From Tribonema minus (taxonomy: Eukaryota; Sar; Xanthophyceae; Tribonematales; Tribonemataceae), in assembly GCA_017506865.1 (NCBI GenBank), contig JAFCMP010000005.1, positions 1 through 64,000 on the forward strand: a stretch of 64,000 bases of DNA. Direction: 5' to 3'. A program made the translations under genes and the position numbers. How positions within the stretch are numbered: the first letter of the stretch is position 1; the number at the start of each line of letters is the position of its first letter. A model generated the notes under the pieces. That model searched no databases and had not been told where the DNA came from. It saw only the letters and a list, made by a program, of their open reading frames with translations. Positions 1 to 64,000 of the stretch are shown in pieces.

Positions 1-630
1 CACGTGGACCCATATAGGACATCGAGGGTAGACCCGTGCGGTAGCGCGCTGTGTACACCAGCTTGCGCGCCGTACACTATCACGTCACGAACGCACCAGA
101 GTCTCCCGGGAGAACGCGCGGAGATCCTTTAGGGGGGACACGTGATAGCTTGTGTATCAGAAGTCACAGAAACGGTAGTGACTTGTCATAGACAGTGTTA
201 AGTGGTTGCACTCGAGAAGTCTCGAGAATAAGCGCACAAAGGGGCATGCGCTGCCACTTTTCTGGCTGTAACGGTTGCCTATGACTAGAATAAAACCCTA
301 CCGCATGCTCTTCCTTAGTAATTTGCTCTAAAGCTGATATGACTAGCTTTTTGCAAAGAAGGGGGAGAGGAGTCTAGCTTAAGAGCAAAGCGATGCAATT
401 TTGCTTCATGATTGTACGGCCGCAATTGTGTTGCAGAATTGACAACGCGGTCGATCTGTACAACTGCTATGTCAAACTGGCTGGCTTGCAGTTCAGAGTG
501 CCCTAGTAGCATCAGACCTCGTGCAGAGGCGTGCGGGGCATAGACGGCTCGTGCGCTGACAATTTAAAATCATGGTTTTGTCGTCGCACTCAGCTTCATG
601 CGCGTGAATCGTGTGCAGGATACACCATAA
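1..630 (+). other. 5' leader of the retrotransposon
   Basis: No convincing gene is present. The stretch runs directly into the Gag start and is probably untranslated leader plus whatever follows the 5' LTR. A purine run at 353-371 shares 14 bases with the purine tract at 10859-10872 near the 3' end. I saw no primer-binding site that I could assign to a tRNA. A short ATG frame at 611 overlaps the ORF1 start in another frame and is probably not used. Confidence 0.5.
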
Positions 631-3600
631 ATGGTCAAGACTGACCATGGCTCCAAGAAGCCAACGAGTGGGTCAAGCCGCAGCGGAGGTGTTAGTGGCG
701 GTGCTAGGCCTGCTGGCAGCACTGCTGCTAAGAGCAACAAGGGCGGTCAGCGCTCCGCTACGCGCCCCGCACCAAGCTCGGGTGACAAGCCGTCACGCCC
801 CCCTCCCCGGCCCGCGGCAGCGTCCGCACAACCCAGCCAGGTCGGTGCCAGCGCGCCCGACACGTCTGCCTCGGTACGGTCCACAGAATCAGTAGTCACT
901 GGTGCCGCACCTCCTTTTATACGTAATTTCGCTGAGTCCAGCGACGAGCCCGGCGGTGGCGGCTCAGAAGCCGAAGCCATAGTGGCAAGGCAGTTACGTT
1001 TGAGGCAGAAAAGAGAACAGCTTGCAGCAATGGGCATTATGCTTAGCGAAGCCCAGGTAGCAGAAGGCGAAGAAGCTTTTGCACGTGCAGCTGTTGAGAA
1101 AAAACTCGCACCAACGAAAAGCCCACGCAAGACACCGCGTGCAGCTGCAACAACCGCGCCAGTTGTGCCGGTAGCCGCGCCAGCTGTGCCGGCAGCGCCC
1201 GCGAAGTCTGCGGCGCCAGCACCTGCAAAGTCCACAGTGCCAGTTGCAGCACTGGTTGCGCCCGCGGTGGCCCCACCTAAGGTCGCGCGCAGTCAGCCGG
1301 CCAAGACGTCGGTTACGCGCGGTGCACGGGCCCCAGTTGCGGCGCCTGAAGTAGCACCGGCGGCTCCGACGCCTCAGAGCTCCAAGCCGTCAGCTAGGCT
1401 AGTGGCTCCCACATACTATACTGCACCAGCGAGGGCCCCTGAAGCCTCAGATAAATCGCCTGTGACGCAGCCGCGTCGGGGTGCAAGTGGTAAGGCGCGG
1501 CGTGTGCCAGTTGTGCCACGTAGCGTGCCAGTCGTGCAAAGTGCGCCAGTTGTGCCACGTAGCGCGCCCGTCATACCGCGAAAGCCAGTTGAGCAACAAG
1601 CGGCAGAGCGACGGAGGGCAGTTAGGCAACTGCTCGAGTCTTCTGAGTCATCTGGTGATGAGGGTGGTGTGCCCTTTGATCCTGAGGGCACAGATGAGGC
1701 TTATGACCAGTGGCGTGAGGGCATCGAAGCTCGCGTCGAGGCACATCAGCGAGCTGCCAAGGCCGCCAAAACGGCTGCAACGTTCGCCGAAATTCACGAG
1801 CGTGCCCTTTACGAACGCCTTGGCGAGCTCCAGCTTCGCGTCACCAGAGCTCCTAGTGAGAGCAAGAACATGGTGAAGAACTCACTGCTGCCGATGGCGC
1901 GGACGTTCGCTGCGGAGCAGGCCGAAGAGGTGCGCAAGCATAATGTTGCACTTCTGGAAAAACGTGGTCATGACTTCAAAGCTAGCCAGTTCGGCGAGCT
2001 GCTGACCATAGGTGAACACCGTAAGCGGTCCAATAGTTGGCATCGCTTCGCCTTCGGCACAGGCGACGGTGAGGAGGCGGAACTCTGGCGAATGCTAAGG
2101 GAGTTCGAGAACACGCCTCTGGTCACCGAGGAGGCGCGCCTAGCTGCGGACACTTACCCGCGCAGCCTGGTGACGCACCCGTTCCTCAACACTGACGGGC
2201 ACTCCGACACGTCGGACGACGACGCAGCCGGCGCAGCTGCGAGTCCGCGTGAAGATGGCGCAGTGGCCGGCGTAGCCACCAGCGCATCGGCTCTAGGTGA
2301 GAGCATTAGGACTGCGGGGGCAGTAGAACCCTCGTACTCCTCAGTTGCCATGACGGTGCGGAAACCCAAAGTTGACTTGAGGGGTTTCGGCGGCACTGGC
2401 GTCGTCATTGTAACGCAAGTAGGCAGGCTTGAAGCTTCCATTAGAGCTTTTGAGCGTAGCTGCGACACGCGTGGCGTGCCCAAGTCGGCCTACTCAGAAG
2501 CGCTGTTGCAGAGTCTGACCAAGAGTCAGTACGCTGATCTGACCAGCGCAGTCACCAATGAGCGCACGGGAATGCTAGAAACTCGTGCGTTTAGTGATTT
2601 GTCTTATGAGCAGATGGTGCAATGCCTTACGGCAGCGTACGATAGCACATCTGCCAGGCAAATAGCACTTCAAAAGTATCATGAACTCACGCGTACCTCC
2701 GGTACCAGCCCCGAAGTGTGGGGCAGGGAGGTAGTTGCAGCCGCGCACGACGCCGGCTGCGCGGACAACCAGCAAATTGTTCGTATGAAGTTCGTTCATG
2801 AACTGCCATTATGCTGCCGTCAAGAAGTAAACGGCATGTATGAGACCTGGGATCTAAAGAACACCGCTTTTCCCAAGGTCGTGGCAACTGCCCAGCAAAA
2901 GTGGCAGGCAGCGCCTATTGACGAGCGCGAGACTCGAAATGTTGTGTCTGCAATGGCCGCGGCACACATCTCAACCCCCCCCTACTCTGACACAGGCAAG
3001 CGCCCTGCCAAGGATGGGTGGAGCGTGGTCAGTAACGACCATCGCTATAAAAAGAAGAATAAGCTTTCGGCTGTTCGCGCTGTGTTGGCGGGGCTGAGCG
3101 CTAACGAGCGTCGCCAGCTTGGAGTCAGCGACCGCGCGCCGCAGGGCAAGGCTAGCTCCGCAGGCGATAACGGCGGCGGCGGAGCCAAGCCCCAGAGCAA
3201 CTTCAAGTGTCTTGGCTGCAGAGTGAACCAGGGAGACTGGGACACACTTATGCGGCACAAGACTACCTGCCCTCAGTGCATTGCGCACCGAAAGAGGATG
3301 GCAGAAAAGCACCGCCAAGGTGAATCACACTTGCAGTTGTCTGCTGCCTTGGTAGGAAGTGACTTGCCTGCTGCAAGTTCAGCATCAGCAATCAGTGAAT
3401 TGCCTGGTGTAGTTAGAGCAGATGCATGTTCGGCACAGGTAGCTGAGCATGCCACTGACGCTGTTTACGATGTCTCTTTGCGCGCACAGATGGCGGCAAT
3501 TGAGGGTGGGCCAGAGCCACCACCCAGAGTTATCAAACACGCGTCTATCTGCTGTGGGGCGCTAGGAGGCGCCATAGCTGGGGGTAAGTTGACCTCTAGA

Positions 3601-5580
3601 GCAGGTTTTGTAACACGCACAGTGCTTGCAGTTGACAAGAATGTCAAGGCAATTGAGGCTCTGCATGAAGTTCATCCAGAAGTGCCCACAATGACTGCAT
3701 GCATGACTGATGCGAAGGTTGTTGCACGTCTTCTTGACGAGAAACCTGACATCACCACCATCTCCCCGCCCTGCACAGATTTTTCGGCAGAGGGCAAGAA
3801 GGTCGAGGGCGAAGCTGCCGAGTGCACGGTCCATGCCGCACGGCTCATCGTGCGGGCCAAGCTTCGGGTGGTGTTGTATGAGAATGTGCCAGGAGTGCTA
3901 GTGTCACGCGCGTTTGCACGCGCAGTACGCATTCTCAAGTCGGCTGGTTACATGCTGTACATTGCCAAGTTAAAGGCTTCTGAGTTTGAAGTACCTTGCA
4001 GGAGGCAGAGGGTGTACATTGTCATAGTACCAGCAGGGGTGGCCTCACGTGAGGCGCTCCAGAGGTTCGGTGCGGTAATAAATACCAAGCGTTTACAAAG
4101 CAGACCCACATCTGTTCGCTCTCGCTTGCGCTGCCCCGAACGCACATTCTTCTTGCAACCACGCAGTGCTCAGCACCCTGGTGTTTTGGATGCTGATGGC
4201 TTGTTGCCTAGCCCAGTGCGCAGACTGCCTGGTAGGCCCACTGCGAGTTATGTTGCACATGCAAAAGACGCTGGTCCAGTGGCATCTGCCCGCTTGCTGT
4301 CGCTTGCGGAAATGGCAGTGCTCATGACGTATTATCATGAATTACCAGCGAGTGCATGCAGTAGTGATGTACGGCGTTACATTGCAGACTTGTTCATCCC
4401 AGAGATGGCATTTCACTTGTTCGTGGCAATTGAGGCCTCAGGCCTGTGCACACTGCCAGAACAACAGGTACGTTTGCCGCGTAGGTCAGACTCTACGTTG
4501 AGGCATTCAGTTGACTGCCCGCCCCCGTCTTGGTTGGCTGGTCAGAGTGGTTCGCTGGTGCAGGCCGCTACCGCGGTACACGCAGCGCCCTCGTCAAGTG
4601 CACACTGCTCAGCAGCAGTGGCGCGTAGCATACATGCAAAGGCGCATGATGCAGGGTATGCAGAGGTACCCATAATTCCGATGCGCAGTGCATGGGAAGA
4701 GCCAGAGGTAGACTTGGCTGTGGTGCAGCCCGGCATGGCTGACATCGTGGAAGTCGATGACTCTGACTCAGGGTCTGACTCTGAGTGGGACTCACAGTCA
4801 GTTATGAGCGTTTGCAGTAGCGCAGACGACATGGACATTGACACAGAAATCAGTGCTCCACCCATTGCGGCCGCAGCGGCACGCAAGAAGCTCGGCGGCG
4901 GTACAGACCCGCGCCTTGCCCCAGGTGAGTTGAAGGCAGCGCTCAGGCGCGCTGGCCTTGATGCTCAGTCTCTAGGCATATTAGACCATGTGCCAGGTGT
5001 CAGCAAGTTAGACACAGCCCCACCAGTGAGTGTGGCAGAGACAATTAAGAATCTCACAGAAGAGATCACAAAACCGAGGGAACCAGTCAAGTTACCTCAT
5101 GTAGACCTTGCAGTAGGGTCCCCTGAGCCTAGCTCGGTAGAGCGCTCCAAGTCGGAGGCTCCAGTGGAGTACATACGCCCAGTAGCCGGTGTTGTACCTC
5201 CAGGGCAGATGTTTGTGTCCGCGTCGTTACGCGTACAAAGCAACTCTCAGACGCCCAAAGAACTCTATGTGCGCGCCATGGTAGACTGCGGTGCGACCGT
5301 AACCATCATGGGCAAGCGCATTGCAGACAAGCTCCCCAACAGCTATGTATGTACACCTCAGCAAGGTGACTACACTGAGATCCTCTTGGCAGACGGCAAG
5401 ACGTCGCTGCAGATCAGTGGTGTGGTCAATGCATGGCTGCGGTTTAAGAACAAGATGTTCTTGCACAAGTTCTATGTGGTAAACGCACCCATGGACGTGC
5501 TCTTAGGTACGGATTTCTTTGCCCCGCATGGCTCAGTCATCTCGTATCACGGCGGTAGCCCAGCCTTCTTCCCAGGGTGA
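631..5580 (+). CDS. Retrotransposon ORF1: Gag - cytosine-5 DNA methyltransferase - aspartic protease
   Basis: 1,649 residues. Residues 1-330 are Ala/Pro/Ser-rich and disordered. Residues ~585-740 are helical and Gag-like. A Cys/His cluster (FKCLGC ... CPQC) at ~858-890 looks like a nucleic-acid-binding zinc finger. Residues ~970-1275 are a DNA cytosine methyltransferase. Residues ~1490-1649 are a retropepsin-like protease with DCGAT at 1552-1556 and a distal LLGTDFF motif. The frame ends at UGA 5578-5580, directly after the protease, and pol continues in the same frame. The start was taken at the first ATG of the open frame (ATGGTCAAGACT); upstream sequence supports no longer frame. A methyltransferase between nucleocapsid and protease is not part of the normal Ty3/gypsy plan and indicates capture by the element. 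Confidence 0.92.
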   Translation: MVKTDHGSKKPTSGSSRSGGVSGGARPAGSTAAKSNKGGQRSATRPAPSSGDKPSRPPPRPAAASAQPSQVGASAPDTSASVRSTESVVTGAAPPFIRNFAESSDEPGGGGSEAEAIVARQLRLRQKREQLAAMGIMLSEAQVAEGEEAFARAAVEKKLAPTKSPRKTPRAAATTAPVVPVAAPAVPAAPAKSAAPAPAKSTVPVAALVAPAVAPPKVARSQPAKTSVTRGARAPVAAPEVAPAAPTPQSSKPSARLVAPTYYTAPARAPEASDKSPVTQPRRGASGKARRVPVVPRSVPVVQSAPVVPRSAPVIPRKPVEQQAAERRRAVRQLLESSESSGDEGGVPFDPEGTDEAYDQWREGIEARVEAHQRAAKAAKTAATFAEIHERALYERLGELQLRVTRAPSESKNMVKNSLLPMARTFAAEQAEEVRKHNVALLEKRGHDFKASQFGELLTIGEHRKRSNSWHRFAFGTGDGEEAELWRMLREFENTPLVTEEARLAADTYPRSLVTHPFLNTDGHSDTSDDDAAGAAASPREDGAVAGVATSASALGESIRTAGAVEPSYSSVAMTVRKPKVDLRGFGGTGVVIVTQVGRLEASIRAFERSCDTRGVPKSAYSEALLQSLTKSQYADLTSAVTNERTGMLETRAFSDLSYEQMVQCLTAAYDSTSARQIALQKYHELTRTSGTSPEVWGREVVAAAHDAGCADNQQIVRMKFVHELPLCCRQEVNGMYETWDLKNTAFPKVVATAQQKWQAAPIDERETRNVVSAMAAAHISTPPYSDTGKRPAKDGWSVVSNDHRYKKKNKLSAVRAVLAGLSANERRQLGVSDRAPQGKASSAGDNGGGGAKPQSNFKCLGCRVNQGDWDTLMRHKTTCPQCIAHRKRMAEKHRQGESHLQLSAALVGSDLPAASSASAISELPGVVRADACSAQVAEHATDAVYDVSLRAQMAAIEGGPEPPPRVIKHASICCGALGGAIAGGKLTSRAGFVTRTVLAVDKNVKAIEALHEVHPEVPTMTACMTDAKVVARLLDEKPDITTISPPCTDFSAEGKKVEGEAAECTVHAARLIVRAKLRVVLYENVPGVLVSRAFARAVRILKSAGYMLYIAKLKASEFEVPCRRQRVYIVIVPAGVASREALQRFGAVINTKRLQSRPTSVRSRLRCPERTFFLQPRSAQHPGVLDADGLLPSPVRRLPGRPTASYVAHAKDAGPVASARLLSLAEMAVLMTYYHELPASACSSDVRRYIADLFIPEMAFHLFVAIEASGLCTLPEQQVRLPRRSDSTLRHSVDCPPPSWLAGQSGSLVQAATAVHAAPSSSAHCSAAVARSIHAKAHDAGYAEVPIIPMRSAWEEPEVDLAVVQPGMADIVEVDDSDSGSDSEWDSQSVMSVCSSADDMDIDTEISAPPIAAAAARKKLGGGTDPRLAPGELKAALRRAGLDAQSLGILDHVPGVSKLDTAPPVSVAETIKNLTEEITKPREPVKLPHVDLAVGSPEPSSVERSKSEAPVEYIRPVAGVVPPGQMFVSASLRVQSNSQTPKELYVRAMVDCGATVTIMGKRIADKLPNSYVCTPQQGDYTEILLADGKTSLQISGVVNAWLRFKNKMFLHKFYVVNAPMDVLLGTDFFAPHGSVISYHGGSPAFFPG
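3538..4455 (+). other. Embedded C5-cytosine DNA methyltransferase domain
   Basis: Lies within ORF1, residues ~970-1275. Motif I (SAM binding) reads ICCGALGGAIAGG. Motif IV is TISPPCTDFS with the catalytic Cys at residue 1048. Motif VI is YENVPGV (Glu1084). Motif VIII is RRQRVYIV (from Arg1124). Motif IX is RLLSLAEMAVLMTY (from ~1221) and a motif X-like segment begins near residue 1246. All are in the canonical order, with a short target-recognition region between VIII and IX. The family transfers methyl groups from SAM to cytosine C5. No BAH, CXXC, chromo or PHD domain is attached, so it resembles compact Dcm/viral-type enzymes more than host DNMT1, CMT or DNMT3. No catalytic residue is missing. 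Confidence 0.93.
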
Positions 5581-5583
5581 CTA
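5578..5583 (+). promoter_or_regulatory. Putative programmed stop-codon readthrough site (UGA CUA) between gag and pol
   Basis: The ORF1 stop TGA is followed immediately by CTA, and the downstream frame stays open in the same frame for 1,683 codons. UGA CUA is the classical efficient readthrough context of alphaviruses and several cellular genes. Readthrough would yield a single Gag-MTase-PR-RT-RH-INT polyprotein. No ATG suited to independent pol initiation lies near the junction (the first is in-frame at ~5608). Confidence 0.65.
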
Positions 5584-8500
5584 AAAGGTGTGGCCATACG
5601 CCCCATGCACGACAAGAATCGCGCAGACAACGCGAACGCGCATGCGGCAGCACTAGCCCGTTGCAAGGGCAATGGCAGCGCTGAGAGCACTGAGGCACCA
5701 GACAAGCCTCAGCAGTGCTCAGCTAGGATGGCATATAACACTGTACTGGCACCATCGTCGGAGACGATTGTGGAACTCACGCTGCTACCAAAGCCAAAGC
5801 GCGTGCAGCCCTATGAGGCATTGCTCATGCCACAAGAAACAGTGACTACAGAAATGATGAGAGGCAAAGGTGTTAAGGCAAATATCACCGCTCTCACTGT
5901 AAATGCCAGCGGCACGATATACGCTACATTGAGCAACACTTCAATGTACCCGGTTTACGTGCGCCGCAACACGTATTGGGGAAAAGTGACTCCAATTAAG
6001 GCTGATGATCTGCTAGAAGTGCAGACAGCTACTCAGCAGGCTCTAGAAGCCAAACTGCTAGTAATAGCAGCCAAAAGGCACTCTGAAAATGCTAAGTTAG
6101 TGGCAGAATTAGCTGCTAGCATAGGCAAGACTGCCAAAGAGGTTGCACAAGAAGTGCAACGGCTGGCAGACCTCAGCCAGCGCCACAATGACCAGCTAGA
6201 GAACTGCACAGATGCAGAGCTGGAGGAAATCCTTGTGAAAGATGGCAGGCTTGCGCCTCATTTGCAAGGAAGGGGGAAAGATGGGGTACTTTTGAAAACA
6301 AAAGCACTTGACATGCTAAAAAAGCACAGGAATGTCTTTGCTAAGGACCCTAAAAACCCTCGAGTCACTCAGCATTTTGAGATTGATGTTGACACTCAGA
6401 CGGCCGAGCCGGTGGCGGACAAGGCACGCCATTGGGCTTTCAAAGAAGCCGAGTACATCATGAAACAGATTCAGATGATGGCAAAGCGCCAACAGATTGA
6501 GCCATCAGCTAGTGCGTGGGCAAGCAACCCAGTACTAGTGGTTCAAGGCGACAAGATCCGCTTCTGCATAGACTTCAGGAAGTTGAATGCGGTCACGAAG
6601 CGTGATAGTCATGGCTTAGGCAACATGGATGACATGATGCGGGCTGTGCAAGGTGCGAGGATCTTATCTTCGTTAGATCTGGCAGCGGGTTACCATCAGA
6701 TCCCGCTGGCCAAGACGGCTAAGGCCAAGACGGCCTTCAGAGCCCCAGACGGCTCGTTGTGGCACTACAAGGTTGCGCCATTCGGGCTGGTGAACTTGCC
6801 AGCGCAGTTCACGAGATTGATGCACCAAGTGCTGGGAGATGCCTTAGGCTCCCACGCGCTAGTGTACATAGATGACGTGTTGGTGTATGGCACGGACATC
6901 GAGGAGCACATCGAGCAGTTAGATGATGTTCTTGGCCGCATAGGCGCGGCGGGCATGAGTGTATCTCGCCCAAAGTGTCAGCTGTTTCAAGCTGAAGTCA
7001 AGTTCCTAGGCCATATAGTTGGCGCCGCTGGAACAAGACCAGACCCTGACAAGGTCAAGGCCATGCTTGACATGAGCCCCCCACTGAAAGGCGGGGTACC
7101 AGACAAGCAGTTGGTACAAGTGGTTATGGGAGTGTTTAACTATTACAGGCGATATGTACCCAACTTTGGGGCGATATCAGAGCCTATAGTAGCCCTGACC
7201 AAGAACAAAGCAGTCATGGTTTGGGGGTCTGCGCAAGAGCGGGCTTTCAAGCGGCTGAAGAGTGCCATGTGCGACAGTCGCATAGTGATGCACCCAGATT
7301 TCAGTTTGCCTTTCGTATTGTACACCGACGCCTCCAAGACGGCGACGGCAGGTGTGCTTACACAGTTCAGACCTGTGAGTGAGGTCGAAAGGGCAACAGC
7401 GGGACAGCCATATGCTCACACGGGCAGGCGCCGCATAGCTGAAGGCGAGGAGGTCAGAGAAGTAGTCGTTGGCTACTTCAGCAAGCTGAACTCTGAACCC
7501 GACGCGAAGTTAGGAGCGACGGCAGTAGAGTGTCTGGCAGTAGTGCTGGCGCTCAACCACTTCAGGCCTTACATTTGGGGTAACCCCGTTACAGTGGTCA
7601 CAGATGCCGCTGCGCTCAGGTGGCTGTTGACGTTACAAGACTACAACGGCAAGCTACTAAGATGGGCCATGCGCATACAGGAGTATGACGTTACCATTCA
7701 GCACAGGCCTGGCAAAAGGAATGCCAATGCTGATGCCCCATCCAGGCTGCCACAGCAGGCAGAGTTAGATGCTGAGCGCTCTACGGAGCCAGCAGACGAA
7801 CAGTGGCCAGACGCAGTCCCGAGCATGGACGCACCGCCGTCAGGTGTGCGCTTTGCGGACGAGGCCACGAGAACGCACAAAGTGGCCGACGTGAACAGCT
7901 GTCGTGGGTACACGGCGGACGCACGTTACGGGCCAGCGTTCAAGTTCAACGAGGCCGTCGCCATATCAGGCGTAGTGGTCGCTAGGTTAGCCGCTCTGAC
8001 AGCTGTGGAGCTAGCGCAGTTGTTGGACAGAAGGCTAGATGACTCCACGGTGGAGGAAGCTGAGGTTGATGAAGTTGAGATCAACACAGCGTATGCAGAG
8101 CCAGTCAATAAGTACACCGGCTCGTGGGAGCATTCCCAAGCGCAGCGACTCTTAAGGCAGATCGCATGCGACAGGCGACGCAGCATCAGCTCAAAGAGGG
8201 CCAAGTGCAGCGTCACCACGGCTCAGCCGGCGGCAGACTCATTGGAAGAAGGAGAGATTCCAGAGGTAGAAGCTGCTGCTGATGCAGATGAGGCAGACGA
8301 GCCACCGGATGGCGAAGCTGTTTTAGGCAAGCGCAAGAAGACGCTGCCAAGGCCAGAAGTAGTGCAGTTGCTGAAACGGGTGGCCGAGGGAGACTCGCCT
8401 GCCACGCCAGCAATGCTCAGCAGAGCCGCATTTCTTGAAGTTCAGAAAGCGGACGGGTTCTGTCAAGCAGTGAGCAAGATGCTCATTGAGGGTGACATAC

Positions 8501-10632
8501 CCGAAGGCGCGGAGCTAGCCGCTCACGTCTTAGCACAGAGAGAGCAGTATACCATCGAGGAAGATGGCCTCTTAGTGCACAGTTCAACGAGCCACCCCAA
8601 GAGAGGTATGGTGTTGTTGCAGTGGGTCGTGCCAGTGGTGCTACGAACCCTAGTCATGCGTCTAGGGCATGATGACGCAAGCGCTATGCATTGCGGCATA
8701 GGCGCTACGCACACGCGTATATTCGAGAGGTATTTCTGGCCTGGTATGGGCGCGGACATACGAACGTACGTGCAGAGCTGCATGACATGCCTCGAGCGCA
8801 AACGCGCCAGCTCCACTCAGTACAGACAGTGGTTAGCTGAGCCCGTGCGTATGTGGCAGCGGCTCAACATAGATATCACAGAGCCTGGTATACAGTCCAC
8901 GGCAGGGCACAGATATGTCCTGACCATAGTGGAAGCAAGGTCCGGCTTCGTGTGGCTCTCGGCCATGCACGGCCAGGGAACGCGCGATGTTACCCCGCAC
9001 CTCATGACAGTGTTCCTTGAGGTTGGAGCATTAGTGGAGGAACTATGCTCAGACAAGGGCAAAGTCTTCCTTGGCAATGTGGTCAGTGACCTTTGCAGAG
9101 CGTTTAAAGTTAAACGCATAGAGACCAGTGCATACCACCCACAGACCAATGGTGTGGCAGAACATGCAAATGGTCGTGCTAAGAAGGCACTAGCATCTTG
9201 GGTCAGCGCTCAGCAGACAAACTGGCACGAAGGCTTAGAGCTCGTACAGTTTGTGTTGAGGACAACTCCCCGAGATGAAACAGGTTTAACACCCTTTTTC
9301 TGTGTGTACGGTCGGGAAGCTTCACTGCCACATGATGCATTTATGCACGAGGATGGCAGCAGGAAGTTGGACCTACACGAAGAGATTGAGCACAAGTTAG
9401 ATATGCTTGAGCTTGCAGACAAGGTGGTGTCAAAGGCGCTGCAAGTACGCGCCCAGAAGATCACCAAGCGCAATGAAGCTATTAAGCGCGCGGTGAAGTT
9501 CGCCGTCGGTGACTATGTCATGATACGGCTACCCAGGCAAAGAGACAGGTCGGCTGCTCTTGATGCCAGGTATGTGGGGCCTTGGCAGATCGAGGCTCGC
9601 ACAGGCGAATCAGGCCTCTCATTCATCTGCAGGATGATGGGCAGAAGAGTTAGACACACCACAGCTCATGTTGAGAACATGAAGCCCTTCCACATGAGGC
9701 CTAGTGCCATGTTGGAGCCAGGTGTGCACGCCATGCTGAGCCCCCGACAAGTGGAGGAGCTAGCAGATGGTGAGAAGTTATACGGAGTTCTGGACCGCCA
9801 AGCGGGCCCCAATGGCTCGTGGCAGTACAAATGGCAGTCCATAGATGGCAAGTCACATGCGTGGGTGTCAGAGGATGACATGCTGCAAGAAGTGACGCCA
9901 TGGACCTTAGACGCTTTTCACGCGCTCTATGAGCTGCGCAACGAAGGAAGGTTGCCGGCATATGCCATCAGGCCCACACCTAAGGAGGATGCTGGCATGC
10001 GCCGAGAGAGCGCGCTGCAACTCTATCCCATCGGCACGGCGCTGGTCAGGGAGCACAGAACGGTAGTGGGCGGCCCGATCACTTACGTGTGGGGGGCCGT
10101 TAAGAACTTTGTGTCACCATACTGGAGGATCAGATATGAGGATGGTGAGTGGGAACAGATGACCCGTACACAGGTCAAGTCTGCCATACAGTTGGCAGAG
10201 GCAGTGCGTGACAAAGCCAAGAAGTTGCAGGCGCAAAGCGCGCCGGACAGCGCGAGTAGTGCAAGTCCCAACTCTCAGGTCACGCGAGGTCTGCCACCTT
10301 CCCAAACTAGTTCTGAGGCAAGCTCAGCCCAAGATTCTGCTCAGCCGCAGATCTCGCTGGTAAGGCTGCCCAAACTGCCATCTGATTTCGGATCAGACTT
10401 TGAGGGTGAAGTGATCTGGTATCACTTTCCAACAGGCTGGAGCCGCGGCGTCCTGGGTGAGTTTTACCCCGCCAGGTCGCAGTTCACGTTTGATGTACTA
10501 TTCGACGGTGAGAAGACTGTCAGGCGTATGCGCTTACGTCCGGGTGACTACCGCACGCCAAAAGACAGCCCATACTCATCATGGAACGTGCTCGCCGCTC
10601 GCAGTATATCCTCAGAGGAGAGTGCGAAGTAG
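5581..10632 (+). CDS. Retrotransposon pol: reverse transcriptase, RNase H, integrase, C-terminal reader-like modules
   Basis: Numbering is from Val at 5590. RT contains FCIDFRKLN, SSLDLAAGYHQIPL and the catalytic YIDD at 426-429. RNase H follows with YTDAS (Asp580) and TDAAALRWLL. Integrase has an HHCC-like zinc module (GHDDASAMHCGIG ... CMTCLERK) and catalytic D1095, D1155 and E1191 (DD35E spacing), then a GPY-type module (VGPWQIEARTGESG). Beyond this are a chromodomain-like stretch (YKWQSIDGKSHAWVSEDDM) and two short Trp/Tyr-rich modules (YWRIRYEDGEWEQM and FTFDVLFDGEKTVRRM) that look like Tudor/chromo barrels. No stop or frameshift interrupts the frame. Translation most likely enters by readthrough of the preceding UGA. 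Confidence 0.93.
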   Translation, partial: LKGVAIRPMHDKNRADNANAHAAALARCKGNGSAESTEAPDKPQQCSARMAYNTVLAPSSETIVELTLLPKPKRVQPYEALLMPQETVTTEMMRGKGVKANITALTVNASGTIYATLSNTSMYPVYVRRNTYWGKVTPIKADDLLEVQTATQQALEAKLLVIAAKRHSENAKLVAELAASIGKTAKEVAQEVQRLADLSQRHNDQLENCTDAELEEILVKDGRLAPHLQGRGKDGVLLKTKALDMLKKHRNVFAKDPKNPRVTQHFEIDVDTQTAEPVADKARHWAFKEAEYIMKQIQMMAKRQQIEPSASAWASNPVLVVQGDKIRFCIDFRKLNAVTKRDSHGLGNMDDMMRAVQGARILSSLDLAAGYHQIPLAKTAKAKTAFRAPDGSLWHYKVAPFGLVNLPAQFTRLMHQVLGDALGSHALVYIDDVLVYGTDIEEHIEQLDDVLGRIGAAGMSVSRPKCQLFQAEVKFLGHIVGAAGTRPDPDKVKAMLDMSPPLKGGVPDKQLVQVVMGVFNYYRRYVPNFGAISEPIVALTKNKAVMVWGSAQERAFKRLKSAMCDSRIVMHPDFSLPFVLYTDASKTATAGVLTQFRPVSEVERATAGQPYAHTGRRRIAEGEEVREVVVGYFSKLNSEPDAKLGATAVECLAVVLALNHFRPYIWGNPVTVVTDAAALRWLLTLQDYNGKLLRWAMRIQEYDVTIQHRPGKRNANADAPSRLPQQAELDAERSTEPADEQWPDAVPSMDAPPSGVRFADEATRTHKVADVNSCRGYTADARYGPAFKFNEAVAISGVVVARLAALTAVELAQLLDRRLDDSTVEEAEVDEVEINTAYAEPVNKYTGSWEHSQAQRLLRQIACDRRRSISSKRAKCSVTTAQPAADSLEEGEIPEVEAAADADEADEPPDGEAVLGKRKKTLPRPEVVQLLKRVAEGDSPATPAMLSRAAFLEVQKADGFCQAVSKMLIEGDIPEGAELAAHVLAQREQYTIEEDGLLVHSSTSHPKRGMVLLQWVVPVVLRTLVMRLGHDDASAMHCGIGATHTRIFERYFWPGMGADIRTYVQSCMTCLERKRASSTQYRQWLAEPVRMWQRLNIDITEPGIQSTAGHRYVLTIVEARSGFVWLSAMHGQGTRDVTPHLMTVFLEVGALVEELCSDKGKVFLGNVVSDLCRAFKVKRIETSAYHPQTNGVAEHANGRAKKALASWVSAQQTNWHEGLELVQFVLRTTPRDETGLTPFFCVYGREASLPHDAFMHEDGSRKLDLHEEIEHKLDMLELADKVVSKALQVRAQKITKRNEAIKRAVKFAVGDYVMIRLPRQRDRSAALDARYVGPWQIEARTGESGLSFICRMMGRRVRHTTAHVENMKPFHMRPSAMLEPGVHAMLSPRQVEELADGEKLYGVLDRQAGPNGSWQYKWQSIDGKSHAWVSEDDMLQEVTPWTLDAFHALYELRNEGRLPAYAIRPTPKEDAGMRRESALQLYPIGTALVREHRTVVGGPITYVWGAVKNFVSPYWRIRYEDGEWEQMTRTQVKSAIQLAEAVRDKAKKLQAQSAPDSASSASPNSQVTRGLPPSQTSSEASSAQDSAQPQISLVRLPKLPSDFGSDFEGEVIWYHFPTGWSRGVLGEFYPARSQFTFDVLFDGEKTVRRMRLRPGDYRTPKDSPYSSWNVLAARSISSEESAK

Positions 10633-11277
10633 TTGTGGGGACTCAAGTTGAGTCAAAGCTGAGGCCGGCGACTCCCTTTTCCTGCAGAGAGGATTTCCCT
10701 GACTAGCAGGTTTGCCTCCCAGGTTTTTAATGGGGTTTCCAACCAGTTCTATATTGGCCTCCATGCTTAGTAGTGCACTTAGTGCGAGCATGCTGCAACT
10801 ACACTAGGGACCGCGATCTGCTGCTTCGAGTTCAAGTCCGCATCGAGGGCGATGCTCAGCAAAGAAGGGGGATCTGATACGGCTTGGGGGTGTATTCAGA
10901 CAGTTACAGGCAGTTACACCTCACAGGTTGGCACAGGTCTCAGTAGACCTGTGTAGTCGGTGTAGACCTTGACATGTGATTGAGAGCTGGCCTGACCTTA
11001 GTTGAAGGCAGGTGCAACTAGTTGGGTCACATGCCAAAGGGCACATCAAAGTAGTATGCACAGCATCAGAACCTCCCCTGCAAGCAGCAAGCCCGAACCT
11101 TGCTGTGCCAGCCGTCGTCCAGCCCCAAGCCTTCCGTCTCTCAGCAGCAGAATAAAATATCCGGTAAGCGCATCGCGTTTCCTTTCGCATAACATTTCAT
11201 TTGAGTTCTCTGAAGCGTGTCTACTTGTTTTGCTCTTCCAGCTTGCTTGTTTGCATTCATGACAGCATCACAAGGTA
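10633..11277 (+). repeat. 3' untranslated region and putative 3' LTR of the retrotransposon
   Basis: About 240 bases of noncoding sequence follow the pol stop, ending in a purine tract (10859-10873). TGATACGG at 10875 is a typical gypsy LTR start. AATAAA occurs near 11152, and the sequence ends with a CA near 11272 before hAT-like coding sequence begins. LTR identity cannot be confirmed because the partner LTR is outside the window. Confidence 0.45.
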
Positions 11278-11595
11278 AGCCGCTTCACTCGATACAGGAC
11301 AGTTGCACACATTCCCCACACAGAGAACCCACTACACTGGTGGAGGGACCATGGTGCTGTGTCGTTTCCCATGATGGCAAAGTTGGCTAGGCAGATATTG
11401 GCCATACCAGCTACCGAAGCAGCATCGGAGAGGGTATTCTCTGATGGTGGCCAAGTCGTAAGTGACCTCAGGTGGAATCTAGGCAATGATAACATCTCTA
11501 CTCTTGTGTTTCTCAAGAAGAACTGGCGCCTAGTGGAGGACTACGGCTTTAATGCAGGAGCACGCTGTGTAGCACGCAAGCGGACTATGTCATGA
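11278..11595 (+). pseudogene. hAT transposase C-terminal dimerisation domain fragment
   Basis: An open frame reads ...NPLHWWRDHGAVSFPMMAK followed by LARQILAIPATEAASERVFS and ends near FLKKNWRLVEDYGFN before the stop at 11595. This is the hAT family dimerisation signature: an LxWW-like start, then IPAT.A.SERVFS, then a terminal W. The catalytic part of the transposase is missing, so this is a 5'-truncated remnant, possibly truncated by insertion of the adjacent retrotransposon. A last exon of an element with distant upstream exons cannot be excluded. Confidence 0.85.
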
Positions 11596-12549
11596 GCCCT
11601 CCATTCAGACACAGACATCTTGCTAGACCAATGGTGTGCAGGGCAGCAGCAGGCAGCGCAACATCACTGCGCAACTAGTCAATACACACAAATATGCTCT
11701 CATTGCCATCACTTAGCTGTGCACATGACATTATTATGGTGTGTGTTTGTCACTGTTTGGTGATGAACTTCGTTGTTGAACTTAACAGTTTGTGGCATGC
11801 CCCCTCCTGCTGACCTGGCCCTCTAGCAGCTTTGCATTTATGACTTTGCACTGTTGTTTTGACGTTAGTGGCAGATGGATGGCTTGTGTATGCTGGCTAC
11901 TGTGTATGGGCTCCGCTCAGGAGTCCGCTGTTGCTCACGTCATACAGCCTGGTCCAGTTCCAGTGGTCAACCTGTGCTTTTAAACAGTACACGTGGGTGC
12001 ACACAACGATAAATGCCCACAAGACCATGATAATGCATGCTAATGATAATGCAATGATTAAAGTAGGTGTTTAGGGGTGTTTGACAGCCTATTTGAGATT
12101 CGAACTGTTCGAACGTTCGTTCGAAAAATTCTGTTTGTTCGAAAAGTGTTCGAACAGTTTCGATCGGAACCCCTATAAATTTTGCACTCCAAACTGCTCG
12201 CCTGCGTGCCGGTAATCGGCCATATCTCGCACTGCCATTCATGGCCGGTGATCACTGCGGGACACTCGGAGTGAGCCCCGAGTCAATCAGGGTGCTCGGA
12301 GCACTCCGCACTGCAAGCAGTCCAGGGACTGCAGCACTGGCAATCCAGGCACCGGACAGATCCATGATGGGCGTGTCGCTACGAAGTTGAAGTGGGCGCC
12401 AAAAAAATCAAATCACACAGATCTTTCAGCTGCTGCGCATGGCCCTCGCTGCCGCCTGTGCTGCAGCTGTGCCTGTTGGTGTCACGGCACTGCTGTTCAT
12501 CAAATCCAATCTTTTGTGCTCTTAGGGCACCCGCAAGGCTTCGACGACG
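11596..12549. other. Intergenic stretch; only a palindromic mini-element seen
   Basis: AT-richer than its neighbours, with no credible coding sequence. It contains the palindromic element at 12072-12175. Short frames around 12387-12616 are shadows leading into the ankyrin-like gene. Confidence 0.5.
12072..12175. repeat. ~104-bp palindromic mini-element (MITE-like)
   Basis: Perfect 7-bp terminal inverted repeats TAGGGGT (12072-12078) and ACCCCTA (12169-12175) enclose an imperfect palindrome built from TTCGAA/TGTTCGAAC repeats. The whole segment could fold into one hairpin. The terminal TAGGGGT resembles hAT termini, and an hAT transposase remnant lies 500 bp upstream, so a hAT-derived MITE is plausible. 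I saw no clear 8-bp target duplication. Confidence 0.55.
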
Positions 12550-14524
12550 ATGGCAAACACGCGCGGCGGTGCGAGTAAGGCCAAGAAGAAGCAGCCCAGC
12601 ATCCCCGCCAGCCTAGCATCGGCATCCCTGCGAGCAGAGCTAGCGAAGGCAAAAGCAGCCCACGCTGTCTGCGCCAAGCGCCTGCGTCATTCCGAACTGC
12701 AGCTGCATGAGCATCTGCAGCAGCAGCGCCAGGAGTCAGGTGCTTTCTCTTTTCTGCTGGAACGCCACTCCGCCATGATCAACGCCGTGCTCGCCTTCGT
12801 TGGACCTGGCAGCTGGCTGTACGTCGCTGGCGTCAGCCGGGGAGTCCGGGGCCTCTACCTCACAGCCGTGGCCCAGAGCAACCCTGATGCACTGTACGCC
12901 ACCACCTTCAAGGCAGCCGTGGCGACGGTGGCGACATTCGACCTGGCGACGACGGCAAACCTCAGCCCTCACAGGAAAGGCTTCAGCCTCGCTGCCGGCG
13001 AGCACGCGCCCATGCAGGTGCTGGAGCGGGCCAGGTCCATCGCCTTCCCCTTCGTGCGCCCCTCTTTCGCCAGGGGAGCCGCGCGCGGCACGCGCCTCGA
13101 CGTCCTCTTCTGGCAGCGGCAGCACTTCTGCTTCGACTTCCCGTACAGCACGCTGCGCTCCGTACTGACAGAGGCCGCGGCGCGCGGCGACGCCCTGATC
13201 CTCCGCTGGGCATGGTCGGAAGCCAGCGACCACGACAGCTTCGACTTCAGCACTGACGATCTGTGCGACGCGGCCGCCGCCGCCGGACACCTGCTCGCGC
13301 TGCAGTGGCTGCTCGCCACCTGCACGCCGTACCACGCGGAGGTGGCCAAGCCGCCGCTGCTGAACGCGGCCGCGGGCGGAGGCCACCGCCACGTCATGCG
13401 CTGGCTCGAGGAGGCGTGGAATGTGCGCTGCGATGAGGAGACGGCGTACGCGGCGAGCGGGGCGGGCAGTGGGCGCTGGCGAGGGAGCTCATGGCGCAGC
13501 CGGGGAGCCGCCACACGCTGAGCGGCGTGTGCCAGGCGCTGGTCACAGGTATGGGAAGAGTTGCGACTGTGGAGCGCCCCTCCTTTTGACCCATATCATG
13601 TTGAGAACTTCAAATGGCTCGTGGCACTGCTGCGGCCGTTGCAATGATGTCAGCTGCGGCGCACACTCGCTATTGCTTGTGCATCTTGCAACTTGTGGGG
13701 CACATCCAGGCGCAGTTAGGTGGTGCACTGCGCCTTACTGTCATATATGCTGCTGCATTGTGCCTTGCTGCACCGCATGTTGCAAGTTGACTTTAAGACT
13801 GACGACCTGCCACGCATGCTCTGATGACATGTCTTCAGCGGATGCGCAGCGCTCCTTCATCCACCACTGAATTTTGGGCACACATACCTGCTGACAATGT
13901 TGCTGTGCGCGGGTCGCAGCGCAGCCAACTGCAACTGCAATGGGTGGCCATGGCATGCTCAGCGGCGCTCTGGCTTGCAGCATCAGCAACACACCTAGCA
14001 AAGCTTCATGCCCTCGCAAGCCTCAAAATGCCAAGAAGGTCCTGAGCATCTCTGCCCCGCCCTTAAGCGGCGCCTTACTTGCCGCCGCCGCTGCAGGCAA
14101 GACGACGACGCCGGAGCAGCTGCGTTGGGTGCGCGCGCGCGGCGGCGGCGACTGGAGCGCGGGCGGGCGCAACGACATGCTGCGCCGTGCCATGCAGGCG
14201 GGCAACTTCGCCATCGTAGACTACCTCGTCGCGGAGGGCGCGGAGTGGCCGCCGCTGGTCGATGAAAACTTCAACTTGAAGTACGCGCTGCCGACGCTGA
14301 AGGCGGCGGTCGCGCGCCGCTGCCCGTGGGGCGTGTGGGGCCCTGAGGTGTGCGCGCGGCTGAGGGGGAGGCTGGGGGAGAGGCGCGGCGGCGGCGCGGC
14401 GGCAGCGGCAGCGCTTGCGTGGGCGCACGCGGCGGGCGCGCCGTGCCACTGCGCGCTGCGCGACTCCAGCGAGGAGGAGGGGGGGGAGGGGGAGGAGGAG
14501 GAGGAGGAGGAGGAGGGCGTGTGA
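12550..14524 (+). CDS. Ankyrin-repeat-like protein, two exons, with an apparent 1-nt frameshift
   Basis: Exon 1 is 12550-13548 and exon 2 is 14097-14524. The donor is CACAG|GTATGG and the acceptor CTGCAG|GC; a phase-1 junction joins them. After a basic N-terminus come a coiled segment and a hydrophobic FVGPGSWLYVAGVSRGVRGL motif resembling the N-terminal module of many stramenopile ankyrin proteins. Degenerate ankyrin helices follow (GHLLALQWLLATC, GGGHRHVMRWLEEAW, GQWALARELMAQPGS, GNFAIVDYLVAEGAEWP). The C-terminus is poly-acidic (Glu/Gly). The frame changes by one base between about 13450 and 13466; with one extra base the protein would read smoothly into GQWALARELMA. This is either an assembly indel or a real disabling mutation. 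The likely role is protein-protein binding. Confidence 0.7.
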
Positions 14525-16328
14525 TTCGCACGCAGTGACGGTTGTTGAAGTACGGTGGTTGTACCCGGGACGGTGGCTGCGGGGTACACAAGGGGAAAGG
14601 AGACTGCAGTCGTGCGCGCCGCGGCCTGGGAGGTGTGAGCATGTGACAGCAGGCATCATTTGAGCTTTGGGTGTGTTCTTGAGCAGTGGGTCAAAGAAAA
14701 CACACAGTGGGGATGTAGCAGTGCTCAGGGTGCCTTGATCGCCGCCGACGTGCTGCCCGGTCCATGCTCAACGGCTCCCGCAGTGATCACGAAGAAGGCG
14801 CCTGAGATGGCGTGCGCACATGACTCCAGCGCACGCTGCACATCTACGCACTTTTGTGCAACTTGCGGGGGGTTGCGTGGCAGTAGAAGTGAGGGTTGCA
14901 GGAGTGGTAAGTATCGCTCTCAGGGTGCAGCAGGGAGAAGCGCAGCCTGGGGGGGGGAGACCCTATTCGATGGAGGCCGCCGCATGACAACATCTTGATG
15001 AATGTCAGCAGCGGCGTGGTGATCGTGCTTCAGCGGGCAGAGGCGAGGCATTGCAGGCGGTTGCACACACGAGTCGTATGTCAGTTCAAGACTTGAGGTC
15101 CTGCACAGGACACTGCACCCTCACAAGTGTCAGGATGTGTTGTGAGGCGAATTGAAAAGTGCGACAGGCGAGGTTTAGAGCTCGGTGGAGGGAGCGTCAG
15201 TGAGCATGTGCATTGCAGAGACCGCGGCCGTTTAGGGGAGTTCGGCAGTGGCCAGTTCAATAATCTGAGGGTGCGCGGCGATGTTGAACTTGAAGTATGT
15301 TGCCATGCTGTTGAGCGTGTGTGCGGCACATGCCGATCAGGTTGGCTTGCCGATGGCTGTGGCGGAACACGAGGCAGTGACTGATACCCCGGTGCAGTGT
15401 CACATAATGCATCTTGAAGGGAAGCGTTCAGCAGCTACTGGCAACTGAGGCTGACTTTCTGCGACATCTGTCTGGCGCTGTGGTGGAGCAGTACCACTCA
15501 GAGCAGCGGATGAGCATCAGCATGGGGCCGCATGCATTGCCAGCCTTTGCATTCATGCCATGACGCTGAATTGCCTGACCGTGATAGCCAGCGGTGTACC
15601 CTTTGCTACCTTTCACTCTGCACATGCCTTTGGGTGTGACCACTTATAAGGCTGTTTGTCTGCTGGTGTTAGCCTACATGTAGCTACCCCGCTATTTTGA
15701 ACAGACTTCACATATGGTGGCACATGGGTCTTGCATGCTGGTCAACGTGCACACAGACAATCACATGCAGATTGCAGCACGAAGAACGCTCAAACCGCAG
15801 ACAGCTTTGCCTATAGCCGCAGGTGCACATGCTCAATGAGCAACGCTTCTATTGAACACACCCCTGCATAGCGAAATAATGTCTTGCCATTCAGTGCTGG
15901 ATGTGGAGAATAGGAGATTATCCTGGCAATGTGTGCAATTTAATGCGACCCGGGGCTGTAAGGTATTGTCAATGCAAGGGTCACAATGTCGCGCAAATGC
16001 TGCTTACAAGACATGACGAGCGAAATTTTCGTCTTTTCACTCGCAGTTGTCTGACAAGCTGGGCTTACCGCTGAGCCTTGACCTCATTGAAGGCATTGCC
16101 TTCATTGTTCATGCTTTAAGGTGCGGAGACGTCAACCATCTACCAAGCATCGACACACACCGTTACTTATGGTACACAGCACCAGCTCCGCAGCGAGCAT
16201 CGCAAGACAAAACAGTCACGGCAGTGCTTGGGCAAACCGTCAACGCGCTCAGCATCACGCGCACACGGCCACGAAGGGGACAGCCCAAAACCCCGATCAC
16301 AAGGCGGAAAATGTGATAAACTGGCAGT
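14525..16328. other. Intergenic stretch without a recognisable gene
   Basis: Only short unrelated frames on both strands. It contains one copy of the recurring GTTGAACTTGAAGTA motif near 15283. This is the convergent 3' junction of the ankyrin-like (+) and DHHC (-) genes. Confidence 0.5.
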
Positions 16329-16895
16329 TCATGACAGCTGTTCTTGCGGCGCGTCATCCTCCGCGGCCTCCTCCCAGTAACTGGCCGCCGAAAACTCAAA
16401 CGGGTCCCGCGCGGGCACCATTCTCCTGCGCCCCTGCCGCCGGTAGCAGCGCGGCAGCAGCACCTCGAGCAGATTCGCCCACGGCCCATTGTTGTAAATG
16501 TTCGCCGGCATCCGGCCCGGCGCTTCCAGGAGCGCGCCGTCGCCGTCGCTGTCTAGTGGCGGATCGCCCGCCGCTGGCACGTCACTGGCGCTGCGTACTT
16601 CAACATTGTTGCCTTCCATAGGAGGATCCCCGATACCCCCGCCATCTATATCCGACGCGCCTGCCCCCCCCGATCGGCCTCTCCGCCGCCGCCGCACCCC
16701 CTCCCCACCCCCCGCCGTTGACTCCGACCCTGCCCCCCCCCCTTCGTCCCCCCTGTCACCTGCCGATGTGGCAGTTGAACTAGGGTCCGAGGGCGCCGCC
16801 CCCTGGTCCGCCCCCTCTACTACCCCCCGCCCCCGCGCAGGCGCCGCTGCTGCCGCTGTCGGAGCAATGCCCCACCCCGCGCTCTCGCCACCGCA

Positions 16896-16926
<31 letters not shown>

Positions 16927-17580
16927 GACGCCGCGCCGCCGAAGGGCACCAGCCTCCGCCACCACCGCCCCCCGCCGCTGCGCCCCTGCTCGCCCCCCCC
17001 CCCGTCCCCCGTCGCCGTGGCGTAGGCGCGCGCGAGGCGGCGGTGGTACGCGCGCGCGTCGCCCCACTTGGCGGCTTCGTTGGTGGTGGTGCCGCGCGCG
17101 GCGAGCCACGCGTGGTACGCCGTGAAACCGCTGAGCACTGCGCCCATCGCGCCCGCGAGCAGCAGCAGCGCGCACAGCTGCGCGTGGTGGAAGGCGAACC
17201 ACTGCGCGATGACGGCGGCGCCGGGCGGCGCGCGCGCGCCGGTCGCGGGGTGCACGAAGGTCGCGCTCCAGAGGCGTTTCGCGTTGGCGACGCTCAGCAG
17301 GATGCCGCCGAGGAGCGCTGCCGCGTACCAGAGCATGGCGACGTGCGTCACGAGGAAGAGCAGGAAGAAGCGGTAGTTCCTCTCGCCGACGCACTGGTTC
17401 AGCCAGCCCTGCGCCGGGGGGGGAGGGGGACGTGAAGGGGGGGGGGGGAGGGGGTGGTGATCAGCAGAATGGGTGCTGGCGAGCCATGCGGTGCGTTAGC
17501 ACATGACCATGTGCGAGGCAGAACAGAAAGCGCTTAGATTAAGGCTTAGGCACTGGTTCGGCCAGCCCTGCATCAGGGGG

Positions 17581-17611
<31 letters not shown>

Positions 17612-18890
17612 CGTAGTGATCAGCAGAATGGTGCTGATGAGCCATGTGGTGCATCGGAACAGGGCCATGTGCGTAGCGTGAGAGAAAGCGCCCGCGGTTC
17701 ACGGTTCTTGTAGCCTGGGAAATGGTTGAGCCCAGCGCTGTGGTAGATTTGAGGCATTGCAAGTGGATGCCAGCGACAGAAAGCCAAAGAGCACAACGCC
17801 AGGTTCAGCGAGCACGAGAAGCGTCGGTACAGCTGGGAAAGCGACGCACTGTTTACAACACGCATGATTATTGCTGCTGACGCTGAAATTGGGCGGCTTG
17901 ATGCAAAAACAAAGTCGTTTCCGATCAGTGCATTGCTTTCTGCTCAGATAACCTTGAAGTTTCTCAATGCCACAGCAAGACTAGACGTCTGTCGGCAGCT
18001 GCAGCAACATAAATTGTATGTTCATCAGCTGCATGATGCGCAGCGCTGCCGAGGACGGTTGGTATGTTCATCAGCTGCATGATGCGCAGCGGTGCCGAGG
18101 ACGGTTGATGTGTAGCTCAGACAGTGTGATTGGTCACTAGTCTGACTGGATTGAAAGACTGCATCACTGGCAGCAGGGCATGTGACGCACGATGTGCGGT
18201 GATCCAGAAGAGATTGCTTGTGCCGATCTCCAAACCTACACGTTTCACTTTGGGCTGCTGCAACTGAAATCGGACTGCATCCTACCCACACAGGATCTTG
18301 AGGTGGTCACTTACGCAGTGGTGGTCAAAGCGCGACACGCAGCGGTTGCACACGCGGCAGTGCTTGCTCCTCGCCAGCTTCGGCACCTTGCAGGTTGGGC
18401 ACACCTTCCCCGGCAAGAAGATGACGCCATCCGCCGGGTAGTTGTCGTAGGCCGCTGCATTCTGCACCGTCAGGTGCCCCGGCTCCACCGTGCACGCCAG
18501 CGTGAAGGTGAGTATGCAAGCCGCCATGACGAGGAACGGCAGCACGAGGTGCACCGGACCCATGTACTCGTTGGGCAGCAGAGGATACCCATGGACCATA
18601 AACATCAGAAAGCCTCCATTCACGAGCACCAGGTAAAAGATCTGCAGCAGCGGATTGGGCGTAAAGCAGCAAAAGTTGTACAGCCTCTCTGGCCTGTCTC
18701 CAAACACTGCTGTAGCTGCACCGAGTAGCTTGTTGGGTCCAGTGTGGAGTAAAGCGCGAGCTAATCTATTGGTCTGCGGATCTGCGCAGAAGAGCAGGTA
18801 GCCGACAGAGCCGACTACAACAGTGTTGAAGGCCAACACCGTCAGAATTCCCACCATTTCGGCGCCCTCAACGCACCGCAGTTCCACCAC
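16329..18890 (-). CDS. DHHC-type protein S-acyltransferase (ZDHHC4-like)
   Basis: Exon 1 is 18890-18315 and exon 2 is 17408-16329; phase-0 junction, donor TGC|GTAAGT, acceptor GCGCAG|GGC. The predicted product is about 551 residues. Two hydrophobic N-terminal segments are followed by a cysteine-rich domain (KVCPTC ... HCRVCNRC) ending in DHHC at the last codons of exon 1. Exon 2 resumes with WLNQCVGERNYRFF and two more membrane segments, the normal layout of this family. DHHC enzymes palmitoylate cysteines of membrane proteins using acyl-CoA at ER/Golgi or plasma membrane. The C-terminal ~250 residues are Gly/Ala/Arg-rich, low complexity and end DDAPQEQLS. The start may be the first or the twelfth codon (both Met). 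The intron carries a duplicated acceptor region. Confidence 0.9.
17396..17705 (-). repeat. Tandem duplication of the DHHC exon-2 splice acceptor
   Basis: The acceptor and exon start (GWLNQC) at 17396-17420, with its adjoining poly-G tract and ~100 bp of intron, recur at about 17550-17705 as a diverged copy reading GWPNQCLS, again next to a G tract. The GTGATCAGCAGAATG segment following each G tract is also shared. The copy lies within the intron and would lead into a different, non-conserved reading frame. Confidence 0.85.
18017..18108. repeat. 46-bp tandem duplication
   Basis: Two nearly identical 46-bp units (TATGTTCATCAGCTGCATGA...) lie head to tail in the DHHC intron, differing at one or two positions, which implies a recent duplication. 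Confidence 0.95.
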
Positions 18891-19732
18891 AGCAACTTCA
18901 ACACCAAGGTCAACTTGAAGTTGAACTTTGTGGGTAAAGTTGAAGTTTAGTTTCTTATTCTTAACACTTGTATGAGTACGAGCATGAAACGACAGTTGTG
19001 GCTATACGGGCATCTCAGACTGTTAGTTCTGTGTATCTACAGCAGCAGTAGCAGCATGCAGCAGCAGCTCGATAAATGAAGTGTCAAGCCTGTGTTGAGA
19101 TGAGGATGACTGACCAGAGATGTCCGCAAGCAGAGCAGAGAGAGAGACTGCAGAGAGTAGAGCTGCTGAGAGCATGAAGTGAATTGATGTACATAGTCGG
19201 GCAAGCAAAGCATGCCCTGAGAAGAAAACGTGCTCGGAGAGCAATGGAAAGACCACAAAAATATGGGTAGACCCGGAAATATTTGCAGAATATGCGTGAC
19301 CCTGCACTGCACAACTGTGACCCTGCACTAGCCAGTCACAACCCTGCACAACTGACATCGAGCAGGCCTATGAGAGCCTGCTATTCTGACAGCCTGAATC
19401 AAGATATCAGAAGCACTTGCAGGAGCAGCACCAGTAGGCGCAGTGCCCCAAATATCTCCCGCACAGCACATAGCGGCCTGAGAAATAGAGCCTGTTGAAA
19501 GCCCTATGGTACTCAGATAGCCGCATTCAATGGTACACTACTCACAGACCTAACTTGCGAGAATAGCGCGAGGTAAGCCACTTGGCAGCCTCCGAAGCGC
19601 GGCAGTGCCGCCTAGCCTGCATTGTCAGTGGCACTTTGCCACAACAGGGCACCATTCATTAACCATTCAACAGCTCAAGCAGGCAACACACAAGCCCAGC
19701 TCTTGCTTTGCTTTTCCGGTTTCAGTGCTGCT
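18891..19732. other. Intergenic: DHHC promoter side and 3' end of the hydrolase
   Basis: No gene seen. Immediately upstream of the DHHC start (18893-18950) are several overlapping TTGAAGTTGAA/ACTTGAAGTT motifs, a recurrent short motif of this window, here in promoter/5' UTR position. Confidence 0.4.
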
Positions 19733-22700
19733 CTACAGCTGGCCACCGCCGCCATCGCCGCCGCTGCCGCCGCCGCCAACCGCACTGACCGAGGCGCCGC
19801 CACCGCCATCACTAGCAGCGCCGGCGGCATCTGTATCAGGCGTGGCGCCGCCAATGTAGCGCAGCGCGAACGCCCACGTGTCGTCGATAAAGCGCTGCTC
19901 GAAGCGGCTGTCGTGCGTGAAGAAGTGGTCGGCGCCCTCGTAGACGGTCAGCGACGCCGCTCGCGCCGCGGCGCGCCAGGCGTCCTGGGCGTCGTGGTGA
20001 TCGCGCGAGCCGTTGATGAAGAGGATGGGGCCAGGGAACTTGGGCAGAAAGGCGAGGGGCTCGCTGGCTGCCAGGATGTCCACCTGACGTCGGCGAGCGA
20101 GAAAGAGCAGTGCTTTGAAGGGTGTGGGCATTGTACGTTTAGTAGGGTTGGGTGATGGCGTACAACGTGGATACGTACGTTCAGTAGGGTTGGGTGATGG
20201 CGTACAATGTGGATATCACGATGTTTAGAGGGGTGTACGGGTAGTAGGGTTGGGTGACGGCGTACGACATACATATTACATTGCTATGTAGGACGGACGA
20301 TGCACGCCGTATTGATACGCCGACGCCTTTTAATGCAAAAAGAAGACATGTTCAGTGTCCATTATGAGAAATAAACATACGGTATCACCGCCGTATGACA
20401 AGATATTTGCACCCAACCCAATCCTACTTTAGTGAGTGAGGGTGAAAGGCGAGATCCAGCCAGTCGCACTTAGCGGGCTTGCATCCTTGCTTTGACAGCC
20501 TGCCTTTCATCAATCCGTACATGCATGAAAGTGGAGTGAGGGGCGGGGGTGTGCCGCCTTAAGCGACGCAAGTCTCGATGTAAGAGCATTTGACATGAGA
20601 GCGGTCTCCATCTGAGAGCGTATGATTGGCTTGGCGCTGCGTGCCGTTGACCGACTCACTGTACACAAGGGCTGTAAATATACTGTCTGTACATAAGGGC
20701 TGTAATTGTACTTTTTATAAATTCTCGCTCTGGGCGCGAAAAAGCCCAGATAATTGTACTATCAGGTACCGTCTTATCGATAATTAAGGCCACTGGACGT
20801 TTTTATTAGTTTTTATCACAGCAACATAAATAGAGGTCACCCTTTCTTGAGCCGCACTAAAGAACGTTCACCCCCCCCATTTTTTCACGCTGCAGTCGCT
20901 TCGCCGCACCAGTTATAGCGTTAGCGCGAGGCTTTCAGGTGCTGCTGGCAGCTCAATTGGAGCCTCAGAAACGCTGATCATGAGCAGCGACAAGCAGCGG
21001 TAACTGCATAGCAGCCATCTTGGCTTTATCAGAGCCTGGCGTGGCTTGCGGGGGCTCCGCTCTTCTCAACGAGATGAGCTCCGCTCTTCTTTGAAGTTGG
21101 TAGCTTCAAGCGTGACCCTGAAAAAGTCGGTGACGGTATATCTTCCGGCTCCCCGTGCGCAGGCAGCACTAACACAACAGCGAAGTGCAGGACACTGAAT
21201 CTTCGTGCTGGATGATAAATGCGTCCACATTTTTTACTCGCACCATATAATCCACATCCACCCCCCCTTTTTACGTCGGGTATAATAACACGTCCAGTGG
21301 CCTTAATTATCGATAAGACGGTAGTATGAGTGATCTTCATAAAAGCGCTTTTGGCGGCTGGCACGCAGCGCTCTTGCGTTGAGGCCCCCACCGTACCGCA
21401 AGTGCGCCTGTCGGTGTGACGGATGCAATCACCATGCCCACCTGCTGCACGGCCTGCCAAAAGAACATTCCCGGCCTCAGGGAGATTTCCAGGAGGCACT
21501 CGTCCGAGATGTGCCCATTCTTGCGCGCCTGCGACACCAGCCCTTTGAGCACTGTTGCCGACCCTATGAGCGGGAGAAAAGCGCGCATGCCTGCGAGGCC
21601 TGCGCTCGCCGCCCAGCCTCGACCCACCCCTACCTGAAATTCCAGGTTGCAGACACAGAGAGTGATCGCAGGTGAGGGTCAGTTTGCCTTCAATCAAACA
21701 TGAACATTCGTTGTAGTTTCCCATGCAAGAAGTGTCACGGTCGGCTGCGGACACAGGCAGTGGTCATGGACAAGGTTCAGTTGCCTTCGATCATACTGCC
21801 TACTAATTTGAACATCGTTCGGTGCGTTTCATTTCTCATGCAAGAGTATCACAGTTTGTGACCGATGTCGGTGTCCGGGACCTAAATATCCGTATACTAG
21901 GTCCTGTCAAGCATGCGGTTACGGTGAGGGCAGTGCAGTGGGGGTCTCAATGTAAGAGCGTGCCCCGTGTCAGCCGTCAAATCGCTCTTATATCGAGACT
22001 GCCCTTAAATCAAATGAAAAACGAATCAAAAGATCGTTGAGCTCTAGGTGACAAGGGATGGTTAGCCGCAAGTGCCTTCCGCCAATAACCGTGGTCGCCG
22101 CTGCTGCAGCAATCGGCCTCAAATGTTGTAAGTGACAGAGATCTATACAGTGAAAGGCCGTGCCAAGTTAAAAAAGTCTCTTGTATCAAAACACTTTTGT
22201 AACAAGGACTCAGCTCATACATCAGACCTCCCACGCTGTAGCAGTTTTCATGGTACAGGCTAAGGACGCGACCAGGTTGTGGACACCGATGCAATGCGTT
22301 AGCAGCGGCAGCGGCGCCTTGTCGTGCTCGCAGCTGTGATTTCATGTGCTTTCTACGAGCTACTGCGCTGTGTGCGTGTGCTGTCGGACAGAGCTGCGCG
22401 CTAGCAACGATGCCAAAGTGTGGTCACCACTGAGCAGCGCACGAACCCCCCCTCTCGCGTCCGCGAAGACTCCGGGTTTTACGAACAAATCCCCTTACCT
22501 GTTTGAATGAGAGCGCGAGTCTTGCAGAGGAGGGTGAAGCGGTGGCTGACCTTCTGGCCGCTCATGAGAACAACGGCGGCGCCAAACAGGTCTGGGTGCC
22601 GCCCCACCACCTCCATGCCAATGTAGCCACCCAGCGAGCCGCCAATGTAAATGGGCTTTCTGCCGCTGTCGCCGCCGCTGCCGCCGCCGCCGTCGCCGCT

Positions 22701-23344
22701 GCCAGTGTGCGCGCGCGTTGCAGCCGCGATGGTGTCTACGGCCGTGTCCAACGACAGGGGTTCATCCATGCGGGCACCGTGGCCTGGCAGGTCCAGCAGC
22801 ACGCAGCGGGCACCGTGGGCAGCCAGGGCGCGAGCGGCCCGTGCAAACATGAGCCTACTCAGGCAGGGCGCAGCGACAGGCATGCTAATAAGTCGCTTAC
22901 CACATGTGACTGACCACTCCCACAAGTGTACTGGCAGCAGCATTCTTGTAGTGAGATTGCTGATACAAATACCAATTTTTCCTGGTAAGATCGCTAACTC
23001 TTGCAGCACTGACCTGCATCCACCGCCACCATGCACGAAGATGACAGTAACCAGGCAGGGCTGGCCATCAAGAGGCTCCACCACGTCTTCTGTGACATCG
23101 AAATCCAGGGATGACTGTGTGCGGAAGCACGCCTTGCATAGGGTAGTGATGCCATTTGTGCCAATGGCACCCTCTCTTACTGCTTTGTCGGCAGGCACAC
23201 AGGAGAAGGCCAGGCATTTGGGGCATAGTGCTTTACCGCACGCCTCAGAAGGGCACGTCAGGTTCTTGGGTCCAACCAGGCGCGCGAGCAGTCCGGTGGC
23301 GAAGTGGGCGCCACAGTCCCGCGCAGCTGGGAGAGGGAGGAGCG
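19733..23344 (-). CDS. Zinc-finger alpha/beta hydrolase
   Basis: Four exons: ~23344-23014, 22854-22499, 21629-21442 and 20083-19733, all joined in phase by GT-AG borders. The N-terminus holds a cysteine cluster (CGAHF, TCPSEACGKALCPKC, TLCKACF), probably two zinc sites. Then comes an alpha/beta hydrolase: oxyanion segment VIFVHGGGGCR, LLDLPGHGARMDEP, nucleophile elbow GGSLGGYIGME (Ser), cap region with KGLVSQARKNGH, catalytic Asp in FINGSRDHHD and His in GADHFF. The substrate is unknown; the fold suits esterase/lipase or peptidase chemistry. An extra base near 23319 seems to break the frame between MSDAPPSPSCAG and CGAHF (a CxxC would otherwise form), so the true start is uncertain. The last exon ends in a Gly/Ser-rich tail. 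Confidence 0.82.
20107..20275. repeat. Three tandem ~45-60 bp units in a hydrolase intron
   Basis: The core AGTAGGGTTGGGTGATGGCG and the following TACAA.GTGGATA segment occur three times with small changes, directly upstream of the last hydrolase exon. Confidence 0.85.
20708..20757. repeat. Dispersed ~50-bp segment with a hairpin (copy 1)
   Basis: Shared with 57930-57978 over nearly its whole length. It contains a GGGC...GCCC stem around GCGAAAAA. The other copy lies at the putative 3' end of reverse-transcriptase-like debris, suggesting this is the conserved 3' tail of a non-LTR retrotransposon, here severely truncated. Confidence 0.6.
20769..21321. mobile_element. Non-autonomous TIR DNA transposon (553 bp, TA target duplication)
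   Basis: The first 32 bases (CCGTCTTATCGATAATTAAG...) are an exact reverse complement of the last 32 bases (21290-21321), and TA flanks both ends (20767-20768 and 21322-21323). No transposase is encoded. TA duplication with short TIRs suits the Tc1/mariner superfamily. The element sits in the third intron of the zinc-finger hydrolase gene. Identical TIRs suggest recent insertion. Confidence 0.9.
22018..22110 (-). repeat. Dispersed intronic repeat with a conserved peptide (copy 1)
   Basis: On the minus strand this reads SSGDHGYWRKALAANHPLSP and ends in FDSF and a stop shortly after. It is clearly related to 33463-33550 and 56017-56121. All three copies lie in introns and run in the sense direction of their host gene. 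Confidence 0.85.
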
Positions 23345-24213
23345 TCTGACATGTTGTGGCTTGGCTTTTGTATGTAATGACGAAACCTTCCTAGCCCTTT
23401 TCTAGGAGTTTCTAGTTGCACGATCTGCTCCCAGAGATCTTTACGAGCGAGATGAAAACGACACAAAAAAAAAAACTGATGTTGAAGGTTGAAGTTTCAC
23501 TTCTTCGCGCGAGAAAATGAATTAAAAAAGGATTGTGTTACTCGATTGTTTTAACGTGACTTCGAATGAACTCATAATGCAGTGGAAAGACATGCAACAA
23601 ATAAGTTCAAACCGATGGCCCATGCAGTTTTTAACCGCTGCCGTTGTAAGTTGCACACATTTGATGCTACATGGCCCTTAATTGATCCGCATCTATGCAT
23701 GTCAAAGCATTGACATGCACCTAACGGCGCATGCACCTAGCGGCGCTTAGAATTCACCGAATCACAACACAGCAACGTAGTGCCGTCGCCTTCATGCATT
23801 TGCTCTCGGCCAACAACACACAGCCAAGCTTTGACATCCTTGGTTTGACCTTGAACGGCCATTGTGCAAATGAATTGCCACCATGCTTGACTTCACAAGA
23901 GCTGCTGTGGTGCTAGACGAGATCATTTCACTGATGAGCTCACCTCTGATGGTAGCAGCAGTATCATACGCACTGCTGCAGATCATCAGTGCATGCCAGT
24001 TGCGCTGTCAAGTGGTGTTTATGCGAAAGTGAAACACAGCACCAAGGCTTGCTGCTGAAGAAGCGCGCCAAGTACAGCATTATATCAGCACCATCGTGTG
24101 TGCCTTGGCACGTGAAGCAGGGCAAGAGAAGCAGCATGCATACTGCAGTGCAGGGCAACAAGCATGCATTTGATTGCGGAAAGCTTCTGCTTGACCCCCT
24201 GCTCGGTCTGACA
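23345..24213. other. Intergenic between the hydrolase and the LRR-like gene
   Basis: AT-richer, including a homopolymeric A run near 23464. No supported gene. The hydrolase promoter and true first codons should lie at its left edge. Confidence 0.4.
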
Positions 24214-25827
24214 TCAGCAATCCGATACGATGTAACTCTCAGGTCCGGGCCTCACTAGCAGCCAGCTGTGCTCCGGAGCAAGGTGCATGTCACTGCGGGT
24301 TTTTTTGAAATACGTGCCACCCATCCCGAACACCACTTTCTTGTCCTTGTGCTCGTCCATACGCAGCGCACAATAGTCCTGCAACAGCGCGTCATACAAG
24401 CTGTCGACGCCATCCTCTTCTGCTGCCTCCTTGATCGCAGTCCACACGCCTGCCGCTGCTCGCAGCTGCGCCTTGGTCTTTCTGTAATTTTCGTCCATGT
24501 AGCGCCTTGCGACAATAAACACGACCACGTCGACACCTCCGCATCCGCCAGTCACTACAGCGTCCACTTCTGCGAGTGGATGGCTGTGAAACCATGTGTG
24601 TGACGCTGCCTTTCAGATGCGCCGCGATAGCGTCAGCGACGCGCTGCACGACGACGGCGTCGCCCTCTGCCTTCTGACGACTCTCCACGTCAAGTTGCTT
24701 GAAGCTCTTGTCAACCGCCTTGCCCATAGAGTGGCAGATCTCCCTGGCAAACTGCAGCAAGTGAGCGTCCAGATTTGGCTGGAACAGCAGCCAGTCGCAC
24801 TCCTCGCAATCCTGCGCAAGAGCCTGCTCAATCTGTTGAACACTCATCGAGTTGAATCGGATGTCAATGGTGGCTTGTTGGAATATATCCTCGAGCTGCT
24901 GGAGGGAAGAGTTGACTGACAGGACAGTGAGCCTATTGTACGTCAAATCAACATGGATCACATTGTCGAACCTGCTCTCGCCCACTACCGCAACGACCTC
25001 CCTCAGCTGTTCGTCAGTCAGGTGGTTGTATGACAGGGTCCACACTTGAACGACAGAAAGGTCTGTTTTCAAGTAAACGCCGGCTTCCTCAGGCGTCACC
25101 ACTGCACTAGACTCCAATCGGGGCTGTATTGTACTGCCGCCAGCAGCGGCCATGGACCACTGATACCTCCATGTTGCCAGAGATAATCTTCGAGTCCAAT
25201 CTGCCACAGTCCGCTGTTTTGCCTGCGGAGCAACAGCATATTGCTGGCACATAAATATGAGCAAGCGCGCGGGGTAAAGCACAGCACTAACATGTGACAT
25301 GATGCTCCCACGTCTATGTTGCTGCTTCTCAAGGAGCTGCATCTCGCGTAATGTGATAGAATGAGACGGAAGAGTTGGCACCACTCGTACTGGCGTAACC
25401 GTCATCAGCTGTTTATGGCGCTGCTGCTGCATTTTCCAGCAGAGTTCGCTTGCACTTGCAGACAGGCAAGCTTCAATCGTCAATGCCGATGGAAACTTCT
25501 TACTACAGCACTGGTTAGCGAGAGGTTCCGGTTATGATCACATTCACAATCAATGTTCGGCAAGCCTCTGCTATGACTGCTCGCCTTGGCTTTCCGCAAG
25601 GCCGCTGCTGTGTCGCTCTGTTGCCGTTCCTGTGCTGCGACGTCTTGCACTAATCTCAGCTTTTCTGCCGCTGCTGGTGGTAGTTCCTCTGCTGCCAACG
25701 CCGTGGCTGCTGCTGGCGGCGTGAGTTCCGTCTGCTGCTGCTGCGCCATGCGGTTGACAGAGTGAACCCTCTGCTTGAGATCCACTTGTGGCGCAGTACG
25801 CGGCGACTGCAGGTCAATGTTGTTCAT
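24214..25827 (-). CDS. Hypothetical protein with leucine-rich-repeat-like segment
   Basis: The N-terminal exon runs from ATG 25827 to a probable donor (GTAAGA) near 25496 and is Gln/Ala-rich with a predicted coiled coil. The main exon starts at 25222 (acceptor CTCCGCAG|GC). It contains VQVWTLSYNHLTDEQLREVV and VIHVDLTYNRLTVL, two LRR-like units, then a helical region (DAHLLQFAREICHSMGKAVD). Between about 24600 and 24560 the reading frame changes; the downstream frame (VDAVVTGGCGGVDVVVFIV ... ESYIVSDC) stays open to a stop at 24214. The frame change could be a very short intron or a base error. I do not recognise the family. Confidence 0.5.
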
Positions 25828-26712
25828 TTTGTCGCAAAGTTTATTCTTCAGTTGAAGTGGAAGTGGACGGAGTTGAATTCAGAAGGACAGAAGCTTGCAC
25901 CTTTTTTTGCATGATTATACAAAGAGGAAGTATATAACATGCTGCTCTTGCCTTTACATGGGCTTATGACGGAGTTGAATTCAGAAGCTGGGACAGAAGC
26001 TTGCACCTTCTTTAGCATGATTATACAAAGAGGAAGTATATAACATGCTGCTCTTGCACTTACATGGGCTTATGGGGCTGCCGTTTTCCCCCAAATTGTA
26101 TGATGCCCACTGAGTGCAAAAGAAGTCACATGAAGCTGCAACACTCAACCAAGAAAACAAGCAGACCGCAGCAAGGAAAAACATTTCACAATCCTGGGGA
26201 ACACTTCTGTGCCATTCAATTGTGTCTTTATGTACCAGCCACAGGGCGGCGCCGCAGCTCAGTGTCTCAGATAGGCACAATCGTTGACACATATCACCAC
26301 TGAAGTGTCTGCCGCTCAATCTACTCTTGTGTGAAAATGAAGCAGAAGGTGCGGGGCGCAAGCAGCTGCCCTGCAGGCCTCAAAGCCAGGCACGGCGAGA
26401 CTCCCCGCGTCTACGGACAGCACAGTTCACTTCCATCGAACAAGCATGATACACCTCTCTCTGCTGGGCACCAAGCACGTATTGAACTTGGGACACACGC
26501 AGTGGCCGCGCAGCTGCCAAAGGCAGCGCTCATCAAGACCTGTACCCCCCAAAAATCAGGTCGCCGCCGCCGACCGCGCACAAGCGCGCGGCCGTGCACG
26601 CAATGCGCGCATCGGGGTTACCCCCACGGCTTTGGGTGGAGACGAAAAGTGAAAACAGGCGGCAGCAGCGAGGGCTGCCGTACTCGAGCCTGTACATGTG
26701 TAGCCGCAGATA
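25828..26712. other. Intergenic with a recent ~104-bp tandem duplication
   Basis: No gene seen. Two ~104-bp units at 25868-25970 and 25971-26074 begin GACGGAGTTGAATTCAGAAG and both end CATGGGCTTAT, with few differences. They lie upstream of the LRR-like gene and may include its promoter. Confidence 0.8.
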
Positions 26713-28791
26713 TTACACTGCCGTGGCAACCGGAGTGGCGACCGCAGCGCCTGTGCCCTCAGAAGAGGAGGCCGCGCCACTCCCCGGCTGCGGACGCTCT
26801 GGCTCAGCCGCCGCTGCGGCTGCTGCCGCCGCTGCTGCCGCCGTCTCCGCCGCTGCTGCTGTTGCTGCTGTTGGCGCTGCTGCTGCTGCCGCCGCCGCCG
26901 CCGCTGCTGCCTCTGGCTCCATCGCTGAACCTCTGCCCTCCTCAATGTCACCAGTGGCGGCATGCGGCGGCCGCAGCGAGTGCAGCGACGCTCTCAGCTC
27001 TTCGTCCAAAGTGAGCGAACTCGTGCCGTGAAGGGAGAGCCGCTCCAAAATGGGGGCGGGATCCGCGTCATGACCGTCCTTTTTGGCGGGCCACACGGGG
27101 CCCACACACAGCGGGCACGTGTCCTTGCCGGTCTCGAGCCTGCGGCAAGAGGGGAGGCGCGTGAAATGGATATGAGGCAGCTGTACGATGGTCTGTCTGT
27201 AGCCCACTGCATGAGTTCACGAACGTTCGGTCTCGAGCATGCGCAAGAAAGGGGGTCGTGAGGAGAGGATCATGAGACAGCCGTGCCGTGACGTGTTGTG
27301 GCGCCCCGAGTACGTTAATAAACGTTTTGCCTGTAGTGGACTTGCAGAGGGATGCAGTCGCACAGTGAAACAAGATGCGGCGCAGCGAGCTGGTGCAAGA
27401 AACTTTGCACAAGCTGCAGACGAAGCGCATGACATATACTTGATGAGCACCGACATCAAGCTGCAAGGTGACAGACAGGTGCTGAGTTAGAGTAAGGGTT
27501 GCTAACTTATGGCAATAATGCACGCCTTGGTGCATCACACTGACACCAAGGCCTGCGTCTACCACTGCAGAAGTCGTGAAGTCTACAGCCAGCACGTGCA
27601 TGTGCAGCACGTGGGGTGTGCCTTCCCAGCAACTCAAGTGCCTATGCCCTGCTCACGCATACAGTATAGAAGTACCACTTAAGACGATGATCATAAGACC
27701 AGATGCTGTGCCTCAAGCAGTGCCGCCAGCAAAGCGTCCATGGGTGATGTCCGCTGCTTGAGGGCAACGGTGAAGATGCCAGTTACAGTTGCGCGAACAC
27801 TACATAGATTGTCCTGCTGAAGCAACGTTGAGGTGGCAAGACAAAATACGGCTCGATGGGTAGCCGTTGCTGTAGCAACGACCGCATGAGGGGTCGGTAA
27901 GCCAGGAACACTGCAGTTACAGTTTACACTTGCTGTACTGCTGACTGGGGGCCATGATGAGCAGCAACGCTTGCGGGATGTACGGTGCTGCAAAGAGGCA
28001 GGCCATGTACCATGTTGGTCGATTATGGCACCAATGTACACATATCACGCTGCCTAGGCAAGCATGACGCACTCACCCGCCAACTGCGATGCAAACATCA
28101 ATACAGCATGAAAAACCTTGTCTACTGGCACTCACCAGTGATCGATGCACGCCGCGTGGTACAGGTGCTTGCACGGCAGCCGCCGCACCTCCTGCCCCGT
28201 CTCGAAGTTGCTCAGGCACACGACGCACTCCCTCGACACCAGGTGGCACCCCGCTCCCAGGCACGCAGGGCACTTCTTGCTGACCACCAGCCCCGAGATT
28301 GAGCAGCGCGCTTCCCCTTCCCCATCCCCAGTTGCTGATTGATCCCAGCACCCCGTGCAGCAAGCCGAGGATCCCCATTTGAAGTGAGGCACCTTGCAGA
28401 AGCGAGCCGCTGCTTTGCGTCTGCGCCATGCAAAGAACGCTCGCCGCGCCAGAAGCCACGCTAGGATCAGCGCCAGGGACGCCGCGGCGACGGTCACTAT
28501 GTACATGTACGATAGCCTCGGATTTGAGGCACAGGCGTTGGCGGGGTTGGCTCCGCAGCTGGCGCCAGGAGGGGCGCACGCGCCGCTGCACCACACGCAG
28601 TGCCCCCCTTCAGGAGGAATGAACGAGGCGCATTGATTGCAGCTAGCAATGGCCGAGCAGCTGGTCGTGCTCGCAACTTGAGCAGGCGTGCTTCCAGGGG
28701 GAGCCAATGCACTGGTGAAGCTCGCGACTTGCGCCAACAGCAACACCAGGAATGTGCCCCAGGGCAGCGGCGTTCCAGGTGGTCGCCGCAT
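26713..28791 (-). CDS. Membrane RING-H2 finger protein (putative E3 ubiquitin ligase)
   Basis: Exon 1 is 28791-28136 and exon 2 is 27139-26713; donor CACTG|GTGAGT, acceptor GCCGCAG|GCTC; the split codon gives Trp. An N-terminal signal peptide (WGTFLVLLLAQVASF) precedes a Cys-rich lumenal region (CSAIASCNQC ... CVWCSGAC) that looks like a PSI/plexin-type module. One transmembrane helix follows (VTVAAASLALILAWLLA), then a cytosolic RING-H2: CVVCLSNFETG, LPCKHLYHAACIDHW, and across the splice LETGKDTCPLC. All eight zinc ligands are present. The C-terminal half is low complexity with a long polyalanine tract. RING-H2 proteins of this layout recruit E2 enzymes at endomembranes; the substrate is unknown. 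Start chosen at MRRPPG because the signal peptide follows at once. Confidence 0.88.
27129..27270 (-). repeat. Diverged duplicate of the RING exon-2 acceptor region
   Basis: The junction sequence CGGTCTCGAGCCTGCGGCAAG (plus strand, 27130-27150) recurs at ~27229-27250 as CGGTCTCGAGCATGCGCAAG, with similar flanking purines (AAGGGGG...CGTGA). On the minus strand the copy reads FLAHARDRTF where the original region reads LLPQARDRQG in the same frame. Confidence 0.7.
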
Positions 28792-29916
28792 TTGGATATT
28801 GCGAGCTGAAAGTCGTAGGAGAGTGGCCGGCACTGCTGCTTCCCTTGCGTAAAGGTTGCCTGACACAGGAGGGGAGCTCCAAACAGCGAGAAAACGGATG
28901 TTGAAGCTGGAGAAGGCGCTCTTGACTTCCCTGAGTGGCACACACACTGTCGCTTGACGGGCCGTACACGTCCGAAGATCACTAGGTGGAGCTGTGCTTG
29001 TAGCTCTTGTCACGGAAATGCACGGTCGCAGCAGCTTCTGCCTTGATTGACAGCTCTTGCAATTGCACAGCTTCTGTCCGGGCACGGAATGCCACTGAGT
29101 GAAGGTTGAGTGGCTACGGCGCGACGCTGATGCGGGCCTCCACCTCGGGAGTGAGCAAACACCGGCGCACGTTGCTTGGTGGTACTAGGTATATCACGCG
29201 TTGCCTGGTGAGCCAAAACGCCGCTGCTTGCCGCCTCCGTTGATGAGCGCAGATGATGTGGTCGGTGTTTGAAAGTGCTGATCTGCAAAGGCGCGGGGTG
29301 GCGTACAGCACTGGGCTCCCAACTATAGGCGGCTATGACAACGCTCTAGCTCGTGGTGTCGCCGTTCGATGGTTATCAACTTGAAGACGATGATTGGTTT
29401 GACGACACACGATCTGTATTTTCTCTGGAAGTTCTACGTGGTGAAAGGGTGCAACTTGCCATATGACTCAGATGGAAGCTATGGACAATGGATTCAATGA
29501 TAATGATATAATGATTGGGCATGCGCAGTCAGAAAAGAAGCAAATATGTCATCAACAACGTGTCATCAACAACGTGTCATCAACAACGTGCTCGCAATCA
29601 TCATCTGTGACATTCACAAAGGTGCCATCAGCGGCGCATGCTCTCTAGACCTCCTGCCTGGGCCGGTGGCCGCAATGGTACCAGGGGCAAGCACATCACA
29701 TCAAGCCACACAACCTGTCAAATTATCCTTACATAGTACTGCTGTTGACGCCATGAAGTGATCCGCATGGCAGATGAGTTGTACACGCGTCTAGCATCCA
29801 CCACACATGCAGAACAGCGTCGGTGGCCTTGATCACCCTCTGTGTGCACATGTGCAGTGCGCGTTCCGGCGCAATCAGCACCAGCAAGACTCCCCCCCCC
29901 CGCCCACCCCCCTCAC
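28792..29916. other. Intergenic; contains a 15-bp triplet repeat
   Basis: No gene seen. GTCATCAACAACGTG-type 15-bp units occur three times at 29548-29594. Confidence 0.5.
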
Positions 29917-31354
29917 TCATTGTTGAGCTTTCGTGTGACCGCCGAGCAGCTGCGACAGCGACGCCGCGTGCTCCCACCGCTCATCCGCCGCCACACCCGA
30001 ATGCTCCGCGTGCGCGTGCACCTCCACCGTGCGCACCTGAAACGGCGCCAGCTGTCTGAGCACTGCCGTATCGGCGGTCACCATCAGCGCCGGCTCCACC
30101 TGCCGCACCATCGCCACGACCCCCGCTGTCGTGGTGGCGTACAGCAGGCGGTGCGCGGGGACCAGACAGCCGTCTGGGCCCGCGATGCCCGCTGCCCGCG
30201 CGGCCTGCTCGACCGCGCCTCTGTGCTCGCGGCTCGGCAGGCGCGCTATGAGGATGGTGCTGGGCACTGCTTGGCACAGGGTGCCGAGCGCTGATGTGGC
30301 TTTCGGGCAGACGCTCCAGGTGTCACCAGACCTAGTGAGCAGAACCTGTTGGCAGAGAATTGATTGTTGGCACTGTGTTGGTCTGTGTTGGTGCACGTAT
30401 CGGATGTCTGCAGAAACAGTTGCTGGTACGGTCCTGGTACTGAGTGATGCGCGCTGTATGCGGCTTGACATGCGCAGAGCGATGCATGTGAAACTTTCTT
30501 GAGCAAAACCGAGGGATGACGAGGGATGTAAACACAATGGCATCGACTATACATCTGTTGCGGCCGCCGTTGAAGGCATTGCATGGAAAAGTGCTCGGAC
30601 ACTATGGTGTACGCAAGTACTTCGAGCCCACTGATACGTGCGAACTTGCATGGCAAGCATTCACCGCCAACAGCCGCTGCAGAATAACACGCATGACCAC
30701 CTGGTATGGCACCAGTACCAGCGCACTGCCGCTGTGCTAGGCACTCAAGTTGCCATGTCATTTATTCCTGAATGGTCAATTCATCGCCGCCCGTAACTCA
30801 TGCCAGCCTAAACATGCCGTCTGCAGAAACAGGCCCAAGCAATTGAGTGCTTCAGACTTGGGCGCGAAGAACTGGCGCCAAAAGTACTGAGCGCGGCAGT
30901 TCCACCACAGCGGTCAACCATGCATGTATTGTGAGCTACCCAAGAAGCTGGCACCGGAGCAGGTAATGTACTTACATCATTGATGTTCACGATGACCGTA
31001 GCTCCGGCTGCCACCCCCAGGGCGGCTCGCAATGTTTCTGCCTCCTGCTGCGTTGTTTGCCTCTCAGCGCCTGGTGTCGCGGCTGGAGCAGCCTCATCTG
31101 GTGCTGCTGCACCGACGCCAGCTGATTTGGCAGCTTGCGGGGGCTGAGCTGACAAGTGGCAAGTGATGCCTGAGCGTGAGTCCACAGCAACATCATCAGC
31201 AACTACAACTTTTTGACAAAATGCGAGCTTCATCGGCGGGTGCACTGACCTTTTCCCGCCATATCAGCCACAGGAATAGTACCAGAACGACGGCCATGAT
31301 GTTGATTTGGCACACATCGGAGCATATATCGCCGATGGTGCTTGCAGCATGCAT
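29917..31354 (-). CDS. PEX22: Peroxin-22-like peroxisome biogenesis protein
   Basis: Three phase-0 exons: 31354-31250, 31143-30976 and 30345-29917, giving 233 residues. The N-terminal exon encodes one membrane anchor (MAVVLVLFLWLIWREK). A disordered Ala/Pro/Gln linker follows, then a globular domain with ATVIVNIND, STILIARLPS, LVPAHRLLYATTTAG and MVRQVEPALMVTAD. This is the pattern of plant/algal PEX22, where FVRQLEP-type and LFC-type strands form the fold. PEX22 anchors the ubiquitin-conjugating enzyme PEX4 to the peroxisome for PEX5 recycling. It lies head-to-head with a peroxisomal reductase across 197 bp. Family assignment is by pattern only, and PEX22 is divergent, so moderate confidence. 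Confidence 0.68.
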
Positions 31355-31551
31355 AGTCGGCACACGCAACGGCCTCGGCCTTGAACGCGTGAGCTAGACG
31401 CTCAGCTTGCGCGAACGCCGCGTGTAGGCAGTAAGCAGTACCGCTCCGACGCTCCCGATGTTCAGTACAAATAAAAACACACTTTCCACTACTGAGGCAA
31501 ACTTCAACTTGATTTTTCCTTTTGACACAAAGATACAATCACTCGTACAAG
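31355..31551. promoter_or_regulatory. Short divergent (bidirectional) promoter between PEX22-like and DECR2-like genes
   Basis: Only 197 bp separate the two start codons, which point away from each other. An AACTTCAACTTGA motif lies near 31501-31513, 40 bp from the reductase ATG. Two peroxisomal proteins sharing one promoter suggests coordinated expression. Confidence 0.6.
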
Positions 31552-34194
31552 ATGGCGACTTCGCCGTTTAAGGACGACTGCCTGAAGGGGAGAGTGGCCC
31601 TGATTACGGGCGGCGGGTCCGGCATCGGCTTTGAGATCGCGCGTCAGATAGGGCTGCATGGAGGGAAAGTGGTGATTATGGGTCGAAGAGCCAAGTTCTT
31701 GCAAGAAGCTGTGGATGCCCTGAAACGAGATGAAATTGATGCCGATTGCTACGTCGGAGACGTGAGGATCAGGGAGAGCGCCAAGGGCGCGGTCGATTTC
31801 ACTGTGGGGAAGTTTGGGAAACTCAACGTGCTGGTCAATGGTGAGACATATCGCCAGCATTCCAATTTAGGCAATCATCTGCTGCAGGTGTCGACTTGCA
31901 AGGATGATTTTTGATTGCGTCTAAGCTGGAGTTCAACCTTTTCAAGTAGCAAGGCTGCGTGGACAAATGTATACTTGAAGTTGTGTGCTGACTCAGTTAA
32001 CACATGTATGGCCCGTTCAGTAGGGCTATCAAGATATGTTTCCACAGATGGTAGTTGGCAATTGAGTCCGTCATGCAACATGGTAATGTTGGTGGTGCCG
32101 TATGCAGGCTGGTGCCAACAACTTCAAGTTGCCCTTCAGAAAAAACATGGATACGATAACCTCAGCAGCACTTCGAAGTGTTCCGATTCTTGGGATTTGG
32201 GTTGAGATCCTCTTGGCACAACACTGAGTGCTGGCATGTAGCAGTCGCATGCTTAGTCGTTGGCACCTTGTGAGCTGAAGTCAGCTGTGAGCAAGCGCGC
32301 AGTCCATTTGCACTTAGCGGCAGCTGTGTGTCAGGCACACAGCAGCCAGCGGCGGGCTTGCATCATACCCGTACGTCACAACATGTTCGATTTCGGTTCC
32401 TCAGCAACTGTCTTCTCTTTGATTTTCTAGTTGACACGCTCTCTACCTGAAGCAGCACACACGTTTGATTTGCGTCCTGGACCAAGCCTTTGCTGGTCCC
32501 GTGCAGTTGATCAGCGTGCATGGGAATCGCTATGGGCGAAAATGCCTTCTGGCAGCAACCCTCTGTACGTTCCACACCTCTGTAATCTCTGCCATCTCAA
32601 AGCCCCGAGTTGTCGCTCACCATGAAACGCAAGGGTAGCACTAGAGCTTGACTTTTCATGACCTTCAGTGTTGCTACCGTTGCTTCCAATTACTGAACGG
32701 GCACCTTCAGTTGCTCCTCCAACATGAGCATGCCTGACGTGTCACTGCAGCTCCGCGTGGTCATGTACGGTCAAACGTCTTTGCGTGGCATTGAGGATCC
32801 AGTCACAAGGCCATCCCAAACTCAAGTGTCAGGGGGCCTCTACCTCCACAGCCTCCTATTTTGCCGCTGCTTAGACTGGGTTCATGCGCAGCGTTGCTCA
32901 ACCACTTCCGCAACGTCCGCCACTTTTTCACCATTGATAAAACCATTTCCCATAGCTGTAGTGCTTTGACATACAAACAGGTATCGTCGCGGTGGATGCT
33001 ACGACTCTGGTCGGCTCAAGGCCACACCAATTCACCTGTCAGGGGGCCTCTGCCTCCCCACTCTCCAATCTGGCCGCTGCTTTCACTCTGTTCTCGCCCG
33101 ACGTTGGTTGGCCACTTTAGGACGTCCGCCACTTTCCCGTCGTTGACGAAGCACCTTATCAAACATCGACGCCTTTGCATGGAAACAGTTGCGGCGATTG
33201 GTGCTATGACTCTGGTCGGCCGAGGCCAGCAAGTCCAACGCACGTGCATGTGCGGGGCCGGGTGTGACGTGCCAGTTGTCCCCAACCAACGACTCACTTG
33301 CCGCGCCCCAACTTCACAACTCCGCAACCGCTCGTGCACCGTGCGACAACTTCAACACATCCCCGCCCGCTGCCGCCACGCGATTCGCGCACGCTTGCGA
33401 CCTTCAGATTATGAGCCTGACGAACCACCAAGCTGTTCTATCTCACTGTATGAATAATATGAACAGCGGCGACAACGGTTATTGGTGGAAGGCACTTGCG
33501 GCTCACCACTCCTTGTCACCTAGAGCTCTTCGACCTTTTGATTCGTTTCAATGAATAATCAGCGCCCGCCCCCACGCAACGCTCCGCGCCAGGCGCCGCC
33601 GGCAACTTCCTCGCCAACGCGCACGAGCTCGCCCTCAAGGGCTTCAAGACGGTGCTCGAAATCGACACGGTCGGTGTCTTCAACATGAGCACGGCGGCAT
33701 TCCCCGCGCTCGCCGCCAGTGGCGACGCCGCTGTGATTAATATTTCAATGACGCTGCACTACGGCGCGACGTGGTTCCAGGCGCACGCGTGCGCGGCCAA
33801 GGCGGCGATAGACGCGCTCACGCGCTCGCTCGCGCTCGAGTGGGGCGCGCACGGCATCCGCGTCGCCGGCATCGCCCCCGGCGCCATCGCCGACACGCCG
33901 GGCATGGCCAAGCTCACCCCCGGCCTCAGCGCCGGCGCGGACTGGGCGAAGGAGCGGGTGCCGCTCGGGCGCATGGGCGCGACGCGCGACATTGCGCTCG
34001 CGGCCGTGTACCTCTGCAGCGGAGCTGGCGCGTATGTCAGCGGGCACACGCTTGTGGTGGATGGCGCGGAGTGGCTGTGGCGCGCGCCCGCCGTCGCGCC
34101 GCGCGAGGTCAGCGCGCTCTCGCGCGCCGCCGAGCGCGGCAGCCGCGCCATGGGCGTGCAGCAGCAGCAGCAGCAGCCCAAGAGCAAGCTCTAG
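31552..34194 (+). CDS. DECR2: Peroxisomal 2,4-dienoyl-CoA reductase-like SDR
   Basis: Exon 1 is 31552-31840 and exon 2 is 33593-34194 (donor AATG|GTGAGA, acceptor GCCAG|GCGCC, phase 1), giving 296 residues. The Rossmann glycine motif is LITGGGSGIGFEIA, followed by GRRAKFL and CYVGDV for NADPH. The splice joins LNVLVNG to AAGNFLANAHELALKGF, the AAGNF signature of DECR-type reductases. Later come YGATWFQAHACAAKAAIDAL and GIAPGAIADTPG, and the C-terminus is SKL, a type-1 peroxisomal targeting signal. Activity: NADPH reduction of 2,4-dienoyl-CoA during beta-oxidation of unsaturated fatty acids. A polyglutamine run lies just before the SKL. The intron is 1.75 kb and holds two repeat types. Confidence 0.92.
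32823..33228. repeat. Tandem ~205-bp duplication in the DECR2-like intron
   Basis: The units at ~32823-33020 and ~33030-33228 share GTGTCAGGGGGCCTCT, CGTCCGCCACTTT and CTACGACTCTGGTCGGC-type blocks in the same order. Divergence is considerable. No exon sequence is recognisable in the unit. Confidence 0.8.
33463..33550 (+). repeat. Dispersed intronic repeat with a conserved peptide (copy 2)
   Basis: Reads SGDNGYWWKALAAHHSLSP, ending in FDSFQ and a stop, 42 bp upstream of the DECR2-like splice acceptor and sense to the gene. Related to 22018-22110 and 56017-56121. Confidence 0.85.
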
Positions 34195-36800
34195 CGCGGG
34201 CCCCCTCCCCTGCAGGGCGCGCCCCCAACAGCAGAAGAGCAGGCTCGAGCGCCCCCTCCCAGCCGAGATCGGGCTCGAGCTCCCCCCTTTTCCTCCTCTC
34301 CACAAGTGTGTCAGGAGCCCCCCTTTTCTCCCCCTCCACGAGTGTGTCAGGGGGGGGGGGGGCGCGGGATGGCAGCAGCGGGTGGCACGGCTCAGAGCAA
34401 GTGTGGTCGCGCCGTGCCTGGGGGGGGGGGGGCGCCTGTGGTGTTCCGTTGACTAGGGGTTGGCGTCGCGCCGTAAGGGCGCGCAACCGCAAGAGCACGC
34501 TCTGCCACTGTACCCTACCACTGTTGGCCCTTTGGCAGGAGGCGGGGAGGTTCTTATGGCTGTAGGTGCGGCGTACTGATTGCAATCCAATGTGGCTGTG
34601 ACGTGTGCCGGTGGGCATGCGAAACGAAGTACGCTCGCTCCTTGTTCACAGTGAGGGGCAGCCGTGCTACGGCTCTGCAGGGCAAGCTGCGATGACATTT
34701 AGAACAGCGCTGCTCAGCTCTGCCTGCACAAGCTTTGGGGGCGGGGGAGGGGGGGGGGGGGGGGCAACAACGGGGTGTAGCTGCATGCTCGTGCTTCACC
34801 AATCCCGCCCTTGCCCATGTATGCAGGTGTTCAACTCAGTAAATCACCACTGTGCATCAGCAATGGTGATTGCAGCAGGCGAAGGACCTTTGTCGCTAGC
34901 TGGGACACACCTCATCCCTTACGCACATGTTTGCATAGGGCATACATGCTGTTTGCATAGGGCATATATGCCCGCAATAGAGATGTTTGAAGGAGCATTC
35001 CGCCTGAAGCATTTTCAACTGTGTTTCACTGGGCATTCGGTACTTCTTATCGACAAGTAGGGCGCCGGCAGCCAGTGTTGCTGAGGAGCTTCTGGCATTG
35101 TTGTGATGACTTGACCTGTATCTTCAAATGCAGTTTACTGCACGTTTCACCAGCCATGGAAACAGATGCTTCTGTTTAATGTTGTCTTCATGGCGTGGAA
35201 GCACTGGCATCAGGCGTTGCTACGGAACGTGGCATTGCCTGTAGATGACATGTGATAATGCAATGCAATGTTAGGCTTGACAGGCCCCGGGTCAATGACA
35301 TACAATTGCTTGGTGGTGACTGATCAGTGGTCCGTGCCACGATGCATGCGTATCCCATGTTGTGGCATCTACATTGGTTTGCTTTCAGACATTAGGAAAC
35401 TCTGAAGAAATGCAGGGGCATCACAAGTTGACTCACAACAGATTTGCAGCCATTGACAGCAGCAAGTTTCAGTGCCAATCCTAAAAACTTCCAAGTATGT
35501 CAAACGTGCATCATGACATGCTCAAAGGCAGCAAGCAGCCTTGCGTTGAGAGAAGGCTGCACAAGGAAAGCACGTGTGTGACAGCACATCTTCATCCGTA
35601 GCCAGTACAAAAATGAGGCAGGCGCGGACGCAGCAGCAGAGAGCCAGTCCAGTTGCCGGGCCTACATAGGCTGAATTTAAGATGGGCGCGGTGCACCAAC
35701 CACACCTGCTGCCCCAATTATCGCTGCAGTGAACTTATTGCCCAATTACTGCTGCAGTGAACTTACTGTACAGGTGCATCTATCGTTTGCAATGCGTGCA
35801 TCACCGTTGGAGAGAGGCCTGCCCGAGCGCTGGCACGTCACCTGCGTGGAGCACTGCTGCCGGGGCAGTGCTCAAACGCCCATAAAACTCTCGCGCTACG
35901 CACTGAATCTCCTCCAGTCACCACCACCACACACTGAGCTGCCGAATACTCAAAGTACTCAATAGCAACCTGTAGCCAATACACGGTCATCCTAGGCGGA
36001 CTAAAGCGGCGACCTTTCCGCTCTGCTGCTTTCCCAAAATCAGCGCATGCCCACAGTAAGGGGTTGAAGAGTTGGTCCCGTCCAGAGACGGTGCGCACTG
36101 CCGCCGCCGCTGCTGCCTGTGTCGCCTGCCCGTTGTGCTCTAACAAAGCACAAGCGACAAAGAAATGTGGCGCGTGCAGCACCTTTAACCCCACCCCCCT
36201 ATTGCCCCCCCCCCCCCTCCCCCCCTTCACCCCCTGTCCAGACTGGTGTGCCTCACGACTGCCTTGGCGCGTGCAGCACGAACAAAGTTCCGATCCGCTT
36301 GTGCACTCTGTGCGCCGACACCCGCAGCCCTTTCGCTTGCATGCTGCCAATGACCGTTGGCGCTGCAAGAGCCATGCGTCGCCGCCAAACAGCAAATTCT
36401 CCGAAACCGCCTGTCTCCTAGAGCACAGGGCGTCACAACAGTTACGTCCTTCTACCCCCCCCCCCTGCCCCGCCATGTCCGACTCCCCGACCCGGGTGGG
36501 GCGAGCGCAGTATGCTTTGTTAATGAACTTGCAGCATTGCCCAGCCAGCCACAACAACCTAATCGTTCGCAGTGATGCTGCCACGACTGCGGCAAGGGCA
36601 AGCACCTGCAGCCAACGCTTCTAGTGGTGCCGCCGCTGCGGTGTTGACCACTGCTGCTGCCGCCGCTGCGGCGGTCATCACTGCTGCTGCTGCTGCTGCC
36701 GCTGCTGCCTCTTTTCGAAAAACTTGACAGAGACAGCAGCGCCGCCACCGTCTCAAGATCCTGCGGGGCGCGTCAGTACGCGCATGGCAAGCTGCAGTAT
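34195..36800. other. Intergenic, convergent gene ends; G/C homopolymers
   Basis: No supported gene between the DECR2-like stop and the kinase 3' end. It contains long G runs (34350-34362, 34740-34764) and C runs near 36200 and 36456. A 255-codon minus-strand frame at 35838-36605 shows no domain. Confidence 0.5.
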
Positions 36801-47256
<10,456 letters not shown>

Positions 47257-47798
47257 CGTGCGGTCTGGCAGTCCCCAGCACCAACAGTCGCGTGCTGCTG
47301 TGCCTCAGTAAACGCCGTCGCCGCGTGTTGCAGTGATCTGACGACGGCGGACCCTGACGGTCACTGCTGCATGCAGTGCTTGCACGGGTTACATCAATAA
47401 ATCACGTAAATGCAAGCTACAGAGGAGTCGCATGGCGCATTTCCTGCACGATTTGCCTGCCCCGTCTCCAGAGCTGATCAACCGATTCAACCCGAACTGG
47501 AACTCCAGGGCGCAGGTCACTGTCGCGACTCGCCAGGTCGCATAGTCAACACCGGCGACCTTGCAAGCCCATGGTTTCGCCTCAGCGGCCGTGCGAGTTG
47601 TGTCTGGGATGTCTAAAGAAAAAATGCAACTTCAAGGACTGATCCAAGAACTTCCTGTTGCATTGTGTACCTCCTCACGAGCTGCTCACGATCTATCAGG
47701 GCGGCCAGTCATCATGCTTAGCAGCTGCTGCAGGAGCGCGCTGCGATTGAGCGCCAGGTTAGTCACTCTTTCACCCTCCTTATGGTAATTTCTTGATC
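47257..47798. promoter_or_regulatory. Divergent intergenic region between SNF1-like kinase and sulfite oxidase
   Basis: The two genes are head-to-head with 542 bp between start codons. No other feature is seen. Both promoters must lie here. Confidence 0.55.
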
Positions 47799-50700
47799 AT
47801 GGTTCATGAGTTGCTGACACAACGCGCTTGGCATGCTGTGCTGCGGGTGCGATGCAGCTCCCAGCTGGCGGTGCAGACTCTGCGCGCTTCCAGCTGTCGC
47901 CACCTCGACACCGCCGCTGGGGCAAGAGGCTCGTACAGCAGCAAGGGCAGCAGGCGCGCAGCTGCTGCCGCTGGACTCGTCATCGCAGCGGCAGCAGCAG
48001 CAGGAGCAGCAGGCCAGGCCAGCATCTGTGAGGCGCCGCAAAAGCAGGATTCGGATCTACCCACCATCCGCAGAGCAGATGTGCAGCAGCACAAGACCAA
48101 GGAAACAGGGATCTGGGTGATCAGGGGCGACGGCGTCTACGACATTACGGAATTCATTGCCTCTCACCCTGGCGGCGCCAGCAAGATCATGATGGCTGCC
48201 GGTGGCAATCTGGAGCCGTTCTGGAGGCTGTACGCACAGCACGAGAAGCAGGAGGCGCATGACATTTTGGCGGGGCTGCGCATAGGAACGCTGCCGGCGG
48301 AGGACGTGGTTGTGCACAAAGTCTCAGCTGCCGATGACCCGTTCGGCAAGGTGAGCTAGCTGAACCCCATCGTGTGCAGTGGCATCGCTCTCTCGTGGCT
48401 ACGCCAGCTCGCTCAAAATCCGCCATTGTGCACGTGGCCGCGAACCAGCAGCACTCTGGTTTGTGCTGTCTCAGCTTCGCCATTATGTCCGCTGCCGCTG
48501 GGCATGTGTTTTACGCACAGCAGCCATGCAGGCACTGATCTAATCAGTGACGACTGAGGCGCCTGCCAAATGGGCGGCTGAATTCAGAACGAGTTTCAAT
48601 GTGCTCGAGAACATGGCAACGCTGTATCACCATGAAGACAACTCAGCCCTCTTGGGTGCCCTGCTGTCGGTTCCTGCATGTGGAGTACAACAGTGCAGCG
48701 GTCCCCTTTGACTTGCTATGTGACGCGACACGCACCAGGTTATCTGCACGGCAAACAATCATATGCATGGTCTACAGTAGGTAGGTATATATGTGGTAGA
48801 GCGTGCGCGCTGAGCGCTGCTGCTGGCCTCGCCGCACCGGGCCTGCACATGCAGGCTTGCGCATTTGAGATTCGTGCTGCTTGCCAACAAGGACAGCTGG
48901 CTGCTGAGATTCGTGCTGCTTGCCATCAATGACAGCTGTCTCAGCAGCCGCCTGAAGCTTTGTCCCTCTACTTGGCGTGCTTGCTGCCTCCATCACCCTG
49001 ACATGTTCCGAACAGACGCACAACCTGCCGAAAGTCAATTCGTTCTCGTATACGAAGCTGCTTGTAAGCTACTTTGCGTGCCGCCTCCATCACCCCTGAC
49101 ATGTTCTGGACAGACGCATCACCTGCTGAGAGTCAACTTTTGCTCGTATACAAAGCTGCTCGTAAGCAGCGCATCAATGACAGGAACCAAAGTGCGTCAG
49201 ACCGTTCAAAGCACTTATCTCAAGCTACATTGCATGCGCCCTTATGACTGGGCCCCTGCTTGCGGCGCCCGCTCCCCTGCTTGCGGCGCCCGCTCCCCTG
49301 CTTGCGGCGCCCGCTGCCGCCTTTCCTTGAGGTGCGACGGCAGCAGCGCCCGCCGACATGACGCGCTGTGCGCAGCGGCCGCCAGATCTGCTGATCGCTG
49401 CTGCTTCTCCAGCGCCCCCACTGTAACAGTTCAGCTGCACTTCAACAACTCATACATCTGAATCTGAGCGCTGCCACCCCTGCAGGACCCCGAGCGCCAC
49501 CCCGCGCTCATCGTGAACTCGGCCAAGCCGTACAACGCGGAGCCGCCGCCGGACCTGCTCATCGACGCTGGCTTCACCACGCCCAACGAGATACACTACA
49601 AGCGCAACCACCTGCCCGTGCCCGAGATCGACCCCGAGGTGCGGTCTCGCAGCAGGCGGCTTGGTGTTGGGGTTAGGGTTAGGTTTGCTGTCAAGGTTGG
49701 CGCGACACTGTTGCGTTTCTGATAGGTCAAGGGTGAAGTGAGGGTTGACCACGCGCGCGGCATCACTCACAGAAGAACCTCAAGCTTGAAGTACAGGTTT
49801 TGACAACAGCTCAGAGCTTACCTTCAGCATCCCAACACTAAAGCATTATTTCTCAGTGTACTCTTTGTATCGCCCTACCAGCTTGCGACTAAGCATCACC
49901 GCCGTCGCCATGCGCGCACAAAGCCATTCGTAACTGTCAATTGCCCCACCCGCGCCCCGCCGCCTGCTCGCCGCGTCGTGCAGACCTACAGGCTGCAGGT
50001 GGAGGTGGAGGGCAAGCAGTGCGTGCGCCTCTCTCTGGAGGACCTCAAAATGAAGTTCCCGCACTACCGCGTCGCAGCGACCATACAGTGCGCGGGCAAC
50101 AGGCGTGAAGAGATGATGGCCGTAAAACCCGTGAGGGGGCTGAGCTGGGGGCTGGGGGCGATCAGCACGACGGAGTGGACTGGCGTGCGTTTACGCGATG
50201 TGGTGAGTCCGCTGCAATAGCATTGAAGTTGAAGTGGAAGTACCATACATGTTCTTTACGTATGTACATGCATACACAATACGCGTTCTGTTGGGGGCGA
50301 ACAGGCGCGATGGCATGGTGGTCGTCAATGTGGCGAGGGGGATTAGTTGGTGGCTGAGGGCGATCAGCACGATGGAGTGGACGGGCGTGCGCGTGCGCGA
50401 CGTGGCGAGTCCCCCGGCAGTACCATTCAACTTGAAGTTGAAGTACGGCACATTCCTGATGGTGATGATGTGGGCACAGGCGTCAGCCGTCAAGCCGGTG
50501 CGGGGGGGGTCACGTGGGGGCTTCTGGCGATCCGTGGCGGTGGTCTGCTTGCGCGTAGGTGGGTCCACTGTGTCACCATCAAATTTGAAGTGGAAGTAGG
50601 CACGCTTTGGCACGCCATAGTGTAAGAGGAGACGATGGCTGTCAGGTCCGTGCGGGGGGCTCAGCTGGGGGCTGGGGCAAACAGCAAGACGGGGCGGGCA

Positions 50701-53700
50701 GGCGTCTGCTCATGCGACGTGGTGAGTCCACAGTGTTGAAGATTGACATTGTGGAGTTGAAGTAGGCACATTTGACACTATGAACAGGCGCAAGAGAAGA
50801 TCTTGGCCGTCAGGCGCGTGCCGGGGCTCAATCAATATGTGTGCACGGCGGGGGGGGGCGTTCAGCGGTCAGCACGATGGAAAGAATTGGCGCATGCTTG
50901 TGGGAGCTCAATAAGCTTGTCCAATTCAAGCACAGCCATGGTATCATGCGCCAGCCTCAACTGGCATGAGCGCAGGGGGGGCGGCCTTGTAGATATTACC
51001 ATGATCAGTTGTGCAAAGCCTCAGCCAGAGCCCTGCAGCTATTGGCACGAAGGACCGGGCAGGCATCCACTTCAGAGAGATGGCGGGCTGTCCCGCATAC
51101 ACGGCACCACCACCCCGTTACCATGCAGAAACTGCAGAGCGTAGACTATCACCTTGGGGTAGAACTTGCAGCCAAAGTGTGGCAATTGAAGGTTCTCACG
51201 CACACGTCACACATTTGTGCTCGACAGTACCGAAGCGCGTATTGTGTAACCCAACCAACCTGGTATGCGGATCTGCATGTCACAACGATTGATCAATGCA
51301 GCCGCTCATGCATGACGAGTAGCGGTGCGGGTATGATACATTGCGCGCTCGCTTGGCGCGTCGCACAGCGGCTGTTTCTGACGTCAACATCAGGCAGATC
51401 ACAACACCAGCTGCGCAGTTGAAGTGGGGGCTTGATGAGGTCCATTTTTGCATATGACTTGCTTGTGCATATACATACATTGCTGCGCACCACATGACTG
51501 CTGGCCGGCCGGCGACGGCACTAGCAGGCACGCTAATACATATGCAGCGCGTGCATTGTAAGGCCAAGCCAAGCTTTGCTAGTGTTCACAACTTCAAAAG
51601 CGGCACTTGTAAGGTATTGACCCACATGCGTGTTTGCACGTGTCGCCTGGTGCTCCGCAGCTAGCGTATGCAGGCTTCGACCTGAACGAGGACGGGCCGC
51701 TACAGCACGTGCAGTTTGAAGGCTTGGACAGGGACATGACACAGGCATACGGGGGCAGCATACCGGTGCACAAGGTATGCTGTACATAAATCATAAAGGC
51801 ATACTGAGGCAGCATACCGGTACGCAAGGTATGCTGTGCAAAGTTTTCATGTGTGTCAAAGTTGTTGAAATATTGTGCAGAAGATGCACGTTGGGGCACT
51901 CATCATCACGCAGATTCAAGCCATCATGATGTAACGTCGACGCACGCTTTGATCTGGGTCTTAGGGTTTAGGGTTTCAGTCAGGGTAAACTTTAGGATTC
52001 GGGTTTACACATCTACACAGACTGCACAAAAGCGCACAGCTCACCACTGTGCCAGAGATGGGCGACCAAGAAATTTAGCACACACAGCACCCACGCGTAG
52101 TGATGTGTTGCCAGACGTGACAATAAGGAAACTGGGCGCAAAACTTGCATGAATTTGCACGTCACTGCTCACCAGGACCCAACTTCAACATGAGGTGAGC
52201 TCTGCGCTGTCACTTGCAGAGAGTGGGCATTGTCATTGCTGACACCCTGTACTTCCAGGATCAGCAACTGCTGGCTGTCATCCTGAAAAGTATCACTACT
52301 ACACAGAGTGTGAGTGTGTGTCGACATCCCGTTTTGTGTACTGGAACAAAAAAGCATTAGAGTGCCACGGCATCGCAAGTACATGTCTGCGCGTGCGTCT
52401 TTCAGAACGTAGTTCCCCGCGGCAGTGATTCCGGTTGTCTCACTCAACCATCACCACCATCGTCCTGCCCGCTATCGTGCCCCCCCCCCCCCCCCCCCCC
52501 CCGCTGTCCTCTCTTCGATGGTTTTCGTTGTCTTAAGATGCCAGGAGTATTACCCCTATGGCAATGTCCTGCTGACCTTTGTTAAATCCTGCGAGCCAGC
52601 ATCCGCCGCCCTGCCTGCCGCTCCTCACATTCACTCCATCTCCATCGCCATCTCCCCTACTGCTCACACACCCGCCTGCCTCTCCTCTGCCCTTGGATGG
52701 CTTCTAACTTCCTCGCCGTGACAGGCCGCGGTGACGTTCCGTTGGCCTATCAGATGAATAGCGAGCCAGCATTCGCCGCTTCGCCAATTGCAGAATACGA
52801 TCCGTCACTCAATCTGCACCGCCATCATCCTGGCCACTCCCCCCTCTCCCCCTCCTCATCCATAATGGCTTCAATCTTCTTTGCTGCGACAGGCGGTGGA
52901 CCCCCACGGCGACATCCTATTGGCCTTGAGATGAACGTGCTGCTCTGCCTATTGCGGATGCTGAAGTCCATATGCACACTCAATCCCTCCCCCCCCCCCC
53001 CCCCCTCCTCCTATGGCGTCAATCATGTTCGCCGTGACAGGCGGTGGACCCCCATGGCGACGTCTTGTTGGCCTTTGAGATGAACGGCGAACCCCTGCCG
53101 CGCAACATCTGCCACTCTGCCTGTCGCGGACGCAGAACTTGATTTGCTCACTCGTGTTCATCTCCACCCTACCCCCCCCCCCCCCCCCCCCCTCCTCCCT
53201 CCCATGGCTTCAATCCTCTTCGCCGTGACAGGCGGTGGAACCCCATGGTGACGTCCTGTTGGCCTTTGAGATGAACGGCGAGCCTTTCTACAACATCTGC
53301 TGTCGCGGATGCAGACTTCGATACGGCCATTCAACCTTCACCCTCCTCACCACTACCCCCCCTCTCATGGCTTAATCCCCTTCTCTTTGACAGGCGGTGG
53401 ACCCCCATGGTGACGTCCTGTTGGCCTTTGAGATGAACGGCGAACCCCTGCCGCGCGACCACGGCTTCCCCGTGCGCGTGGTGGTGCCGGGCGTTGTCGG
53501 CGCGCGCAGCGTCAAGTGGCTGGGGAAGATCATCGCGAGCACCGGCGAGAGCCAGAACCACTGGCAGCAGAAGGACTACAAGGTGCGCAATCTGGCACCA
53601 TTTACTATTAACAACAAAGCAGGTGTTCTCGCGCAGCGGCAGCATGCACATGTGCCGTGCTTGATTCCACACATTAAGAAGTACCTAGGTATACTTTGAG

Positions 53701-56400
53701 GTATGCGTCGTCGGCGCGCGCGCAGCGTCAAGTGGCTCGGCAAGATCATTGCGAGCACCGGCGAGACCCAGAATCACTGGCAGCAGAAGGACTACAAGGT
53801 GCGGAGGCTGCGTCGCAGTAGTTTGAAGTAGGTAGGTGCTGTCGCAGTACTTCAAGTAGGTGTTGGAGTATGTGGCGTCAGCGCGCGCAACGTCAAGTGG
53901 CTCGGCAAGATCATCGCGAGCACCGGCGAGAGCCAGAATCACTGGCAGCAGAAGGACCACAAGGTGAGGAGGCTGTGTCGCAGTAATTTGAAGTATGTGG
54001 TGAAGTATGCGTCGTCGGTGTGCGCAGCGTCAAGTGGCTCGGCAAGATCATTGCGAGCACTGGCAAAAGTCAGAACCACTGGCAGCAGAAGGACTACAAG
54101 GTGCGGAGGCTGTATCGCAGTAACTTGAAGTCAGTGCTGTTGCTGCAGTTTGAAATAGGTGTCTAGGTATGTGTCGTTGGCACGCACGGCATCAAGTACC
54201 TCGGCATGATCATCGCCAGTACTGGCGAGAGCCGGAACGACTGGCAGCACAAGGACTGCAAGGTGCGGAGGCTATCGCTGTGTTTTTGAAGGAGGTGTTG
54301 TCACGCAGCGGCAGCTTTTATACTGGCGGCGCTTGGTTCAATAAGTCTCCATGTATGTATACTTTGAGGTGTTAATAATTTTGTGGCGCTGGTACTCTAG
54401 CCTGACTCTACTCGACCCTGACTTGACTCGTCGAACCGCGCCCGATGAGCGTGACACCATGCCGTAGGTACTGTTCGCGTGCGCTGTACACTCTATGTAG
54501 TACTTCCACTTTAAAGTACACACGCATACAGCCGCGTGTAGCATGCCACGCGATGTTGAAGGTGCTTCTCTGCAACGGCACCGTTATCAGGGGGGCGCTT
54601 GTAGCGCTGTCGACGCGAAACCGACAACGGGGCTTCATGCCAGTGTTGACGTGGACATGGTGGATTCCTCCACATGTTTTATGCCCCGTCTTGCCCATAC
54701 TCACACCACCTTCATGCTCTGCCGTTCCAGTCGCGACGGTCACGACGAAACCGCCGATGGCCGCTGTCGCCGCCGCGCGCTTCACACCGCTCAGCGCTTC
54801 TCAGCCAGAGACTCAAGTCAACCACATCTACATGCGCCGCCATGTATGCCCATACGTGCAGTACGCCATACCTATCCCGCCAACGACAAATGACAGCACG
54901 CAATTGACAATCATCGCCGTACGCCGCCGCTGCTCAGGGCTTCTCGCCGAGCGTCGAGCGGGACACCGTTGACTTCTCCATATGTATATATGCGCCGGCA
55001 TGAACCCATACCTACAGTACGCCACACCCATCCCGCCCATGATGACAACGCAAACCTGACGACCACTGCCTGCTGACGAGCGTTCGAAGCTCGCTCTGCC
55101 AGAGCTTGAGGCAGTTGAAGTTGAAGTTATGCTCTTGCGCCGCTGTCGCTCAGGGCTTCGTGCCCAGCGTCAACTCGGCCACGGTGGACGCGGCCACATA
55201 TGCATGCCCCAGCATCAACCCATGCCTACTGTATACAACACTCCACACAACCACGACCACAACACGACAACTGAAGAGCCATCGCCGTGCCCTTGTAACT
55301 ACTCAGGGCTTCTCGCCGAGCGTCGACTGGGACACGGTCGACTTCACCACATGTATATACGCCCTAGCATATATCCGCGCGCGATGTCAACACGGAACTC
55401 ATTACCGTCGCCGTGCCTCACTGCTGCCACTGCTCAGGGCTTCTCGCCGAGCGTCGACTGGGACACGGTCGACTTCTCCACGGCCCCCGCCATCCAGGAG
55501 CTGCCCGTAGTGAGCGCCATCTGCGCGCCCACCGCGCACGCCTTAGTCTCAGCGCATGAGGACACTATCCCCGTGCGCGGTTATGCGTGGAGCGGCGGCG
55601 GGCGGGGGATAGTGCGCGTGGATGTAACTGCCGACGGGGGGGCGACGTGGCACACGGCTCAGCTGGCGCCGCCAGAGGGCCAGCCGCTGCACCGCGCGTG
55701 GGCGTGGACGCTGTGGGAGGCAGAGGTGCCGGTGCCGGAAGGCGCCAGGGGCAAGGTACGTAGGGTATGCACGCGCGCTGCTGGTGAACCTCAACTTGAA
55801 GTATGACATGTCGGCGTGGACGCTCCAGGAGGTGGAGGTGCCGTGCCGGAGGGCGCCAGGGGCAAGATATGTAGGGTATGCACGAGGTAGTCAAGGTGTA
55901 GATGGTGTGTGCTGCGACTGATTCGCGCAGTGCAGCGCGTCATTCGACTGAATTCTTTAAGCGCATCACCCCACGTCCCATTGGTTTAACATAAATGTAT
56001 GACTCGTGGCCAATCGCCGCAGCAGCGGCGACCACGGTCATTGGTGGAAGGCATTCAATTGGACCGCTGACCACACCTTGTCACCTACAGTAGAGCTGTA
56101 CGATCTTCTGATTCGTTTCCACAAATGTTATTAATGGTCAGTGCGCGTAAACCATGTGTGCGCGTGCCGGTGCGGGCCCCTGGCCACAACTTAGATGGTC
56201 AGCTTGCTGAAACTATGCGTGTTCAAACTGTGTGCGCGCGCGCCGCTGCGCAGGAGGGGGCCAAGCTGGAGATTGCGTGCAAGGCGACCGACGCGTCCTA
56301 CAACACGCAGCCGGAACTGGCGGCGCCCATCTGGAACCTCCGCGGCGTGCTCACAAACCACTGGCACCGCGTGCCGCTCGTCGTGTCCGACGAGGAATAG
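47799..56400 (+). CDS. SUOX: Sulfite oxidase (cytochrome b5 - Moco - dimerisation domains)
   Basis: Seven phase-0 exons: 47799-48350, 49486-49638, 49984-50202, 51661-51774, 53394-53582, 55438-55755 and 56254-56400, for 563 residues. Exon 1 has a basic mitochondrial presequence and an Ala-rich hydrophobic stretch, then a cytochrome b5 domain with the haem motif ASHPGG and a second His in YAQHEKQ. Exon 2 gives [20 protein letters not shown] and [14 protein letters not shown]. Exon 3 has [11 protein letters not shown], with the molybdenum-ligand Cys at about residue 271. Exons 4-5 give YGGSIPVHK and [13 protein letters not shown]. Exons 6-7 form the dimerisation domain ([36 protein letters not shown]). 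The enzyme oxidises sulfite to sulfate, normally in the mitochondrial intermembrane space, passing electrons to cytochrome c. Length and order match animal SUOX. Introns 3-6 are filled with junction copies. Confidence 0.95.
48834..49317. repeat. Three tandem repeat blocks in sulfite oxidase intron 1
   Basis: A ~43-bp pair (GAGATTCGTGCTGCTTGCCA) lies at ~48866-48930, a ~105-bp pair at ~48972-49170 (CATCACCCTGACATGTTC), and three copies of a 20-bp unit (CCCCTGCTTGCGGCGCCCGC) at 49252-49317. No exon homology was noticed in these. Confidence 0.88.
50098..50900 (+). repeat. Five-unit array of the sulfite oxidase exon-3 donor junction
   Basis: The real unit starts at AACAGGCGTGAAGAG (50098) and runs through [18 protein letters not shown] to the donor GATGTG|GTGAGTCC (50202) and into GTTGAAGTGGAAGTA. 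Diverged copies start near 50300, 50477, 50628 and 50783. Each holds parts of the coding block, most end in GACGTGG(T/C)GAGTCC or similar, and then carry a TTGAAGT-type tail. Period ~150-175 bp. Confidence 0.95.
51745..51843 (+). repeat. Duplicate of the sulfite oxidase exon-4 donor junction
   Basis: GGCAGCATACCGGTGCACAA|GGTATGCTGT at the exon-4 end is followed ~48 bp later by GGCAGCATACCGGTACGCAA|GGTATGCTGT. The donor is intact in both. Confidence 0.95.
52530..53393 (+). repeat. Array of sulfite oxidase exon-5 acceptor copies
   Basis: The real acceptor (GACAG|GCGGTGGACCCCCATGG, 53391-53393) is preceded by copies at 53229-53231, 53038-53040, 52890-52892, 52722-52724 and a degraded one near 52538. 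Each copy has GACAG, a diverged version of [18 protein letters not shown] and an upstream poly-C tract. Period ~150-190 bp. Similarity increases toward the real exon. Confidence 0.96.
53497..54265 (+). repeat. Array of sulfite oxidase exon-5 donor copies
   Basis: The real 3' half of exon 5 ([20 protein letters not shown] ... AAG|GTGCGC, donor at 53583) is followed by four copies with donors at 53799, 53964, 54101 and 54263. Each retains the coding block and AAGGTGCGGAGG or AAGGTGAGGAGG, and most carry TTTGAAGTA or CTTGAAGTC after it. Period ~135-215 bp. Confidence 0.97.
54628..55437 (+). repeat. Array of sulfite oxidase exon-6 acceptor copies
   Basis: The real acceptor CTCAG|GGCTTCTCGCCGAGC (55435-55437) is preceded by copies at 55304-55306, 55151-55153 and 54935-54937 and two degraded ones near 54790 and 54628. 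Copies read [30 protein letters not shown] and [15 protein letters not shown] before decaying into unrelated intron sequence. Confidence 0.95.
55700..55890 (+). repeat. Duplicate of the sulfite oxidase exon-6 donor, with a dead splice site
   Basis: The exon-6 end (GCGTGGACGCTGTGGGAGG ... GGCAAG|GTACGTAGGG) recurs at ~55813-55885 as GCGTGGACGCTCCAGGAGG ... GGCAAGATATGTAGGG, where the donor GT has become AT. Confidence 0.93.
56017..56121 (+). repeat. Dispersed intronic repeat with a conserved peptide (copy 3)
   Basis: Reads [11 protein letters not shown] and then diverges before a [10 protein letters not shown]-like remnant, in the last intron of sulfite oxidase and sense to it. It is the most diverged of the three copies (see 22018-22110 and 33463-33550). 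Confidence 0.75.
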
Positions 56401-57513
56401 CGGGAGCGTTTTCGCACATGGGGGAGTCAGCCAGATCCTGGAGCCCCACGTGTTTTGTAGTGAGGGCGCAGTGTTTTGAGGAGCCGCCTTGCGATGGCGT
56501 GCTGAGGCGGCAGCGATGCTCAGCGCTTGAATGGGCGACTCAGCGCTAGTGAGTGCGACAAGTGCGGTTACACGAGGCGCCAGCGCCACGCGCTGCACGT
56601 CAATTCTGTCACATGCTGAGCGCTGCTGCCCCACTTGTAACTGCCGCTGCGGCCTCGGGCTTGCGCAAACTTTGCGCTGGCGAGCTCAGCAGCCACCGCC
56701 ATCACATGGTGGGGTCTGAGGCGACGCACTGGCGTGCCGTGTAGTATGGTTCCGCGTGAGTCAAGTGTGGCCACTCGGGACGTCTTGGTGGTTCATCACA
56801 GCGGTGCACAGTGCCGCGCCTACCTAGCAATGCTAATGATATGTAAATGCGGCCGTGATAATCGGTTCGGCGTCATTGCAAATGCGCTGCATGCGGTGCG
56901 GCAATGCTCTGGGGTTTTACCTGACGAAGGGGACCCGACCCGTCATCTGTACCTAGGGCTTGCCTCAAGAATGAAAGCATCTGTGCCTAGGGCTTGCCAT
57001 AAGAATGAAAGTCGCAATCGCCGACATGCAATCATAGAATGACAAGTAGGCCAGCAGCAGTATGAAATGCAAGCCAGCATCGCAGCGGCTGCCTTTGACC
57101 AACGCCACTCTGCAGTGCTGCAGTGCACACCTTGAAGTGCAGCCTGACTGCAAACCAAAACAGTGCTCATTTCAACACACACCGCCTGCTGTCACAAATA
57201 GTGCAAAAGCATACGCTGGGGTCAAACACATTTGATTACATTTTTGCGAGGAAGGATCCTATTCTATATACATACGGCACTTTGTTCAGAGTCTCACTTG
57301 TTGAGAAGCTGCCTTTGTTGAAATCGCATACGATTTCAAGTTGTACACTTTTGGAAGTATAGTGTTTTCAAAAAAGTAACTTCGAAGTAACTTCGAAGTA
57401 TGTACTTTTATTATGTTCCACTTGTGGCTGTGGAAATGCCATGTTGTAGGTGTGTCGCCTTGTTCTCACTCTTGGATGTAGCATGCAAAGCTTGCACGCC
57501 ACACCCCGCCCCC

Positions 57514-57930
57514 CACATCACCCCCAACAAAGCACCTGCAAGCGACTGTCCCCCACATACTAGCAGGGATACCAAACAAAGCTACAAGACTCTCCCCCCA
57601 CAGACAGACCCGTCTTAGGGCCACCCAGCTCCACGCAGACTCCATCTCAAAGTTTTCATGTAGGCCGAGGTCACCATAATGGGCCCTGAACTGGAGATTG
57701 TGGCTATCTACGTGAACCCCGATATCATAAAGATAAGCAGAGGGAGTCACTGGGCGCCAGGCGCTGACGCTAGAAAGAAAGGCTATATAACTAAGCAAAG
57801 CATCGCCTCCTTGATGAGCGGGACGGTGGTTCACCGGGCCTCCCATATCACCCCCAACGAAGCATCCGCAAGCGACTGTCCCCCACACACTAGCAGGGAT
57901 ACCAAACAAAGCTGCAAGACTCGAAGTATG
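57514..57930. repeat. ~417-bp unit bounded by ~80-bp direct repeats (TRIM-like or tandem ORF duplication)
   Basis: The segments at ~57514-57590 and ~57841-57920 (CACCCCCAACAAAGCACCTG ... CAAACAAAGCTACAAGACTC) are about 90% identical and in the same orientation. On the minus strand one 147-codon frame spans both, so the peptide ALFGIPASMWGTVACRCFVG occurs twice. It could be a miniature LTR-type element or a duplicated coding remnant. Confidence 0.6.
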
Positions 57931-57978
57931 TACTTTTTATTAATTCTCGCTCAGGGCGCGAAAGAGCCCAGATGATTG
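57930..57978. repeat. Dispersed ~50-bp segment with a hairpin (copy 2)
   Basis: Matches 20708-20757. It sits just beyond the 3' end of the minus-strand reverse-transcriptase-like remnant, fitting a conserved retrotransposon tail. Confidence 0.6.
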
Positions 57979-58041
57979 GCATCTAGCTGTAAGGCATCTA
58001 CATGTTGTATGACAGTCTGAAAGTGTCGCAACGACAACCAC

Positions 58042-58742
58042 TCAAATGCCGCCGCCGCCAAATGGCATCTCGGGGTCCTCCCCTACGTCCTCCTCCATGT
58101 GCCCCCCCCCCCTGGATTCTGCCATGTGTGTCATGACACGGCCAGAGTACGCCATGTGGAGCGCTGCCGACAGTGCCGAGCGTAAGCGCGCCAGGGCGAT
58201 GCCCTTGAGAGCTTTAGGGCGCGCTCCTCCGGGCACTGACATCCTGCTGGCATACTCCGTCGCCACAGCCTCGAGCAGCTTCCGCCCTGCTCCCCGATGC
58301 TGCCAAATGACCCTATTGCCAATGTGGCAAGTTTGTAGCAATTCTGATCATAATGACCAGACTAGTGGGTAGTCTTGGCGGCCTCTTGGTCGCGGCAGCA
58401 TCGCTCGGGGTCTGCTGCAGTCTTCGCCGCCCGCGACGCCACCTGTGCCTCGAAGCAGGTAACGTCCACAATGAGCGGTAGGTGGCGTGTCGGGTCGTCG
58501 TAGCCGGTCACCGGGAAGGCGTCGGCAGGCAGCACGATGTCCATCCTGCGACTCCCCGGCGGCCCGGCGGACCCCAGGAACGGCGTGTAGTCTGTACTTT
58601 TATGTATGTACTTCGAAGTATACAGCAATTTGCTGGCAGCAAACGCATGGACTAAGCAGTTGGCACTTTGGGCGGCAGCGGCACACAGCCGCCTAAAACT
58701 CTTCAACAAATCCGGCGCTTTTGGGCCACACGCCTGCAACAC
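58042..58742 (-). pseudogene. Non-LTR retrotransposon-like C-terminal debris
   Basis: Two frames (58742-58362 and 58341-58042) separated by a stop or frame break. The first contains DIVLPADAFPVTGYDDPTRH and LIVDVTCFEAQVASRAAKTA. The second has ARLRSALSAALHMAYSGRVM. The DVT...A...A pattern followed by a short Leu/Ala-rich tail resembles the post-RT C-terminus of LINE-type elements in algae. No RT catalytic core is present. Weak call. Confidence 0.4.
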
Positions 58743-58889
58743 TGCGAGACATGAATTCCAAGTGCCAACAACGGGACTACGGCGCCCATTGTTGCCTGAT
58801 TGCCCCCCCCCCCCCCCCCGCCCCCTAACCCCAACAACACCAGGTAGGCAGGTCAGCAGCTACGGCGCGCGGCACACTCTTCACGCTTG

Positions 58890-60564
58890 TTATAGGTCCT
58901 TTTCATTGAAACTTTCAAAATGTCCCATACATTGGTAACCAGCTTCTACATCCGTATACTTCGGCCACCCCAAAAACTCCATGCGCTTGAAGCGCCACCG
59001 CTCCTCCCTCGCGTCCATCAGCTTCGTGTCCATGTCTTCCAACCCATAAAACTCCTCCCCCCTACGCTTGCCGACCAAATCGGCGAGCGCGTACTCCCCG
59101 ATGACGCCACGCCTCCGCAGCGACGCCACAATCGCGCCGAGGCGCTCCGCATTCCGCTCCACATACTGCACTGTGTACACGTGCTCGCAGCGCGGCATGG
59201 GCCGACGTAGGAGCGTCACAGGATCGCCGCCGAGCGCTGCCACGCGCGCGCCAAACGCGCGCTCCACGTCTGCTTGCGTGATGAGCGGGGCCTCATCGTC
59301 GCCGCCGCTGCTGTCGCTGTCGTCGACAGTGCTGGTCGTGCCCTGAGCGCTGCTGCCGCCGCCCTCTGCGCTGCCGCTGCCGCTGCCGCCGGCGCTGGTG
59401 GTGACGCCGCCGCCGCCGTCAGTGCTGCCGCCGGTCTCAGCGCTGCTGCTGCCATCAACGCCGCCGCTGCCGCCAGCGTCGTCAGCGGGGCTGCCGCCGG
59501 TCTCAGTGCTGCTGCTGCCGTCAGCGCCGCTGCCGGCGCCGGCGTCAGCGGTGCTGCTGCCGTCAGCGCTGCCGCCGGTCTCAGCGTTGCTGCTGCCGTC
59601 AACGCCGCTGCTGCCGTCAACGCAGTCGTCGTCATCGGGCTTCGGCCAGCACAACGACGGCGGGTCTTCAGGGTACCGCGCTCGGTACGCGTCCAGACAG
59701 GCTTCATAGTGGCCGCAACCGGGGTCCAAAATGCGGTCATAGTGGACGAAGCTATCGAAGTGGCGCGCGCAGAAAGCGGCGTACGCGCGCGTGCAGACGA
59801 CGTGGCAGCGCCACACGTCGTCGACGCACGCGGACGGCGACAGGGACTTGTGGTGCGGGGCGCCGCGCTCGAGGTCCATGAACCTGCGCAAGAAACGCGC
59901 ATCGCATGCACGTGCGCAGAGAGCGGTGAGGGTGGAGAGCTGCACGCGCGCAGAGAGCGATGAGGGTGGAGAGCACGCGTTGCCGCCCAACACTATTGGC
60001 TGGATTGAGGTCCATGAACCTGCGCGCGACGCGCCGCGCGGCATGCGTGCGCACGCGGAGAGCGGTGAGGGCGGAGGGGAGAGCACATGCTGCCATGTGA
60101 TGTTGCTGTCAGGTGTCTGCTGATCAGGGGGTGACAAACCCCTTGCGACGGTCTGCGCAACCTTGTGCGGCAGAGCCGCTGCTGATAGGCAAGCGACTGC
60201 GGGCCGCGTCGCTGGCGTTCGGCGCGAAGAGCGCCCCTAGTGGCATGTGGCATGCGAGGTCATGCACAGCAAAACTCGCTCGGCCATTTGCGTGCAACTG
60301 TTGTTACAACAGCATGGTCATGACGCGGGGAGCTACCACATGCCTTCTATTTGGCATCAGCTGTTGGCAGCAACACTCCGAGGGAAGCTCAAATTACCTC
60401 AATTACCTCAAATATTCGTCAACGAGCTGCTGCAGGCCGTCGTCGTTGTTGAGAGGACACTTTTGTGCCCTGCCATCAAGCAGTTCTTGCAGCTGCTCCA
60501 CCAGCAGCTTGCGTTCCTGCGGCAGCAGCGCCGGCGGTGGCGGCGGCGGCGGCAGCACAGTCAT
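58890..60564 (-). CDS. GRDP/DUF1399-like protein
   Basis: Exon 1 is 60564-60407 (from [15 protein letters not shown]) and exon 2 is 59883-58890, with donor TTGAG|GTAATT and acceptor GCGCAG|GTTC, joining EYLR to FMDLERGAPHHKS. The product is ~383 residues. The core VDDVWRCHVVCTRAYAAFC ... FVHYDR matches the His-rich signature of DUF1399/glycine-rich-domain proteins (VDxxWHxH...YxxxC). It is interrupted by a ~130-residue Ser/Gly/Thr/Asp repeat (DGSSSAETGGS units), and a conserved-looking C-terminal region follows (ADVERAFGARVAALGG ... FLGWPKYTDVEAGYQC). Function unknown. A start upstream of 60564 cannot be excluded. Confidence 0.6.
59875..60100 (-). repeat. Duplicated acceptor of the GRDP-like exon 2
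   Basis: On the minus strand GCGCAG|GTTCATGGACCTCGAG (real, 59883) is preceded by a copy GCGCAG|GTTCATGGACCTCAATC near 60016. Three TCCACCCTCA.CGCTCTCTGCGC units lie between and before them. The copy runs into a stop within about ten codons. Confidence 0.92.
60395..60412 (-). repeat. Duplicated splice donor of the GRDP-like exon 1
   Basis: The donor reads TTGAG|GTAATTGAG|GTAATTTGAG on the minus strand: the same GAG|GTAATT occurs twice 9 bp apart. A smallest-scale case of junction duplication; use of the second site would add in-frame codons that include a stop (TAA). Confidence 0.8.
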
Positions 60565-60975
60565 GTCGATGGTGGTGTCCGCTTGCGACCATGTGCCTGT
60601 GAGACGCAAGAAGCAGTAGCGCGATGCACTGTGTCATGCATCGTTTGATGCTGATGATGGGTGAATTTTCAATGCCTCTAAGAAGAAGACAGCGTGCTCT
60701 AGATATGCGCTGCACATGGCAAAGCAGGCTAGCTGCGACGTGCGCTGATGGAGAGGGAACCAGCTCTAGAATGACGTGCACAAAGCAGCTGCACCGCTGT
60801 GAACACTTGGTGAGAAGCAGCATTGTCCCCGCATATCGCTGCGAGGGCCGCTCTGGAAAAAGCAGCAGCACAGCAAGTCTGCTGCACACGACTCAATTCA
60901 AAAGCCAATTGCTGTACGATCATGCATGTTTGCTGCGTTCTAGGCTGTTGTACCTGCAAATTAGCAGTGCGATTC

Positions 60976-61587
60976 TCACTTTGCTGTTGATGAAATCCCC
61001 CCAAGCAATTGCCCCATTCTTCTGCTGCAATACACAGCATTTCCATAAAGATTTATTGACATTGTTTCTTTACATTGCTGCGTCAGGTCCATTTCTTCTG
61101 CCACGCCTCCGCCTTCCCCCTGTGATGACGTAGGCAGGGGAAACCAGTCTTCGTGCGTCTCGGCCAGGTGCAGACGCTCGTAGGCGTCCTGTGCCAGCCA
61201 TAGCAAAGTACACAGCTCCAGCCGCAGCTTCTGCCATACGGTGGTGTCGGTGGCTTCATCGATAGCTGCCCGCAGTGCCCGTGCCCTGCAACACGCCGCC
61301 ATGCCTCCCGGAAATTCATGCTGAAGGCAAACCCTGCGCAGTTTGGACTGGGCTGGTGTGTCCATCCAGCTCTTCCAAAGCCAATCGAGCTTCTCGTTTA
61401 CAGTGGCCTCAGTCAGTAGTCCCTCCTCGCACCTTCTAGCCTTCGCCTCTGTTGCGTCCCATGCTGCTGCCTGACTGACCTCCAGCTTGACGACGACAGC
61501 TGGAGCTGCCTCAGGTGCAGCTGCCTTGCGGACTACAGCAGGTTCAGGAGCTGTTGCGGTCTTGCGTTTCCTGCTTCTAGAGGTCAT
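60976..61587 (-). CDS. Hypothetical basic/helical protein
   Basis: A single open frame of 203 codons from ATG 61587. The basic start MTSRSRKRKTATAPEPAVVR resembles a nuclear localisation signal. It is followed by an Ala/Glu-rich linker and a helical region with conserved-looking Trp/Cys residues (NEKLDWLWKSWMD, KLRRVCLQHEF, VWQKLRLELCTLLWLAQDAY). I do not recognise it. A homopolymer-free, well-ordered composition supports a real gene. Confidence 0.5.
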   Translation of the reverse strand: MTSRSRKRKTATAPEPAVVRKAAAPEAAPAVVVKLEVSQAAAWDATEAKARRCEEGLLTEATVNEKLDWLWKSWMDTPAQSKLRRVCLQHEFPGGMAACCRARALRAAIDEATDTTVWQKLRLELCTLLWLAQDAYERLHLAETHEDWFPLPTSSQGEGGGVAEEMDLTQQCKETMSINLYGNAVYCSRRMGQLLGGISSTAK

Positions 61588-62557
61588 GATGAGGAATGGT
61601 TCGTAAGCTGTCGCAGAGAGGTGTCCTCTGATCGTGTGCTGGTGAATCAACAGACTTGCAACTTCAAATGTGGGCGCGTTTCTGCCTGCATGACCTCCTC
61701 CCTCATCCCCAGTTTGCCTTGCGGACTACACCTGGTTCAGGGTCAATTGTGATTATCCGATTTTGGCATTCGGAGCGTATGCCAGCGATCAGTCGTGGGC
61801 TGTCGCGGATCCGGATAGAGGTCCGTGAGCTGAAAAAAAGCACGATTGTTGCAACTTCAAATAGCGAGTTGAAGATGTCAGTACTGCGTTCAAGCAGAGG
61901 CGCAAGGCGACTCGAGGCAGTGTCGGTTCCACAGGCGCACCATTGCATGGACAACAGCCGCAGCAGCAGCGGCATTCATGCTGCCCTGAGGCAAGGCTTA
62001 AAAAGCGCTGGCACAGGCTGAGGAAAGTACCTTTTTTCCGAGCACAACGTGCGCCGCCGCTCCGATGGTATCTGCTATCGCAACGCAACTAAGCGTGAGA
62101 CCTGTCCCTGTCCGACGTGTGAAGTCGACACTGTGTCCAGACTGAAGGCACTCAAAGAGCTGCACTTGTCGTGCAAGGTTACTTCAAGGGGGGATGCCAT
62201 ATAGTGTGGCCGTCAATGAGCTTTGAGATGCTCTGTGACCAAGAATTAGACTCTGGTAGCATGCTTGGGCTCTGGTAGCAAGCTTGGTGTTGATCACTGC
62301 GCTTGTTTGCACCCGAAGCGAGAGTGAACAACAAATACTTCACAACCTATCAACTGCGCAGTCGTCCGCATGGTGCAATGCGCGAATTCTAGTCACACGC
62401 TTCGCAAGCCACCAACATGAAAACAATGCGCGGGGACAGCACACATGCGCACACACCGCCGCTCTGCCATGCAAGCAACGCTCAGACATCCGCGCACTCA
62501 ACGACGAGTTCACCGTTGAGTACACCAGCAGTTCACCAGTACATCAACAGTTCACTA
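61588..62557. other. Intergenic; diverged copy of upstream-gene sequence
   Basis: At ~61709-61745 the plus strand repeats GCCTTGCGGACTACACCTGG ... , a diverged duplicate of the EPAVVRKA-coding segment at ~61522-61560. The rest shows nothing recognisable. Confidence 0.55.
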
Positions 62558-63771
62558 TTATAAGTGCCGCACGGTCGTCCGCATGGCCTGGTACGCCACC
62601 TCCGGGTCCCACGCGCCCTGCACGCTCGGCAGCCGGCTCACCACGGGCTTGTCGAAGCGCCGCTGCTTGCGCCCCGTGGTCGTGCGCAGGCGGTGCAGGA
62701 AGTCGCGTATTGCGGAGGGCGCCTCGTTCTTCACGCCCAGCGTCTTGGGGATGCCCGTCACTGCGCGCACACACGCAGCAGCACACACGGCGCACGCGCG
62801 TGAGCGGTTGTGCGCTGCCACGACGCGGTGCCGGTTCACATTCCTTGCGCCATCTGGGGACTGTGATCCCCCTGAGGCGGAAGCATCAGGCAAATCTGGC
62901 CTGCCGGTTTCCATCGACCGCATGTTAACTTCTACTGTAAAGCCTGCACGCTTTGTTGCCTGCGTTGCCGTTGCCGTGCGGTCTGCGCAATTGTTTTCTC
63001 ACTCAGAGTTCATCCCATCGCGCGTCTACACGTACCATATGACTGGTGACATTACACGCAGGCTATGGACATAAGCCCGCGGCAGGGTGCTACGTAGTGT
63101 TCTTGGAAGCAGGATATCAACCCCACCTGCTGGCGCGTAGTTTCGGGGCATCATAGAAATGCGGCAGGATGCGCAAGGGGCCTGACAAGCATTCATCTTG
63201 GTTGTGACAGCAGCCGCAGATGAGTGTCTTGCTCACATCGCAATAGGGCCTAACTGACTGACTTGCCTGCGCCCCTGAGACTAGGATTTGAGCTGGAGGC
63301 TAGCGTCTGCTCCTAGTATATTAGTGATCCATTGAATGCGATTTCACGATTTCAGTGCCTGTCACTGGCACAGTAGTGATCCAATTGCGGGCGCACTGCA
63401 GCAGCTGATGACAGAAAAGAGAGCGTAGCTCAGCGTGCGCATCATGGAGCAAACTGCATGGGCGGAATGGCTTCAAGGGACTTGATAGGGCGATGCATCA
63501 AAATCACCTTCACACGATCTGCAGTGTCTCTGTGTCACGGCCAAGTTCTGTCCTTTTTGTGTGTCGGGCAAGTTCTGCACTTACAGTAGTCCGCCCGGAT
63601 GATGGGGTGCCTATTTCGCCTCACTTCTGTGATTATCTCACAGTGCGGCACAGCTTTGGCAAACGCAACCAGCTCCCTTCCGATAAAGTCCCGCATCCCT
63701 TGACTGCTCCCTCCCCAGTCGCAGTACCGGATGTGTATGCGTTGCAGCTGCATCACGCCTCGAGTCGCCAT
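62558..63771 (-). CDS. MRPL43: Mitochondrial large-subunit ribosomal protein mL43
   Basis: Exon 1 is 63771-63585 and exon 2 is 62760-62558; donor TACT|GTAAGT, acceptor GCGCAG|TGAC; phase 1. The product is ~129 residues. The L51/S25/CI-B8 thioredoxin-like fold is marked by RYCDWGGSSQGMRDFI, then HPIIRADY, an LTGIPKTLGVKN strand, and the C-terminal SVQGAWDPEV typical of mL43. It would act in the mitochondrial ribosome. The first ATG of the open frame is used; the family often has no long presequence. Confidence 0.93.
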
Positions 63772-64000
63772 GGCTTCGCCTCGCTTCGCACTTGCGTGGC
63801 AGACTCGACAATGCTGCCGTTCTTTTAAAGAGAACCTGGCTGCTGCTTGAGGTAGTGTAACACCTTCGCCAAAGCACGAGTCGCAGGCTTCCTGTGATCA
63901 CACACAAAGATTTACAACTTCAACAAGTAACTTCAAGCGGTGACTTAATGAAACTGTTGTTGTGTGTCTTGGTGCATGTATGCTAGCAGCACCGCTCGAG
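63772..64000. promoter_or_regulatory. mL43 upstream region
   Basis: Contains CAACTTCAACAAGTAACTTCAAG near 63920, another instance of the recurrent ACTTCAA motif in a promoter position. No gene is seen before the window ends. Confidence 0.35.

What the first reader, a model, noticed from the sequence alone, without database searches (positions are those of the whole stretch)
3538..4455. Complete cytosine-5 DNA methyltransferase captured inside the Gag-protease frame of a gypsy retrotransposon
The sequence directly shows motifs I, IV (PPC, Cys1048), VI (ENV), VIII (RRQR), IX and X in order, uninterrupted, within an intact Gag-PR reading frame. Acquisition of 5mC methyltransferases by Ty3/gypsy elements has been described in a few protist and algal lineages (work by de Mendoza and colleagues), so the principle is known. 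This position between nucleocapsid and protease, and a compact Dcm/viral-like domain without host reader modules, may be an independent capture. The inferred benefit is self-methylation of new cDNA or copies, to hide from or exploit host silencing.
Basis: partly seen in the sequence, partly recalled or inferred. Interest (0 to 1): 0.88.

Follow-up and report, generated by a model that had tools for sequence, protein, structure and literature searches.

The report
Jumping gene carrying a DNA-methylating enzyme
A family of retrovirus-like jumping genes in what is probably an alga carries, inside its particle-forming protein, a complete enzyme for putting methyl marks on DNA, an enzyme that resembles bacterial protection enzymes more than the host-type enzymes described in such elements before.

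Summary
Window 3538-4455 encodes a full-length C5-cytosine methyltransferase (MTase) in frame between a zinc finger and the protease of a Ty3/gypsy LTR retrotransposon. The element runs to 11287 and its 5' LTR lies off the contig. Three searches of the same 158 Mb genome give 269 MTase loci (fragments and redundant contigs included). They form at least two deep MTase clades, in gypsy lineages whose reverse transcriptases (RTs) are only about 30% identical. Copies are young (LTR pairs identical in 3 of 7 elements), catalytic motifs are intact (PPC 30/30, ENV 30/30) and pN/pS over the MTase is 0.17. By sequence the enzyme is not DNMT3-like, unlike KnitGypsy-Dnmt3 and SymbioDIRS-Dnmt3. Its best full-length relatives are type II restriction-modification MTases (LlaJI-like); over motifs I-VIII alone, DNMT2 scores best among solved structures. 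Deep tree placement is unresolved. The most likely role is methylation of the element's own cDNA or new copies. CpG transitions are about 3x enriched among copies, but host enzymes could explain that. No activity was tested. A new variant of a known kind.

The parts
1..10874 (+). internal region of the LTR element (5' LTR and first bases lie off the contig; same insertion on contig C458 has the 5' LTR at C458:1145-1557)
631..5580 (+). ORF: Gag-like region, zinc finger, MTase, linker, protease (1649 aa)
2341..2940 (+). probable Gag capsid region (by position and eye only)
   Evidence: not supported by homology or fold: no Pfam match, single-sequence model pLDDT 40
3208..3279 (+). C2HC-type zinc finger upstream of the MTase; similar finger in elements C69, C290, C323, C457, not found in the frames of C524 and C105
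   Evidence: sequence
3538..4455 (+). C5-cytosine MTase domain (residues 970-1275)
3544..3570 (+). motif I (SICCGALGG)
   Evidence: sequence
3766..3774 (+). motif IV PPC, Cys1048; PPC in 30 of 30 copies
3880..3888 (+). motif VI ENV; 30 of 30 copies
4000..4011 (+). motif VIII RRQR
   Evidence: one search scored the four residues RQRV (29 of 30; RQWV in 1)
4288..4419 (+). motif IX and X region (LSLAEMAVLMTYYHELP ... IADLFIPEMA)
   Evidence: aligned to DNMT2, weakly, and to a restriction-type MTase
4456..5250 (+). linker with acidic/Ser stretches; the metagenome protein P0002 shows the MTase end plus a similar linker (by eye)
5269..5520 (+). aspartic protease (DCGA active site), below Pfam cut-off
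5578..5580 (+). in-frame TGA between protease and Pol; stop in 3 of 30 copies (two of them the same insertion), sense in 26, gap in 1
5590..10632 (+). Pol ORF: RT, RNase H, integrase (1680 aa), same frame as the Gag-PR ORF
6550..7020 (+). reverse transcriptase (RVT_1)
7297..7686 (+). RNase H
8629..9141 (+). integrase zinc-binding and core domains (core below cut-off)
10861..10874 (+). polypurine tract AAAGAAGGGGGATC
10875..11287 (+). 3' LTR, 413 bp, TG...CA; 413/413 identical to the 5' LTR on C458
11288..11291 (+). target-site duplication CTCG (same 4 bp precede the 5' LTR on C458)

Best explanation
This is a recently active Ty3/gypsy retrotransposon family with a functional-looking C5-cytosine MTase built into its Gag-PR polyprotein. 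Shown: anatomy, copy number, young copies, constraint on the enzyme, no DNMT3 similarity. Inferred: because the MTase sits between the Gag-side finger and the protease it is made with the structural protein and enters the particle, where (or after release by the protease) it methylates the reverse-transcribed cDNA or the new insertion. The element then arrives already carrying the host's CpG-type mark and is treated as resident, tolerable DNA. The enzyme was probably taken long ago from a restriction-modification-type (Dcm/LlaJI-like) MTase, before the clade-1 elements diversified. A second gypsy lineage in the same genome carries a different MTase of the same broad type.
For: Full-length domain with the catalytic motifs. 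131 own-genome matches; 269 loci in three searches, fragments and redundant contigs included. LTR pairs identical in C3, C516 and C290. Pooled pN/pS 0.17 for the MTase against 0.28 Gag, 0.54 finger region, 0.69 linker, in the 30 best copies. 79 of 150 RT rows have an MTase 1-4.5 kb upstream on the same strand. MTase and RT trees of seven elements are not significantly in conflict (AU p 0.07 both ways). CpG transitions 2.9x those at other C, leave-one-out 2.87-3.02 (per site 24% against 9-12%). Full-length match to PADLOC MTase_II PDLC03270, E 1.3e-23, residues 26-305, and to a LlaJI-like MTase, 27% over 270 aligned columns.
Against: No activity, expression or methylation data. CpG decay may be due to host enzymes; flanking host DNA has a similar CpG o/e (elements 0.80-0.85, flanks 0.67-0.89). 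The 30 copies compared were the best protein hits, which lowers pN; and for the linker the median over 75 pairs with 10 or more synonymous differences is 0.26, not 0.69 (MTase median 0.17 over 265 pairs, Gag 0.27 over 77), so the contrast with the linker is weaker than the pooled figures suggest. Deep tree nodes are weak: the node that parts clade 2 from the reference enzymes has 39.5/49. PADLOC holds defence proteins only, so eukaryotic DNMTs could not compete there, and among PDB chains DNMT2, not a bacterial enzyme, scores best. DNMT4, DNMT6, SymbioLINE and KnitGypsy enzymes were not available. 71 of the 150 RT rows have no MTase in my lists.
Confidence: 0.5

Rival explanations
1. The MTase acts on RNA (the genomic RNA or the tRNA primer) in the particle, like DNMT2, rather than on DNA.
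For: The clade-1 profile's best PDB matches are DNMT2 tRNA MTases (52 bits; M.HhaI 40, DNMT1/CMT 15-27); the clade-2 profile's best is also DNMT2 (35 bits); the best Foldseek match is human DNMT2 (E 1.9e-8). LTR elements are tRNA-primed; a TGG primer site follows the LTR.
Against: The profile match covers mainly motifs I-VIII. The CFT motif of DNMT2 (recalled) is absent from 9 of 9 clade members. Clade 1 does not group with DNMT2 in the tree. Structural Z does not single out DNMT2 (M.HhaI 16.3, best DNMT2 15.0). The primer tRNA could not be identified.
Confidence: 0.15
2. Self-limitation: the MTase marks new copies for silencing and so reduces harm to the host, benefiting the element indirectly.
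For: CpG-biased decay of copies; slowing of transposition is one of the options discussed in PMC5890265.
Against: Copies are young and numerous, so any restraint is weak; no expression data.
Confidence: 0.2
3. The domain is a passenger kept as a structural, nucleic-acid-binding part of Gag, with no catalysis needed.
For: The zinc finger is unlike a retroviral knuckle and Gag is poorly conserved between families; motif IV is relaxed to TPC, APC or SSC in other families.
Against: The catalytic Cys is invariant in 9 of 9 family representatives, PPC and ENV in 30 of 30 copies; the MTase has the lowest pN/pS of the pieces measured (copies chosen by MTase similarity).
Confidence: 0.1
4. Assembly chimera or chance ORF fusion.
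For: None found beyond the window's own copy lying at a contig end.
Against: 131 matches across the genome; the order MTase, PR, RT, integrase recurs in fetched elements C69, C290, C323, C457; 4-bp target duplications.
Confidence: 0.01

Closest known systems
KnitGypsy-Dnmt3 (Klebsormidium nitens; de Mendoza 2018, PMC5890265)
   Same: LTR gypsy element with an intron-less C5 MTase in its polyprotein, under purifying selection
   Different: Its enzyme is DNMT3-clade and is described in the Pol ORF; here no DNMT3 similarity was found and the MTase lies before the protease. Its copy number was not given in what I read (said to be fewer than in Symbiodinium), and its sequences could not be compared.
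SymbioDIRS-Dnmt3 and SymbioLINE-Dnmt (Symbiodinium; same paper)
   Same: Hundreds of mostly intron-less MTases carried by retroelements in one algal genome
   Different: Other element classes; the DIRS enzyme is DNMT3. The SymbioLINE enzyme is an orphan lineage not available here, so kinship with it is untested.
LlaJI-type restriction-modification MTases (PMC1459862, abstract read; fecal contig MT837117.1)
   Same: Full-length similarity of the window MTase including the target-recognition part
   Different: Free-standing enzymes beside restriction genes; in the tree the LlaJI-like ones form their own 100/100 group apart from the element MTases
DNMT2 / tRNA C38 MTases
   Same: Best PDB sequence match over motifs I-VIII
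   Different: No CFT motif (recalled hallmark); separate clade
Dam-carrying DIRS elements and a Sola DNA transposon with a ParB-methyltransferase protein (named in PMC5890265 and PMC12477816)
   Same: Transposons with their own DNA methylase
   Different: Adenine or N4-cytosine type methylases, not C5-cytosine enzymes

Membership tests
Ty3/gypsy LTR retrotransposon | Pol order RT - RNase H - integrase | tested here: met
Ty3/gypsy LTR retrotransposon | LTR pair TG...CA with short target duplication | tested here: met
   413-bp LTRs, 4-bp duplications CTCG, CTAG, TTCG in the window family; CTTT and CAAT read by eye in C457 and C524; none recognised at the ends printed for C290 and C323
Ty3/gypsy LTR retrotransposon | Gag with CCHC knuckle | tested here: inconclusive
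   different finger type; no Pfam Gag match; not all gypsy Gags have one (recalled)
C5-cytosine MTase (PF00145) | motifs I, IV, VI, VIII, IX/X in order and the fold | tested here: met
   motif I is CCGALGG and motif X is IADLFIPEMA, both variant; model pLDDT 56
C5-cytosine MTase (PF00145) | methyl transfer to cytosine | not testable with these tools
   needs an assay
DNMT3 (as in KnitGypsy-Dnmt3, SymbioDIRS-Dnmt3) | catalytic domain closest to DNMT3 | tested here: not met
   52 PDB sequences at E<=10 with the clade-1 profile, none named DNMT3, although a DNMT3A control finds 44 DNMT3, DNMT3L or DRM-type sequences in the same library; HMMER's filters could still hide a weak match
KnitGypsy-Dnmt3 | MTase inside the Pol ORF | tested here: inconclusive
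   upstream of PR; in 26 of 30 copies the window's stop is absent, so Gag-MTase-PR-Pol can be one frame; the domain order of KnitGypsy is in a figure that I could not see
DNMT2 | CFT motif (recalled) | tested here: not met
   absent in 9 of 9
LlaJI-like type II MTase | groups with LlaJI-like MTases | tested here: not met
   LlaJI-like group 100/100 without the element clades; deep order unresolved
LlaJI-like type II MTase | full-length profile match including target-recognition region | tested here: met
   PDLC03270 best for window, C290, C524 and L051 (to residue 251 of 322 in L051); PDLC03378 best and PDLC03270 second for C69 and L053; clade 2 best with PDLC03234 (L054) and PDLC03378 (L049)
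SymbioLINE orphan DNMT | same MTase clade | not tested
   sequences not held

The most novel reading that the evidence does not exclude
Gypsy retrotransposons twice took up restriction-modification-type (not host DNMT-type) cytosine MTases and made them an integral part of the particle, so that the cDNA leaves the particle already methylated: a eukaryotic retroelement using the bacterial 'self' mark logic, in a host genome whose methylation may be largely written by its transposons.
Probability: 0.25. Interest if true: 0.82.

Novelty: new variant of a known kind. Interest (0 to 1): 0.62.

Why it matters
It adds a different enzyme type, and probably a further host group, to the few described retrotransposons with their own 5mC writer, at high copy number and with young copies whose catalytic motifs are intact. 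That makes the open question of what such writers do for a retroelement directly testable: nanopore 5mC maps of copies of different ages, and an assay of one compact 318-residue domain.

Tried and rejected
Assembly chimera: rejected. DNMT3 membership: rejected by sequence; DNMT3 is also absent from the 50 entries shown of the fold list, which by that tool's note excludes nothing. DNMT2 membership: rejected on the CFT motif and the tree, though profile scores favour DNMT2 among PDB chains. Module swapping between elements, suggested by different rank orders of identity in MTase and RT: not significant (AU p 0.07). Viral source: no relatives in IMG/VR for three single-protein queries, the window MTase, L050 and L049; none in bacterial genomes for clade 2. 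These scans look for short peptide patterns and reach close relatives only; the clade-1 alignment was too diverse to scan with. Search of 5.8 billion proteins: 3 hits with the single domain, none with the region of the long protein, 8 with the alignment, of which 6 look like environmental relatives of these elements and 2 are distant solo MTases. Avoidance of the LlaJI target GACGC/GCGTC: none seen (18 against 14.2 and 11 against 12.7 expected in the element). Gag fold: single-sequence model too poor (pLDDT 40). Host name: a paper search for the assembly size gave nothing; Tribonema was only a guess from an ankyrin-type gene, not shown. Prior-art searches; host searches; LlaJI search 124. A first pN/pS run and identity run are void because minus-strand loci were not turned; one search replaces them.

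Full report
What is there. The window is the first 64 kb of contig C5 of an unnamed 158,181,000-base, 554-contig genome. Its first 11,287 bases are a Ty3/gypsy LTR retrotransposon that runs off the contig start. One open frame (631-5580, 1649 aa) holds a Gag-like region, a C2HC zinc finger, a C5-cytosine MTase and an aspartic protease. After an in-frame TGA the same frame continues (5590-10632) with RT, RNase H and integrase. The 3' LTR is 10875-11287, 413 bp, TG...CA, followed by CTCG. Contig C458 carries the same insertion (11,874 aligned columns, 99.9% identical) with the 5' LTR preceded by CTCG. Copies on C3 and C516 have identical 413-bp LTR pairs and other 4-bp duplications (CTAG, TTCG). 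A polypurine tract precedes the 3' LTR and a TGG primer site follows the 5' LTR.

It is not a chimera. The domain finds 131 matches in its own genome (129 of 438 candidates scored), in blocks of 79-100%, 49-55% and 38-42% identity. Two more queries from other families gave 126 and 111 matches. Merged by position (all 131 rows, all 111, and the 65 of 126 rows that I judged not shared) they make 269 loci. That number includes fragments, redundant contigs such as C458, and some clade-2 rows at 32-38% identity that may be something else. Of 150 RT rows typed (150 of 1416 candidates scored there), 79 have an MTase 1-4.5 kb upstream on the same strand and 71 have none in these lists; none of the 82 clade-2 loci has one of these RT rows downstream.

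Two lineages. Clade 1 (window, C69, C290, C323, C457, C524, C105, L050, L051, L053) is 100/100 supported; clade 2 (two sequences, L049, L054) also. They are 21-22% identical to the window enzyme. The RTs of seven clade-1 elements are 63-87% identical. A piece 1.35 kb downstream of the clade-2 MTase L054, in the same frame and fully open, is a gypsy RT/RNase H (L056; the bases between were not read, but the frame around L054 is reported as 2758 codons). It is 26-32% identical to the clade-1 elements over matches of 200 residues or more and 46-51% over two short pieces of 61-70. So two distant gypsy lineages in this genome carry distinct MTases. Within clade 1 the MTase and RT trees do not conflict significantly (AU p 0.07 each way, seven elements), as expected if one capture preceded their divergence. 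MTases diverge faster than RTs (same call).

Constraint and age. In the 30 best copies (27 distinct), pooled pN/pS is 0.17 in the MTase, 0.28 in Gag, 0.54 in the finger region and 0.69 in the linker. Medians over pairs with 10 or more synonymous differences are 0.17 (265 pairs), 0.27 (77), 0.53 (39) and 0.26 (75), so the linker contrast is uncertain. PR and the start of Pol align poorly in these loci and gave 0.65-0.76, which I do not interpret. The choice of copies by MTase similarity lowers pN in the MTase. PPC and ENV are intact in 30 of 30 and RQRV in 29 of 30. The TGA at 5578 is a stop in 3 of 30 copies, two of which are the same insertion; 26 have a sense codon and 1 a gap. LTR pairs are identical in 3 of the 7 elements with a pair measured (C3, C516, C290) and 98.1-99.8% in the others.

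Signs of methylation. Among close pairs of copies the transition rate at CpG is 2.9 times that at other cytosines, leave-one-out 2.87-3.02. Counted per site, CG>TG is variable at 24% of sites (60 of 247), against CA>TA 10% (35 of 342), CC>TC 9% (20 of 214) and CT>TT 12% (27 of 218). This fits CpG methylation of the copies but does not say by whom, and no host sequence outside the elements was available as a control for it. CpG o/e of the elements (0.80-0.85) is like that of flanking DNA (0.67-0.89).

What the enzyme resembles. Against PDB sequences the clade-1 profile scores DNMT2 52, an E. coli prophage enzyme 41, M.HhaI 40, M.HaeIII 31, CMT-type (ZMET2) 26.5 and DNMT1 22 bits or less; no sequence named DNMT3 is among the 52 at E<=10, although a DNMT3A control finds 44 DNMT3, DNMT3L or DRM-type sequences in the library. 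Those matches are mainly to motifs I-VIII. The clade-2 profile also scores DNMT2 best, 35 bits. Over its full length, target-recognition part included, the window enzyme matches PADLOC MTase_II PDLC03270 (E 1.3e-23, residues 26-305), the family that both tandem MTases of fecal contig MT837117.1 match best. That contig has two 5mC-MTases, an McrB-like gene and a second restriction gene, the gene content of LlaJI (PMC1459862, abstract read). Identity to its first MTase is 27% over 270 columns. Phage and plasmid hits listed are at most 31% identical. In the tree the LlaJI-like enzymes form their own group and the deep order is unresolved (PDB references there cover motifs I-VIII only). I therefore say 'restriction-modification-like', not 'LlaJI member'. 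PADLOC lacks eukaryotic DNMTs, and DNMT4, DNMT6, SymbioLINE and KnitGypsy sequences were not at hand.

Distribution. In 5.8 billion proteins the alignment found 8: six metagenome proteins akin to clade 1, one of which (P0002) also shares the downstream linker by eye, and two distant solo enzymes. So related elements exist elsewhere in the environment. The host is probably an ochrophyte alga: that rests only on my memory of 18S V4 signatures against L055 and was not tested.

Prior work. PMC5890265 (outline, sections 9 and 11 and the first two of seven parts read) reports KnitGypsy-Dnmt3, SymbioDIRS-Dnmt3 and SymbioLINE-Dnmt, and de novo CG methylation by retroelement enzymes (abstract); its SymbioLINE enzyme did not methylate DNA in yeast (discussion). 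PMC12344493 (passages) says DNMT3s sit in 'LTR Copia and DIRS' elements. [quoted passage not shown] it does not separate Dam from Dcm or gypsy from DIRS in the passage, so I cannot tell whether a case like this one is meant. PMC9998398 (passages), on microeukaryote DNMTs, showed no MTase-bearing gypsy in the passages seen; PMC12477816 (passages) describes a Sola DNA transposon with an N4C/N6A methylase in Ectocarpus. Beyond the PMC6338049 sentence, my searches (mostly listings) showed no report of C5-MTase gypsy elements in stramenopiles, nor of a non-DNMT3 MTase in a gypsy element; most subscription papers are not in that library.

Mechanism. Shown: position, intact motifs, constraint, youth. 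Inferred: packaging with Gag, action on cDNA or new copies, benefit by carrying a host-like mark. Alternatives are an RNA/tRNA target (DNMT2-like scores), self-limitation, or a structural role; see rivals.

Noticed in passing
L054, L056 (contig C66:337977-341300) and L049: A second, different C5-MTase clade in a distant gypsy lineage of the same genome (RT about 30% identical to the window family's).
   Followed up: partly
window 1-11870 and contig C458: C458 repeats the start of C5 at 99.9% including flank and target duplication: probably the other haplotype or a redundant contig.
   Followed up: yes
window 10090-10179: Integrase C-terminus has a weak Tudor-like match (PTM_DIR17_Tudor, E 0.014, below cut-off) and an SH3_Tf2-1-like stretch before it (E 0.023): a possible chromatin-reading tail.
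   Followed up: no
contig C311:3919: An open frame of 6208 codons around an MTase and RT, about twice the usual element frame; perhaps two elements in tandem in frame.
   Followed up: no
L057 (MT837117.1), 1988-7586: Record labelled Bacteriophage sp. (unverified, fecal) holds a LlaJI-like cassette: two 5mC-MTases, McrB-like and a second restriction gene.
   Followed up: partly
L052 (contig C223:937814-938950): Solo MTase ORF holding the best genomic match to PF00145, unlike the element enzymes; possible host enzyme or contaminant.
   Followed up: no
window 12550-13521: ORF with ankyrin-like repeats next to the element, by eye reminiscent of brown/yellow-green algal families (recalled, untested).
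   Followed up: no
window 39429-40688 (minus): Piece resembling the KA1 domain of AMPK/SnRK1 kinases, by eye; the host gene looks split by introns.
   Followed up: no
window 28132-29085 (minus): RING-finger-like stretch at the end of an ORF, by eye.
   Followed up: no
L055 (contig C259:30000-30400): 18S fragment with apparent single-base losses in conserved stretches (judged from memory), perhaps an rDNA pseudogene or assembly error.
   Followed up: no
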